Part shown: piece after piece, positions 1-64,000 of the stretch
How the letters are laid out: each line of letters opens with the position of its first letter
Numbering within the stretch: the stretch's first letter is position 1
Assembly: GCA_009829735.1 (NCBI GenBank)
Contig: CM020618.1
Span: 21,251,346-21,315,345, forward strand
DNA: 64,000 bases
Direction: 5' to 3'
Origin: Pyropia yezoensis
Taxonomy: Eukaryota; Rhodophyta; Bangiophyceae; Bangiales; Bangiaceae
The notes under the pieces: generated by a model
The model's input: only the letters and a program-made list of their open reading frames with translations
Database searches by the model: none
Told to the model about the DNA's origin: nothing
Position numbers and translations under genes: made by a program

Positions 1-153
1 GCCCACGGCGGGCAGGCCCGGCATGCCGGCGGTGTTGGCTGCCACCCGCACCGGCGGCGTCGCCTGCCCTCGCTGTCCTTGGTACAGCCGCTTGCCGGGC
101 GCGGCCGGCGGCCGCGGCAGCCGCGCATATGGCCTTTGCTGCCGCCGTGTACT

Positions 154-349
154 CGGCCGTCGCGTCATCACCGCGCGGCACTGCGCTCGTGGTTTGCAGG
201 CGCGCCGTAAACGCCCGAGCCGTCGCCGCTCGGCGGCGCGCATGAGCAGCCCCCGTGGCCTCGGCCGTCGCGCCATTGCCGCGCGGCTCCGCTCTCCTGG
301 TCTGAAGGAGCGCCGTCAACGCCCGATCCGTTGCCGCTCGGCGGCGGGC
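154..349. repeat. Two-copy imperfect tandem repeat, about 108-bp period
   Basis: A segment beginning CGGCCGTCGCG at 154 recurs at 262 with the same order of words: CCGCGCGGC, GCGCCGT, then CGCTCGGCGGCG. The two copies differ by scattered substitutions. The period of 108 is a multiple of three, so a coding repeat is possible but unproven. Confidence 0.5.
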
Positions 350-375
350 GTCGGTGTGGTCGGCCAGCATGCCCG

Positions 376-440
376 TCCTTGGCCGCTTGGCATGCGATGG
401 CCGCTTGGCAGACGTTGGCCGCTTGCCATACATTGGCGCG
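376..440. repeat. Short tandem repeat, TGGCCGCTTG unit
   Basis: Three to four head-to-tail copies of a roughly 20-bp unit built on TTGGCCGCTTGGCA occur between 376 and 440. They differ mainly in the bases after the core. Confidence 0.6.
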
Positions 441-1843
441 CCCACCGTACCCACTTGTGCGGGGCCGCCACTCAAGTGGCGCGCGTCCGCATCGACGGCA
501 GCTCCGGCGGCGGCAGCGGCAGTGTCCCTAGCCTCACGCGCCGCCACAACCGACGCCCGGGCCTCCGCCTGGGCCGCGCTTGACAACCGCCGCCTGGCCA
601 CCACAGCGGGACGCCCCTTGCCTCTCGCCCGTGTCTCGGGCGCCGTCGCCGCCGGGTCGACGCGGAGGCGGTGGTGGGTGCGGCCGAGCGAGAGGCGGCC
701 CGACTCGGCCCCCCGGGGGGGGGTGCCGCTGCCGACCGTGCGGCGGCACGGCGCACGGCGCCTCGTGACGGCCCGTGTACGGCTACGGTCAGCGGCCACG
801 GGCGGGGGTGCCGCGGCGGCAGAACGGCCGCCACGGGAGGCGCGCGCCGTCGCCGCGGCGCCGGCGGTGGGTGGCAGGGGTGGAAGACGGTCGGTGGGGG
901 TTGCCCCGCGTGGGGGGTTGGTGCGGAGCACGGTGGTCACGGGGGTGGTGGCGGACATCGATGCCATGGTCACGGACGAGGGTGTGGGGTGGGAACGAAC
1001 GCGGGACAGGGGCCCGAGTAGAGATGGGGAGTTCAGCGGATGCGAAGAGGGAGGGGCGGAAGGTGATAGGCAGGTGCTTGGCCACGAAAGCGCGGGCGCT
1101 AGCCAACAACGGTGGTGTGAAGTACGAAGGAGGGGGAGATGGCGCACGGATGACGAGCCGGGGTCGGCCAAACGGGGGAAGAAGCCGCGGTGGCCCTGCT
1201 TATATAGGGGTCACAGCGCCATCGTCCCCCCCCCTCACGACCTACAGCGCGCCACCCCGTGCGACGCCCCCCCCTGGTCGCGCTAGCAGGGGGCGGCCCG
1301 CGGCCGGGCCACCCAATGGTGCCGAGCCACGGCGGAAGCGCGCGCGCGCTCCAGACGCCGCGGCGCCGACGCGTTCACCCACTGCACCACCGTCCCTCCG
1401 GGATGCATCCCCCGCCCCCCCCCCCCGCAGCCGCCGTCACCTCGCGCACCGTCACGCCGGACGGTTACACAATGCAGGGAGGCAGCAGCACCACCGTGGC
1501 GGCAGGTGCCGCAGCACGTGAGTGCCGCCCGACACAGCGGCGAGGGGGGGGGCGGCAGCGGCGTTTGGGGACGAAGGCGGGGGCGGGCACGGCAGCAGGC
1601 AAGGAAGACGCAGCGGTGGCGGTTGGGCCCGCCCACCGACGCGCGTGGTGCCGGCGACGGCGGAAGGCGGGGTGCTAGGCGGATGGCAAAGGCGCTGCCG
1701 GGCGGGGCCGCGCCGAGGCGGGGCGGGGCGGGGCGGGGCGAGGCGGGGCGGGAAAGCCCGCCTGGTAGCCCACACTTGCGTCGCACCCCCCCCCCCTCCC
1801 CCCGGCACTGCGGCCGCACGATGGGCGGGGAGGGACTGGCGGC

Positions 1844-1875
<32 letters not shown>

Positions 1876-3614
1876 AGCGGCGGCCGTCGACGGCAGCCAC
1901 GGCCGTCTCGCCGCGGCGAGCGGCGCGGGAGGGTGTCGCGCCCACCCAGAGGTGGGAGGCCCCCACTGCTGTCCATTCTCGCAGGGGCATCTCTGGTGAG
2001 AAAGGGGGGGGGGGAACAGGCGGGGACCCGCCCACGCCAAAGAGGCGGCAAGGACATGGTGTGGGGGGGGGAAGCAGCGTTCCCCCGCACGCATCCTCCC
2101 AAACTCAGCCGGGGGATCGTCCCCACGATGGCATGGGCAGTGGGGCGGGGGGGGGGATTGGGCGGGGTGTCGCCCGGGGCCCCCGTCGTCCGCTCTGTGG
2201 CGGGCCCGTGGCACCTGGCGGTAGCCAAGGGAGGGGGGGGAATCGCTGCCAGGCGCTGCCGTCGGCCGTGGGCAGCGCCGGCCCAATGCGCAGCGTCCCA
2301 GCGCTCGGCGCAGGGCGCCGGGGGGGGAGTGGACGGGGGTGGCGCCTTGTGTGGCGACGAGAGGGCTAGCGGCGGGGGGGGGAGGTGCGGGGGGGGGGCG
2401 GCGAGTGGGGCGAGGCGAGAGCTCTCGAGGGGGGGAGGGCGGCCGTCGGTGGTGAGAAGGCGGGCTTGAGAGGGGCCCCGCAGATGCCTGGCCCGCGGGC
2501 ACGCCGATTGGTCATGGCGTCTTTCTCATACCCTCCCCCCCCCCTCTTCCCGCCCGCGCAGCGGACACCGTCTTGCCACTGGCGCTCGGGCTTCTCCCTC
2601 CCGCCGTCCACGCCCATCACTATCGTGCCCGCCCGCCCTTTTTTTTTTGCGTTCATCGTCACAGCCGTTGCGCCACGACAGGGACAGGCAATGGGGGGGG
2701 GGGGGGGGGGTGAAGAAGTGGCCATCGTCGCTAGGGCCCGAAATCGCCTCGCAGCACCCCCTGGAGGCCCTGTCAATGTCACTCGAACATCCCATCGCAA
2801 ATCAGGGGTTCACGGATTGCGATGACCTGCTGCGAGCACCTACGGTGCGCTTTTCGAGCAAGGCGCACGAGTTCGGTCTCGTGTGTGGTCCTGTTCTGTG
2901 TTTTTATTGGCTGTTTCTCGCGCCTTGATCGACTGTGACAGTCGAACTCGCGCCAGGAATAGCTCCTGAGGTGTTTTCTCTTACAGCCGGAGACCGCCAA
3001 TCAGCGTGTCCGGAATCTGCAGTGACTGGCCACGCGCTCGATGCTCTGCGCCGAGGTCCGAGAGACGGCTCAGGCGAGAAGCGAAGCGTGTTTGTGCACG
3101 TGCAGTCGAGCGCGCTGCCGCCGCTTCACAGTTCCTCCATTGTACGCCACCAACACGGCTACTGCACGCGTTGATGTTGATGCAGGACAACTGCGGTGGC
3201 GCAATCACCGTGCTGTTCCTTGTGGCCGGAATTGCCGCCGCTACGCCACGAGCGCGTCAACGAGAGCTGCCAGCTAAGCGACGCTCCACTACCCTTCCGC
3301 CCTGCCCTCCGTTGTACAGGTGCTGCGGCCCGTCCCCCTCCTCAGCGGCGGTGCCTGGAGGCCCCGCCGTCAATGCTCCTCATTGCTGCCGACATAGGGA
3401 CAAAATGGCGTCGTTGATTTCCTGTCTGTGGGGAATACGCGGCCCCTGATCAACGGCGCACCCCCTTGTCACCAAATGCCCCTCGTCTTGCATGTCGCGA
3501 ACTGCGGCGGCGCCTGTCGGACCATCGCTGCATGTGGAAGCCTCGGCTTGGCTCTTGTACTCCTTTCCCAGCCAGGTTTTTGTGCCGGCGTGACAACTCA
3601 ACCCCTACACTCAC

Positions 3615-3960
3615 GCCCACCGCGCTGCCTGACCCGCGACTGTACCTCTGTCCCTGCTGAGGAGTTTTTGGGAGCGAACGACTACGATTGCTGCCCCCGC
3701 GTAGCACGACGACTGGCTGTGCTCCGCTCCCTGCTGAGGTATTTTCGGGAGCGAGCGACTGCGATTGCTGCCCCCGCGTAGCACGACGAGTTGCTGTGCT
3801 CGCTCCCTGCCGGCTTCTGTGTCGATGTGCATGCTCTACCCCAACAACCACACCCCACCGCGTTGCCTGACGCGCGACTGTGCCGCCCATCTACTGAACT
3901 GCGTGCCAGAGCGCACGACTACAATTGCCCACCCCCCCCTCGCTACACGCTGCGGTCGAC
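3615..3960. repeat. 77-bp tandem repeat within a higher-order repeat
   Basis: A unit starting TCCCTGCTGAGG at 3651 repeats at 3728 (77 bp later) and partially at 3804. Shared words include GGGAGCGA, GATTGCTGCCCCCGCG and TAGCACGACGA. The flanks are also related: CACCGCG(C/T)TGCCTGAC near 3620 recurs near 3857, giving an approximately 237-bp higher-order period. The array lies directly upstream of the SET-domain gene and could be part of its promoter or of a transposon sub-terminal region. Confidence 0.7.
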
Positions 3961-3976
3961 GTCACTTTGCTGCACC

Positions 3977-4819
3977 ATGTCGCTGACGGTGCCGGGGTGG
4001 GAGCCCCCCCTCGGCATGCCCTCTTACTCGCGTATTCCTTCTTCCATCATGAACCAGCTCTACCAGTTTACTGACCTGCGGGCGGTGGCTGGTAGCGTCA
4101 ACCGGAAACGCGCGCCTCTGTGCGAGTGGCCGCAGCGCTCTGTATCCATGTGCAAGTCGGAGCTGGGAAAGGCGGGAGACGCTGGTCTACCGTGGCTTCT
4201 TGAAGCTCATGATGCAGCGTTCGGCACTGAGGTGCGCCCTTCAAAGATACCTGGAGCTGGGCTTGGAGTCTTTGCGACGCGCATCATCGAGAAGGACGAC
4301 GTTATTCTTCCTCTCTTTGGTCAACTCGTCTACCACGACCTGCAGGTACCCGCCAGGTCCCGTAGCGCGCGCATTTCAGGCGCCAAGTATGGAGTGAGGG
4401 TGGTCTCCTCGGTGCTGGCGACGACGGCCCTGCGCTGGCAGGAGACGGCGCTGCAGATCCGCACGAGCTCTCAGCTGTGGCAGGCGACATCCTCCGCACA
4501 GGCTTTGGGATCATTTTTGTGGACGCCCACCGACGCTGCTCTGCAAGCGGGGACTGCGCAGTGCTCCTTTCCGGCGTGATTGGTCCCGGCTGAGTGCTGC
4601 GCTGGCGGGAAAGTGAACGACCCGTACCCCGACTTTGTCGCCAACGCCGAGTACGAGCAAATGTACGATCCAGTGTGCACGGTCAAGGAGATTGTGCGAG
4701 CTGGGTGCGGCTTTTTGCGTGCATCGAAGCGCATCAATGCTGGAGAGGAGGTGCTTGTTTCTTACGGGCGTCGGCATCTCGTTCACGCGGGCGCGCGCCA
4801 TCGTTCCTCAGCATCGTGA
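3977..4819 (+). CDS. SET-domain protein, interrupted (probable intron or frameshift)
   Basis: The first part runs from an ATG at 3977 to about 4345. It contains a typical SET N-terminal motif (PGAGLGVFAT, then an acidic turn and a hydrophobic strand ending YHDLQ). A GT follows directly (CTGCAG|GTACCC). The SET C-terminal motif (INAGEEVLVSYG) appears in a different frame at about 4580-4765, so at least one intron or frameshift lies between; AG acceptors such as TTTCAG at 4378-4383 are available. SET domains are usually protein lysine methyltransferases using S-adenosylmethionine. Here the usual NHxCxPN motif is replaced by a weaker NDPYPDF...ANAE stretch, so activity is doubtful. The gene faces the transposase at 5.7-9.1 kb tail to tail and may be cargo of the same element. 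The domain call is firm; the exon structure is not. Confidence 0.65.
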
Positions 4820-5728
4820 GTAAGATTTCTTTAGCGGCGCTTCGTGTGAGAGGTGCTGTTCTGCATAGTCGACTTGGTTGGTGTTTGGAGGTTTCTTGGC
4901 GCACCTGTACAGGTGAACGCGTCGCGCATGTTGAGGTTCCCTGTGTGAAACTACAGGAAAGGACCACTTCCGCCCTCGCCTCCGAGCCGCGACCCGCATG
5001 ATACGCAGCCGCGGTGACCATCCAAGACGCCTCGATAAAATCCCTTGACGGTGGCCTCTACCGCTCATCCCTCCTATCATCCTTCGTCCAATCCGAGGCG
5101 GCAGCTGACCGCAACCCTTCGCTGACGTTGCCGCTCGCACAGGCCCGGCGGTGGCGTCGCCGCAGTGCCAAAATGACTCTCTTCAGCTTGACAGGAACAC
5201 CGCCGCCCTTGAGTGCTACACTTAGCGCCATACCTGCGGCATCGTGACGCGCAACGGCGCAGAGGTCAGAGCAGCCGATGCCTGGTACAATCATGCAGGC
5301 AGCTGATCGCATCCCGCTGGGATCCTTCCCCCATGTCACGTGCAACCAACTGCGTGCCACGGGTGAAAATCGTTCACGAAGAAGCGCTCCTTTAAACGTT
5401 CAGCTTGATCTCCTTCGCAAGTCACCGGCATCGCGGAAAGACCGCGGCGCGCGGATAACTCGGCAAAGCCAGGCATCAGCAGAAAGAGCCTCCGGATGTA
5501 AGACACAGGCGTCACACGAATGGCGACCCGCGATGTGCCTGGAACAACCCGCCACGCAAGCCTGGCGCAGCCCCGCTCACTAAGCGGACAGCGAGGTTCT
5601 GCCGCGACCTCCTCCATCTCGGAGATGATGGCGATATCGCCATGCTATTTCCGTAGCACAGCACGCACAACACCGACACTCACAGCGCCTTCCGGAACGA
5701 CTGACGCTTGGTAGAGCACAGCATCGTA
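4820..5728. other. Intergenic, convergent gene ends
   Basis: Between the SET-domain gene (+) and the C-terminal part of the transposase (-). Short open frames on both strands give no recognisable domain. I see nothing else. Confidence 0.5.
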
Positions 5729-6409
5729 TCACGGAGACCCGTAGAAAAAACCATGGTTTTGGTCTGACGAGTGCATGACTTGCACGGTTAGTGTACCACA
5801 GTCCATGATGTTGTGGAGCTTGGTGCTTGACAACAGGCACACATTCGAATGTCTAGGTTGCCCCAAAATGCTGGAGAGCCGCGCCAAGTCAGGGCGAGCC
5901 TCAAGGTCAGCAACGGTCGTTTCCTGGAGATGGTAAAATGATGACGTGCGGGGGCTTGATGTACATGCCCCTGTGTCACCCCCACCACGGCTAGCATTGG
6001 GAGTAGAAACCTCATTTCGGCCTTGCGGACCGCCTGATCCCCCGCCATGGCGGCGTCCATCTGCATCTTCCAGCGGTCGCAGAACCGCGTGCGAGCCACG
6101 GGCGTGGACGACAAGCTGGTTCGTGAAATCACCCAAGTGATCGTTGCTCCTTGAGTAGAACGGCTTCTCGTGCTTGTGCTCGGACTCGTTACCTGCAGTG
6201 TTGCCGTTCTGCAGATCTCCGTGCCACCGGATGGCCGACATAATGTGGCACAGCACCTTGTGGACCTTGGTTGAGTGGATCTCTCCGAGAACGGGATTGA
6301 CGTAAAGCCTGATGAAGCGTGATGCTTGCTCCGCGATAGACAGCCCGCGCGAGAGTGTCATGGGGGTTGGTACGTAAGAGCGCACTTGCCCACTAATGCG
6401 GGAATACAA
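5729..6409 (-). CDS. Transposase C-terminal region (Plavaka/CACTA-like)
   Basis: This minus-strand open stretch carries the block TKVHKVLCHIMSAIRWHGD followed by an NGNT..NESEHK..K.FYSRSN run. That pattern (K-x-H...H-I...I...G...T..E..HK..K..Y.r-N) is characteristic of the C-terminal part of large Plavaka/CACTA-type transposases. Residues after about position 120 are Gly/Ser/Arg rich and probably not part of the domain. It lies downstream of, and in the same direction as, the transposase core at 6.5-9.1 kb, and I read both as exons or broken pieces of one gene. A stop and a frame change separate the two parts, so the copy may be inactive. Confidence 0.55.
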   Translation of the reverse strand: MYSRISGQVRSYVPTPMTLSRGLSIAEQASRFIRLYVNPVLGEIHSTKVHKVLCHIMSAIRWHGDLQNGNTAGNESEHKHEKPFYSRSNDHLGDFTNQLVVHARGSHAVLRPLEDADGRRHGGGSGGPQGRNEVSTPNASRGGGDTGACTSSPRTSSFYHLQETTVADLEARPDLARLSSILGQPRHSNVCLLSSTKLHNIMDCGTLTVQVMHSSDQNHGFFYGSP

Positions 6410-6520
6410 AGACGCGTACTAGGCGAACAGCGATATAGCAGTCCTGTCGTAAGGGGTGTCATGCCGCACGGCGTGGTACGCTGACCAGTCAAAGGTAAAC
6501 CGCTTCCCCACATTCACAGC

Positions 6521-9117
6521 TTAATCTTCATCGTCGGCATCGCAGTCCACATCACCGATGTGGCCTTCATCGTCCCCGTTCGCTGGAACCAGTTCTGTAG
6601 CATCAGTGGTCGGCTCACGCGGTGGCACAGGTAGTCCTTCATCCACAAGTGGTTGGTCCACAGACGCAAACAAGCCGGGTACGATGAAGGGAAGCGCTGA
6701 GATGCCGTCCCCTCTGCTGCTTCCCCGTGAAGACCGCCTGTTTTCTTCCCGCCAAATACCTGTGAGAGACGAAGAACGCATATGGCGGTGGCAATCCCAA
6801 GTGGAAGCGGTCGTTCAAAGATATGTCAATGTCAGCGGAATGCACGTACTATGGAGGCCTGCTTCGCACGGGACACAGCACTGCTTGTACTGAAAGGAAC
6901 AAGGCACCTACCCTGGCTTCGTTGTACACGCCTTGCTGTGGCGATGAGGACAGTCCAGGCGATTGTTTCCAGCACAGAATGCTACCAGTGCCGATCCAGC
7001 GACAGAATACCGCTCGCGGCACAAATGATTGAAAACCTTACTAAGGCGTTGTACAAGCATGCGCGTCAGTCCAACGTCGAGCGCTTGCAGGTGGCAAACA
7101 GAAAAGAAGAGCCCCAGAAGAACGTACAGGGGCACTGGTCAGTGTGACAAGCACGCAAGGATGAATGAACACAACTTCTCAGACCCACACACTCGTGCAC
7201 AGACTCACACAAACGAGCACCAACGCGACTTACATGCAAGATGGCAAAGCCGATCATGTTGAACAGCAAGTAAGATGGGGTTGACAGACCTGCCATACAC
7301 GCCAGCGCAGGAGGCACGCTGGTGCTGCTGTCCACAGCTTCCAGCGCTAGTCGTCGCTGGTACATCCGCCGGTCTCGGCGACATCAAAAGCCATCAATCT
7401 GCCGCTCCAACGTGGCTATTACTGCGCGGTCACGTGCGCGCAGGGCTGCCGGCGCACCCAGCACTGATATGTGCACATTGCAGGTAGAGCATGGGTGGGC
7501 GCACCGGCCTGACATAAATCCCAACTCAGCGCGCTCCTCGGGCTGGTCACAAATGTACATGAGTAAGCGCGGGAAGGCTGACACAACACGGTCGCCGTGT
7601 TAAAGTTTGGCACCAACGTGGCTTGCTTCAATGGTGGACCGAAAAGCCAGGTAGAGCATCCGCTGGAGTATACCACATCGTCTGATGCGGCCACGCTCAC
7701 CTGCAGAGCTCTCCTGCTGCGTCCGGACAACTGGAATGTACGCTACAGTGTGCCATTCCGCGCGGCAGGAGACGTCATTCACCAGCTTCACGCGAACAGG
7801 ATCTAGCTTGTGCGCTGCCCAGTACAAATAACGCAATCGATCAGAGTGTCCTCAATGAACGGGTTCGTATGCTATCAGATACCGCCACTCGTCGCCCAGG
7901 CCCAATGCGCACTGGGCCCATCACCAAGACAGTATCTCCCGGCACATGTCCCTGTGTCCCAGTTAAACAAACCACCAGACCATGACAGCAAGCTGGCGTC
8001 ACTGTAGACATGAATGCCTAAAAAGCACGACAATGGCCCCTTCTCGGCGACGACTTCTGGCTTGCTCAACCGGAAGGCGTCGCCTTCCATGCTGGTTTGC
8101 CGCTTGTCAGTTGGTGGAGCGGGTCCTGTTGGGCCGCTCCAGAGCTGCACACCGGACGCGCAAGCAAGTTGCATGACGACATCCAGGACAGGGCGGAAGT
8201 AACCCTCATAGGTGACGCCACCTTCCGTCAGGCTGGCTCGCTTCCACCCTAGCTGAAAAACGGCCGCAGCAAGGTTGTCCTTACCAGCGTTGACGAACGA
8301 CTGCGGCGTGGGGAAGACTTCGCGTAGCTTCTGCTCGTCGTCCACGACCATGCCAGGGCGCGTGCCGTCCCAGGTGTCCAACAGCTCGTACAAGAACACG
8401 AGCTCACGCTCCGAGAGTCCAGAGCCACCGACGCGCATGACGAAGCGCAGAACCGCTCGCAACCGCGTCGTGTTGAACAGTCCTGGTCTAGCACCAATTC
8501 GCTTCTCGATGATGCGTGTTGCCCTCTCGCAGTCCTTCAGCGACTCGAAGACCGCTCGCAGCTTGGTATGCAGGGACCCGTAATCGTACGCACACGGGAA
8601 TATGTTCACAGGGGTGCTTCGCCCGCTCAACGCGGTCCGTGCGTAAGAGCTCGAAGAGTTCCTTCAGCACCGTGTTCGCGCTCTCATCGTAGCCTCCGCG
8701 CTCGTCAGCCTCGAGCGCACAATGGCCGTGGAAGCTCGGCTCCGCGTCAGCATCTACGCGCTCCAGAGGGAATTTAGGCTGCTCCACGGGTGCTGTCTTA
8801 GCTCGGCTGCCGGTATCAGCAGCAGCTTCGTCGATGTTGTCGCTCCTAAGGGCTGCACCAGCTCCCGCCGAGTCATACACACGACGTACGGTGACAAACA
8901 CTTCTTGGTTCGTGTCGGGCCCTGCCCGTCCGCTTCCACTGTTGCTGCCGCCGGTCGACGAGCGCCGCCGCTTCCAACGAGAGCGATGGGCGGAGAGAGC
9001 CATTTCCCGACCATGGACTGACAGGTGGTGCCAACGAAGCCCCGCCAATCGCGCCGCGCAGAAACCGCACACATTGCCCTCAAATTGGCGGGATGGCGAG
9101 CAGGGAAAACTCGCCAT
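6521..9117 (-). CDS. Plavaka/CACTA-like DNA transposase, multi-exon, possibly broken
   Basis: The ATG at 9117 is followed within 20 residues by a CCHH-like finger (CGFC...WHHLSVH). After an acidic linker there is a frame change near 8610, then an alpha-helical region and the motif LGIHVYSDASLLSW. A probable intron separates this from DPVRVKLVNDVSCRAEWHTV at about 7790. Next come QPEERAELGF...HPCSTCNV (about 7500) and FNMIGFAILH, which appears to splice to LQALDVGLTRML (about 7070), then LPFIVPGLFA (about 6690). This order (surface-exposed Ser-Asp motif, 'PV..kl.N', Cys pair, 'FN..G...LH..D.G.tR') matches large Plavaka/KDZ/CACTA-type transposases, nuclear enzymes that cut and paste DNA. Frames change at least five times; some junctions look like GT-AG introns, while the one near 8610 has no obvious intron and looks like a frameshift. 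The superfamily call is reasonable; the exact clade is uncertain. Confidence 0.55.
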
Positions 9118-10212
9118 CGCCGAGGCATGCCTACCACTCGCGAAGCGACTGACGATGGTACGGCGCCACCCCAACCGCCGCCTGCTCGCCAACTCCTATG
9201 GGCACGAACTGCGCACGGCAGAGACGCCAACGCCCAGGCCAAGATAGGGTTGGAGGAGATGATAACGGTTGCTGGCGGCGCGACAGTGCTTTCCTCTCAA
9301 CGCCTGTTGGTGCTCGGCCTCTGCCGGTGGCGTCAAAGGGCCGCGCAGCCCCTTTAAACCTCGACCCCCTACACGAGCAATCTGAGAGACGGGGAAACAG
9401 ACACGCGTCAAGCTCCGCGTCGCGCAGCGTGAGATTGTCGGGAATCATGCGTACCTACGCCGCACAAAGAGTGCTGCAACACGGAGGACGTTGCGTAGCG
9501 CGCTCATGGGCGCGCATGCGTCGGATACTGTCAGCGTCACGGCCGCTCGGGCCGTCGCCCCTGAAGCCGACCACGCTGACCCACAAACCCCTCTCGACAG
9601 GCACAGCCACTAAGACGTACCCCACTTGAGGCATGCACAGGTCGAGCGCTGGGCCGGCCCGATCCGTGTTCCGGAATTTTGGAGCAGCCCAGCTAGCTCG
9701 AGTGGTGCTCAAAGGGTAACGTGCGGTCCCACTCTTGCGCTTGGCCGATCTCAGCTCCGTCAAGCTCGCTGACAGATCTCCTCCGACGCGCGAGCTGTCA
9801 CGGCTGACGCGCATAAAGACGCACGTGAGTACCAAGTACGCTGTCAATTTCAACAGCAGCAGGAGTAAAGATCACACGATAGTTCACTCTACCGACCCTA
9901 CAGCACTCGTGAGCCATCGACTTACACAAAATACCGACCGCGGTGCAACCTGAAGGGCAAATTGTCCCGTGTTAGAGGGGGCGCTTGATCTCGCACAGGG
10001 GTATGCCACCTGGCGGCCACCTGGGGTAGTGGTCGGAAGGCCTGACTTCGGCGTGCGCCTGGCAGCTGCGCGCTACCCGTTCCCGTCGGTGAGACCGGCC
10101 CCACCACGTTTCCCTACCACGCCGCAGCAGCTCCTGATCTTCCCCATCATGGCCGCTCCTTGATACTCCTTCACGGTCGCTGTGAGTCGCCTACGTTTTT
10201 TCCACTCGCGCC
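9118..10212. other. Divergent intergenic region
   Basis: This lies between the start of the minus-strand transposase and the plus-strand gene(s) after 10.2 kb. No domain is recognisable in either strand. It is the likely place for a bidirectional promoter if the two divergent genes belong to one transposon. Confidence 0.4.
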
Positions 10213-10333
10213 ATGTACGCTGTCGTGCTTCTCGTCCTCTCTTCGCCACATCCTACCGCGCTGCAAAGATGTCGCCCATCATCTCTCGCCATGCTGAAAT
10301 GTTCTACCGCCGGCTTCTGTGCTATCGTGATGG
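10213..10333 (+). CDS. Possible short first exon, hydrophobic N-terminus
   Basis: An ATG at 10213 opens a 40-residue stretch beginning MYAVVLLVLSS and ending directly before GTGAGT (10334-10339), a consensus 5' splice site. The hydrophobic start resembles a signal peptide, but the stretch is too short to be sure. The acceptor is not identified. It could be an upstream exon of the gene at 10.9-13.3 kb, or chance. Confidence 0.25.
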
Positions 10334-10888
10334 TGAGTGCCCACGGTCTCCAAGGGAGCCGAGAGCGTGCAAGATCGGAAGGGATTCAAGCGGGACGAGC
10401 TTTTGCATACATGGCTGCCCAAAGATAGGTGCAACCGTGTCCATCGCGACGGCAGGTGTATCAGAGAGGACGTCACTCGACCTTGGGGTGACCACAGGTG
10501 CATGTACGCACTGCCCCACGCATGCAAGAGCGCGCGGACCCGTCGGCGCGTTGTCTATCGATTCGAACAATTGTCGATCACGCTCTGGTCGTGTGTTTCT
10601 CGAGCAAGTTCTCGTGCGACCGAAGTCGCGGCTTTTGCAGACGGGTACGCTAGCGAGGCCACTCTTTGTTCCGCCAGCGCTGCCCCCATGGCACTTGGAC
10701 CTCTTTTGTGTGCATTCCTGGTGTCTTCGCACCCGGGATACTTCATTATCGGCCGTAGTTGTGGCTCTAATGAGAGGTGAGCGCGCACCGGACTGACTTT
10801 CTTGTACTTTTCTGTCAAGTTTCGTCGTCGGTGCGCTGGATGCTACAGCGGATCATCTGCGTTTGGGCCCAGCAGGCCGCACGTCACA

Positions 10889-13336
10889 ATGGAACGCTCT
10901 CAGCGTAACGAGCGCCCTCCGGAGCGCGGCTACGAGCGAGGTCGTGCCGCCCGCCAACTCTCTCTTCCTTCTAAGCACACTGGCGCGACTACATCTCAGG
11001 ACGACTCGCGGTCGCAAGCTAGGTGAGGCACCGGACGTGGTCTGCCCCCACTGTTTCCTGGCCGTCCGACGAGGTTCTTCCTTCCCTCGCCCGCTGAAAT
11101 AGGCCGCGGTGGCCCTGTGCTCCTGCCGCAGAACTTTGAATCACCACCGTTCTACGACGTAGCAGAGAGTGAACCACTTGCCGACCGAGCCGCCCAGCAA
11201 CGACCGCCTCTTCTGTCTTGGCAGGATCGTGCTGGAGCCGCGCTTGGCGCGAATCTTCCTGTACCGCCTCATGATGAACGCGGTCAAGGGCATCCTCCGG
11301 CCACATGGGACTCGAACCTGCTTGCAAGTACGGCAGCGGTAGTTCCGCCTGCATCTCTGCTCCTCGATACTCCGGGAGACGATGAGGAGCCGTGACTCAC
11401 GCCGTTGGCGCGCCTTCGTGCAGAAAATCGTCCTGGTGTGCAGTCTCCGCTCCGGCGTTCTCAAGCCGATGTGCGGCCTGCATCTATCTCTCCCGCCCTG
11501 CCTCAGAGGGAAGCGTCATCCCCGCAACCCGGCGAGCTAGCGTCCGGGCCCAGGCGTCTTGGGCTCGTGACACCAACTCTCGAGGAACGTCTAGCCGCCG
11601 TTTCTGCCGCGAGCAGATCCCATGGTGAGGGTGGTGGCGCCTCACCGCGCACCTCCTCTGTTACAGGCGCGTCCGAGCAGTCATGCGGTGCTCCTGGACG
11701 TGGTCGTGGACGTCCGAGAGGCTCCCCTGTGAAAGCTCCTGCCCGGACCACGCTCTCGGCGGCGGCTGGCCTCTCTCCAGAAAAGGCAATCTAAAACCCG
11801 TGCTTAAAACCGGGGGCCCAGTCCGGGCGCCACTGTTGCGGGGTCGACACCGCTGCGTGCTGCAGGCGTCGCAAGTCCTGGAACTGCGGCGAGTGCCTTC
11901 GCTCTTACTATGGCCGAGGCACCTCCCGTCAGGCACGCCACTCCTACATCAACCCTTGCTCCACCCGACGTCGCCGCAAGCACTCGTGCTGCTGCCTGGG
12001 AATTCTCATGCCGAGCCCTCCGCCACCTCGACCACTTCGAACTCGTCAGAGGAAGCGCCCTGCAGTTCGACCCCCACAAGCGGCGCAACAACCACCATCA
12101 CTTCCTGGCGTCATAGATGTGGGCGCTTCGTTGGCCGAGGAAGAGCTTCATGGTCCTCTGCGAGATTCGCGCGCACCGCAAGGCGTGAAGTTGGCACAGA
12201 CGTCTCAGAAGCTGATCAAGGATGCCATCTCGAAGGGTCTGCGGGACGGTCTACGTGGAGTGCATTTCGAGCTTTTCGGGCTACGCAAAGCGTACGATTC
12301 CAGGAGCACAACACTTAACATATTGTGCACGACCGTGAACAACCAAGAGGTTGGCAGCAAGCGAACTGCGCAGGCGTTGCAGCGGCTGAACGGAGAGGTT
12401 TGTGGTCGCTTTTCTTCCTTCATTAACAAGTCTTAGGCGCCGTCAGATGGTCGCGCGGCGGAGGAGTTGTCCAAGCCGGTGGGTGCGACGGTTGCGAAGG
12501 CGTCCTTATACCTGCACAGCAAGAATTGGGAGACGCTGCCGCTCGCCGAGAAGCAGAAGGTGGCCTCGAGGAACCTGGAGATACTGAGCAATGTGCGGGA
12601 CAAGTGCAAGGAAACTCTGGTCAAGGCTATGCTGACGACGGACGTGAGCGCCGAGGCGTTGCCTGACGCGGCCGACACCAAGGAGCATGTACACGCTGCC
12701 GTGAGCGCCGTTCTAAACGTCCCGGAGGACGACGTTCAAGGATACTTGAACAGTTGGCTCCACTTCCCAGCGAGGCAGCTCGACAGCGAGCCTGTCAACG
12801 CACGCGTCTCTTCCAAGCTTGGTCTTGTGGTGCCCCATATTTTGCAAGGCTTTCGGCGTCACATTTTTCCTGTTTACTTCATGCACATCAACCTGGCGCC
12901 ACCTGACGTGACCAAGGACGTGAGTGACCAGTGGATAGAGGAGGACAAGTATACACACTCCGACGCGGGTACTGACGCCGTCACCGAAGCGCTACGAAGT
13001 CTCTACCGGAGGTGGGGCGCGGGCCAACGGATTGTCAGAAAGCCCTCCATTGGTAACCATCCTCACGTGAACTCCACCGTGGGCACGTGCGCTGTCGTGT
13101 CGTTGCTTGTGAGCAACTGTTTGGAGGACACCAGTGCAACCCTTTCGCAGACTGAGGAGGAGGACGTGGAAAGCCGCCGGTGTACCAGCAATGGCAAGTG
13201 GAGCTGGGTCGTGTCTGCAGAAGCTGCCTTGACTGCGCAACAGCCAGGGCGGGGCCGTGGCGATTACTTTAAGGAGGGAATGCGCAGCGGTGTGGTTGCA
13301 CCTCAGCGTGATGACTGTATTGGGGGGGAACAGTGA
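10889..13336 (+). CDS. Large DNA-binding-like protein with AT-hook and Cys-rich segment; interrupted
   Basis: Open stretches at 11117-11395, 11405-11794, 12008-12436 and 12467-13336 are all in the same frame, separated by single stop codons or short gaps. They are either exons with very short introns or one frame hit by nonsense mutations. An ATG at 10889 starts another open piece that would have to be joined by splicing. Around 11690-11725 the translation has GRGRGRPRGSP, an AT-hook-like core that binds the minor groove of A/T DNA. At 11800-12000 the same frame is Cys-rich with clustered pairs (HCC, ACC, a C-x2-C and SCCC), suggesting zinc binding. The last 290 residues are a helical region without known motifs. 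It is divergent from the transposase, and many CACTA-like elements carry a second DNA-binding protein, which is the role I infer. Confidence 0.45.
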
Positions 13337-14640
13337 GTGGATAGCGCGGAGGTCGCTCAGTGTGTGAGTGTAGTGTGCGTGTCGCCAGTAGAGCTGCCTA
13401 GGCGGCGCGGGCAGAGCGCGGGGAAGGCGCAGTTGCGGATTTTGCGATAAGCACAGACCGTGTGGCGTGAGCAGGGCGGGTAAAAGGAGCATGTGTGCGT
13501 GACGCCACGCCAGCGCGGGCCGGGCGGCGCGGCCAGGGCGGGTACAGGGGGCACGTCTGCCCGGCTACCGCAGGCGGCCAGGCAGGCGGCCCGCACTCGT
13601 CTCGTGTCGCAGTCGCTTTACAGTAAGGATTGAGCTCTTGCTTCTCTTGCAGTGGTCAACGTGTCTGTGCGCTCTCACATTTTTATTGGCGCAAACTGCG
13701 TTGTCCATGACTCGTGACTAGAAGAGATCCTCGGACGCGTCGCCGCGATCGAAAGCCTCGCAGCCTCGCACCATCACAGGTCCATCGCATGATGCCCAGA
13801 ACGGGTCCAAGGGGGCCTGATTCGTGGCCTCGCAAAAAGGATCGCAAGCCCCCCAGTGAGGCGATTTCGCCTCCTAGCGACAATACGGACGCCACCACGT
13901 AAGCGGCGTGGGCGGCGGACGGGTGATCCGCCGTGGACGGGAGAGGGCACCACGTGGCCGTGTTGAGCGCCTTGGCCGCCCTCCCGCGCAACAGGGAGGG
14001 ACGGGTGGGTGGGTGCACCGGAGGGGGTGGGCGGGCTCGCAGGCTCTGTTTGGTTTAGCTTTGGTGACGCTAGGCAGGGGAGGGCGGTCTTGCTCTCGGG
14101 TGACGGTGCACCATCATCATAGGATGGAGATGATCTCGGGTGGTCCCCGCTGCTCCGGGCCAGCAGGCGACCGTTGCCACCGTCTTGACGGCGCGCGGGG
14201 CGGCAGCCGTTCCGGCCTCGGATGGACAGAAAAAAAAACGCCCGGCCACCCGTTGGCGGTGGCCTCCAGGTGGCGCGCGCACCCCCCCCCCCCCCACGAG
14301 TCGAGCGCGGGGGGGGTTCGCGACCGCCGACGCGGCCGGCCACCCAGAGATTTGTGGGGAGCACGGGACATACATAGGGGATCCCCATGAGACCTGTGTG
14401 CGCGGCAGCCGTGCAGGGGCCAGTATTGGCCCCTGCCCGGCCCCCCCAAACGGTAACCTCCCCCCCAGCCCCGCCCCCCGCTGGCGGGGGGCCAGGCGAC
14501 GGGATCTTTGAAAATCTCGCGCGAGGAAGGCCGGGGTTTGGCCACCGCACAAACCCACCGACCCGGACTGAAGCGTTGACTATTTACAAACACGAGTTGG
14601 ATCAGGCAGGCCTGCGCTAGGCCTTCGTGGCCCAAGAGCA
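13337..14640. other. Non-coding stretch, possible element end
   Basis: After the gene ending at 13336 there are two loosely similar GC-rich blocks (13374-13490 and 13490-13600) sharing AGGGCGGGTA-type words. I searched by eye for terminal inverted repeats pairing with the 2.8-3.3 kb region and found none I trust. From 13700 to 14640 long frames on the minus strand are Pro/Arg/Gly-rich and not convincing. Confidence 0.4.
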
Positions 14641-14649
14641 GCACCAGAG

Positions 14650-15147
14650 GTGGAGAGCTTTGATCTATTACAGCGCATACGGGCCACCGTGGCCCGAGCC
14701 AGAGGCACACGTCCAGGATGGACCCGTGCGACGCGATGAGCACGTGCCCCCCCGCGGGGACCCGCCGCCGCCGCCGCTGCCGTCCCCGCCGCTGTCGTCC
14801 CCGCAGCCGCTGTCGCCGTCGCCGTCGGCTCGCCCCGTGGGGGGGTGCGCCGCGGGTGTGGCCCTCGGCAGCCGCCGCACGCCCGCGGCGGCGAGCAGCG
14901 CGCGCCCCCCCACCGCGTGGCCAACGCAGACGGCTGGACGCGCAAGCGTCGGGGACACCCACCCCAGCGGGGTGGCGCCGACCGCTGTGGCAGCCGCCCA
15001 CGGCGCCACGCCCGTCGCGGCGAGCAGCAGCCGCAGCGGCGCCAGGAGCACCCCGCCGACGTGCAGCCGCGGCACCAGCGCGCCGCGGGAGGGGAGGAAG
15101 GGGTGTTCCCCGGTGGATGGGTCTGCGGTGCTGTGGTACTTTTCCAT
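14650..15147 (-). pseudogene. Acyltransferase-like (LPAT/PlsC type) N-terminal fragment with frameshift
   Basis: The ATG at 15147 opens a frame containing a probable membrane helix (VLLAPLRLLLAATGV) and a Gly/Asp-rich linker. The next recognisable block, HVLIASHGSILDVCLWL, lies in a neighbouring frame at about 14695-14750. It contains the H-x4-D catalytic motif of glycerolipid acyltransferases (lysophosphatidate or lysophosphatidylcholine acyltransferases), which sit in membranes and move acyl groups from acyl-CoA to lysophospholipids. The frame change falls in a run of seven C next to GCGGGG (14747-14760), so it could be an assembly error rather than a mutation. The later PlsC motifs (F-P-E-G-T and others) are not found downstream, so this is truncated or continues after an unseen intron. 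Confidence 0.4.
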
Positions 15148-15790
15148 GCTGGGGGAGGGGGCGGGGGATGGGGGGGGAAGGTGGCGGAGGGGGTTGGGGA
15201 GGAGGGGGGGACGGTAGCGTACCGCGCGTTGACTTTAGCGCGTCGACCAGCGAGCAAGGGCGCGCAGTAGTGATTTAAAGAGGGAGGTCTAGGAAGAGCC
15301 TGTTTGTTTGTCATCTTTGGCCCCCGGCGCAGCCCCTTTGGCCCGCCCGCCACCTCCGTGGGATACACGATACTTCCCTTGTGGCTTGACGCGTCCCGCG
15401 TCGAAGGGCGTCCAGGGCTGAAGGGAGAGAGAAAGGCCGGCAAGGTTTTGCAAATGACTCGCGTTCGCGCCAAAATCGAGAAAATACAGCGATCCACGGC
15501 CACCCGCACACCGTCTGTGGCCTCGCCTGCGGGTCGATGAACACGTCAAAACACCCGCTGGCGTGACGTGGCCGCCATTCGCCAGCGTGGGGGCCCGCCG
15601 TCGGCAAGGGGGAAGTGCTGTCGGCCGGCAGGCACACAGTATGGAGACCAAGAGTCTGGGGACAGGTCTGGGGGCGGGTGGGGGGGCTGCCGGCTGGGGG
15701 TGTCTGCGGAACACAATGTGTGAGGTGGCAGCCCTTGTAAAGCTCGCCACAAATAGAATAGTAATATGTTAGAATTCCTACATACGATAC
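15148..15790. other. Intergenic, no gene seen
   Basis: GC-rich sequence between the acyltransferase-like fragment and the IPT/TIG fragment. Open frames in both directions give no recognisable domain. Confidence 0.4.
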
Positions 15791-15791
15791 C

Positions 15792-16150
15792 TCAATATCT
15801 GAACCCCCCCTCCTTGCCCGCCCCTACTTGTCCATGTACCAGTAGTCCCCCCGCCCTGCCGTCTTGGCGCTCACCCGCCCCTCCGAGGTGGTCACCACTA
15901 CCCGCACCAGGGAGCCGGGCGTCCCCCGCGGCGCGGTGCACTGGAAGGACCGCCCGTCGACAGCCACGGCGCGCACGTCCGTGCAGGGGGCACCGCCAAT
16001 GGTGGCGGCGGGGATCCCCTCCCCGAAGTGGTGCCCCGCGATGGTAACCGTGTTTCCACCCGCCGCGCGCCCCCGGTGGGGTCCCACCCCCACCACCACC
16101 GGCCCCGCAGCAGCCGGCGGCGTCGGGTAGTCGGGTGCCGCCACCAGCAC
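15792..16150 (-). pseudogene. IPT/TIG-domain protein fragment
   Basis: About 80 residues match an IPT/TIG immunoglobulin-like fold: P-V-V-V-G-V-G-P, then RAAGGNTVTIAGHHFGEG, IGGAPCTDV, FQCTAPRGTPG and a final beta strand VRVVVTTSEG. TIG domains occur in cell-surface and extracellular proteins and in some transcription factors. The coding sequence is cut at its 5' side: upstream of codon 1 (position 16150) the DNA is a relic of a gypsy chromodomain. A short tail (GDYWYMDK, then Gly-rich) follows the domain and ends near 15792. I read it as the surviving C-terminal domain of a larger surface protein disrupted by a retroelement; an unseen upstream exon remains possible. Confidence 0.75.
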
Positions 16151-16204
16151 CCGGTTCTTTGGGTTCCCGCACGAGATCTCGATGCTCCGGAGTTCCTGGC
16201 GCCC
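16145..16204 (+). mobile_element. Relic of gypsy family 3: end of chromodomain
   Basis: The DNA at 16150-16204 closely matches 54735-54785 of element 3, sharing TGGGTTCCCGCAC, AGATCTC and AGTTCCTGGCG. It encodes the last residues of the chromodomain (VPARDLDAPEFLAPL versus VPAQDLHAPQFLAAF). The match ends where a terminal-inverted-repeat element begins, and the continuation of the relic appears after 17250. Confidence 0.8.
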
Positions 16205-17245
16205 TTAGAGCAATCCCAGCGGTGTCACCGCAACCGCACTTTTAGGGCAGCCGCAAAAACACGTACTGGACGATGAGTGGACCTCCCCCAAACTAAAGAG
16301 CGACCGCGAAGCCGACCCTCCCAGCGGTCCGTCACCCTATAGCATGCGGTGAGAGGAAGTTATAAACTACTTGTTCACTTCCAAACAATTCTGCTGAAGC
16401 CAACAGCAATCATGCCGTCGCCAGCCTCGTCGTCACCCTCCGTGTTACCTGCCTCTGCCCCACTCGTCGCCCCCCCCCCCCCCCCCCCCCCCCCGCGCCC
16501 TTCCACCGTTACGCCTCTCTCCGCTGCCATGGATATTGTTGCGCCCGCTGCCGTCTCCGCCAACGCCTGCAGCTCCACTTGCGACCACCCCAGATTCTTG
16601 CCAGCTTTCTTGGGCGTGTCCTCCGATTCGGGCGAGGGGGCCGCGGTCCCAGCAGGCAACGCGGGAGACCCCGGGGGGGAACGGGCGGATGCCATTGAGT
16701 ACACAAACACAAGCGAAATAAACACAAGAATAGGGGCGGGGGGGATGAACAATCGAGGCAGGGGCGGGGGGGAGGAACAATCGAGGCAGGGGCGGGGGGG
16801 AGGAACAATCGAGGCAGGGGCGGGGGGGAGGAACAATCGAGGCAGGGGCGGGTCAACGGACCAAGAGGCTGCGCACAGTGGACGAGAACACTCGCAGTCG
16901 TCGAACACCGCCCATGGATTGGGTGCGTGCAGTGCGCAACACAGGCAGCCACGGGAATTTGTCGAGCTTGCTGGTTTGCATTGCAATTGAACTCCTCGAT
17001 GGCTCTCTGGGGCTGGCAGCAGCTCTGGAGTGGGGCCTGGGAGGGGGTCCGTGTCCCCTATACGGGCGCCGCAAAGCTGACGGGCGTCCCCTATAATGAC
17101 CGATTATAGCGCGAGCCGCCTACCCATCCCAGCTTTTAGCGTTGCCGCTCGCGGTAAAACCCCACCGCTGGGAAGGTGCTTTTCCTAAATCTGCACTATA
17201 AGTGACGGCGCGACCTAAAAACGGCACCGCTGGGAAGGCTCTTAG
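16203..17245. mobile_element. Non-autonomous terminal-inverted-repeat element (about 1.04 kb)
   Basis: The left end at 16205-16224 (TTAGAGCAATCCCAGCGGTG) is the reverse complement of 17225-17244 at 17 of 20 positions. A second copy of the inner terminal motif (CACCGCTGGGAAGG) lies at about 17165, and words such as CTTTTAG / CTAAAAA also recur in inverted orientation, so the sub-terminal repeats are longer but imperfect. The element sits inside the family 3 relic. The interior holds a 28-bp minisatellite and an open frame (16349-16990) without recognisable domains, and no transposase, so mobilisation would need one in trans. No clear target-site duplication could be fixed because the right flank is rearranged. 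Confidence 0.55.
16733..16852. repeat. 28-bp minisatellite, four copies
   Basis: Four head-to-tail copies of a 28-bp unit containing AACAATCGAGGCAGGGGCGG, separated by G runs. The unit is not a multiple of three, so translation cycles through all frames. It lies in the TIR element. Confidence 0.85.
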
Positions 17246-17252
17246 ACCCGTC

Positions 17253-17312
17253 GAGGGTTAGACCCGTCGAGTGGAGTGGAAGGGGGCGGAGGTGTAAGGA
17301 CTAAACCCTTAC
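17253..17312 (+). mobile_element. Relic of gypsy family 3: polypurine tract and LTR start, locally inverted
   Basis: GGCGGAGGTGTAAGGACTAAA at 17286-17306 matches the polypurine tract and LTR start of element 3 at 54815. Directly before it, ACCCGTCGAGTGGAGTGGAAGG is the reverse complement of the corresponding element 3 segment, so about 22 bp have been inverted. TTAGACCCGTCGAG is also duplicated just upstream. Only about 25 bp of LTR remain before a CCACCA-type simple repeat. Confidence 0.65.
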
Positions 17313-18330
17313 AGTGCACCACCACCGCCACCACCACCACCGCCGCCGCCGCCGCCGGGGCCGCCGCTGGGGGGGCACGCGCGCGCCACGCGGGCGACGC
17401 GGGCGGCGGCGGCGGCGGCAAAGAGGATGGCCGCCAGCACCCCCGACGGCGTGAGGGGGAGGGGGGGGGACAGCACTGCGGCCAGCGCTGCGCCGAGGGC
17501 GGCGTAGGGGGCAGAGGTGGGCGACAGGGCCACCCCACCGGCGACTAGGGAGACGGCGGTGAGGGTGTGGGCTGTGGGGGGGGGGGTTACGGGACCCAGC
17601 GGCGGGGAAGGGGGGGGAGAAGGGGGGGGGGGGGGCGATGCAGGGACACTGGGAGTTGGGGGAGAGGAAGCGGGGGAGAGGGCGGGGGGGGGGAGGAGGG
17701 GGGAGGAAGAGGGGAGGGGGGGAGAGGGAGATTGACGGAGAGCCGAGCAAGCATAGCACCGGGAGAAAACGGGGCGCGTCAGCGGCGGAGTTCCTCTCAC
17801 CTACGATCCACCCTCCGACGGGCACAAGCGGAACCAAAAAAGCAAGCACCCACACCATGGAAACAGCGAGTCGGCCAGCCGCTCCCGCGCCTCCCCCCCC
17901 CTCCTTCATCCCCTGCACTCAAAGCAGACTTACCCAGCGCCAGCGGGTGTGCCGCTGCCGACGCCGCCACCCCAGACCGCGTCGGTACCACCCCCGCCGC
18001 CGCCGCCGCCGCCGCCACCGCCGCGGCGGCGGCGGTGGCAGACGGCGATGACGACCTCGCGCGGGCCCGCGCCATGGACAAAAAAAAAGTATACTACCAG
18101 GGGGGGAGGCGGAAAGGGGGGGAGGGGGGGGGGGGGTACAATGAGGGCGCGGAGGGGCAGGGGCGGATCATGGTTGGGGTGAGAGAGGGGTTGGCCAGCC
18201 GGCAGAGAGCTTTCTAGAGGGAGGCGGGGGGGGGGAAGTAACGTCGACGGCGGTGGCGCGGGGGGCCAAGGGAAGGAGAGGGGGAGCGCCGTGGCGCCAC
18301 GGGTGGACAGCAGTCTCGCGGACACAGCCC
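17313..18330 (-). other. Pro/Ala-rich open frames, coding status uncertain
   Basis: The minus strand has two overlapping frames of 160-200 residues. One ends in a Pro-rich stalk followed by a hydrophobic Ala/Leu/Val region with two possible membrane helices (about 17420-17560). Another begins MARARARSSSPSAT with a poly-Ala stretch. The DNA is a sequence of G runs and CCG/CCA simple repeats, so this may be chance. I do not recognise a domain. Confidence 0.2.
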
Positions 18331-19606
18331 AGGCCCGCAGCGGGGGGTTTAGGGGAAGGGGAAAGAGGACGCACCGTCCAGCAGGACCCTCCGCGTCGGC
18401 GCGTCCAAGGGGCCGAAGCTATCGGTGTCGTAGCACCGAATCGCGCGATTCCTGGCAGGGCACAGTCGCGACGTTATGTACTGTACTGTTCATACATGCT
18501 GTACGTACATGCTGTACAGTATCTATGTACAGAGAGCTTGACAGTATGTACAGTACAAGGCCGGGACAACCTCGAAGGTGGAATCTGGAGCAAAGCATAG
18601 ACATGTACATCTACCTAAAGATATATATCTATGTGGCGGCTTCTCTACAGAAACTTCATTTGGAATATTATTATGTATCTTACTCTCCGAACGTCGGAGC
18701 TCAGCCACGCTTTTGTGCTCGACAGCCCGTATTTCTCGCGGCTCAGGCGCCTGTTCAGGCAAGGCGATGCCACAGCCTATCAGAACAGCATATTTTATTG
18801 TGTGGGCAACTAGTACCCTCGCGCTTGCTTGTCGTCGTTTCTCTCTCAGCCACATTGTTCGACCAGCAACGAACATAAGCCATAATATGGATCAGCTGTG
18901 GAGCTCGCAAACCCGCACTAATGGTGTATTCCGTACAGTTAGTCACTGCGGAAATACTTCTTCGTTCAGCTGCATTTTATCGCCTACGGCCAAAACTTGT
19001 TCAGCATGACCCGCAACGTTCCTCAGGCCAGTGCCAAAAAGAACCAGGACCCAAGAAGATGTTGTTGCGCGGAGCGCGAGCTCAAAGGGCAAAGCGGGGT
19101 CCTCGGGCCTCCCCGGTGCGATCTGGTTGCGCCAGTCGAGAACGAATGCCGTTCGACATCAAATTGACGGATTCTGATCTCAGCCGAACGGGGGTCACAT
19201 GATGACAAAATCTCCATCACATCAGGAGTTGATCTATGACCGTAGCGTTAACTACGTACTCCTTCTGCACCTGGCGTGAACGTGACAGCCAGTCATAATC
19301 CAGTCGTTGTGATAATTGGCTCGGCTCCTCGTTTGCTCCTTGCCGTCGACTTAGCGACTACACGGCAGAGGCTCAACGAATTTCATTCGGAGAATATCGA
19401 CCAGCTGTGAGACCGCTTTTTGTGGAATGATAGCAACCAGCAGTCGGCCGTGGGGGCCCGGGCCATCAGCTCCGCCTCGGTCTTGCTCGTCCGCCACGGC
19501 GCCTCCCATTCGCTAGGCACAGCATGACGCGTTACCAGCCCATCAGCTAGCTCGGATTCCTTCAACACGTCGTCGCGGGACGCACTTCCGAAGTGCGCAA
19601 CAAGTG
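18331..19606. other. AT-richer intergenic DNA
   Basis: Base composition falls sharply after about 18430. No convincing gene is present. A cluster of TGTAC-containing inverted words lies at 18470-18560. The stretch ends at the GTAGG target site of element 1a. Confidence 0.4.
18472..18560. repeat. TGTAC-rich inverted repeats
   Basis: TATGTACTGTACTGT near 18475 faces ACAGTATGTACAGTACA near 18541. Between them are CATGCTGTACGTACATGCTGTACAG and other GTAC palindromes. The whole can fold into one or more hairpins. Confidence 0.6.
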
Positions 19607-19611
19607 GTAGG

Positions 19612-20182
19612 TGTAGCATCCCTGGCCCCGACTTGGCGCCGACCCGGGACTACAACCAGAGGGCACCAGGTGCCAGAACACGCCCGCCGTGTGGTGATGG
19701 TTGGCGGCCGTGGCCCGTGCCCGGCACTGGGATGCGGTGGACTACGCTATCCACACGTGAGAGAGGGATTGCTGATGGGTTTTTGCATACTTGTGAGGGA
19801 CTTGATTTGAGAGAATTTGAGTGTGAGATTAGTGAGTGGGAATAGAATTAGTAGTGATAGTGGCCCCCGACCTGACGAGGTTAGACTCGGGTCGGGGCCA
19901 CTCGGGGTTATGGGGGGGCTACCTGGCCAACGTGCCGAGGCTCCCCCAGATGCACGTTAAGAGGGACAGCGAGGCGCCCTTGGCCCGCGCCCTCAGGAAA
20001 AAGACAACTGCGCGTTTGCTTTCCTCTTCCCCGTGTGCACTACCGTGCGTATCTGTTTGCTCTGCGAGCAGGCACGTGAGGCAACAGGCATACCATTCTC
20101 GTAGTTCCCCTTTCTGTGTTACCTGTCCCTTTCCCCCGAGGGATATTGACACGTGTCTGAGAGGATCGAGTTTTATACCACA
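19612..20182 (+). repeat. 5' LTR of element 1a
   Basis: Begins TGTAGCATCC and ends ATACCACA (TG...CA). It contains a CACGTG box near 19752 and an imperfect 12-bp hairpin (GTGGCCCC...GGGGCCAC) at 19860-19901 that is present in all four family 1 LTRs. It would supply the promoter and the R/U5 region. Confidence 0.95.
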
Positions 20183-20204
20183 TATTTGGTGGAGCAGCAG
20201 GGGA
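20183..20204 (+). other. Primer-binding site, element 1a
   Basis: TTTGGTGGAGCAGCAGGGG starts 2 bp after the LTR and begins its pairing region with TGG, complementary to a tRNA 3'-CCA end. The tRNA implied would end in CCCCTGCTGCTCCACCA; I cannot name it. The same site occurs in 1b and, inverted, in family 2. Confidence 0.75.
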
Positions 20205-20395
20205 TTGATTGGAGTGTTTGAGAAGAGACATTTGGGAGCAGCGGTTGGGTTGTTCCTGTTCTGTCTTTTTCTGTGGTTTGGGAATTATTTGCACCCGTTC
20301 ACGGGAATCCCATTCTTGGCTCTCCAACCCCTCTCTTGTGGTCTGGCGATCATTGGACACGCAGGCAACTGGACTGTGGCTGTCAAGAGACCAAC

Positions 20396-22156
20396 ATGGC
20401 TACCCTCCCTGGCACGACGGTGCCCGAAGGGGTAGACCCCGCGTCCCTTGACGCATCCCTGGTCACCGCGGGGGACGGTGCCCAACCCGGCGTTCTCCCT
20501 ACGGGTGAAGCAGACCTGGGTGTGACATCCGGTAGCGGACTGGAGTCCACAGGCGGCCAAGTACCACCTGCTCCCGTTCCTCCGGCTGTTCCTCCTGTGG
20601 GAGCCACCCCGGGGTCAACGGCGTTTGAGTCCGCTCGCAGCAGACGTCTCCCTCCTGTCGGTTCTACTCCTCAACCTCCAGGGATAGCCCCTGGTGTGCT
20701 TACTCCTGGACCCACACATGGCAGCTGGGTGTATACACCTCTTCCTGTGGGCACTAGCGATGCCAGAGGCACCGTTGTGACTGGTTCTACGGGTCTCCCT
20801 GAGACCTTGACTCCTGGGACCGGCCAAGCTTTTCCTCCCCTTGCATCCTATGGGGCGGGGAGCTCCAAGACCGGTAACCGGAGCAGCCGAAGGCGTCGGC
20901 GTCATCGCCGTCGCTCTAGCACCAGCGAGACCAGTTCCTCCAGCTCTGAGGAGGGATATGATTGGGATGCATCTCCCGGTCCCACCCGGCGCAGGATAGT
21001 CGAGTTTGACTTCCCTGCCCACCAAGTGGGAGATGCCACCCTGAACAAGGTCACGTATTGGGGTAACTACCGGCTGGAGAACCAAGACCAAGGTTACACC
21101 CGGAAGATGGCCAAGAAGATGGCGTCCCTGAACCGGCGAATGCAGCCGAGCTTCGGGGGACATCCTAAGTTTTCCGGGAAGAGACCGGCGCTTATCTTTG
21201 CCTTCCTGCGCCGGTTTGTCAAGGCATGCAACGACAACGATGTGTCCGAGGGCAAGGCTCTCTACCTCCTAGTTAACTTCGTGACCGGAGAAGCGGAACA
21301 GCGGTTTGCACAGGTTCTACCAGACTCTGCCGGACACATTGTCGGACGTACCGTCGCGAGTTATCCGGAGGCGGTCAACTGGCTCCTGTCCAACTACGCT
21401 GACGCGGACTCTCTGCGTAAAGCAGTCGGCAGGCTGAACCGGGCAACCATGGAAAGACAAGAGACTCCAGAGGCGTTCGCCCGTCGTGTCCGGGAGATGA
21501 GCGATGCTTGTGGCAACGTTTACCCTGAGGACAGGCTCAAGATGATCTTCTCGGAAGGGCTTCCTGAATATCTTCAAGTGGATGCGGAGAACTACAACCA
21601 GGAACATCAAGAACATACCTTCCAGCAGTTGATGGCCTACACCCAGGGCAAGTACCGGCAAGCCAGGGCCCTCCAAGCTCCCATGGTATCAACTCCCAAG
21701 CCGTTGTCGCGAGTTCGACCCGGACCCGACAAGTATAAGGGAGGTGATAGCCCTGTACCAGTACTCGCAGTTGGCGAGGCCTCACCCATGGGGTCAGGGG
21801 ACAAGTGGGGCGGCTTCGTTTCTAAGGAGCAACCTTCCCTAGTCGCCCCCAAGCAGGTCAAGAACCAGCGGTTCCGGTCTTGTTGGCTGTGCCAGAAGGA
21901 GGACCACATGTCTTACCAGTGCCCGACCATTCCCAAGGACCTCCAGGAGAAACTCAAGCGTCAAGGACTGGTGTTTGCAAAGGCGGTCAACTGGGCTGAC
22001 CGGCGGGCACCCTCCAAGATGGACAAGGCACAGGTACATGCAATCCGAGTGGCAACCTTACAGAGCATCACGGAGGCTCTGGTAAGGGAAGCTCCTACGG
22101 ACTTCGACCTGGAGACCGAAACCTCTAAGGACTCCTCGGACCCGGGAAACGAGTAG
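20396..22156 (+). CDS. gag: Gag polyprotein, element 1a (586 aa)
   Basis: The ATG at 20396 (CAACATGGC) is preferred over earlier near-cognate starts because the same start is conserved in copy 1b. Residues 1-200 are Pro/Gly/Thr-rich and end in an Arg/Ser block (SSRRRRRHRRRSS). The capsid-like helical region lies at roughly 220-430 (LIFAFLRRFVKACND ... EGLPEYLQVDAENY). A single CCHC zinc knuckle, C-x2-C-x4-H-x4-C, is at residues 496-509 (CWLCQKEDHMSYQC) and would bind the RNA genome. The frame stops at a TAG that lies 4 nt downstream of a -1 slippery heptamer, so a minority of ribosomes would make Gag-Pol. Gag builds the cytoplasmic virus-like particle. Confidence 0.9.
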   Translation: MATLPGTTVPEGVDPASLDASLVTAGDGAQPGVLPTGEADLGVTSGSGLESTGGQVPPAPVPPAVPPVGATPGSTAFESARSRRLPPVGSTPQPPGIAPGVLTPGPTHGSWVYTPLPVGTSDARGTVVTGSTGLPETLTPGTGQAFPPLASYGAGSSKTGNRSSRRRRRHRRRSSTSETSSSSSEEGYDWDASPGPTRRRIVEFDFPAHQVGDATLNKVTYWGNYRLENQDQGYTRKMAKKMASLNRRMQPSFGGHPKFSGKRPALIFAFLRRFVKACNDNDVSEGKALYLLVNFVTGEAEQRFAQVLPDSAGHIVGRTVASYPEAVNWLLSNYADADSLRKAVGRLNRATMERQETPEAFARRVREMSDACGNVYPEDRLKMIFSEGLPEYLQVDAENYNQEHQEHTFQQLMAYTQGKYRQARALQAPMVSTPKPLSRVRPGPDKYKGGDSPVPVLAVGEASPMGSGDKWGGFVSKEQPSLVAPKQVKNQRFRSCWLCQKEDHMSYQCPTIPKDLQEKLKRQGLVFAKAVNWADRRAPSKMDKAQVHAIRVATLQSITEALVREAPTDFDLETETSKDSSDPGNE

Positions 22157-22184
22157 GGCAGGCGCTCTCCCCAAGCGTCTTCCC
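22144..22184 (+). promoter_or_regulatory. -1 ribosomal frameshift signal between gag and pol (1a)
   Basis: The slippery heptamer GGGAAAC (22144-22150) is in the correct register (CCG GGA AAC in the gag frame), three codons before the gag TAG counting that stop. Slipping by -1 enters the pol frame, which is open from 22129 onward. Downstream, AGGCGCT (22160-22166) pairs with AGCGTCT (22174-22180) around a 7-nt loop, and GGG/CCC (22156-22158 with 22182-22184) can extend the stem past one mismatch. The spacer is about 5-9 nt, typical for -1 frameshifting. In copy 1b a stem pair changes from G-C to A-U, conserving pairing. Confidence 0.8.
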
Positions 22185-25100
22185 GAATCTCCAACGGCAG
22201 GGTACTTCTACCCGTTCTCCCCTTGCGTACCGGGAGAAAGGACGGCAGTTACCCGCTCAACCGGTAGCCGCCTGGACACCCTGTGTGTTCAAGAGGACAT
22301 TGCTCGTCCTGCGTAAAGAAAACCTCAAGATTAATGCTCGTATGCGTGTGGGGGATAGCCTCCCCCAAGCTGTTACGCCGGTGGTTGACACGGGAGCCGG
22401 ACCAAGCGTCATCACTGAGAACCTGTTACCTCCGGGCTGGCGTCGACATGCCTGGAGAGCGCCTACCCGGACCCATATCGTCGACGCTTCGGGTCAAACC
22501 CTACGACCGCTTGGCCGTCTTCCTGTCGCCATCTATGTCAACAATGAACCAGTGCTTTTTCCCTTTCTAGTAGTCAAGACCCTATCAGTCCCCCTCATCC
22601 TAGGCTGGGACTTCCAGAAGCAGCATGTCAAGAGCATCCTACCCGGAGAAGGGAAGGTCCAGTTCAATCATGGGTTTGTGTCACCGGTATTGGAACATCT
22701 GGACGCCAAGGTTCGTGTAGCCAAGAGCAAGAGGGAACGCATCCCACCCTCTACCTTGACTCTCTTCAAACCGGTGCTCCTACCTCCTCGCTCGGAGACC
22801 AAGGTTCAAGTAACGACCCGGATTGCAGGTCAATGCCTGATCTACGGACGTAAGGAATTTCTGGCGAAACACCGGTTATACTTGGCCCACGGACATCACA
22901 AGAAGGTAGAAAGGCACACCCCGTTCTCGGTGCTAATCGTCAACGTGAGCCGGAAGCCAATAACCCTCGCCAAGGGCACCCGAGTTGGTACAGCAGAGCC
23001 TTACCGGGGATCCGCCCGTGCTATGAGCAAGGAAGACCTCCTGAACCTGCAACAAGAACTGGCATCCAACTTGACGGCCTTAGACGTACCTCCGAAACAA
23101 GAGCAGGCTGGCAGCGCTACTCCGAAACCCGAACAAGCACCACCCGGGATGCCGAAGGTCAAGCAACAAAATGTCCCTCCCGACTTGAAGGAGGCGCTGG
23201 AGAAGCTTCTCCAGGAATATCGGCACCTGTGGTCGGGAGAGCTGGGCAAGATGGACGCCACTCTACACCGGATTCAACTCAAGCCGGAAGCTAAACCAGT
23301 GCACATGCAACCATATCGGGCTGGACCTCATCGCCGGGATGAGATTGAGAAGCAGGTTAACAAGATGCTCAAGATGGATGTTATCGAGCCGTCTGATGGC
23401 GAGTGGGCTTTCCCGGCGGTAGTCGACCCGAAAACCGGCGGTCACTTCCGTTTCTGCGTTGACTACAGGCGCCTGAACGAGATGACAGTCAAGGACGTAT
23501 ACCCGATACCCCGGATGGATGATTGCCTCGACTTTCTTGGTGATGCCACCCTCTTCTCGACGCTGGATTGTAATGCCGGTTACTGGCAGATCCCTCTGGC
23601 TGACGAGGACAAGGACAAGACCACCTTCACGTGCCACCTGGGACTATTCCGGTGCAAGCGTCTTCCTTTTGGTCTCACCAATGCTCCGGCGACCTTCCAG
23701 AGAGCCATCGACATCATCCTGTCCGGGCTAAGGTGGAGAACATGTTTAGTCTACCTGGACGACATTATCGTTTTCTCCAAGACCCCAGCGGAACACCTGG
23801 AGCACCTTCGGGAGGTCCTGGCCCTCCTGTCCAAGGCTGGAGTTACCCTCAAGGCCGAGAAGTGCCACCTGTTTGAGACTGAGGTGGAGTATCTGGGGCA
23901 CGTGCTGAGTCCGGGGGAGCTCCGAGTCAATGAGAAGAAGATCAAGGCCCTCCGGCATGCACGGCAACCCAAAACCCAGACGGAACTCAAGAGCTTCCTG
24001 GGTATGTGCAACGTCTATCGCCGGTTCGTACGGGACTATGCTCTGATTGCCCGGCCACTGACCAAGCTGACCAGCAAGAAGCTTCCCGCACAACTCCCGG
24101 TGTTCGACGAGAAGCAGACCGCGGCCTTCGAAGAGCTCAAGAAGCGCCTGACCACCACTCCAGTACTGGCGTTACCCAAGCGGGAGGGCCAGTTTGTTCT
24201 GGGGACGGATGCCTGTGGCGTCCAGGTGGGGTGCTCACTACTCCAGCAGCAACCTGATGGGCACTTCCTCCAGATAGGCTACTACAGTCGCGTCTTGACT
24301 CCAGCTGAGAAGAACTATTCCACGACCGAGCGCGAGTGCTTGGCAGCCGTCTGGGCTTGCTTCCTGTTACGGCCATATCTTGAAGGACAAGAGTTCCTCA
24401 TCCGGACGGACCACGCCAGCCTAAGGTGGCTGCTATGTATGGACAGCAGTCAAGGAAGGGTCGCCCGGTGGCGCCTACGCCTTTCGGAGTTCAAGTACAA
24501 GGTGTGCACCAGAGCAGGGAGGGTGCACCACTGCGCCGACACCATGTCCCGGCTGGAGACTCCTGCAGCCGACACCGGTCCTATCCCGGAGGAAATACCT
24601 TGTTTCATCCTCCCGAATGTCGGACGTGGCTGGTACGCTCCCCTGTATGAGACACCTGAAGCTCATCAACCGGTGACCATTCACCGGATGCTGGAGGCAC
24701 AACTGACGGACCCTCAATGCTTGGAGCTTCGCCACCAAATGGACCTGAACCGGAACAGTCGTTTCTCCGAGTCTACGGACGGACTCCTAGTACGGGTGTC
24801 ACCCTTCGATGGGGCAACTCAAGTCTACGTACCCCGGGGCCTACGAGCAGACATCCTACGCCTGGAGCACTCGTCTCCCCAGGCCGGACATCCTGGTATC
24901 AATCGGATGTATGCTTCCATGAGACGACACTATTTCTGGGAAACCATGGCCAGTGACGTCCATAAGTACCTGGAGGCTTTTGTTTCGTGTGCAAGGAACC
25001 GGTTGTCCCAGAAGAAGAAGACTTCTAAGCTACGCCTATTCCCTGCGGCGGAGCCCTTTGCAAGCTTAAGCATGGACATCCTGGGGCCCCTACCTGAAAC

Positions 25101-26244
25101 ATCCAGTGGCAACATATACCTGCTCATCATTTGTGACCGGTTCTCCAAGTTCACTCGAGCAATCCCGCTGAGGACCATCACGGCTCTGGATGTCACGTCA
25201 GCCTTCTGCGAGTACTGGATAGCTACCTACGGCCCTCCAGACTCCGTCTTAACCGACAACGGTCCCCAGTTTGCATCCCTGTTCTTCCAAGGAGTCTGTG
25301 ACCTGATGGGCATCAAGAACTTGTACACCACGACGTACCACCCGCAAACGAACGGCCAGGTGGAACGATTCAACAGGACCCTAGTGGACATGCTACGGCA
25401 CTACGTGGAGGAGCACCAAGAAGACTGGGACGAGCTCCTGGCTGTCCTCACTCTAGCCTACAACTCCCGAGTTCACCGGACAACGGGAGTCGCTCCACTC
25501 GACTTTGTCACCCCAAGGCGGCTGACCAACTTCTCCCAGGAAAGAATACCAGACGGTCTCCAGCCTGCACTGAAGTCAGGTCCCAAGGCAAAGGATGAGT
25601 TCCTGGAACAACTGAAGCTCCTGCTCCCAAGAGTCAAGGAGTCAATCTCGAAGACCCAGGAGCGATACAAGCGGGGCTATGACAAGGGCGTTCGGGAAAA
25701 GAACAAGGAACTGGGTGGTGGCGACTGGGTTTTTGTGGACAACCATAGCAAGACCCGGGGGGAGCTGGACTCGAAGACGGATGGACCTTATGAGATCCTG
25801 AATACGGACGGTTGGACCTTTCTTCTAGACGTGGATGGCTCCCCGTACCGCGTGAGCAGCGACCATGTCACCCGAGCTCCACCGCCAAGCCAACGGGACT
25901 TGACCCGGCGCAAGCGGGCTGCAGTACCCTGGCTATCCCAAGAAGAAGGTCGGGAATATGTCTACGTCAAGTTTGTGGACCATGCCTGGAGAGACGGACG
26001 CCTGTACCTGCGAGTACGCTGGTTCGGTTTTAACCCGGCAGATGATACCTGGGAACCCTCAAACCGGCTACCCATCGCGGATGTCTGTGCCTACACGCGA
26101 CGGAACGGGATAGAGGGCACTCCAGTGGCCAGAGCCGGCAAGATTCTGGAGTCGGACTCGGAGGAGGACCAAGAGGATGGGGCCAACCAAGACCCTCGGG
26201 ACGAGCCGAGTTCATCCGCAACGGATGCGGAACAAGAGGATTGA
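22150..26244 (+). CDS. pol: Pol polyprotein, element 1a (about 1364 aa after frameshift)
   Basis: Numbering from the shift point: retroviral-type protease with VVDTGAG (D at about 80); reverse transcriptase with FRFCVDYRRLN, LDCNAGYWQI and catalytic YLDD at 535-538; RNase H with FVLGTDACG, TERECLA and RTDHASL; integrase with an H-H-C-C finger and catalytic D976, D1036, E1072 (D-x59-D-x35-E); and a C-terminal chromodomain-like module at about 1268-1320 (YVYVKFVDHAW...RWFGFNPADDTWEP). No ATG is needed if it is made by frameshift. Oddities: the first integrase zinc Cys is Phe at residue 944 (copy 1b has Cys), and the RT has DPKTGGHF where 1b has VPKPGGHF. This copy is open but possibly weak. Confidence 0.93.
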   Translation, partial: RVGQALSPSVFPNLQRQGTSTRSPLAYREKGRQLPAQPVAAWTPCVFKRTLLVLRKENLKINARMRVGDSLPQAVTPVVDTGAGPSVITENLLPPGWRRHAWRAPTRTHIVDASGQTLRPLGRLPVAIYVNNEPVLFPFLVVKTLSVPLILGWDFQKQHVKSILPGEGKVQFNHGFVSPVLEHLDAKVRVAKSKRERIPPSTLTLFKPVLLPPRSETKVQVTTRIAGQCLIYGRKEFLAKHRLYLAHGHHKKVERHTPFSVLIVNVSRKPITLAKGTRVGTAEPYRGSARAMSKEDLLNLQQELASNLTALDVPPKQEQAGSATPKPEQAPPGMPKVKQQNVPPDLKEALEKLLQEYRHLWSGELGKMDATLHRIQLKPEAKPVHMQPYRAGPHRRDEIEKQVNKMLKMDVIEPSDGEWAFPAVVDPKTGGHFRFCVDYRRLNEMTVKDVYPIPRMDDCLDFLGDATLFSTLDCNAGYWQIPLADEDKDKTTFTCHLGLFRCKRLPFGLTNAPATFQRAIDIILSGLRWRTCLVYLDDIIVFSKTPAEHLEHLREVLALLSKAGVTLKAEKCHLFETEVEYLGHVLSPGELRVNEKKIKALRHARQPKTQTELKSFLGMCNVYRRFVRDYALIARPLTKLTSKKLPAQLPVFDEKQTAAFEELKKRLTTTPVLALPKREGQFVLGTDACGVQVGCSLLQQQPDGHFLQIGYYSRVLTPAEKNYSTTERECLAAVWACFLLRPYLEGQEFLIRTDHASLRWLLCMDSSQGRVARWRLRLSEFKYKVCTRAGRVHHCADTMSRLETPAADTGPIPEEIPCFILPNVGRGWYAPLYETPEAHQPVTIHRMLEAQLTDPQCLELRHQMDLNRNSRFSESTDGLLVRVSPFDGATQVYVPRGLRADILRLEHSSPQAGHPGINRMYASMRRHYFWETMASDVHKYLEAFVSCARNRLSQKKKTSKLRLFPAAEPFASLSMDILGPLPETSSGNIYLLIICDRFSKFTRAIPLRTITALDVTSAFCEYWIATYGPPDSVLTDNGPQFASLFFQGVCDLMGIKNLYTTTYHPQTNGQVERFNRTLVDMLRHYVEEHQEDWDELLAVLTLAYNSRVHRTTGVAPLDFVTPRRLTNFSQERIPDGLQPALKSGPKAKDEFLEQLKLLLPRVKESISKTQERYKRGYDKGVREKNKELGGGDWVFVDNHSKTRGELDSKTDGPYEILNTDGWTFLLDVDGSPYRVSSDHVTRAPPPSQRDLTRRKRAAVPWLSQEEGREYVYVKFVDHAWRDGRLYLRVRWFGFNPADDTWEPSNRLPIADVCAYTRRNGIEGTPVARAGKILESDSEEDQEDGANQDPRDEPSSSATDAEQED

Positions 26245-26389
26245 GAAGAAGGGAACGGGTATATCAAGGAGAACACGCAATACAAGCATGGAACAATCAA
26301 GGAAAACAAGCACCCGCTCGGGCAACCCTTCTCTCCGCCTCTTCCCTCCTCGCTTCTCCCAAGACCCTCACCCTCCTTGCCTCCAACTA
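26245..26389. other. Convergent gap between pol and antisense ORF (1a)
   Basis: Only about 145 bp separate the pol stop (TGA at 26242-26244) from the end of the antisense frame. It probably holds 3'-end signals for both transcripts. I see no clear hairpin comparable to the one in family 2. Confidence 0.4.
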
Positions 26390-28507
26390 CTACTCCCGGC
26401 GCGGACGCTGAGCCGCGGGAGTGTCCTCCAGCGCTGCCTCCGCGGCACGACGGGAACCGGAGGAAGACGGGATGACGTAGTGCGGTGGACGCGGTGCATC
26501 CCGGTATGACGCCATCGGAGTAGTACCGGTAGTTGCCGGGGGCTCCCGCTCATCCAGATATGCCCGTCGGCGCCCCTGGAAGCCAGTGAAGGTTTCTGAC
26601 CACTGCTGGGCCAAGCCATGCCGCGTCAAGGTCGCCAGAAGTTCGCCAACCACCGGGCTGTTCGACATCTGGCCGCTGTCCGCGCAAGCAAACACCCGGT
26701 CAACCACGTTGTTCAAGACGCTGGCGTATGTGCCCAGCACCAGGGAAGACCCGACGCCCTGAACCTGCACCGGAAGACGACCCAGCTGGTCTTCAATCAT
26801 ACCGACGTCGTACTGGTCGCATGTCGGGCCACCTTAGTTCAGGTACCAGTCAGGCACCCGGAAGCGGGTAAGGCGCAGAGTCGGCGCCGGAATCTCGAAC
26901 CGCCCCGAGGATGACACCACCGGACGGTCCACAACGGCCCCCGAAACCGGAGTACCCAATTCCAGCGGAGGCACAGCGCCGCCGGCGTTGGAAGAAGGCG
27001 TCCGAGGCGGAGCGGCCGGAGTGGTAGGCGATTGCACGGTCACCCCCAGACTCGCCGCAGACAGGCGCGGTGCCGGAGGAGCTTGAAGTACCGGCACAGC
27101 CGGAACAGGGCGTGAACGCGCCGGCGACGGTTCAGGCGAGGCCACCGGGGCGACAGGTGCAACAGGAGGAAGCGGAGCCGCCGCAGACGCCTGACCGACC
27201 GCCGCGGCCCATCCCGACTCCTGCACCGGCGGCCCAACTGGTAGAAGATCAAGGGCGGCCGGGGCAGGAAAGCTACCTAGCTGCGGCCACGCCGGAAGCG
27301 GCGTCGCCAGCTGCACCTTGGCCGGAGAAGACTGGTAGACCACCTGCGCCCAACCGAAGCCATCCCGACGCGGGCGGTTCTGGTCGGCAATCGCGTTCAA
27401 GAAGTTCCGGTCATGCACCGGCACCAGACGCCGGAAGTCAATCATCGCCTGGAAGAGCCCCTTGTACTCTTCGTCCTGGCTGCACAGGAAGTCGACGGTC
27501 AACTTGTCGACAATCCAGACCATCAGGAGGTCAGGGAGAAACCAAAGCCGGTTGGACACCAAGACCTCGTGAAGCCAGTGGTTGGCCGCCAAGACTGTCA
27601 TCTCGGACGTGTACATCATGTACGGGATCGAGTGGAAGAAGCCCTTGATCGACGCCTGAGTCAAGGCGTCCAAGAAGTACCAGGTGAAGGGGATGCTGAA
27701 AGGAGCAAACCCGACCGGGATCTCGACTTCCTGCTGCTGCGGGATGACCTTGGGGTAGTACGCCGCCCGGTTAGCCTTATCCAGCTTCCAGAACTCCTGA
27801 TGGTTGCAGCTCACGGGGAAGTCACGCTGACGGCCGCGTCGCTCGCCTTGCTCCCGTGCCGGTGACAACTTGGAGTACTTCCGGGTCAAGAAAGGCGGCT
27901 CCAGAGCGACCATGCTCGGACGGGGGTCGCAGTTCAAGCTCCCCGACCCCTTGAGCGCCTCGTCTCGGACCTTGAGCGCCCGGTGGACGTACCCTTCCTC
28001 CTCCGGCCACCTGAGAACGGACGCGGACACGCGACGCTCGGTCAAGGGCAGATCCAGCACCAGCGCGAAGGGGAGATCCTCCAGACGAGCAACCCAAGAG
28101 GAACCCGAGAAGCTCTGGGAGCGGTCTAGTGCCAGGCGCATCTGGTCCGCCGTGTGAAGACGAGCCTTATCCATCTCCGTCAAGACCCCGCGCTGGAGTT
28201 CCTTGCGCCAGAGGTCCAAGCAATCCTGCTGGCACTGGGCCGCGCCGGCGTTGCCGACCACCGTGGAGTAACGCCGGGCCGCCAGAGGGTCCTGCCCAAG
28301 AAGCATCTCCGGGAGACCCACCGGGGGGGTCTCGACCGGGTGCATCTCAGAAGCCGGGGGAACCCGATCCGTCCCCGCCGTGGCGACCGGCGCCGACATC
28401 GACACCCGAGGAACCGGAGGCAGGAGAGGGGCGCGACTACCCGAGTTCTCCTCCGCAACACTCACCGCCGGAACCACGGGCCCAGCTTGGATCTCGGAAC
28501 TGGACAT
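26390..28507 (-). pseudogene. Antisense ORF of element 1a (about 705 codons, one nonsense codon)
   Basis: Read on the strand opposite to gag-pol, between pol and the 3' LTR. ATG at 28507 (MSSSEIQAG), 185 bp from the LTR. Residues 1-90 are Pro/Ser-rich. The central part (about 130-400) is conserved with copies 1b and 1c: LDLPLTERRVSASVLRW, PSMVALEPPFLTRKYS, SCNHQEFWKLDKANRAAYYPK, VEIPVGFAPFSIPFTWYFLD, AANHWLHEVL and VHDRNFLNAIADQNRPRRDG. A Pro/Ala-rich linker follows, then a conserved C-terminal block (QLGRLPVQVQGVGSSLVLGTY). A TAA at 26834-26836 replaces the CAA seen in 1b. No known domain is recognised. It parallels the antisense ORF of family 2. The function is unknown. Confidence 0.85.
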
Positions 28508-28675
28508 GACGTCCAGACTCCGGGGGAACGAGAGGGCCAAGGTGAAGGAGAGAAGGGGAGCAGAGAACCGGAGCAGGTGATCGTGACCAGGGTGAAGACG
28601 CTCGACCTCGGCACCGGTATGGACGTGCTCGAGGCTGTGCACGGTGGCACCTGGTTCGGCCCGAGGACGTGCCGG

Positions 28676-28691
28676 ACTAGGGAGGGAGCTA
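28676..28691 (+). other. Polypurine tract, element 1a
   Basis: AGGGAGGGAGC lies just before the 3' LTR (CTAGGGAGGGAGCTA|TGTAGC) and would prime plus-strand synthesis. Confidence 0.65.
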
Positions 28692-29262
28692 TGTAGCATC
28701 CCTGGCCCCGACTTGGCGCCGACCCGGGACTACGTCCAGAGGGCACCAGGTGCCAGAACACGCCCGCCGTGTGGTGATGGTTGGCGGCCGTGGCCCGTGC
28801 CCGGCACTGGGATGCGGTGGACTACGCTATCCACACGTGAGAGAGGGATTGCTGATGGGTTTTTGCATACTTGTGAGGGACTTGATTTGAGAGAATTTGA
28901 GTGTGAGATTAGTGAGTGGGAATAGAATTAGTAGTGATAGTGGCCCCCGACCTGACGAGGTTAGACTCGGGTCGGGGCCACTCGGGGTTATGGGGGGGCT
29001 ACCTGGCCAACGTGCCGAGGCTCCCCCAGATGCACGTGAAGAGGGACAGCGAGGCGCCCTTGGCCCGCGCCCTCAGGAAAAAGACAACTGCGCGTTTGCT
29101 TTCCTCTTCCCCGTGTGCACTACCGTGCGTATCTGTTTGCTCTGCGAGCAGGCACGTGAGGCAACAGGCATACCATTCTCGTAGTTCCCCTTTCTGTGTT
29201 ACCTGTCCCTTTCCCCCGAGGGATATTGACACGTGTCTGAGAGGATCGAGTTTTATACCACA
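28692..29262 (+). repeat. 3' LTR of element 1a
   Basis: Same 571 bp as the 5' LTR, with ACGTC in place of ACAAC near the start and GTGAAG in place of GTTAAG as the differences I noticed. It is followed by the target duplication GTAGG. Confidence 0.95.
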
Positions 29263-29438
29263 GTAGGAAACGCGGTCAATGACGAGGACTTGGCATAAAG
29301 GTGAGATAAGAAAGAGTCCCACAGCGTCCTCCGGGTCCACGCGGACGCCCGCCAAGCAACAGCGTTTATGTTTTTCAACGTGGCCCAAACTTAATTGAAT
29401 TAGAACAGTATTTGCATGAGATGGTCCGGTATTGTCCA

Positions 29439-29543
29439 TCCCGGTAAAAGTGGACGTGCACAGGTCGTGCAGTGTGGGTTTGATTGGTCCCGTGGCAGAT
29501 ATTTGACATGATCACGACACGTACGCGTCCACTTTTTACGGGA
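29439..29543. repeat. 19-bp inverted repeat next to a TATA-like box
   Basis: TCCCGGTAAAAGTGGACGT (29439-29457) faces GCGTCCACTTTTTACGGGA (29525-29543): 17 of 19 positions pair, with 67 bp between. CTATAAATG follows at 29548. Confidence 0.7.
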
Positions 29544-29750
29544 CGCACTATAAATGTGTTGAGGATTGTTCGCCAGAGTGCTCTGGGGACCGTCTCAGCT
29601 ACTATTCGTTATAGTTAGTTTTCGTATAGTCTTGCAAGATGTATTTCGAACCGTATAAGTGACAACACACAGTGTATCAGGCCCTTTCGCAGTTCGGCTT
29701 TGTATAAACATACGTAACGTCGCTTTGATTGGTCGAACGGGTTGTACGGG

Positions 29751-29806
29751 CGTGATAACGTTATGACGTACGCGGCCGGCTCGCGTACGGCATGACGTTA
29801 TAACGC
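29751..29806. repeat. Imperfect palindrome
   Basis: GATAACGTTATGACGTACGCG and CGCGTACGGCATGACGTTATAAC form arms around GCCGGCT with a few mismatches and indels. Confidence 0.55.
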
Positions 29807-30310
29807 CGTCCACGTCCCAGCCTGGTCTGAGTGATCTAGAAACCAATTGGTAGTAAATACACAATTGCATGTGTGCTGTCGAACGGACGAAGACGAAGGA
29901 TCCGCACGCTGTGACGAGCAACATATCCCTAAAGCGCTTCTCTTCTTGCGCTCACGTTCACGCATCCAGTTGAGAAGAGGAGCCAATTCGTCGACTTCGT
30001 CCTACAGCGCACGATATAAAGTTGCCGGGTACACGTCAAGGGCGGCGCTGATGTCAATGTAGCTTCCGCCCCCTATCTATCGAAGGGCAATGGCGGTGCG
30101 CACCTCAGTGGGAACGCCGCGACGGGGGAGGCGCGGATTCAGGACGTTTATGAGATCATGGAAGGCGGGGACTGGCATGCGCATTTCCCGGTCGAATTGC
30201 CTGCCATACGCTGCCTCTACGTCGTCGACAGACACGCGGGGGTTTGGGTGAAAACGAGTAGACCGGACTCCTCTCTGTAGGCTTGGGTATCACGCCCCTA
30301 AAACCGGGGC

Positions 30311-30362
30311 GTGACGTGCGATCACGCCCGATCACGCCCGATCACGTCGTAATCACGCCCTT
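30311..30362. repeat. GATCACGCCC short tandem repeat
   Basis: GATCACGCCC occurs twice in tandem (30320-30340), with related ATCACG(C/T) words on both sides. The CTAAAACCGGGGCGTGA segment just before it carries the inverse GGCGTGA. Confidence 0.55.
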
Positions 30363-32152
30363 TCGTTCGCGTGTTCCGTATACAGTAGCCTACCTACTGA
30401 TAAGAGTGTCCCGAGTAGATATGTAGCTTTGCGGAGTCAACGCCGAACGTAAGAAAGAACACTCGCAGCCTGACCCGACTCCCACCGATGCCCTCCGCCC
30501 CACCTCTGCCAATGTCCTTCTCTCCTCGTCGTAGGTCATCAGGAAGGCAAACCAAAACGCTGCCGGTAACCTTCAGCGAGCGGCGGAGGCCCGCTGTGGC
30601 TTATGCTACCTCACGCAGACGCTCCCCGCCGAGATGTAGCCGTCCATACGTGGGGCTGGTGGTCGCGGCGGTGATGGTCAGCGCGGGTGGAGGCGACAGC
30701 ATCCAAAGCTGTTGGGAGTCAGCAGCAGTATTAGCATCAGCTGAAGCGGGACTAGAGGAGCACGCCGCGGTGGTGATAGTAGCAAGGCGGGAATTTCCAG
30801 GCGCTTACCGGCGCCATAGCGACCGCGAGGCCCACGCAAAGAGGCCTACGCACTCCCCCCCCCGCCTTGGATTCTCCGCTGCTCTCTGGCGCTCAACGAA
30901 CTGCATCTGCAGCCATTGATGGGCGCGGGGGGTAGAGGCAAGTCCGGGAACCCGCGTAAGGAGGTGGGGGTAGCCTCCCTCTCTGCTACCTCCCCACGCG
31001 GCCCCACCAGTGTGGCACTCCCCTACTGCGCACCTGAGACTGTCAACCCCCCCCCCCCCCCTTTCCCCTGCTTCCGCGCTAGGAAGGCCTATGCAAGCGC
31101 CACATGTGGCACCGGAGTGGCGATCGTGGCCGTCTTTGTGAGAGTATTCAAGGGGACTGCCAAGGTGGCCAGCGGAGGAATGACAGCGGAAGGGTCAGGG
31201 ATTGAAAAAGAGGGGTCCGAGACGTGGCCCACTTTCCGTTCTTTTCATGTGTGTTCTGGCGGTGGCGGCATCAGCGTCGGCGGCAGCGGCGTTGGCGGCG
31301 CCACCTCGGCTGGACGCCGCCGCCCTCCGCTTCGCGGCCGCCGCGGCCGCTGGGGAGACTACCGAGGCTGGCGGCTGCGGTGCCCACTCGTGGGTACTCT
31401 CGGCGCAGGCCAAACGCACCTGCGCAATGCTCGTCATGGGGACCAGTTCCCTCATCAACGGGGCGTCCTGTGACTGTGGACTTCGTCATGCGCATAACCC
31501 GTCGCGCTTGTATCCCGCTCCTGCTGTCATGTATTTGCTGTACTGTTTGACTATTCAGTTTGCTGTTAGATCACGCCCCCTGTGGAATAAGTGTTGATCA
31601 ATAATGAGGAAATGGGACCGACCGGCCGCAAGAGCGGAAAGAGACAGCTATTACCGTTGAGGCAAAGAAGACAGTCCTTTATTGCGTGGACGCTCGATGG
31701 GGAGCAAGCCGGCTCGACGGGGACGGCGTGCCTCTACGTCGAAGATAATGGCGAAACATCATGCCGGTCGAGCGACCGAGCAAAGGCCGAACGGCCGATC
31801 GCTACGAGCATGGCAAACGATACAAAATATCCCTCCAAAGCAAGGACAGATAAACAATACAAAACAAAAGTAGTCCCCCAAAGAGCGCGCCACAAGTCAC
31901 CCCAAACCAACAAAATTGGGGCCACCAGTCAGGGGGGCTACAAGCTCATGAATACCGGACTTCGGTATGAACGGTGGATAGCTACATACCCCCATTCCAA
32001 GCTTCGAGCCGTCCCGGCGAGGTCGGGCCAGGTGCAAACCGCACACCGGTCGCGCCTCGATGGGTGGCCGTGTTGGCGCAGGCGGGCTCGTTTGAGCCGT
32101 GCGAGTGTCCTCACGCACGAGGCGTGTGAAGCGCTAGTGGGGCCAATCTGGC

Positions 32153-32723
32153 TGTAGCATCCCTGGGCCCGACTTGGCGCCGACCCGGGACTACAACCAG
32201 AGGGCACCAGGTGCCAGAACACGCCCGCCGTTTGGTGATGGTTGGCGGCCGTGGCCCGTGCCCGGCACTGGGACGCGGTGGACTACGCTATCCACACGTG
32301 AGAGAGGGATTTCTGATGGGTTTTTGCATACTTGTGAGGGACTTGATTTGAGAGAATTTGAGTGTGAGATTAGTGAGTGGGAATAGAGTTAGTAGTGATA
32401 GTGGCCCCCGACCTGACGAGGTTAGACTCGGGTCGGGGCCACTCGGGGGTATGGGGGGGCTACCTGGCCAACGTGCCGAGGCTCCCCCAGATGCACGTTA
32501 AGAGGGACAGCGAGGCGCCCTTGGCCCGCGCCCTCAGGAAGAAGACAACCGCGCGTTTGCTTTCCTCTTCCCCGTGTGCACTACCGTGCGTATCTGTTTG
32601 CTCTGCGAGCAGGCGCGTGAGGCAACAGGCATACCATTCTCGTAGTTCCCCTTTCTGTGTTACCTGTCCCTTTCCCCCGAGGGACATGGACACGTGTCTG
32701 AGAGGATCGAGTTTTATACCACG
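32153..32723 (+). repeat. 5' LTR of element 1b
   Basis: TGTAGCATCC start; terminal CA changed to CG. It is followed after two bases (TA) by the same primer-binding site as 1a. Confidence 0.93.
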
Positions 32724-32931
32724 TATTTGGTGGAGCAGCAGGGGATTGGCGCGTTTAAGGAGAGACATTTGGGAGCAGCGGTTGGGTTGTTCCTGTTCTG
32801 TTTTTTCTGTGGTTTGGGAATTATTTGCACCCGTTCACGGGAATCCCATTCCTGGCTCTCCAACCCCTCTCTTGTGGTCTGGCGATCATTGGACACGCAG
32901 GCAACTGGACTGTGGCTGTCAAGAGACCAAC

Positions 32932-34692
32932 ATGGCTACCCTCCCTGGCACGACGGTGCCCGAAGGGGTAGGCCCCGAGTCCCTTGATGCATCCCTGGTC
33001 ACCGCGGGGGACGGTGCCCAACCCGGCGTTCTCCCTACGGGTGAAGCAGACCTGGGCGTGACGTCCGGTAGCGGACTGGAGTCTACAGGCGGCCAAGTAC
33101 CTCTTGCTCCCGTTCCTCAGGCTGTTCCTCCTGTGGGAGCCACCCCGGGGTCAACGGCGTTTGAGTCCGCTCGCAGCAGACGTCTCCCTCCTGTCGGTTC
33201 TACTCCTCAACCTCCAGGGATAGCCCCTGGTGTGCTTACTCCTGGACCCACACATGGCTGCAGGGTGTATACACCTCTTCCTGTGGGCACTAGCAGTGCC
33301 AGAGGCACCGCTGCAACTGGTTCTACGGGTCACCCTGAGACCTCGACTCATGGGACCGGCCAAGCTTTTCCTCCCCTTGCATTCTATGGGGCGGGGAGCT
33401 CCAAGGCCGGTAACCGGAGCAGCCGAAGGCGTCGGCGTCATCGCCGTCGCTCTAGCACCAGCGAGACCAGTTCCTCCAGCTCTGAGGAGGGATATGATTG
33501 GGATGCATCTCCCGGTCCCACCCGGCGCAGGATAGTCGAGTTTGACTTCCCTGCCCACCAAGTGGGAGATGCCACCCTGAACAAGGTCACGTATTGGGGT
33601 AACTACCGGCTGGAGAACCAAGACCAAGGTTACACCCGGAAGATGGCCAAGAAGATGGCGTCCCTGAACCGGCGAATGCAGCCGAGCTTCGGGGGACATC
33701 CTAAGTTTTCCGGGAAGAAACGGGCGCTTATCTTTGCCTTCCTGCGCCGGTTTGTCAAGGCATGCAACGACAACGATGTGTCCGAGGGCAAGGCCCTCTA
33801 CCTCCTGGTTAACTTCATGACCGGAGAAGCGGAACAGCGGCTCGCACAGGTTCTACCAGACTCTGCCGGACACATTGTCGGGCGTACCGTTGGGAGATAT
33901 CCGGAAGGGGTCAACTTGCTCCTGTACAACTACGCTGACGCGGACGCCCTGCGCAAGGCAGTAGGCAGGTTGAACCGGGCAACTATGGAACGACAAGAGA
34001 CTCCAGAGGCCTTCGCCCGCCGTGTCCGGGAGATGAGCGAGGCTTGTGGCAACGTCTACCCTGAGGACAGGCTCAAGATGATCTTCTCGGAAGGGCTTCC
34101 TGAATATCTTCAAGTGGACGCGGAGAACTACAACCAGGAACATCAAGAACATACCTTCCAGAAGTTGATGGCTTACACCCAGGGCAAGTACCGGCAAGCC
34201 AAGGCCCTCTAAGTTCCCATGGTATCAACTCGCAAGCCGTTGTCGCGAGTTCGTCCCGGACCCGACAAGTATAACGGAGTTGATAGCCTTGTACCGGTAC
34301 TCGCAGTTGGCGAGGCCTCACCCGTGGGGTCAGGGGACAAGTGGGGCGGCTTCGTTTCTAAGGAGCAACCTTCCCTAGTCGCCCCCAAGCAGGTCAAGAA
34401 CCAGCGGTTCCGGTCTTGTTGGCTGTGCCAGAAGGAGGACCACATGTCCTACCAGTGCCCGACCATTCCCAAGGACCTCCAGGAGAAGCTCAAGCGTCAA
34501 GGACTGGTGTTTGCCAAGGCAGTCAACTGGGCTGACCGGCGAGCACCCTCCAAGATGGACAGGGCACAGGTACACGCAATCCGGGTGGCAACCTTGCAGA
34601 GCATCACGGAGGCTCTGGCAAGGGAAGCTCCTACGGACTTTGACCTGGAGACCGAAACCTCCAAGGAATCCTCGGACCCGCGAAACGAGTAG
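32932..34692 (+). pseudogene. gag: Gag of element 1b, with one nonsense codon
   Basis: Same start and frame as the 1a gag, about 95% alike. The CAA codon after 'KAL' is TAA at 34210-34212, cutting off the CCHC knuckle (CWLCQKEDHMSYQC, about 34415-34456). The frame otherwise runs through to a TAG at 34690-34692. Confidence 0.9.
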
Positions 34693-34720
34693 GGCAGGCA
34701 CTCTCCGCAAGTGTCTTCCC
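34680..34720 (+). promoter_or_regulatory. Degenerate -1 frameshift site (1b)
   Basis: The heptamer is GCGAAAC (34680-34686) instead of GGGAAAC, which should prevent efficient slippage. The stem is intact: AGGCACT (34696-34702) pairs with AGTGTCT (34710-34716) around a 7-nt loop. Relative to 1a, one stem pair has changed on both sides (G-C to A-T). Confidence 0.7.
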
Positions 34721-37700
34721 GAATCTCCGACTGCAGGGTTCATCTACCCGTTCTCCCCTTGCGTGCCGGGAGAAAGGACGGCGGTTACCTGCTCAACTGG
34801 TAGCCGCCTGGACACCCTGTTTGTTCAAGGGGACATTGCTCGTCCTGCGTAAAGAAAACCTCAAGATTAATGCTCGTATGCGTGTGGGGGATAGCCTCCC
34901 CCAAGCTGTTACGCCGGTGGTTGACACGGGAGCCGAACCAAGCGTCAGCACTGAGAACCTGTTACCTCCGGGCTGGCGTCGACATGCCTGGAGAGCGCCT
35001 ACCAGGACCCATATTGTCGACGCTTCGGGTCAATCCCTACGACCGTTTGGCCGTCTTCCTGTCGCCATCTATGTCAACAATGAACCAATGCTTTTTCCAT
35101 TTCTAGTGGTCAAGACTCTATCAGTCTCCCTCAACCTAGGCTGGGACTTCCAGAAGCAGCATGTCAAGAGTATCCGGCCCGGAGAAGGAAAGGTGCAGCT
35201 CAACCATGGGTTTGTGTCACCGGTGCTGGAGCATCTGGACGCCAAGGTTCGTGTAGTCAAGAACAAGAAGGAACGCATCCCACCCTCTACCTTGACTCTC
35301 TTCAAACCGGTGCTCCTACTTCCTCGCTCGGAGACCAAGGTTCAAGTAACCACCCAGACTGCAGGTCAATGCCTGATCTACGGATGGAAGGAATTTCTGG
35401 CGAAACACCGGTTATACTTGGCCCACGGGCATCATAAGAAGGTGGAAAGGCACACCCCATTCTCGGTGCTAATCGTAAACGTGAGCCGGAAGCCGATAAC
35501 CCTCGCCAAGGGCACTCGAGTTGGAACAGCAGAGCCTTACCGGGGGTCTGCCCGTGCTATGAGCAAGGAAGACCTCTTGAACCTGCAACAAGAACTGGCA
35601 TCCAACTTGACGGCTTTGAACGTACCTCCGAAACAAGAGCAGGCTAGCAGCGTCACCCCGAAGCCCGATCAAGCACCATCCGGGATGCCGAAGGTCAACC
35701 AGGAGAACGTCCCTCCCGACTTGAAGGCGGCACTGGAGAAGCTTCTCCAGGAATGTCGGCACCTGTGCTCGGGAGAGCTGGGCAAGATGGACGCCACTCT
35801 ACACCGGATTCAACTCAAGCCAGGTGCCAAGCCAGTGCACCTGCAACCATACCGGGCTGGACCTCATCGCCGGGATGAGATTGAGAAGCAGGTTAACAAG
35901 ATGCTCAAGATGGATGTTATCGAGCCGTCTGATGGTGAGTGGGCCTTCCCGGTGGTAGTCGTCCCAAAACCTGGCGGTCACTTCCGTTTCTGCGTTGACT
36001 ACAGGCGCCTGAACGAAATGACAGTCAAGGACGTATATCCGGTACCCCGGATGAATGATTGCATCGACTTTCTTGGTGATGCCACCCTCTTCTCAACGCT
36101 GGATTGTAATGCCGGTTACTGGCAGATCCCTCTGGCTGACGAGGACAAGGACAAGACCACCTTCACGTGCCACCTGGGACTATTCCGGTGCATGCGTCTT
36201 CCTTTTGGTCTCACCTATGCCCCGGCGACCTTCCAGAGAGCCATCGACATCATCCTGACGGGGCTGAGGTGGAGAACATGTTTGGTCTACCTGGACGATA
36301 TTATCGTTTTCTCCAAGACCCCGGCGGAACACCTGGAGCACCTTCGAGAGGTCCTGGCTCTCCTGTCCAAGGCTGGAGTTACCCTGAAGGCTGAGACATG
36401 CCACCTGTTTGAGACTGAGGTGGAGTACCTGGGGCACGTGCTGAGTCCGGGGGAGCTCCGAGTCAACGAGAAAAACATCAAGGCCCTCCGGCATGCACGG
36501 CAACCTAAGACCCAGACAGAACTCAAGAGCTTTCTGGGTATGTGCAACGTCTACCGCCGGCTCGTACGGGACTATGCCCTAATTGCCCGGCTCTTGACCA
36601 AGCTCACCAACAAAAAGCTCCCCGCACAACTCCCGGTGTTCGACGAGAAGCTGGCTGCTGCCTTCGAAGAGCCCAAGAAGCGCCTGACCACCATTCCTGT
36701 ACTGGCGTTACCCAAGCGGGAGGGCCAGTTTGTCCTGGAGACTGATGCCTGTGGCGTCCAGGTGGGGTGCTCACTACTCCAGCAGCAACCTGATGGGCAC
36801 TTCCTCCAGATAGGCTACTACAGTCGCGTCCTGACTCCAGCTGAGAAGAACTATTCCACGACCGAGCGCGAGTGCTTGGCAGCCGTCTGGGCTTGCTTCC
36901 TGTTACGGCCATATCTTGAAGGACAAGAGTTCCTCATCCGGACGGACCACGCCAGGTTAAGGTGGCTGCTATGCATGGACAGCAGCCAAGGAAGGGTCGC
37001 CCGGTGGCGCCTACGCCTTTCGGAGTTCAAGTACAAGGTGTGCACCAGAGCAGGGAGGGTGCACCACTGCGCCGACACCATGTCCCGTCTGGAGACTCCT
37101 GCAGCCGACACCGGTCCTATCCCGGAGGAAATACCTTGTTTCATCCTCCCGAATGTCGGACGTGGCTGGCACGCTCCCCTGTATGAGACACCTGAAGCTC
37201 ATCCACCGGAAACCATACACTCGATGCTGGAAGCACAACTGACGGACCCTCAATGCTTGGAGCTTCGCCACCAAATGGACCTGAACCGGAGTAGTCGCGT
37301 CTCCGAGTCTACAGATGGACTCTTGGTACGGGTGCCACCCTTCGATGGGGCAACTCAAGTCTACGTACCCCGGAGTCATCGAGCTGACATTCTACGCCTG
37401 GAGCACTCGTCTCTTCAGGCCGGACATCCTGGCATCAACCGGATGTATGCTTCGATGCGACGACACTATTACTGGGAAACCATGGCTAGTGACGTCCATA
37501 AGCACCTGGAGGCTTGTGTCTCTTGTGCAAGGAACCGGTTGTCCCAGAAGAAGAAGACTTCTAAGCTACGCCTATTCCCTGCGGCGGAGCCCTTTGCAAG
37601 CTTAAGCATGGACATCCTGGGGCCCCTACCTGAAACATCCAGTGGCAACATATACCTGCTCATCATTTGTGACCGGTTCTCCAAGTTCACTCGAGCAATC

Positions 37701-38780
37701 CCGCTGAGGACCATCACGGCCCTGGATGTCACGTCAGCCTTCTGCGAGTACTGGATAGCTACCTACGGCCCTCCAGACTCCGTCTTAACCGACAACGGTC
37801 CCCAGTTTGCATCCCTGTTCTTCCAAGGAGTCTGTGACCTGATGGGTATCAAGAACTTGTTCACCACGACATACCACCCGCAAACGAACGGCCAGGTGGA
37901 ACGATTCAACCGGACCCTGGTGGGCATGCTACGGAACTACGTGGAGGAGCACCAAGAAGACTGGGACGAGCTCCTGGCTGTCCTCACTCTAGCCTACAAC
38001 TCCCGAGTTCGCCGGACAACGGGAGTCGCTCCACTCGACTTTGTCACCCCAAGGCGGCTGACCAACGTCTTCCTGGAAAGAATACCAGACGGTCTCCAGC
38101 CTGCACTGAAGTCAGGTCCCAAGGCAAAGGGTGAGTTCCTGGAACAACTGAAGCTCCTGCTCCCAAGAGTCAACGAGTCAATCTCGAAGACCCAGGAGCG
38201 ATACAAGCGGGACTATGACAAGGGAGTCCGGGAAAAGAACAAGGACCTGGGTGGTGGCGACTGGGTTTTCGTGGAGAACCAAAGCAAGACCCGGAGGAAG
38301 CTGGACTCGAAGACGGATGGACCTTATAAGATCCTGAATACGGACGGCTGGACCTTTCTTCTGGACGTGGATGGCTCCCCGTACCGGGTAAGCAGTGACC
38401 ATGTCACCCGAGCTCCACCGCCAAGCCAACGGGACTTGACCCGGCGCAAGCGGGCCGCAGTACCCTGGTTATCCCAAGAGGAAGGCCGAGAGTATGTCTA
38501 CGTCAAGTTTGCCGACCACGCCTGGTGGGACGGGCGCTTGTACCTGCGAGTACGCTGGTTCGGTTTCAATCCGGCGGATGATGCCTGGCAACACTCAAGC
38601 CGGTTATTCATTGCGGACGTCTGCGCCTACACGCGACGGAACGAAATTGAGGGCACTCCGGTGGCCAAAGCCGGCAAGATCCTGGAATCGAACTCGGAGG
38701 ATGACCATGAGAAAGGGGCTGATCACGACCCGCGGAACGAGCCGAGCTCACCTGCGACAGACGCGGAACAAGAGGATTGA
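34686..38780 (+). CDS. pol: Pol polyprotein, element 1b
   Basis: Open through protease (VVDTGAE, where the residue after DTG-A is Glu rather than Gly), RT (FRFCVDYRRLN, YLDD), RNase H (FVLETDACG), integrase (intact H-H-C-C with ACVSCARNR; catalytic D, D, E present) and a degraded chromodomain (ADDAWQHSSRL where 1a has ADDTWEPSNRL). The slippery site upstream is mutated, so expression as Gag-Pol is unlikely. A comparison of 1a and 1b suggests each copy carries different lesions. Confidence 0.9.
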   Translation, partial: RVGQALSASVFPNLRLQGSSTRSPLACREKGRRLPAQLVAAWTPCLFKGTLLVLRKENLKINARMRVGDSLPQAVTPVVDTGAEPSVSTENLLPPGWRRHAWRAPTRTHIVDASGQSLRPFGRLPVAIYVNNEPMLFPFLVVKTLSVSLNLGWDFQKQHVKSIRPGEGKVQLNHGFVSPVLEHLDAKVRVVKNKKERIPPSTLTLFKPVLLLPRSETKVQVTTQTAGQCLIYGWKEFLAKHRLYLAHGHHKKVERHTPFSVLIVNVSRKPITLAKGTRVGTAEPYRGSARAMSKEDLLNLQQELASNLTALNVPPKQEQASSVTPKPDQAPSGMPKVNQENVPPDLKAALEKLLQECRHLCSGELGKMDATLHRIQLKPGAKPVHLQPYRAGPHRRDEIEKQVNKMLKMDVIEPSDGEWAFPVVVVPKPGGHFRFCVDYRRLNEMTVKDVYPVPRMNDCIDFLGDATLFSTLDCNAGYWQIPLADEDKDKTTFTCHLGLFRCMRLPFGLTYAPATFQRAIDIILTGLRWRTCLVYLDDIIVFSKTPAEHLEHLREVLALLSKAGVTLKAETCHLFETEVEYLGHVLSPGELRVNEKNIKALRHARQPKTQTELKSFLGMCNVYRRLVRDYALIARLLTKLTNKKLPAQLPVFDEKLAAAFEEPKKRLTTIPVLALPKREGQFVLETDACGVQVGCSLLQQQPDGHFLQIGYYSRVLTPAEKNYSTTERECLAAVWACFLLRPYLEGQEFLIRTDHARLRWLLCMDSSQGRVARWRLRLSEFKYKVCTRAGRVHHCADTMSRLETPAADTGPIPEEIPCFILPNVGRGWHAPLYETPEAHPPETIHSMLEAQLTDPQCLELRHQMDLNRSSRVSESTDGLLVRVPPFDGATQVYVPRSHRADILRLEHSSLQAGHPGINRMYASMRRHYYWETMASDVHKHLEACVSCARNRLSQKKKTSKLRLFPAAEPFASLSMDILGPLPETSSGNIYLLIICDRFSKFTRAIPLRTITALDVTSAFCEYWIATYGPPDSVLTDNGPQFASLFFQGVCDLMGIKNLFTTTYHPQTNGQVERFNRTLVGMLRNYVEEHQEDWDELLAVLTLAYNSRVRRTTGVAPLDFVTPRRLTNVFLERIPDGLQPALKSGPKAKGEFLEQLKLLLPRVNESISKTQERYKRDYDKGVREKNKDLGGGDWVFVENQSKTRRKLDSKTDGPYKILNTDGWTFLLDVDGSPYRVSSDHVTRAPPPSQRDLTRRKRAAVPWLSQEEGREYVYVKFADHAWWDGRLYLRVRWFGFNPADDAWQHSSRLFIADVCAYTRRNEIEGTPVAKAGKILESNSEDDHEKGADHDPRNEPSSPATDAEQED

Positions 38781-38924
38781 GAAGAACGGACCAGGTGTAT
38801 CAAGGAAAACACGAAATGCAAGCAAGGACTATCAAGAAAGACAAGCACCCGCTCGAGCAGCCCTTCTCTCCGCCTCTCCCCTCCTCACTTCTCCCTAGAC
38901 TCCCATCCTCCCTGCATCCAAGAA

Positions 38925-41042
38925 TTACTCGCGGCGCGGACGCTGCGCCGCAGGAGGGTCTTCCAGCGCCGCTTCGGCGGCACGAAGGGACCCGGAGGAA
39001 AGCGGGATGACGTAGTGCGGTGGACGAGGCGCTTTCAGGTAGGACGCCACCGAAGCAGTACCAGTAGTTGCCTGGCGCTCCCTCCTATCCAGATATACCT
39101 GTCGGCGCCCCTGGAAGCCAGTGAAGGTCTCTGACCACTGCTGGGCCAAGCCATGCCGCGTCAAAATCGCCAGAAGCTCACCAACCACCGGGCTGTCCGA
39201 CATCTGGCCGCTGTCCGCGCAAGCAAACACCCGGTCGACCACATCGTTCAAGACGCTGGCATATGTGCCCAGCACCAAGGAAGACCCGACGCCTTCGACC
39301 TGCACCGGAAGACGACCGAGCTGGTCGTCAATCATGCCAACGTCATACTGGTCGCACGTCGGGCCACCTTGGTTCAGGTACCAGTCAGGCACCCGGAAGC
39401 GGGTAAGGCGCAGAGTCGGCGCCGGGATCTCGAACCGCCCCGAGTATGCCACTACCGGACGGTCCACAATACCCCCCGAAACCGGAGTCCCCGACTCAAG
39501 AGGAGGCACAGGGCCGCCGACAATTTAAGAAGGCGCCTGAGGAGGAACGGCTGGAGTAGTCGGCGACCGGACGGCCACGCCAAGACTCGCTGCAGACAAG
39601 CGCGGTGCCGGAGGAGCTTGAAGTACCGGCACAGCCTGAGCAGGACGCGGAGGCACCGGCGACGGTTCAGGCGAGGCCACCGGGGCAATAGGTGCAACAG
39701 AAGGGAGCGGAGCCGCCGCAGACGCCCGACCGACCGCCGCGGCCCATGCCGACTCTTGTACCGGCGGCCCAGTTGGCAGGAGATCGAGGGTGACCGGAGC
39801 AGGAAAGCCGCCTAGCTGCGGCCACGCCGGAAGCGGCGTCGCCAGCTGCACCTTGGCCGGAGAAGACTAGTAGACCACCTGCACCCAACCTGAGCCATCC
39901 CGACGCGGGCGGTTCTGGTCGGCAATCGCGTTCAAGAAGCTCCGGTCATGCACCGGCAGCCGATGCCGGAAGTCAATCATCGCCTGGAAGAGCTCCTTGC
40001 ACTCCTCGTCCTGGCTGCACAGGAAGTCGACGGTCAACTTGTCGACGATCCGGACCATCAGGAGGTCGAACAGAAGCCAAAGCCGGTTGGACACCAAGAT
40101 CTCATGAAGCCAGTGGTTGGCCGTCAAGACCATCATCTCGAAGATGTACATCATGTACGGGATGGAGTGGAAGAAGCCCTTGATCGACGCCTGGGTCAAG
40201 GCGCCCAGCAAGTACCAGGTGAAGGGGATGCTGAAAGGAGCAAACCCGACCGGGATCTCGACTTCCTGCTGCTGCGGGACGACCTTGGGGTAGTACGCCG
40301 CTTGGTTAGCCTTATCCAGCTTTCTGACCTCTTGATGGTTGCAGCTCACGAGGAAGTCACGCTGGCGCCCGCGCCGCTCGCCTTGTTCCCGTGCCGGCGA
40401 CAACACGGAGTACTTCCGGGTCAAGAAAGGCGGCTCCAGAGCTACCATGCTCGGACGGGGATCACAGTTCAGGCTCCCCGACCCCTTGAGCGCCTCGTCC
40501 CAGACCTTGAGCGCCCGATGGACGTACCCTTCCTCCTCAGGCCACCGGAGAACGGACGCAGACACGCGACGCTCGGTCATGGGTAGATCCAGCACCAGCG
40601 CGAAGGGGAGATCCTCCTGGCGAGCAACCCAAGAGGAACCCGAAAAGCTCTGGGAGCGGTCTTGTGCCAGGCGCATCTGGTCCGCCGCATGGAGACGAGT
40701 CTTGTCCATCTCCGTCAAGACTCCGCGCTGGAGTTCCTTGCACCAGATGGCCAGGCAATCCTGCTGGCACTGGGCCGCGCTGGCGTTGCCGACCACCGTG
40801 GAGTAGCGCCGGCCCGCCAGAGGATCCTGCCCAAGAAGCATCTCCGGGAGACCCGCCGGGGAAGTCTCGACCGAGTGCGACGCAGAAGCCGAGGAAACTC
40901 GATCCGCCTCCGCCGTGGCGACCGACGCCGGCACCGACACCCGAGGAACCGGAGGTAGGAGAAGGGCACGGCCGCCCGAGCTTTCTTCTGCAACATTCGC
41001 CGCCGGAACCACGGGCCCAGCTTGGATCTCGGAACTGGACAT
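38925..41042 (-). pseudogene. Antisense ORF of element 1b, two nonsense codons
   Basis: Colinear with the 1a antisense frame: ATG at 41042, conserved central block at about 39900-40700, and C-terminal block at 38925-39509, all in one frame. TAG at 39867 replaces a CAG of 1a, and TAA at 39525 lies in the Pro-rich linker. The codon that is nonsense in 1a (26834) is CAA here, so the two copies were inactivated independently. Confidence 0.85.
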
Positions 41043-41225
41043 GACGTCCAGAATCCGGGGGAGCGGGAGGGTCAAGGTGAAGGAGGAGGGGGGGGGCAGG
41101 ATTGGAGCAGGTGATCGTGCTCGGGGTGAAGACGCTCGACCTCGGCACCGGTATGGACGTGCTCGAGGCTGTGCACGGTGGCACCTGGTTCGGCCCGAGG
41201 ACGTGCCGGGCTAGGGAGGGAGCTA

Positions 41226-41795
41226 TATAGCATCCCTGGCCCCGACTTGGCGCCGACCCGGGACTGCAACCAGAGGGCACCAGGTGCCAGAACACGCCCA
41301 CCGTGTGGTGATGGTTGGCGGCCGTGGCCCGTGCCCGGCACTGGGACGCGGTGGACTACGCTATCCACACGTGAGAGAGGGACTTCTGATGGGTTTTTGC
41401 ATACTTGTGAGGGACTTGATTTGAGAGAATTTGAGTGTGAGATTAGTGAGTGGGAATAGAGTTAGTAGTGATAGTGGCCCCCGACCTGACGAGGTTAGAC
41501 TCGGGTCGGGGCCACTCGGGAGTATGGGGGGGGCTACCTGGCCAATCTGCCGAGGCTCCCCCAGATGCACGTGAAGAGGGACAGCGAGGCGCCCTTGGCC
41601 CGCGCCCTCAGGAAGAAGAAACTGCGCGTTTGCTTTCCTCTTCCCCGTGTGCACTACCGTGCGTATCTGTTTGCTTTGCGAGCAGGCACGTGGGGCAACA
41701 GGCATACCACTCTCGTAGTTCCCCTTTCTGTGTTACCTGTCCCTTCCCCCGAGGGATATTGACACGTGTCTCAGAGGATCGAGTTTCATACCACA
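41226..41795 (+). repeat. 3' LTR of element 1b
   Basis: 570 bp, start mutated to TATAGCATCC, end CATACCACA, followed by CTGGC. Confidence 0.93.
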
Positions 41796-41836
41796 CTGGC
41801 CAAGGGTCGGCAGCTCGCAGGGGTCGCACGGGGCGG

Positions 41837-42305
41837 TGTGGCAAACACCACATGCACACACGGCACCCAAGTTGGGGCGGTGTGCAAGGGCTGCCTCCCG
41901 TGTCGGGGGAACCGGAAGAAGTGCAAGTCGCACACACTCTGTCCCTGTTGTGGGGCAAACCCCCCACGGACAAACAAGAGGATGGTGTGTGGTCGAACAG
42001 TTTCTTGCTCGGGACGGGGACGCAGGGCCAAGCCCCGCTGTCCCTCCCCTTATCCCCCCAGGGTCCACTCAGAATCTCGCCACTCGGAATCTCCCACCCC
42101 AGCACCTGCCCACCGGGCCACACGAAAATTCAAGACGATAAATGCAGAAAACCCTCAAATCCAAGTTGGATTTACTACTAAGCTAACTATCCCAAACTTA
42201 GGGAAAATGGACCCAAATGCAGGGGGAGGAACGGATCAGGCTAGTGGCCTGCCGCCCCTTGCATGGCACGTGTTGCCCCCCTACCTGGGGGTCAATACTG
42301 CCATA
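41837..42305 (-). repeat. 3' LTR of element 2A
   Basis: Plus-strand reading starts TGTGGCAAAC and ends ACTGCCATA (the last CA changed to TA). It contains an 8-bp-arm hairpin AAATCCAA-G-TTGGATTT at 42157-42173. Confidence 0.93.
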
Positions 42306-42424
42306 CTCCCCTCTCCTCAGTTCCGACCGACCCGGTCGGCCCTGTCAGGGGGTGCGTAAACGCACGTCTCGGCGTTGGGGGCGCGACTTGCTGTCCCCCA
42401 TCGAGTACGTAACACGGATGTGGA

Positions 42425-42443
42425 GGCGGTCACGTTGACCGCC
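42425..42443. repeat. Perfect hairpin GGCGGTCA-CGT-TGACCGCC
   Basis: Eight-bp perfect arms, 3-nt loop, in the leader of the antisense frame of 2A. Also present in 2B near 59960. Confidence 0.85.
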
Positions 42444-42620
42444 CCTCTCCTCAAGCTTGCCCACTCGGCAGCTTGCTCTCCTCAGTTCACACTTCACCAT
42501 CACCACCACCTCCCCTTCACCTTCCACTGGGCCGCCCCACGCTGGGGAGGCCACCCGTATACCCACGATCCGAGTCCCCCTCAACTCGAGGCGGGTCTCG
42601 TGCCGCGATAGCCAGAGCGT

Positions 42621-42641
42621 CTCTCCCCAACTTGGGGAGAG
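42621..42641 (+). promoter_or_regulatory. Hairpin directly before the antisense ATG (2A)
   Basis: CTCTCCCCAA - C - TTGGGGAGAG: perfect 10-bp arms with one central base, ending two bases before the ATG at 42644. The identical structure precedes the ATG in 2B (60157-60177). In RNA a one-base loop cannot close, so the stem would lose its inner pairs; it may act in DNA (protein dimer site) or as a translation-modulating stem. Confidence 0.75.
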
Positions 42642-42643
42642 CC

Positions 42644-44587
42644 ATGGCGACCCCGGGAGTGGAGTCGGACTCTCTAGATGAGCGTATGGAGGACACCACC
42701 TACGGTGCAGCACCCGCCGGGACTTCAGGCGGGGGCTCCGCGATCGCTCCGGGGGATGGGACTCCCGCGTCACCCGGCTTTGGGTTGACGGCGGGGTCTC
42801 CCCCGGAGGCGGGACAAGTTGTCCCGCGTGAGGCCTTGGGGCGGTGGTTTTACCCCGCTTGGCCTCTCTATGAGGAGGGGTTGACTGTTCTTCGCTGTGG
42901 CCGACTTGGCGCAACGATAGGTCGGGTATGGGACCGCCTACGGGAGAAGTATCCCCGTAGGGTCGGGTTCCCTGCCGGCTTCAGGACGGACCAGTTTGCC
43001 TTCCTGGACGATGAGGAGGTTGAGGACGTTCAGCGTGCCAAGGCCATGGTGGACCGCGGGGGAACTATCCCGGGTCCCGGCGACTTGCCGACCTTTACTT
43101 GGGACGCGGTGGCAACTCGCCCCCCGTACCTCCACGAGGCCGATCCGCACACTCATCACTTTGATGTGCGGATGGAGAAGGACTTCCGGCGAGGTCCCTA
43201 CTTGGTGACCTCGGCTCAACTTGAGTTTCCTCAACAGTCTGCTGCAAGTAAGGAGCAGTACTATCCGAAGAAGCCCGAGTGGTGGCCTCAAGTTGAGGTC
43301 CCCTACAGGTTCCCGGCGTTGCTGCCTCGGTTGCTTGACCACTTCGGCTCCGTCATGTTTACGGCTGGCCCTGATCACCTGGTGTGGGCCATGTTGGCCA
43401 CCCAGTGGCTCCTCGAGGACATGTCGACCTGGGTGTCTTGTGTTCAGCGGCGGGGGATGCTCTGGCATCTCCCCCTCCGGCTCATCCAAGGTTTGGAACA
43501 GCTCACCCCTCAGCTAGTTGCTGAGGGGTGCTCATCAGGACAACTCACTCTACTTGAGGAGATGCTCCGGCGCCATAAGTTTATCGAGTGGGAGAGCATT
43601 GAGAACAAGTTGCGCCGCCCCACTCGTGGGCCCAAGGACGATGGCGCACTTCGCCAGTTCGTGTGGGTCGCTCGTGAACTTCACGACGGCCGTGTGGTCC
43701 TACGAGAGGGGTTGGGCATCGAGGACTACCCGTATGCCCCGGGGGTGGATCGCCACACTGCGCCACCCCCGGACAAGCCCATAGTTATGGCCGTGCCGTC
43801 CTATGATGACCATATGACTCAACCCACTGCGGGGGCCCCAAGTCGGGGTCGCAGTTACACCCGGGTACCGCCACCTCGGCGGGCCCCTCCGCTTCCCCCT
43901 GTTCCTTTCCAACCTCACGGGAACATCCCGATTAGCGTGGCCGTTGAGTCGTCCATCCCGGTGTCCCCCAACTTGGGGGCCACCCTCCTGACGGTATACC
44001 CAAAGTTGGTGTTACCGCCCACGCCTCTAACCTCAGAGATGATGATCACCACGTTGGTGCGCACCATTTCCTGGTTGGCCGCTTCGACCGCAACCCTCCA
44101 AAGTTCCGGGACTTCTCAACTTGAGGAGCGCGTTTGTACTGCAGTGGCGACCGCGAGTTGCGAGTCGGTGGCGGAGCTTATGACAGCCGAGTTGGCTCGC
44201 ATTGGGGCTATTATGCCCCAGCCAGCCCCACTTGGGCGTGGCAAACGTCCCGCGAGCCGGGCATACTCGCCTCCTCGCCGTCGCCGCCGACACTCCCGGC
44301 TCTCTCCCTCCGTGTCGGAAGACGAGTTGTCCTACTCCGTCTCGGAGTCCTCTACCCCGTCGGAGACGGAGTCTGTCCAGCGTCTGCGTCGCAAACTTGC
44401 GCGCAAGACCAGGCAGAAGAGTAGCCACGGTCGGCGCCACTTGCGCGACCGTGAAGGGCGCGACGGTTCCGACTTGGAGCCGCCGCCCCTTCCAACGAGT
44501 GGAGACCGTTATCGGCGTGGGTCTCGCCGCTCGCCTCCACGTGAGGGCGAGGGCCGTGGAGTGGGAGAGTCTAGCATGCGTGCCTAG
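42644..44587 (+). CDS. Antisense ORF of element 2A (647 aa), intact
   Basis: The ATG at 42644 sits in GCCATGG, a strong initiation context; earlier codons in this frame are non-ATG. Residues 1-70 are Gly/Pro/Ser-rich and acidic. The central region (about 75-330) has WFYPAWPLYEEGL, DLPTFTWDAVATRPPYL, EFPQQSAASKEQYYPKK, VEVPYRFPALLPRLLDHFG, LATQWLLEDM and RRPTRGPKDDGALRQFVWV. It follows the same order as the family 1 antisense protein. Then come a Pro-rich linker, a helical block (LTSEMMITTLVRTISWLA), and an Arg/Ser-rich acidic-basic tail (SPPRRRRRHSRLSPS, SESSTPSETES, RRGSRRSPPREGEGRG) resembling an RS domain with nuclear-localisation character. The strand is opposite to pol. No known family is recognised; the function is unknown. 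Confidence 0.85.
   Translation: MATPGVESDSLDERMEDTTYGAAPAGTSGGGSAIAPGDGTPASPGFGLTAGSPPEAGQVVPREALGRWFYPAWPLYEEGLTVLRCGRLGATIGRVWDRLREKYPRRVGFPAGFRTDQFAFLDDEEVEDVQRAKAMVDRGGTIPGPGDLPTFTWDAVATRPPYLHEADPHTHHFDVRMEKDFRRGPYLVTSAQLEFPQQSAASKEQYYPKKPEWWPQVEVPYRFPALLPRLLDHFGSVMFTAGPDHLVWAMLATQWLLEDMSTWVSCVQRRGMLWHLPLRLIQGLEQLTPQLVAEGCSSGQLTLLEEMLRRHKFIEWESIENKLRRPTRGPKDDGALRQFVWVARELHDGRVVLREGLGIEDYPYAPGVDRHTAPPPDKPIVMAVPSYDDHMTQPTAGAPSRGRSYTRVPPPRRAPPLPPVPFQPHGNIPISVAVESSIPVSPNLGATLLTVYPKLVLPPTPLTSEMMITTLVRTISWLAASTATLQSSGTSQLEERVCTAVATASCESVAELMTAELARIGAIMPQPAPLGRGKRPASRAYSPPRRRRRHSRLSPSVSEDELSYSVSESSTPSETESVQRLRRKLARKTRQKSSHGRRHLRDREGRDGSDLEPPPLPTSGDRYRRGSRRSPPREGEGRGVGESSMRA
43504..43530. repeat. 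Perfect 11-bp hairpin inside the antisense ORF (2A)
   Basis: CACCCCTCAGC - TAGTT - GCTGAGGGGTG. It encodes LTPQLVAEG and is identical in 2B near 61040. Confidence 0.9.
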
Positions 44588-44690
44588 TTGGTAGCTGCCT
44601 TTGTTGTGAGAGTGTGAGGGTTAGGGCTGTAGTTAAAAGCCACTCTGCGTACCACTTCGACTTGAAGCACTCTCTTGGCACTGTTGCTCG

Positions 44691-44715
44691 GCCCTCCCTC
44701 ACGTTGAGGGAGGGC
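44691..44715. terminator. 11-bp hairpin at the convergent ends of antisense ORF and pol (2A)
   Basis: GCCCTCCCTCA - CGT - TGAGGGAGGGC, perfect. It overlaps the pol stop (minus) and lies about 100 bp after the antisense stop (plus). It is a candidate 3'-end or strand-separating signal; the function is inferred from position only. The 2B copy has one G-T wobble. Confidence 0.55.
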
Positions 44716-45694
44716 TGTTAGGGTCTATCTCATTCCGGGCACAGTTCGCCCGGACCTTCTCAGCGGAAAGGTCCTCCACATACTCCCACGTATCATCCTT
44801 GGCTTTGTAGCCAAACCAACGCACCCTCAACATGAGGCGGTCAGTGTCTTCATCCCATCCGTGGTCGATGAACTTATCGAACACGTACTCCTGCTGGCCC
44901 TGTTTGGCCGCAGGCAGTGAGGGGAGGCGCCACGCTTCCAAAGCACGCGCCCAAGCTGGGTCGCCTGCAGGCGGTGGTGCAACTTTGACCACGTCCTGTC
45001 CGTTCACTGTGCGGACCCCATCGTCACTTTCGATGGTGAAGCGCCGCCCATCAGTACGAAGGACCTGGTACGGCCCCTTCGTCTGGAATACCAACTTACC
45101 CCCAGTTGGGGTGTGTGAGTGAACCAGCACCCAGTCACCCTGTTCGGGGACATACTTAGCGTTGCGCACCTTTTTGTCAAAGGTACGCTTGTAGCGCTTT
45201 TGTGCTTTGTCCATCTCAGCCCTGACTTTAGGGATGAGGTGCTCCAGCCTAGCAGCGAACTCCGCCTTACTCTCAGTAGGAGTAGGCGTACTGCCACTAC
45301 CCTCCCCAGTTGGGAGCGACCGCCGCACGGCAATAGACCGCACGCGACGGGGGGTCACAAAAGCGAGGGGTACTTCCCCGGTAGATGAGTGAACCTGCGA
45401 ATTGTAGGCAGTGGTAAGAATAGAAACGTATTGGTCCCACGTTTTCACAAGCTCACTCACATAGAGGCGCAGCTGCCTAACAATAGTTTTGTTGAAGCGC
45501 TCCTTAACGAGGGCCCTTGAACGGGGTCCTCCCCTATACGGTTGTTGGCGTATAGGGGGTACACCGGGTTTCAACTCGATCCGGTGTTGGGTGGCTCTCA
45601 TGAGTCCCAACTGACCATCCCACAACTTGTGATATTGGTCCAAGAGGCGTTCAACTTGAACCCTCAACCTGGGTGGAACATCCTCCATGTTCAC
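44699..45694 (-). pseudogene. pol: Deleted pol of element 2A
   Basis: The first about 60 residues (RLLDQYHKLWDGQLG ... PIRQQPYRGGPRSRALVKE) are the N-terminal side of a gypsy reverse transcriptase. At about 45510 the sequence jumps to the distal integrase (RFNKTIVRQL ... STGEVPLAFVTPRR), followed by a basic linker and a chromodomain-like end (YVFDKFIDHGWDEDTDRLML ... FGYKAKDDTWEYVEDLS). All RT catalytic motifs, RNase H and the integrase catalytic core are missing. The join keeps the frame open. 2B shows the undeleted sequence on the integrase side. Confidence 0.88.
45531..45558. repeat. Perfect 10-bp hairpin near the pol deletion junction
   Basis: CCCCTATACG - GTTGTTGG - CGTATAGGGG, about 15-20 bp to the right of the deletion junction at about 45513. 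Hairpins can promote template switching of reverse transcriptase. Confidence 0.85.
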
Positions 45695-46384
45695 ATGGGG
45701 ACGAGGAGAGGCGGCCGACTTGGCTTGGTGCTTCTCTTTTCCGGACTTCGGGTCGCTACTCGCGCCCGCGTTGAGGGTGACTGCTACTGCCGGTCCCTCA
45801 TGTTGGTCGATATAGCCGAACTTCGCTCCCGATCAAAGATACTTTCTTTGAGGGTGGCGGGGGTAGCAACTTGCTACGACCCCTGTCACAGGCTCGAGCC
45901 CATCACCGACGAGTGAAGGTCCGCCGTCCTCCACCCGCCTAGTTGGCGACGGCTCTATGCCGAAGTTGAATCCAACCCGAGTGGATCTCGCGGGGACAGT
46001 CCTCTCACCTTGGGACGTTCCCTTTGAGTGTACCACTTGGTGGTCGAAGTGCGAACCACCGGTCCGAGGAAGACCCTCACGGTGAACACACGACTGGGTC
46101 GGGGTGGCATACCGCCCGCACCGATACCCACGGCTCTGCTGGCTGGAGTGGCTCTAGCACCTCAGCGACCCCAGGTACACCCTGTGTCTGGCCAGTATTC
46201 AAAGGCGCCGGAGTAAAGTCGTCACCGGAGAGTTTCCCGAACGTCGGGAGGTCCGATCCAGCCGTGTTGGATAACGATCCACACGACACAGTCCAAGACC
46301 ACCGTTCCTCTGAGACAGAGGGCCCCCTACACCCGGGTGCACCCGGAGGTAAAGTTCCCCTCTGTCCCCTGCTGCTCCACCAAA
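45695..46384 (-). other. 5' internal region of element 2A
   Basis: Between the 5' LTR (right) and the pol remnant. No gag motif or zinc knuckle is visible, so gag is also largely lost. The primer-binding site, reverse complement TTTGGTGGAGCAGCAGGGGA, lies at 46365-46384. GTAGCAA-C-TTGCTAC (about 45864-45878) is another perfect short palindrome. Confidence 0.6.
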
Positions 46385-46853
46385 TGTGGCAAAAACCACA
46401 TGCACACACGGCACCCACGTTGGGGCGGTATGCAAGGGCTGCCTCCCGTGTCGGGGGAACCGGAAGAAGTGCAAGTCGCACACACTCTGTCCCTGTTGTG
46501 GGGCAAACCCCCCACGGACAAACAAGAGGATGGTGCGTGGTCGAACAGTTTCTTGCTCGGGACGGGGACGCAGGGCCAAGCCCCGCTGTCCCTCCCCTTA
46601 TCCCCCCAGGGTCCACTCAGAATCTCGCCACTCGGAATCTCCCACCCCAGCACCTGCCCACCGGGCCACACGAAAATTCAAGACGATACATGCAGAAAAC
46701 CCTCAAATCCAAGTTGGATTTACTACTAAGCTAACTATCCCAAACTTAGGGAAAATGGACCCAAATGCAGGGGGAGGAACGGATCAGGCTAGTGGCCTGC
46801 CCCCCCTTGCATGGCACGTGTTGCCCCCCTACCTGGGGGTCAATACTGCCACA
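46385..46853 (-). repeat. 5' LTR of element 2A
   Basis: 469 bp; plus-strand start TGTGGCAAAAACCACA, end ACTGCCACA, followed by GGCGG. Confidence 0.93.
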
Positions 46854-47358
46854 GGCGGACCACGCGGTTCTAGTGATTTCTGGAAACCCGGGGTGCGTGC
46901 GCTGCATGTTGTTCTGATGTTGGTGCAGCTTCACCAGGTCGCTGACCCGTTGCGTGCTGTGCACATTGTCCCCTAATGTGTTGTGCACTCGGGTGAGGGG
47001 CTTGCGGCACTGTGTTGGCACCGTGCGTGCGTGCGCGGGTGGTTGGCCAGTTGGCCGGGGACCTACGCTTCCGCCATTGGGCACCTTGGGCCGGTTGGCC
47101 ACGCACCCGTCTCTCCTCGGCACGTGTGGCCGAGGCCTCGGCGGCCCGCAAGTGCGCCCGACGGCGAGGGGGGTTGGCGGCTAGCCCGTCGGCTTGGTTG
47201 GCGGCGGGTCGGCCGGTTGCGGGGCGCGGTGTGGGTCTTAGACCGCTCACTCTATTTGAGCGTCGGAGCGGTCAAAGGTCAAGGCACAAGGGCGGCCAAG
47301 GGCTGAAACGGTCAAGGGCAAGATGATCGTGTGACTGACCGAGTGGTCGATCGCCAGT
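46854..47358. other. Leader region of a degraded element-like frame
   Basis: No gene. An 8-bp inverted repeat GACCGCTC...GAGCGGTC (47241-47274) lies upstream of the ATG at 47359, reminiscent of the hairpins before the family 2 antisense ORF. Confidence 0.4.
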
Positions 47359-48439
47359 ATGGCGGATGATCCTGCCCCCGCTAGGCTGGGTGCTGCACCA
47401 GTGGGGCCGGCCGATGTTGTGACAGGGGCCAACCGGGCGGTACGCGGGCACTACCGCAGCCCTGAGGCGAACTCCATGGACGACGGCGTCGGCTATGTCG
47501 ACGGTTCGCCTTTGGTGGCGGCGGCGCGCACCAACCGGCTGTTTGCCTTGAAGCGCATTCGCGACGCCCGTTAGGCAGACCTGGAGCCGTTCCAGGACGC
47601 CGCCTTGGGCGCGGCGTTTTACGCCGGTGAGTCCGTCAAGGACGTTCATGGTGTCCCCGACTGTGGTCGTCAAGGGCAGGCTCGGTAAGCGTACGAGGTA
47701 CTTGCGTTCTGCAACGAGCTTCTGCGCTATGGCGCTTGTGGTGATCTTCACCCGATCCATCGTCGACTATATGCCTGGGCTCTTTGCGTACGCGTTGGGA
47801 ATACTGAGACGTTTGTCGTGGCGGCCAATAACTTCGGTCGTCTTCGATGTCTGCGGCCTACGTCCGTGTTTCTGGAGCGTACTTTGGCCGATCGGCTAGA
47901 TGTTCCGATGGCTGAGGAGCCAGGTATGGAGGAGTACCTCACCATGTTGGCCGACAAGGCTGGGTCGGATCATGAGTCGCCCGAGCTTGGGTTTGGGCCG
48001 TCGACGGCGAGTGTGCCCAATCTCTTTCGGGGTCCGTCGACGGCAGTGCGCCATCGGCGTATGGCGGACACGCTCGTTATCCAGCGTCGCGGCCTGTTGG
48101 CACCGGCCTGGGCGTCTAGCATGACACGCGCTAAGGCCTACTTCGACTTACAGCGCTGGTTGCCGCCGCGCCCGACCTGGCGGACTTATTATGGACCGCG
48201 CATGGAGACGCCATTGGCGGTATTGTACGTAGCAACTTGGCTGACCCGCGCGGGTAACGTCTCGTGGGGCGTCGTCTGTGACGAGTTCTTTTGCTTCTTG
48301 CTGGCGGCCTGGGTGAACTGGCTTGTCCACGAGGGACTATTTTGCTGGTTGCCCGACCAAGTGCGGGAATGGCTAGACGCCTTGGATGAGGGACGTCTGG
48401 CCGATGGGCCGAGGGGCGAAGAGCGCCGAACGGCCTATC
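47359..48439 (+). pseudogene. Degraded antisense-ORF-like gene, 5' part
   Basis: The ATG at 47359 (MADDPAPARLGAAPVG) opens a frame with a TAG at 47572-47574, then a frameshift before the next open stretch (47818-48439). The latter has aromatic-rich helices (LAAWVNWLVHEGLFCWLPDQVREWLDAL) and an overall layout like the central region of the family 2 antisense protein. It is interrupted exactly at the CTATC target site of element 3 and continues in frame at 55460. I infer a third family of antisense-type proteins whose own retroelement has been lost. A host gene is the alternative. Confidence 0.5.
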
Positions 48440-49073
48440 TGTAGGAACTATATCCTTACAGTGCAATTCCTGCTGCGAGTCGCTCGGAGTTGCCCACGGA
48501 CCGGCGGATTAAATCTTGTCGACAACCGCAGTTGTCAAAATTTGCCGGTGGCCAAGCGAGTATCGTCGCCATCTTCCAATCCTGAAGATCCCAGGATCGG
48601 ATCCACCCGGGCTCGCCATCCGGTGCCATCCGGGCCCGCCATCCCGACCAACCAGAGACCGCCATCCGTGGTTCTAGAGGGTTTCACGGCCACGCCCAGC
48701 ACCCGCGCCGACGCCGGGTCCTCAGCTGGCTGTGGACCCTCTCTGGACGTGCCCTGTGAGAGGGTGGCGACCACCCCTTGGCGATTTCGGGGCACCTAGT
48801 GCCCGACCTTTAGAGGGACTACGCGGAGGGCCTTCTGGGAGACCCCCCTAGCAAAGACCACTTTACCTTCGACCACCTTTCCACCGACGTCAAGCTCACA
48901 CCACTGCGCACCCCCACACCCCCGACGCCCTTCTTCTTCCCCGGACCCTCCACCGTCCCCCGCCCAAGAGTACGCGACCGTCACTAGCAGCGTGTACGGT
49001 GTGGAGTGGGCGCAGGGTCGGAGTGGAGTGCGTGCGTGAGTGTGTGCGTGCGTGCCCGCCGACTGACCTTGCA
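48440..49073 (+). repeat. 5' LTR of element 3
   Basis: Starts TGTAGGAACTATATCC, ends ACTGACCTTGCA. The end is rich in GTGCGTGCGTG-type repeats. TTTGGTAATTTAAGG follows and is the candidate primer-binding site, different from families 1 and 2. Confidence 0.93.
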
Positions 49074-49714
49074 TTTGGTAATTTAAGGTGGTTGCCTGCC
49101 CTGCGTGCGTGCGTGCGTGCGTGCGCCCCCGACACCGAGCGCTTTTGTGCGGTAAGGCAGCCTTCGGGCTCGCCGGCCTCTCCCCGGGTCTGTCGCGGGG
49201 CCCCACTGTGCTCGGATTGGCCCTACACCACCGTACCATAGCGCCATTCGGGGTGGGGCCTCCCCTCACGGGGCCCCCTTCGTCTCGTCACCCCAGTCTG
49301 CCATGTGCTACTGGTGGGGGGGGGCCGGTTCGGCTCCAACGGGGCGTACCGCCGCGCGCGCGGGCCGGGTGACGACTGAGCGACCTGGGCCTTTGGTCGA
49401 GCTCCTCTGCGCGGCGACTCTGTGCAGGCTTGCCCGGTCCGGTAGCTTCGTGCTCCTTAAGTGGACCGGGTCAGTTCTCCACAGGGTCCCTAGTGTGGAC
49501 TGCGGTCTTTGACCCAGTCCCCCACTTTCGTGTTTACACGAGCGCACAGTGAGCCCGGTCAGCGCACCTCGTTCTAGACTCCCACGCTCCCGGTGACCTC
49601 GTGCCCAGGGCGCTGGCAGTTCTCCATTAGGGTGCAAGGAGTGAAAGCGAGGATCTGACATAGTCGTTGGACTTTTTGTGCACATCCCGTTCTTGCTTCT
49701 GAGTTCTGAACACA
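49074..49714. other. Untranslated leader of element 3
   Basis: About 640 bp between the LTR and the zinc-finger ORF. No coding signal is recognised; it begins with the candidate primer-binding site and probably carries packaging and leader functions. Confidence 0.45.
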
Positions 49715-50212
49715 GTGGCTCCCAACAAGACTACCTCGACGACGGCATCTTCCTCTGAGTACCCGTCGCTGCCGCCTTCCTCGACTGCCTCTGGATCGTC
49801 TTCTTCGACTACCTCTTCCAAAGCTGCACCAGCGGCGCTTCCCCCTCGCGACCGTAACGGTCGCCGCCTTCTCCTCCCGCCGGCGCCTCGCGTGTCTCCC
49901 CCACAGCCGCGCCAAGTGGCCGGGATCCGCCCTCACACAGCGCAGACGGTCGAGCGCCGGGCGGTCCGCCAAGAGTACCGCATCGAGCACGGGCGGATCA
50001 ACTTGAAGCGCTTCTTCTGCCAGGCGTGTAACGTGGCGATTTACGGCGAGCCGACCTGGCGCGACCACCGCTTGTCGCGCCGGCACCGCCTGTAGGTCAA
50101 CCCGCCCAAGCTTTCTAAGTGCCGGGCCTGCGACCGTGTATTCGAGACCACGGCGCACTAAGATCGCCACACCCGTAGCAAGGATCATCTGCGCGTTATT
50201 CGGAGCAAGTAG
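49715..50212 (+). pseudogene. Zinc-finger ORF upstream of gag (element 3)
   Basis: A Ser/Thr-rich N-terminus and an Arg/Pro-rich middle lead to two zinc fingers in one frame, both C-x2-C-x12-H-x5-H, the matrin/U1-type spacing: CQACNVAIYGEPTWRDHRLSRRH (cited by its ends, about 50020-50085) and CRACDRVFETTAH then DRHTRSKDH (about 50121-50186). A TAG (50093-50095) separates them and a TAA lies within the second. The first codon is GTG in a context matching the gag ATG (AACA-CAGTGGCT versus AACAATGGCT), so the start is probably mutated. Such fingers bind double-stranded RNA or DNA and are found in RNA-processing proteins. The role in the element is unknown. Confidence 0.7.
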
Positions 50213-50262
50213 ATTTCCGTTTGTAGTCTTTTTGAAACATAGCTTTTGCTTGGTTTTCAACA

Positions 50263-51108
50263 ATGGCTTCTAGAAGCACTGGCGGGGCGGGCAGCCCCGT
50301 CGCCATCAGTGCGGACACTTAGGCTGAGATGACCTCGTTCGTTAACAAGCTGGGCAAGGAAACGGAACAGCTCCGTCGCGACTTGGCTGCATCTCGGCCT
50401 CGCTCCGATGTACCCAAGCTGAATAAGCCGGCGCCTTTCTCTAGCCGTGCTGGCGCGATCGACTCCTGGGCTTCCCACAAGGACACGTGCGTCTCGAAGG
50501 CTACCTCTGAAGAGGCCTTGCTTGTGGCAACTTCACACCTACAAGGTGAGGCGTTCGCCTGGTGGCAGACGTACACCGGAAAGTCTGAAGTGACGGATTG
50601 GCCAACGCTTCGCGAAGCGCTCAAGCAGCGCTTCAACCCTTTGAACAAGTTGCAGGCCGCACGTGATCTTCGGCACAAATGGAAGCAGATGAAGGACGTG
50701 GCGAGCTACAACAAGTCTTTCCAGTCGATCATACTGGACATTCCCGACATCACCATGACTGAGCAGATCGACCGCTACAGTCGGGGCCTCAAGAGTTACA
50801 TCTGGGCAGCGCTGTGCCTGAAGCAGTACGACACGCTGGATGCGGTAATGCGGAATGCCTTGAGGGTGGAAGCGGCCAAGCGAGGTGTTCGTCGGGTCAC
50901 TAAAACTGACGGTGCCGCAGCGCTGTCAACGGGCCTATCCCGACGGAGATTGCCAACATGCAGCTCGGGAAGCTCACGCCTGAAGAGCGTAATCGCTGCA
51001 TGCGCGAAGGGCTGTGCCTGCGCTGCCGCGCCAAGTGTCAAATGGCCAAGGATTGCCCAAAAGGCCGAGGGAACTGAGACCTAAAGAGTGTCCAGCGCTG
51101 GTCTCATT
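50263..51108 (+). pseudogene. gag: Gag of element 3
   Basis: The ATG at 50263 (MASRSTGGAG) has a TAG 19 codons later. From 50329 the frame holds a retrotransposon gag capsid region: LQGEAFAWWQTYTG, WPTLREALKQRFNPLNKLQAARDLRHKWKQ, and SYNKSFQSIILDIPD...YSRGLK. After a frame change near 50930 a degenerate CCHC knuckle follows (CLRCRAKCQMAKDC, with Gly-His replaced by Cys-Gln). It is inactive as read. Confidence 0.85.
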
Positions 51109-54100
51109 TCCCGACCCCGCCTTCTCGCCCGCTTTCCAAAGACCCCACTTTGGCCTCCTCAGCTCCCATCGGATGGTCAATGGGGAACCTGCCAAGATTC
51201 TGTTTGATGATGGCGCCTTGACAAACTTTGTTTCTTCCGCGTTTGTCAAGCGCCTGGGAATTGCCACGGACGTCTCCAGTGAAGCTGCCCCCATGCCCGA
51301 CGGAAGTACGTACAACCTCACGTCAACGAAAGATCCCTTAGAAGTTTTAATCCAAGATTATCAAGACGACCTCTACTTCGCGGTATGCCCTCTTGCCTCT
51401 AATAACGTCATCCTCGGCAAGAAGTGGCACGAAGACTACAACGTACGCAAGAAATATCGAATGAACGTGATCACCTTCCGTGAGAACGGTCGGGCCCAAA
51501 GAATCAACGCTGCCCTTGAGCTCTCCAAGACCATCTGGAGTAAGCACAGAATAGCACAACACCTGAAAAGACGCAATGTCGTGTTCGCGATCCACCTATG
51601 ACCTCAAGCTCCTCAAAAACCCTTAGAACAGAACACCGTGGAAGTGAACCAAGCCTCGAGCGACAAGGATGTCCACAATGTCCTGCTCGAGCACCAAGAC
51701 GTTTTCCCCGATGATCTACCGAAAGGACTTCCTGCCGACCGCGGCCGACCACGCTTTAAGGTTGAACTGGCCGAGGATGCCGTACCCCACAAGAAAGGCA
51801 TCTTCCGACTCTCCGAGTCAGAGAGCCAAGAACTACTCCACCAAATTCGAGAGCTCATCGAGAAGGGCTTCATTCAGCTAAGCACGTCATCATGGGGATC
51901 TTCGGTGCTGTTTGCCGCCAAGAAAGATGGTGGCCTGCACCCATGCATCGACTACCGAGCTCTGAACAAGCAGACGGTCAAGAACTGCTACCCTCTCCCA
52001 CGCATCGATGAGATTTTCGACAACCTGCGCCGAGCATCGATCTTTACCACATTGGATCTTCGCTCGGGTTACCACCAGATCCGCATTGACTCCGAATCCG
52101 TCCCAGTGACGGCCTTCCGAACAAAGAACGGCCTTCTTTAGCTCCTGGTCTTACCGTTCGGGCTGACGAACGCACCTGCAGCTTTTATGAACCTTGTTAA
52201 CGACATCTTGCGGCCCTTCATCGACCAGTTTGTGCCGGCCTACCTGGACGACATTCTCATCTACAGCAAGAGGAAGGCGGAGCACGTACAACACCTACGA
52301 CAAGTACTGGACAAACTACGAGAACACAAGCTCTACGCCAAGACCCCCCAGTGCAAGTTTGGCCGAACCTCTGTTGAATTCCTCGGAAAAGTCAGCGAGT
52401 GGATCTGAGATGGAGCGTGTCAAAGTCGAGGCTATCCAGAGCTTTCCGACTCCAAAGACCAAGCGTGACGTGCAGTCGTTCCTCGGAATGGTGAGCTTTT
52501 ACCGTCGCTTCATCAAGGATATGGCCACTGTGGCAAAACATTTGACGGAGCTGACGAGCAATGTCGAATTAGACTGGACATCACGCCGAGAAGACGCCTT
52601 CCTTGCTCTCAAAAGCAAGGTTATAAGCGCTCCGGTGCTTCGTGCTTTTGACTCTGAGCTTCCGGTGGTGCTATCCACCGACGCCAGTGGTTGCCCAGTG
52701 GGAGCTGTGTTGGAAAAGGACGACGGAATAGGACGCCGTCCTGTCGCCTTTTTCTCCCAAACGCTGAGCATCCACGAGCAGCGGTACGCCATCCGCGAGC
52801 GAGACCTCCTGGCCATTGTACAAGCCATTAGGCACTGGAGATGCTATCTGCACGGCCGAAGCTTCGTCGTGAACACCGACTACAAGTCCCTGCGGTACCT
52901 GAAGACCTAAGACAAGTTGAACGACCCACAAACGCGTTGGTTGGAGGTCCTCGAGCAATACGATTTTAAGATCGTGCCGGTACCAGGCACAAAAAACGCT
53001 GTGGCCGACGCGCTCTCGCGTAACACTGAGACGGCCGAACCACTCATCGAAGCAAACGCGGAACTGCTTTCTCGCGTGCTTGAAAAAGCAATCCCTACGA
53101 CCACGGAGTCAGAAGAACCCGAGAATCCCGAGCACTCTAAGCAACCCAAGCAACCCAAGGAGAAAGCGGCCAAGAAGAGTCGGCCTGCTGGAATTACGGA
53201 CAAAACCCAAGAACGACTTTGCCACAATGGCAATCTCGCAAAATCCCAAGATACAAAACGCAAGAACGACTGTGCCGCACAGGCCCTCTCGCAACCCCAC
53301 AAGATACCGCGGAATACCCAAGACAACAACGATGTACATCCTATCAGCAACGTTTCACACCTCGAGCTGAACAACAATGATCAAGAAAGCCTTCTAGCCG
53401 CCTATGCTGAAGACTTCGAGTTCACCGAGCTCGTCAAAAACCCAAAGGCTCCGTTCCAACGAGATGGCTTCTTCATCATGAGGTACAACCATTTGTGCGT
53501 CCCGAGAGGACGTTTTAGACAGGCCATCCTCCACGACTACCACGATACTCCGAGCAAAGGTCACATGGGCGTACGAAAAACAACCAATGACCTCTTGACC
53601 AGGCTCTACTGGAAGACGATGCGACAAGACATCAAAGACTACGTGCAGAGCTGCGACGCCCGCCAACGTTTCAAGAGCTCTGCCCAAGCTCCCTTAGGAC
53701 TATTGCAGCCCTGAAATCCTCCGAGCCGACCATGGCAAAGCATCTCCATGGACTTCAGCACGCCCCTACCAGTGACTGCTCGTGGCCACAATGGCCTGCT
53801 GGTCGTCGTGGACCGTCACTCCAAGATGATTCGGCTGGCGCCCACGGAACCTGAGACGAACGCCAAACATGTCGCGCAATTGTTCCGCGACCACGTCTAC
53901 CGTACTTTCGCACTCCCAGAGGATATCATCTGCGACCGAGACAGGATCTTCATGTCCCAGTTTTGGCGCGGACTACTGGACAAAATCAACGTCAAGCTTC
54001 GGCCTTCCTCATCGCATCACCCACAGACGGACGGCCAGACTGAGGTCATGAAAAATAAAGTCGAAGAAGTCCTCCGATGCTTTGTGGACCGCAACCAAAG

Positions 54101-54893
54101 CAATTGGGACAAAAACCTCACGAACGTGGAAGTCGCGTACAACCACTCTATTAACTCAGTGACGGCCTAATCCCCGTTCTTCTTGACGTACGGCTACGAG
54201 TCCAACGTCATACCATTTGACGCCCTGAGAAGTCCAAACGAAACGGTGCCAGCACTAGCAGAGTGGCCATCTACTCTCCGAACCGCACACAAGACTGCCG
54301 CTGACGCCATCCGCAAGGCTAACGTTTATCGTGCTGAATACGCCAACAAGTCAAGGAGGGACTGCCACATATCCGTGGGCGACCTCCTTAAGCTGAGTAC
54401 TAAGAACCTCATGCCCGAGTCTTTCTAAGGGTCCAGGAAGCTGATGACAAAGTACTCAGGACCTTACAAGAGTATTGAAGCTGTTACGCCTGTCACATTC
54501 CGACTAGATCTCCCTCAAGCGGTGCTTGATCGCAAGGTTCAAAACGCCTTCCACGCTAGCTTACTCAAGCCCTATCAAGGCGACACACGATTCGGTCGTT
54601 GCCCGGACCCGCTTCCTCCGATCGCTCTCGCCGACGGCTCCGAGGTGCACCCAATCGAACGCATGCTTCAACATCGTGCGCGTCGCGGTCGCTCGCAGTA
54701 CTTGGTGAAGTGGACAGGCTACCACGACACCGATAACTCCTGGGTTCCCGCACAAGATCTCCATGCTCCCCAGTTCCTGGCGGCCTTCCACTCCACTCGA
54801 CGGGTTGAAGGGGACGGAGGTGTAAGGACTAAATCCTTACAGTGCAATTCCTGCTGCGACTCGCTCGGAGTTGCCCACGGACCGGCGGATTAA
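51109..54893 (+). pseudogene. pol: Pol of element 3 with multiple stops
   Basis: Protease with ILFDDGALTNFVSS (DDG instead of DSG/DTG), RT with [20 protein letters not shown] and YLDDILIYS, RNase H with LSTDASGCPVGA, RERDLLA and VNTDYKSL, integrase with H-H-C and only one clear Cys of the usual pair (SCDARQR), and core motifs SMDFSTPLP, ICDRDRIF and TDGQTEVMKNK. The chromodomain is canonical: VHPIERMLQHRARRGRSQYL, VKWTGYHDTDNSW. In-frame stops are at 51599 (TGA), 52139 (TAG), 52908 (TAA), 53712 (TGA), 54168 (TAA) and 54426 (TAA), with a frameshift near 52400. Most TAA/TAG stops fall where Gln is usual, consistent with C-to-T changes. The frame ends inside the 3' LTR. Confidence 0.9.
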
Positions 54894-55454
54894 ATCTTGT
54901 CGACAACCGCAGTTGTCAAAATTTGCCGGTGGCCAAGCGAGTATTGTCGCCATCTTCCAATCCTGAAGATCCCAGGATCGGATCCACCCGGGCTCGCCAT
55001 CCGGTGCCATCCGGGCCCGCCATCCCGACCAACCAGAGACCGCCATCCGTGGTTCTAGAGGGTTTCACGGCCACGCCCAGCACCCGCGCCGACGCCGGGT
55101 CCTCAGCTGGCTGTGGACCCTCTCTGGACGTGCCCTGTGAGAGGGTGGCGACCACCCCTTGGCGATTTCGGGGCACCTAGTGCCCGACCTTTAGAGGGAC
55201 TACGCGGAGGGCCTTCTGGGAGACCCCCCTAGCAAAGACCACTTTACCTTCGACCACCTTTCCACCGACGTCAAGCTCACACCACTGCGCACCCCCACAC
55301 CCCCGACGCCCTTCTTCTTCCCCGGACCCTCCACCGTCCCCCGCCCAAGAGTACGCGACCGTCACTAGCAGCGTGTACGGTGTGGAGTGGGCGCAGGGTC
55401 GGAGTGGAGTGCGTGCGTGAGTGTGTGCGTGCGTGCCCGCCGACTGACCTTGCA
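54821..55454 (+). repeat. 3' LTR of element 3
   Basis: 634 bp, start TGTAAGGACTAAATCC, preceded by the purine tract GAAGGGGACGGAGG and followed by CTATC. Confidence 0.93.
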
Positions 55455-55459
55455 CTATC

Positions 55460-56121
55460 GCCTGATGAGGCAAGCTCATAGCAAGTTTCCGTGGTCCGCG
55501 GTAGTGGCGGACGTCCGTCGTCGTGACTATCGCAGGCAGGCGGCTCGCCAGGTCTACGTCAAGGTTGACACTTCAGCAATGTATGGATTTGTTCTTCGCC
55601 AACCTTGCGGCAGCTTTTACTGGCAGCCAGACTCCTCTTGAATGATGCCCGGGGACCCGAAAGTTGTCACTCGTGGCCAGCCGGCTGGTGGACGCGAACC
55701 TCGCCGCACGGCGCGGGCCTTTTCTCGTTCCCCGTCTGCTCCCGTTGGGGGCAGGTCGGCTGACCGTGGAGATCCAAGCGGACGTGCTCCCATTTCTTCT
55801 GGTTCAGGTGGGTATGAGCCGCTGTGGCCGTCGCAGTGGGCCCGAGCGTGTGCGGTTGCCCTCTTGGGCACAGATCGGGTGGATGAGCTTCGTAAGCGGA
55901 TGGTCCCGCGCGGGGCGACGGCTGGGGCGTTCGCCGTTGCCCAGTCACGCCAGATTGGCGAGCTCGAGGGTGCTTTGCACCGTGTGAGTGGTATGACCAA
56001 GGCGGAGGCCGTGGAATCTTTGATTCTTACTGTGTCTTGGTTGACGAAGGTGGACTACGTCCGTGACAGCATGTTTGCTGAGACGCAATCGGCTCCAGAG
56101 GGCGGAGGTTTGAGTCGCTAG
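55460..56121 (+). pseudogene. Degraded antisense-ORF-like gene, 3' part
   Basis: Removing element 3 and one copy of CTATC continues the reading frame of 47818-48439 without a break (next residues RLMRQAHSKFPWSAVVADVR). A TGA at 55639-55641 interrupts, then the same frame runs to a TAG at 56119-56121. The second half has a Pro/Arg-rich linker and a helical block MTKAEAVESLILTVSWLT, which matches the LTSEMMITTLVRTISWLA block of the family 2 antisense protein in sequence and relative position. This is the best evidence that the frame belongs to the antisense-protein family. Confidence 0.55.
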
Positions 56122-56286
56122 CCCTCGTCGTGTTGACATTAATGCCGTCTTGGGAGTGCGTCGGCGCTCCGTCGAGGAGGACGACGAGGAGGAGCCGCCA
56201 GTGGCGCCAAATGTGCGCCACATTTGTTCCCGCAGTCCGTTGTATGACGGAGACGGTCCCCGATACTACTGAGTGTTTGTTGCGGT

Positions 56287-58276
56287 GTGCCGGTGCGGAC
56301 GCCGTTCGTGCCGGCGGAGGAGGCGGAACATTTGCCCCTGGCTCCGGCGTCGCGCCCGGTCGAGATCCCCCCGGTGGGTCTCCCGGAGATGTTCCTTCGT
56401 CAAGATCCTATGGCGGCCCGGCGCTACACGGCAATAGTCGGGAACCCCAGCGCGGTCCGATACCAGCAGGACTGCCTGGCAATCTGGCAGGAGGAACTCC
56501 AACGCCGGATGTCGACCGAGATGAACTAGATGCGTCTACTCACGGCTGACGAAATGCGGCTGGCTCAAGACCGATCCCGTTTTGAGGACACTGCCCTCGC
56601 GGTGGTTCTGGATCTGCCCCTGACGGAGCGCCGAGTGTCCGCGTCCGTGCTCAGGTGGCTGGAGGAGGATTATGTCCACGGGGCATTCAAGGTATAAGAA
56701 GAGGCGCTTAAGGGACCGGGGACCTTGGCCTGCGACCCCCGTCCGGGGATGGCGGCTCTGGAACCTCCCTTGTTGACCCGGAAGTACTCGATTTTGTCGC
56801 CGGCGCGGGAGCAACGCGAGCGTCGGTAGCGCCAGCGCAACTACATCGTGAGCTGCAACCACCAGGAGTTCAGGAAGCTGGAAAAGGCCAACCGGGCGGA
56901 GTACTTCCCCAAGACCATCCCGCAGCAGCAGGAGCTGGAAATCCCGGTCGGGTTTGCGCCTCCAGCATCCCCTTCACCTGGTACTTCCTGGACGCTCTCA
57001 CCCAGGCGTCGGTCAAGGGCTTCCTCCACTCGGTCCCGTACATGATGTACACCTTCGAGATGACGGTCTTGGCGGCCAACCACTGGCTTCACCAGGTTTT
57101 GCTCGCGAACCGGCTCTGGCTTCTCTCAGACATGATGATGGACTAGATAGACGAAAAGCTGACCTTCAAGTTCTTGTGTAGCCAGGATGCGGAGTACGAG
57201 GGGCTCTTTCGGGCGATCGTCGACTGCCGGCGTCAACTCCCGGTACATGACCGGGCGTTCTTGAACTTGATCGCGGAGCAGAACAGCCCGCGTCGGAATG
57301 GCTCGGGTTGGGTACAGGTGGTCTACCAGGCTTCTCCCGCTAACGTGCAGCTGGCGATCCCGTTGCCGGCGTGGCTGCAGCTGGGAGGACTTCGGGCTCC
57401 GGCTGCCTTGGACCTGCTGCCGTCCGGTCCGCCAATTCAAGAGACGGGATGGGCTGAGGCGGTTTTTTGGGCTTCGACGGGCGGTCAAGTTCCTCCAGCT
57501 GCTCATGCTACACCGGTGGCTCCGCCTTCACCGGAGCTCAGGTATCAGGCTCCTCCGGGACCGCGTCTTCAGGCTCCTCAGGCACCGCGTCTGCCGGCTT
57601 CTGCTCTTGGTCTTGCTCCCGGTAGTACCATCCGGTCGTCTTCTACCTCGGGGGCTCTTCCTCGTGCGGCGGCCACGGCCGGTGATGGTTCCGTACGTAC
57701 GCTGGAGCTTGGTACTCCTGTTTCCGGCGATGGTCTTAGCCGTCACGGTGTTGCGCCGCCTGGTCAGTTCGAGATTCTGATGCCGACGCTGCGTCCTTTT
57801 CGCTTTCGGGTGCCCGACTGGTACCTGACTCAAGGTGGCCGCTCCTGTGACAGATACGACGTGGGCATGATCGATAATCAGCTGGGCCGACTTCCGGTGC
57901 AGGTCGACGGCGTCGGGTCTTCCTTGGTGCTGAGCACGTACGCCAGCGTCTTGAAAGACGTCGTCGACCAGGCGTTCGCTTCTGCGGACAGCGGCCAGAT
58001 GTTGGACAGTCCGGTGGTCGGCGAACTCCTTCCTACCTTCACTCGGCATGGCTTGGCCCAGCGCTGGTCAGGAACCTTTAAGAGCTTCCAGGAGCGTCGG
58101 CGGGCGTGTCTGGAAGGGCAGGAGGTCCGGCTGCTACCAGTTTCGTTCCGGTGGCGGAGTATGCCGAGGCGTCTCGACCGCCTTACAACGTCATCCCGTC
58201 ATCCTCGGGGACCCGTCGTGCAGCTAGTGATGCGCTGGAGAATGCTCCTGCGGCGCAGCGCGCGCGCCGGGAGTGA
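56287..58276 (+). pseudogene. Antisense ORF of copy 1c, degraded
   Basis: Recognisable blocks in order: VGLPEMFLRQDPMAARRYTA, LDLPLTERRVSASVLRWLEE, VSCNHQEFRKLEKANRAEYF, FLCSQDAEYEGLFRAIVDCR, LPVHDRAFLNLIAEQNSPRR and QLGRLPVQVDGVGSSLVLST. There are at least four stops (for example TAG at 56527-56529) and frameshifts near 56960 and 58130. That these blocks survive in a diverged copy shows the protein was long conserved in the family. Confidence 0.85.
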
Positions 58277-58429
58277 TACTTGAGGACAGGAGGGATGGGA
58301 GCTACGGGGAAGTGGAGGAGGGAAGAGGCGTGGAGAATGCTTGCTCGAACGGGTGCTTGCGTGTTCTCTTGTAGTTCCATGCTTGTAGTTCTTGATTCCT
58401 TGATATACCCGTTCCCTTGTCTTAATCCT

Positions 58430-59372
58430 CTTGTTCCTCGTCTGTCGCTGCCGAGCTTGACTCGTCCAGCAGGCTCCGGTTATCTCCTTCCTTCTCGTCG
58501 TCCTCCGACAACGACTCCAGGATCTTGCCAGCGTTGGCCACTGGGCTGCCCTAAATTCCATTCCGCCGGGTGTAGGCACAGACATCAGCGATGGGTAACC
58601 GGTTGAATGGCTCTCAGGTATCATCAGACGGGTTGAAGCCGAACCAGCGCACGAGCAAGTACAGGCGTCCTTCCATCCAGGCACGGTCCACAAAATTGAC
58701 GTAGACGAATTCTCGACCTTCTTTTCGAGATAACCAGGGTACCGCGGCGCGCTTACGCCGGGTCAGATCTCTCTTGCTTGGCGGTATAGCTCGAGTGATA
58801 TGGTCACTACTCATCCTGTACGGGGAGCCATCCACGTCTAGATGGAACGTCCAACCGTCCGTGCTCAGGATTTCGTAGGGCCCATCCATCTTGGAGGCCA
58901 GCCTCCCCCGGGTTTTGCTATGGGTGTCCACGAAAACCCAGTCGCCATCACTCAGCTTCTTGTTCAATGTCCGGACACCCTTGTCAAAGTCCCGCTTATA
59001 TCGCTCCTGGGTCTTCGCAATCGACTACTTGCCTCGAGGAATGAGGACGGTGAGCTGTTCCACAAAATCATTATTGTCCTTGGGACCCGGCTTCAGGGCA
59101 GGCTGAAGACCGTCCGGAATTCTTTGCAGGCAAGAGTTGGTCAGCCGCCAAAGGGGTAACAAAGTCTAGTGGAGCTACCCCGGTCATCCGGTGACCACGA
59201 TAGTTGTAGGCCAGAGAGAGGAAGGCCAGAAGCTCGTCCCAGTCTTCTTGATGCTCCTCGGCGTAGTGCCGGAGCATGTCCACCAGGGTCCGGTTGAATC
59301 GCTCCACTTCATCATTCGTTTGAGGGTGGTACGTCGTAGTAAACAAGTTCTTGATACCCATCAGGTCATATA
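58430..59372 (-). pseudogene. pol: Distal pol of copy 1c (integrase end and chromodomain)
   Basis: Reads from the insertion point of 2B: DLMGIKNLFTTTYHPQTN, WDELLAFLSLAYNY, then the basic linker and GDWVFVDTHSKTRGRLASKM, FHLDVDGSPYRMSSDHITRA, and a chromodomain start (EGREFVYVNFVDRAWMEGRL). Frame changes near 59090 and 58610. Confidence 0.85.
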
Positions 59373-59841
59373 TGTGGCAAAAACCACTAGCACACACGGC
59401 ACCCAAGTTGGGGCGGTGTGCTAGGGCTGCCTCCCGTGTCGGGGGAACCGGAAGAAGTGCAAGTCGCACACACTCTGTCCCTGTTGTGGGGCAAACCCCC
59501 CACGGACAAACAAGAGGATGGTGTGTGGTCGAACAGTTTCTTGGTCGGGACGGGGACGCAGGGCCAAGCCCCGCTGTCCCTCCCCTTATCCCCCCAGGGT
59601 CCACTCAGAATCTCGCCACTCAGAATCTCCCACCCCAGCACCTGCCCACCGGGCCACACGAAAATTCAAGACGATAAATGCAGAAAACCCTCAAATCCAA
59701 GTTGGATTTACTACTAAGCTAACTATCCCAAACTTAGGGAATATGGACCCAAATGCAGGGGGAGGGACGGATCAGGCTAGTGGCTTGCCGCCCCTTGCAT
59801 GGCACGTGTTGCCCCCCTACCTGGGGGTCAATACTGCCACA
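59373..59841 (-). repeat. 3' LTR of element 2B
   Basis: TGTGGCAAAA...ACTGCCACA, 469 bp, about 98% like the 2A LTRs by eye. Confidence 0.93.
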
Positions 59842-60179
59842 CTCCCCTCTCCTCAGTTCCGACCGACCCGGTCGGCCCTGTCAGGGGGTGCGTAAACGCA
59901 CGTCTCGGCGTTGGGGGCGCGACTTGCTGTCCCCCATCGAGTACGTAACACGGATGTGGAGGCGGTCACGTTGACCGCCCCTCTCCTCAAGCTTGCCCAC
60001 TCGGCAGCTTGCTCTCCTCAGTTCACACTTCACCATCACCACCACCTCCCCTTCACCTTCCACTGGGCCGCCCCACGCTGGGGAGGCCACCCGTATACCC
60101 ACGATCCGAGTCCCGCTCAACTCGAGGCGGGTCTCGTGCCGCGATAGCCAGAGCGTCTCTCCCCAACTTGGGGAGAGCC

Positions 60180-62107
60180 ATGGCGACTCCGGGAGTGGAG
60201 ACGGACTCTCTTGACGAGCGCATGGAGGACACCACCTACGGGGCAGCACCCGCCGGGACTTCCGGCGGGGGCTCCGCGATCGCTCCGGGGGACGGGACTC
60301 CCGCGTCACCGGGCTTTGGGTTGACGGCGGGGTCTCCCCCGGAGGCGGGACAAGTTGTCCCGCGTGAGGCCTTGGGGCGGTGGTTTTACCCCGCTTGGCC
60401 TCTCTATGAGGAGGGGCTGAGTGTTCTTCGCTGTGGCCGACTTGGCGCAGCGATGGGCCGGGTATGGGACCGCCTACGGGAGAAGTATCCCCGTAGGGTC
60501 GGGTTCCCTGCCGGCTTCAGGACGGACCAGTTTGCCTTCCTGGACGATGAGGAGGTTGAGGACGTTCAGCGTGCCAAGGCCATGGTGGACCGCGGGGGAA
60601 CTATCCCGGGTCCCGGCGACTTGCCGACCTTCACGTGGGACGCTGTGGCAACTCGCCCACCGTACCTCCACGAGGCCGATCCGCACACTCATCACTTTGA
60701 TGTGCGGATGGAGAAGGACTTCCGGCGAGGTCCCTACTTGGTGACCTCGGCTCAACTTGAGTTTCCTCAACAGTCTGCTGCAAGTAAGGAGCAGTACTAT
60801 CCGAAGAAGCCCGCGTGGTGGCCTCAAGTTGAGGTCCCCTACGGGCTCCCGGCGTTGATGCCACGGTTGCTTGACCACTTCGGCTCCGTCATGTTTACGG
60901 CTGGCCCTGATCACCTGGTGTGGGCCATGTTGGCCACCCAGTGGCTCCTCGAGGTCATGTCGACCTGGGTGTCCTGTGTTCAGCGGCGGGGGATGCTCTG
61001 GCATCTCCCCCTCCGGCTCATCCAAGGTTTGGAACAGCTCACCCCTCAGCTAGTTGCTGAGGGGTGCTCATCAGGACAACTCACTCTACTTGAGGAGATG
61101 CTATCGAGTGGGAGAGCATCGAGCACAAGTTGCGCCGCCCCACTCGTGGGCCCAAGGACGATGGCGCACTTCGCCAGTTCGTGTGGGTCGCTCGTGAACT
61201 TCACGACGGCCGTGTGGTCCTACGAGAGGGGTTGGGCATCGAGGACTACCCGTATGCCCCGGGGGTGGATCGCCACACTGCGCCACCCCCGGACAAGCCC
61301 ATAGTTATGGCCGTGCCGTCCTATGATGACCATATGACTCAACCCACTGCGGGGGCCCCAAGTCGGGGTCGCAGTTACACCCGGGTACCGCCACCTCGGC
61401 GGGCCCCTCCGCTTCCTCCTGTTCCTTTCCAACCTCACGGGAACATCCCGATCAGCGTGGCCGTGGAGTCTTCCACCCCGGTGTCCCCCAACCTGGGGGC
61501 CACCCTCCTGACGGTATACCCCAAGTTTTTGTTGCCGCCCACGCCTCTAACCTCAGAGATGATGATCACCACGTTGGTGCGCACCATTTCCTGGTTGGCC
61601 GCGTCGACCGCAACCCTACAGAGTTCCGAGACTCCTCAACTTGAGGAGCGCGTTCGTACTGCAGTGGCGACCGCGAGTTGCGAGTCGGTGGCGGAGTTTA
61701 TGACAGCCGAGTTGGCTCGCATTGGGGCTATTATGCCCCAGCCAGCCCCACTTGGGCGTGGCAAACGTCGCGCGAGCCGGGCATACTCGCCTCCTCGCCG
61801 TCGTCGCCGACACTCGCGGCACTCTCCTTCCGTATCGGAAGACGAGTTGTCTTACTCCGTTTCGGAGTCCTCTACCCCGTCGGAGACGGAGTCTGTCCAG
61901 CGTCTGCGTCGCAAACTTGCGCGCAAGACCAGGCAGAAGAGTGGCCACGGTCGGCGCCACTTGCGCGACCGTGAGGGACGCGACGGTTCCGACTTGGAGC
62001 CGCCGCCCCCTCCAACAAGTGGAGACCGTTATCGGCGTGGGTCTCGCCGCTCGCCTCCACGTGAGGGCGAGGGCCGTGGAGTGGGAGAGTCTAGCATGCG
62101 TGCCTAG
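60180..62107 (+). pseudogene. Antisense ORF of element 2B, frameshifted by a 16-bp deletion
   Basis: Same ATG context and hairpin as 2A. At about 61102, 16 bp present in 2A after GAGATGCT (43562 onward) are missing, so the frame shifts; the downstream half continues in another frame from 61130 to the TAG at 62107. Elsewhere it is about 97% like 2A, including the Arg/Ser-rich tail. Confidence 0.88.
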
Positions 62108-62218
62108 TTGGTAGCTGCCTTTGTTGTGAGAGTGTGAGGGTTAGGGCTGTAGTTAAAAGCCACTCTGCGTACCACTTCGACTTGAAGCACTCTCTTGGCA
62201 CTGTTGTTCGGCCTTCCC

Positions 62219-64000
62219 TCACGCTGAGGGAGGGCTGTTAGGGTCTATCTCATTCCGGGCACAGTACGCCCGGACCTTCTCAGCGGAAAGGTCCTCCACA
62301 TACTCCCACGTATCATCCTTGGCTTTGTAGCCAAACCAACGCACCCTCAACATGAGGCGGTCAGTGTCTTCATCCCATCCGTGGTCGATGAACTTATCGA
62401 ACACGTACTCCTGCTGGCCCTGTTTGGCCGCAGGCAGTGAGGGGAGGCGCCACGCTTCCAAAGCACGCGCCCAAGCTGGGTCGCCTGCAGGCGGTGGTGC
62501 AACTTTGACCACGTCCTGTCCGTTCACTGTGCGGACCCCATCGTCACTTTCGATGGTGAAGCGCCGCCCATCAGTACGAAGGACCTGGTACAGTCCCTTC
62601 GTCTGGAATACCAGCTTACCCCCAGTTGGGGTGTGTGAGTGTACCAGCACCCAGTCACCCGGCTCGGGGACATACTTAGCGTTGCGCACCTTTTTGTCAA
62701 AGGTACGCTTGTAGCGCTTTTGTGCTTTGTCCATCTCAGCCCTGACTTTAGGGATGAGGTGCTCCAGCCTAGCGGCGAACTCCGCCTTACTCTCAGTAGG
62801 AGTAGGCGTACTGCCACTATCCTTCCTAGTTGGGAGCGACCGCCGCACGGCAATAGACCGCACGCGACGGGGGGTCACAAAAGCGAGGGGTACTTCCCCT
62901 GTAGATGAGTGAACCTGCGAATTGTAGGCAGTAGTAAGGATAGAAATGTATTGGTCCCACGTCGTCACGTGCTCACTCACATAGTGGCGCAGCTGCCTAA
63001 CAATAGTTTTGTTGAAGCGCTCCACCTGCCCATTAGTTTGTGGGTGGTAGGGGGTGGCATAGTTTGCCTTAACCCCCAACATATCCAGCACTCCCTGAAA
63101 CAGTACAGACGCAAATTGCGGTCCATTGTCCGATAGTGTACTATCTGGGATGCCATACGCGGCAACCGAGTGATCTAGGAAGGCTGACACGACCGACATG
63201 GCCGTGATCTCTGCCAGTGGGATCGCTCACGTAAGTTTCGTGAAGCGGTCACAGATGACCAGGAGGTACTGGTTGCCCTCCTCGGTCACGGGCAGTGGCC
63301 CAAGGATGTCCATCGCCAACGCGGCGAAGGGCTCCTTGGCCGGGAACAATACCATAGCCGTAGTAGGCCGCCGTTCCATTAGACGATTCTGTGCACAACT
63401 TGTGCAGGCAGCCACCCAACTGTAGATGTCCACCACCATGGATGGCCAGTAGTACCTGGTCCTCAGGGTCTGGTACAGTTTACTAGACCCCAGGTGTCCA
63501 CCCGTGGGAGCGTTGTGCTCCCTCTCAAGGATACTGTCCTTGAGGGATGCGGGGACGACAAGTTGTTCGGTCCCCTGGAATACCCCCCTCCTCATGAGGA
63601 GGCCATCGTCTCCCAGAAAGAAACGCGTCTCCACCACTGTATCCAGTGTATCCCTCTGCGACTTGCAGAAGGGATCCTCGGCCTGAGCCTTCACCACCTC
63701 GTCCAGGGACAGGGGCAAGTACTTCTTGTTCCCTGGCGCCTCGGGGTTCAACGCCTGACCCGAGCGCGTGACTACCCCCCCGATGGGGATGTCCTCATCG
63801 ACTGGTTAAGCGTCCAGCCCCTCGGTAGGTACCCGAGAGAGGCCGTCGGCAAGGGCATGTTGCCTGCCAGGTCGGTATTCAATGTCAAAGTTGAAGGGTG
63901 CCAGTCGCACCCTCCACCGGTTGAGACGAGTGTTCGTACAGTCCGTCTTAAAGATGAACTGCAACGCGCGGTGGTCACAGCGGATGAGGAACTTCTCACC
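62219..64000 (-). pseudogene. pol: Pol of element 2B (RNase H end, integrase, chromodomain), partial
   Basis: From the window edge: the RNase H tail (FLIRCDHRALQFIF, GRQHALADGLSR), a TAA at 63806-63808, the integrase zinc finger (H...H...CTSCAQNR), AMDILGPLPV, a TGA at 63227-63229, LSDNGPQF, HPQTNGQVERFNKT, a basic linker and a chromodomain-like end (YVFDKFIDHGW ... RWFGYKAKDDTWEYVEDL). Two nonsense codons make this copy inactive as read. The gag and RT parts lie outside the window. Confidence 0.9.

Follow-up and report, generated by a model that had tools for sequence, protein, structure and literature searches.

On the forward strand of contig CM020618.1 (GenBank assembly GCA_009829735.1) of the red alga Pyropia yezoensis, the stretch of 64,000 nucleotides analysed here and referred to as the window (positions 21,251,346 to 21,315,345) contains LTR retrotransposons, some inserted into others, several of which carry a long open reading frame on the strand opposite to pol, designated aORF (Table 1). 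In element 1a, whose two LTRs are 99.5% identical and whose pol exhibits RT, RNase H and integrase together with weak protease and chromodomain matches (Pfam), the aORF occupies the space between pol and the 3' LTR, its ATG sitting 184 bp inward of the latter. Element 1b has the same gene order, and element 1c is a minus-oriented and diverged copy, 76% identical to 1a. None of these three copies of family 1 has a wholly open aORF; intact relatives occur outside the window, namely protein P0001 and many genomic matches. The frame of 650-700 codons that an earlier note on this DNA had ascribed to family 1 and family 2 alike stands as the trace of a gene; as an open frame it holds for 2A only, those of 1a, 1b, 1c and 2B being interrupted. 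As that note had also maintained, there is no pol on the other strand of which the aORF could be the shadow, the longest sense ORF within the interval of the 1a aORF being 192 aa. Upstream of these elements, positions 1-19600 of the window are host DNA with a G+C content of up to 71% and tandem repeats, where an ORF at 3791-4579 resembles by eye the start of a SET-domain protein, with no Pfam match over the ORF.

Family 2 is represented by elements 2A and 2B. The pol of 2A is a remnant: this copy has lost RT, RNase H and the greater part of integrase, and the pre-RT region and the start of RT are fused to the integrase C-terminus plus chromodomain. The primer-binding site TTTGGTGGAGCAGCA is common to both families (20183-20215 and 46370-46384) and, in family 2, it is found on the minus strand adjoining the right-hand LTR of 2A. 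Since integrase and chromodomain of family 2 also read on the minus strand, the family 2 elements are minus-oriented and their plus-strand frame is therefore antisense, between pol and the 3' LTR. As such, the place, the strand and the presence of the frame in both families, as previously claimed, are borne out by the ORF coordinates and the orientation of the elements. Between the two copies of family 2 lies a relic of a further aORF, absent from the earlier note, belonging to a family named F4 and split by element 3, an unrelated gypsy element of 7 kb flanked by a 5-bp target duplication (CTATC) and with a chromodomain of its own by eye. No aORF was found in element 3 by tblastn with pieces of F1, F2 and F4, where a single match of 51 residues to the low-complexity N-terminus of F1 appeared (E 0.005).

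Table 1. Features of the window, numbered from its first nucleotide, with the strand on which each is read
Feature	Position	Strand	Remarks
5' LTR of element 1a	19612..20182	+	571 bp, then primer-binding site
gag ORF of element 1a	20273..22156	+	weak zinc-knuckle match
pol of element 1a	22285..26244	+	1319 codons; Pfam
Spacer of element 1a, pol stop to aORF stop	26245..26389		145 bp; genes convergent, tail to tail
aORF of element 1a	26390..28507	-	705 codons; ATG 28507, stop at 26390
Single in-frame stop in aORF of element 1a	26834-26836		
3' LTR of element 1a	28692..29262	+	
Element 1b including LTRs	32153..41795	+	LTRs about 32153-32722 and 41228-41795
pol of element 1b	34821..38780	+	
aORF of element 1b	38925..41042	-	two in-frame stops
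3' LTR of element 2A	41837..42303	-	
aORF of element 2A	42644..44587	+	open; 647 codons from ATG 42644, 704 from a TTG
pol remnant of element 2A	44699..45694	-	internal deletion, in-frame join
5' LTR of element 2A	46385..46851	-	primer-binding site adjoins on minus strand
aORF relic of F4, part one	47359..48439	+	two in-frame stops
Element 3, gypsy	48440-55454	+	634-bp LTRs; splits the F4 aORF relic
aORF relic of F4, part two	55460..56121	+	on the far side of element 3; single in-frame stop
aORF relic of element 1c	about 56290..58283	+	frameshift and several stops
pol relic of element 1c	58420..59368	-	broken up by element 2B
3' LTR of element 2B	59373..59842	-	inserted in element 1c
aORF of element 2B	60180..62107	+	one frameshift near 61103
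pol of element 2B	62219..63751	-	integrase and chromodomain side, two frames; continues beyond the window

Five gypsy families with an antisense gene

The aORF gene is present in five gypsy families of this genome, namely F1, F2, F4, F5 and F6, the missing number corresponding to element 3, which is without such a gene. The earlier note had proposed at least two; besides these five, homologues exist in at least one other species. The genome searched amounts to 107.5 Mb, nearly all of it in three contigs (43.6, 34.3 and 29.4 Mb). Family 1 belongs to the Ty3/gypsy elements, as it combines LTRs with TG...CA ends, a primer-binding site, and RT, RNase H and integrase in the gypsy order. For F2, the gypsy features seen are the LTRs, the primer site and the integrase side, while a gypsy pol was recognised by Pfam in F4 and, in F5 and F6, by reading the sequence and by BLASTP comparison with family 1. 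The Pfam Chromo model passes its cut-off in F4 (E 2.6e-9) and misses it in both F1 (E 7.5e-4) and F2 (E 3.5e-4), and no chromodomain was seen in the stretches of F5 and F6 that were read; chromodomain-bearing is said here of domain content. In Ectocarpus, chromodomain gypsy elements are described that lie outside the chromovirus clade (PMC12477816), and a 2012 survey reports Porphyra yezoensis as lacking retrotransposon chromodomains, its table having none from ESTs and NA for genome data (PMC3350952).

In all five families, i.e., in F1, F2, F4 (L069), F5 (L071) and F6 (L074), the aORF ends toward an antisense pol; the position between pol and the 3' LTR was seen from both sides in F1 and F2 and from the pol side only in F4, F5 and F6. 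Of 30 F2 loci fetched from the genome, 29 have an LTR next to the start of the aORF, and all 30 have the C-terminus of pol next to its end. Whole F4 proteins of about 620-630 residues are encoded at some loci, and at L069 the F4 pol (RT, RNase H, integrase and chromodomain by Pfam) is antisense to the aORF, 40 bp from the end of the frame. F5 was reached through a weak match of the search with the F4 core (L070, E 0.003) and F6 was found with the F5 core, which gave 122 further matches at 37-40% identity; the F6 integrase was located in one copy, with about 0.9 kb of pol end, outside the stretch read, between it and the aORF. In the three families measured, the gap between the convergent pol and aORF is 40-145 bp. 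A match with E 0.05 in the F4 search turned out to be a copia integrase (L073) and was dropped.

Regarding homology between these proteins, BLASTP aligns P0001, of the F1 type, with the 2A protein at E 1e-6, and HHalign, controlled by column shuffles preserving local composition, aligns F1 with F2 at E 7e-4, none of 40 and none of 50 shuffles scoring as high, so that both the motif order said to be common to the two families and the profile-profile match suggested as its check are confirmed. The profile comparison of F2 with F5/F6 reaches E 1.6e-7, those of F4 with F5/F6 (E 1e-3), F2 with F4 (E 1.7e-3) and F1 with F5/F6 (E 0.047) each score above 50 of 50 shuffles, and the direct comparison of F1 with F4 falls short of significance, with scores as high in 6 of 40 and in 13 of 50 shuffles, these two being connected only via F2 and F5/F6. 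With a profile of F5 alone, the F2-F5 match is marginal (1 of 40 shuffles as high) and the F1-F5 match not significant (20 of 40). Matches of the low-complexity arms of F1 to host DNA of the window (E 1e-2 to 6e-6, composition uncorrected) were not counted as homology.

Integrases of the five families are 39-61% identical to one another and 23-36% identical to that of element 3; between F5 and F6, identity is 35% for the aORF protein vs. 61% for the integrase. As the gene holds the same position in families whose integrases have diverged to this extent, it is most simply regarded as ancestral to this group of elements rather than as a recent capture. The proteins themselves consist of a conserved middle between low-complexity arms, the latter judged from composition only. 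In an alignment of ten sequences (A3), the middle contains invariant R, G, E, P and W, none of which is invariant in the wider alignments A2 and A4, and no catalytic-looking pattern was seen there by eye. In F2 and F4, basic stretches occur close to the C-terminus; F1 has a shorter one, and there is none in F5 nor near the C-terminus of P0005.

Coding status and selection

The aORF is a real protein-coding gene under purifying selection in F1, F2 and F4. Pairwise dN/dS values, calculated with a scripted Nei-Gojobori method, are 0.325 (1a/1b), 0.322 (1a/1c) and 0.312 (1b/1c) for the aORF of family 1, to be compared with 0.34 for gag (1a/1b) and 0.20 and 0.17 for pol. Changes between 1a and 1c fall on the three codon positions of the aORF as 131/101/230, and the other five frames of this pair give dN/dS values of 0.43-1.77 with 12-29 stops in aligned codons, the aORF frame having 6. 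The lowest of these values (0.43) comes from a sense frame that shares its third positions with the aORF. In family 2, dN/dS is 0.21 for 2A/2B and 0.11-0.24 for three further pairs. In F4, it is 0.14-0.21 among intact lineages, one very close pair apart, 0.20-0.38 between intact and old broken copies and 0.49-0.64 among old broken copies. Values near 1, which had been put forward as a refutation, are thus not those of F1, F2 and intact F4; the exceptions are two recent pairs without constraint, i.e., L018/L019 of F4 (0.69, dS 0.045) and L070/L072 of F5 (0.88, dS 0.034).

Neutral simulation of the 276 changes separating the F4 copies L017 and L021, which are distributed over codon positions as 55/40/181, left the frame stop-free in none of 5000 runs and produced 8 stops on average, where none is observed. 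For five F2 pairs, of which none has a stop, the simulated probability of remaining stop-free is 0.04-0.11 each, and third-position changes number 57-73, about 25-33 being expected. Throughout the genome, no stop interrupts 140 of the 144 best-scoring matches of F1 (266 aa), 74 of the 76 best-scoring matches of F2 (576 aa), 121 of the 122 matches of F6 (about 275 aa) and 48 of the 72 rows obtained with a 208-aa query of F4 (24 of the best 30), the F1 and F2 counts being lower bounds for copy number and the F4 rows taking in numerous fragments as well as two rows from F5 and a false match. Because the matches scored are the best-scoring ones and many are young, the case for selection is drawn from dN/dS and not from intactness.

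Among the 30 fetched loci of family 2, the full 647 residues are encoded in 27, and the deletion junction of 2A recurs in five (L045, L047, L048, L049 and L055), 23 continuing at this point like the undeleted 2B and two being undecided. A deleted form of family 2 with a single common junction has multiplied. In all six copies of this form, i.e., 2A and the five loci, both the 647-codon aORF and the 331-codon pol remnant are open, and the remnant exhibits pairwise dN/dS values of 0.14-0.37, with 0.61 in one near-identical pair. In 2A, to which the view of gag in the deleted form is limited by the short flanks of the other five copies, only 690 bp separate the primer site from the remnant and no gag-sized frame is present there. 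The deleted copies do not form one clade in the aORF tree and, scattered in this way, seem to swap sequence with full elements, so that their dN/dS does not prove selection acting on the deleted form as such.

Database searches and known antisense genes

When a set of 5.8 billion proteins was searched with the whole F1 and F2 proteins, each query returned one protein of its own type, a yield that may reflect candidate lists crowded with proline- and alanine-rich words. With the core alignment A3, which covers four families, 23 proteins were found, of which only two have a named source, in both cases Pyropia vietnamensis (P0006 and P0015), also a red alga of the Bangiales, in whose public gene set they are entered as hypothetical proteins. 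Its 'hypothetical protein MMPV_005735' is a 619-aa homologue of the aORF in a cluster of 74 sequences, and some 'hypothetical proteins' of Pyropia, such as those of this cluster, are probably element genes. Sequence searches of Pfam, NCBIfam and PDB gave no relative of the aORF protein, the best E values in PDB being 0.34 and 1.5; Pfam reveals no DNA-, RNA- or chromatin-binding domain in these proteins, and the matches to RHINO (E 0.05) and Phage_attach (E 0.07) concern two of 26 members, are scattered and fall below the cut-offs. Viral contigs contain no relative of the F1 aORF, the F1 pol or A3, Rfam gives no match at gathering scores and no tRNAs were found. An origin from gag is not supported, BLASTP of the F1 gag against eight aORF proteins giving E 2.4 at best. 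With the families homologous to each other, under purifying selection and devoid of any match in Pfam, NCBIfam and PDB, the unrecognised accessory protein family of chromodomain elements postulated at the outset is upheld; no earlier report of this aORF was found in the literature searched, subscription papers being outside its scope.

Antisense ORFs located after pol are of a known kind, described for Grande (gene23), RIRE2, PvRetro13 and the fungal Boty (PMC7264820). The earlier note had mentioned them in plant elements of the Tat lineage, to which PvRetro13 and, outside plants, Boty are to be added (PMC7264820). Compared by description, gene23 of Grande, the antisense genes of rice RIRE2 and PvRetro13 and brtn of Boty share with the aORF its place and antisense direction (PMC7264820). 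The gene23 protein of maize Grande is presented as nuclear and as having its own promoter (PMC7264820). For Phaseolus PvRetro13, an SMC domain is reported (PMC7264820); in the aORF, Pfam recognises no domain. In Retand, of the Tat lineage, the antisense ORF encodes TRP28, for which DNA binding is predicted and which is described as confined to flowering plants (PMC11963269), whereas the host here is a red alga. Likewise, Retand is a non-chromovirus without chromodomain, whereas F1, F2 and F4 are chromodomain-bearing. The aORF is not TRP28 (Transposase_28, PF04195), this model having no match among 26 members and, with E values of up to 10 allowed, none in the genome. Outside retrotransposons, the antisense gene of HTLV is HBZ, which encodes a bZIP protein, whereas the aORF has no bZIP or other Pfam match. 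The likeness consists in an antisense gene near the 3' LTR, the regulatory role being that of HTLV, in which an antisense promoter drives this gene (PMC7264820). The apparent novelty lies in the occupation of this antisense slot by an unrelated protein superfamily, both in red algae and in elements with a chromodomain.

Possible role of the antisense gene

The aORF is an accessory gene of a group of bangialean red-algal Ty3/gypsy elements, chromodomain-bearing in at least three families. As a gene of its own on the opposite strand, starting toward the 3' LTR and convergent with pol, it points to a separate antisense mRNA, which would be transcribed from an antisense promoter within or adjoining the 3' LTR. 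The encoded protein, we infer, would fold in its middle into a domain of about 150-300 residues flanked by arms that their composition predicts to be disordered; it might enter the nucleus by way of its basic stretches and bind there element DNA, RNA or chromatin. Such binding could adjust transcription in the sense direction or a replication step that takes place in the nucleus, a role also proposed for the antisense ORFs of plants. The reading tentatively preferred, at a confidence just short of even, is that of an accessory regulator acting in the nucleus and driven by an antisense promoter close to the 3' LTR, by analogy with gene23 of Grande, nuclear and with its own promoter, with the DNA-binding prediction for TRP28 and with the antisense genes of HTLV.

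Alternatively, the product could serve in the cytoplasm together with Gag as a particle or trafficking factor, be it a second capsid-like, an envelope-like or an RNA-chaperone protein. The aORF has a dN/dS close to that of gag (0.33 vs. 0.34) and is present in internally deleted elements, which need packaging by helpers, both of which would suit such a factor; the opposite strand would nonetheless be odd for a product needed alongside Gag, Pfam detects neither a gag nor an envelope model, and the BLASTP comparison of F1 gag with the eight aORF proteins gives nothing better than E 2.4; we regard this role as unlikely. The aORF might also encode an element-borne suppressor of host silencing, acting on small RNA or chromatin, whose antisense expression is kept despite or because of dsRNA. 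Overlapping RNAs would form if transcription of both strands passes the gaps of 40-145 bp, and the faster change of the aORF relative to integrase between families (F5-F6, 35% vs. 61%) would fit an antagonist of this sort, but no known suppressor domain is recognised by Pfam and selection within families is purifying, not positive, and we consider it quite improbable. That the aORF is a mere passenger, i.e., a captured host gene, a decaying gene of a nested mobile element or an accidental frame over an antisense regulatory RNA, finds some favour in the non-coding antisense transcripts described for other elements (PMC7264820) and in the two recent pairs without constraint, but is highly implausible given the same position in five families with integrases only 39-61% identical, the great majority of stop-free matches in F1, F2 and F6, and the protein-level selection in three families, which already contradicts its passenger and accident forms.

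On what antisense ORFs do in LTR elements, the literature considered here deals mainly with flowering plants and, in Retand, with TRP28 as the dominant form. An unrelated red-algal protein in the same slot, selected and open in hundreds of scored copies, indicates that the slot itself is useful, and the red-algal aORF thereby provides a second, independent system for asking why it is kept. Going further, it is conceivable, though rather doubtful, that the aORF proteins are a new superfamily which has held the antisense slot since the ancestor of the bangialean gypsy radiation, independently of TRP28, tandem arrays having been acquired there in both cases and the gene being retained by derivatives deleted for RT and most of integrase. 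The antisense nuclear regulator would then be a recurrent, convergent solution of gypsy elements, at least partly cis-acting, with the tandem array ahead of the aORF start in F4 as candidate binding site.

Two further traits recall Retand, namely non-autonomous clusters that retain the antisense ORF, comparable to the deleted form of family 2, and tandem arrays, which in Retand are often found in the region of the antisense ORF (PMC11963269). Here, 10 of the 13 F4 loci scanned have a GC-rich tandem array ahead of the aORF ATG, toward the 3' side of the element, L010, L012 and L015 being without it. At this place, none was seen in three loci of F2, two of F5 and one of F6 that were scanned. The array is made of 8-12 copies of 18-bp units at L017-L020 and of longer, less regular units at L021, L022, L023, L025, L027 and L030. 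In some copies, e.g., L021 and L025, a frame of 941 codons stays open through the array.
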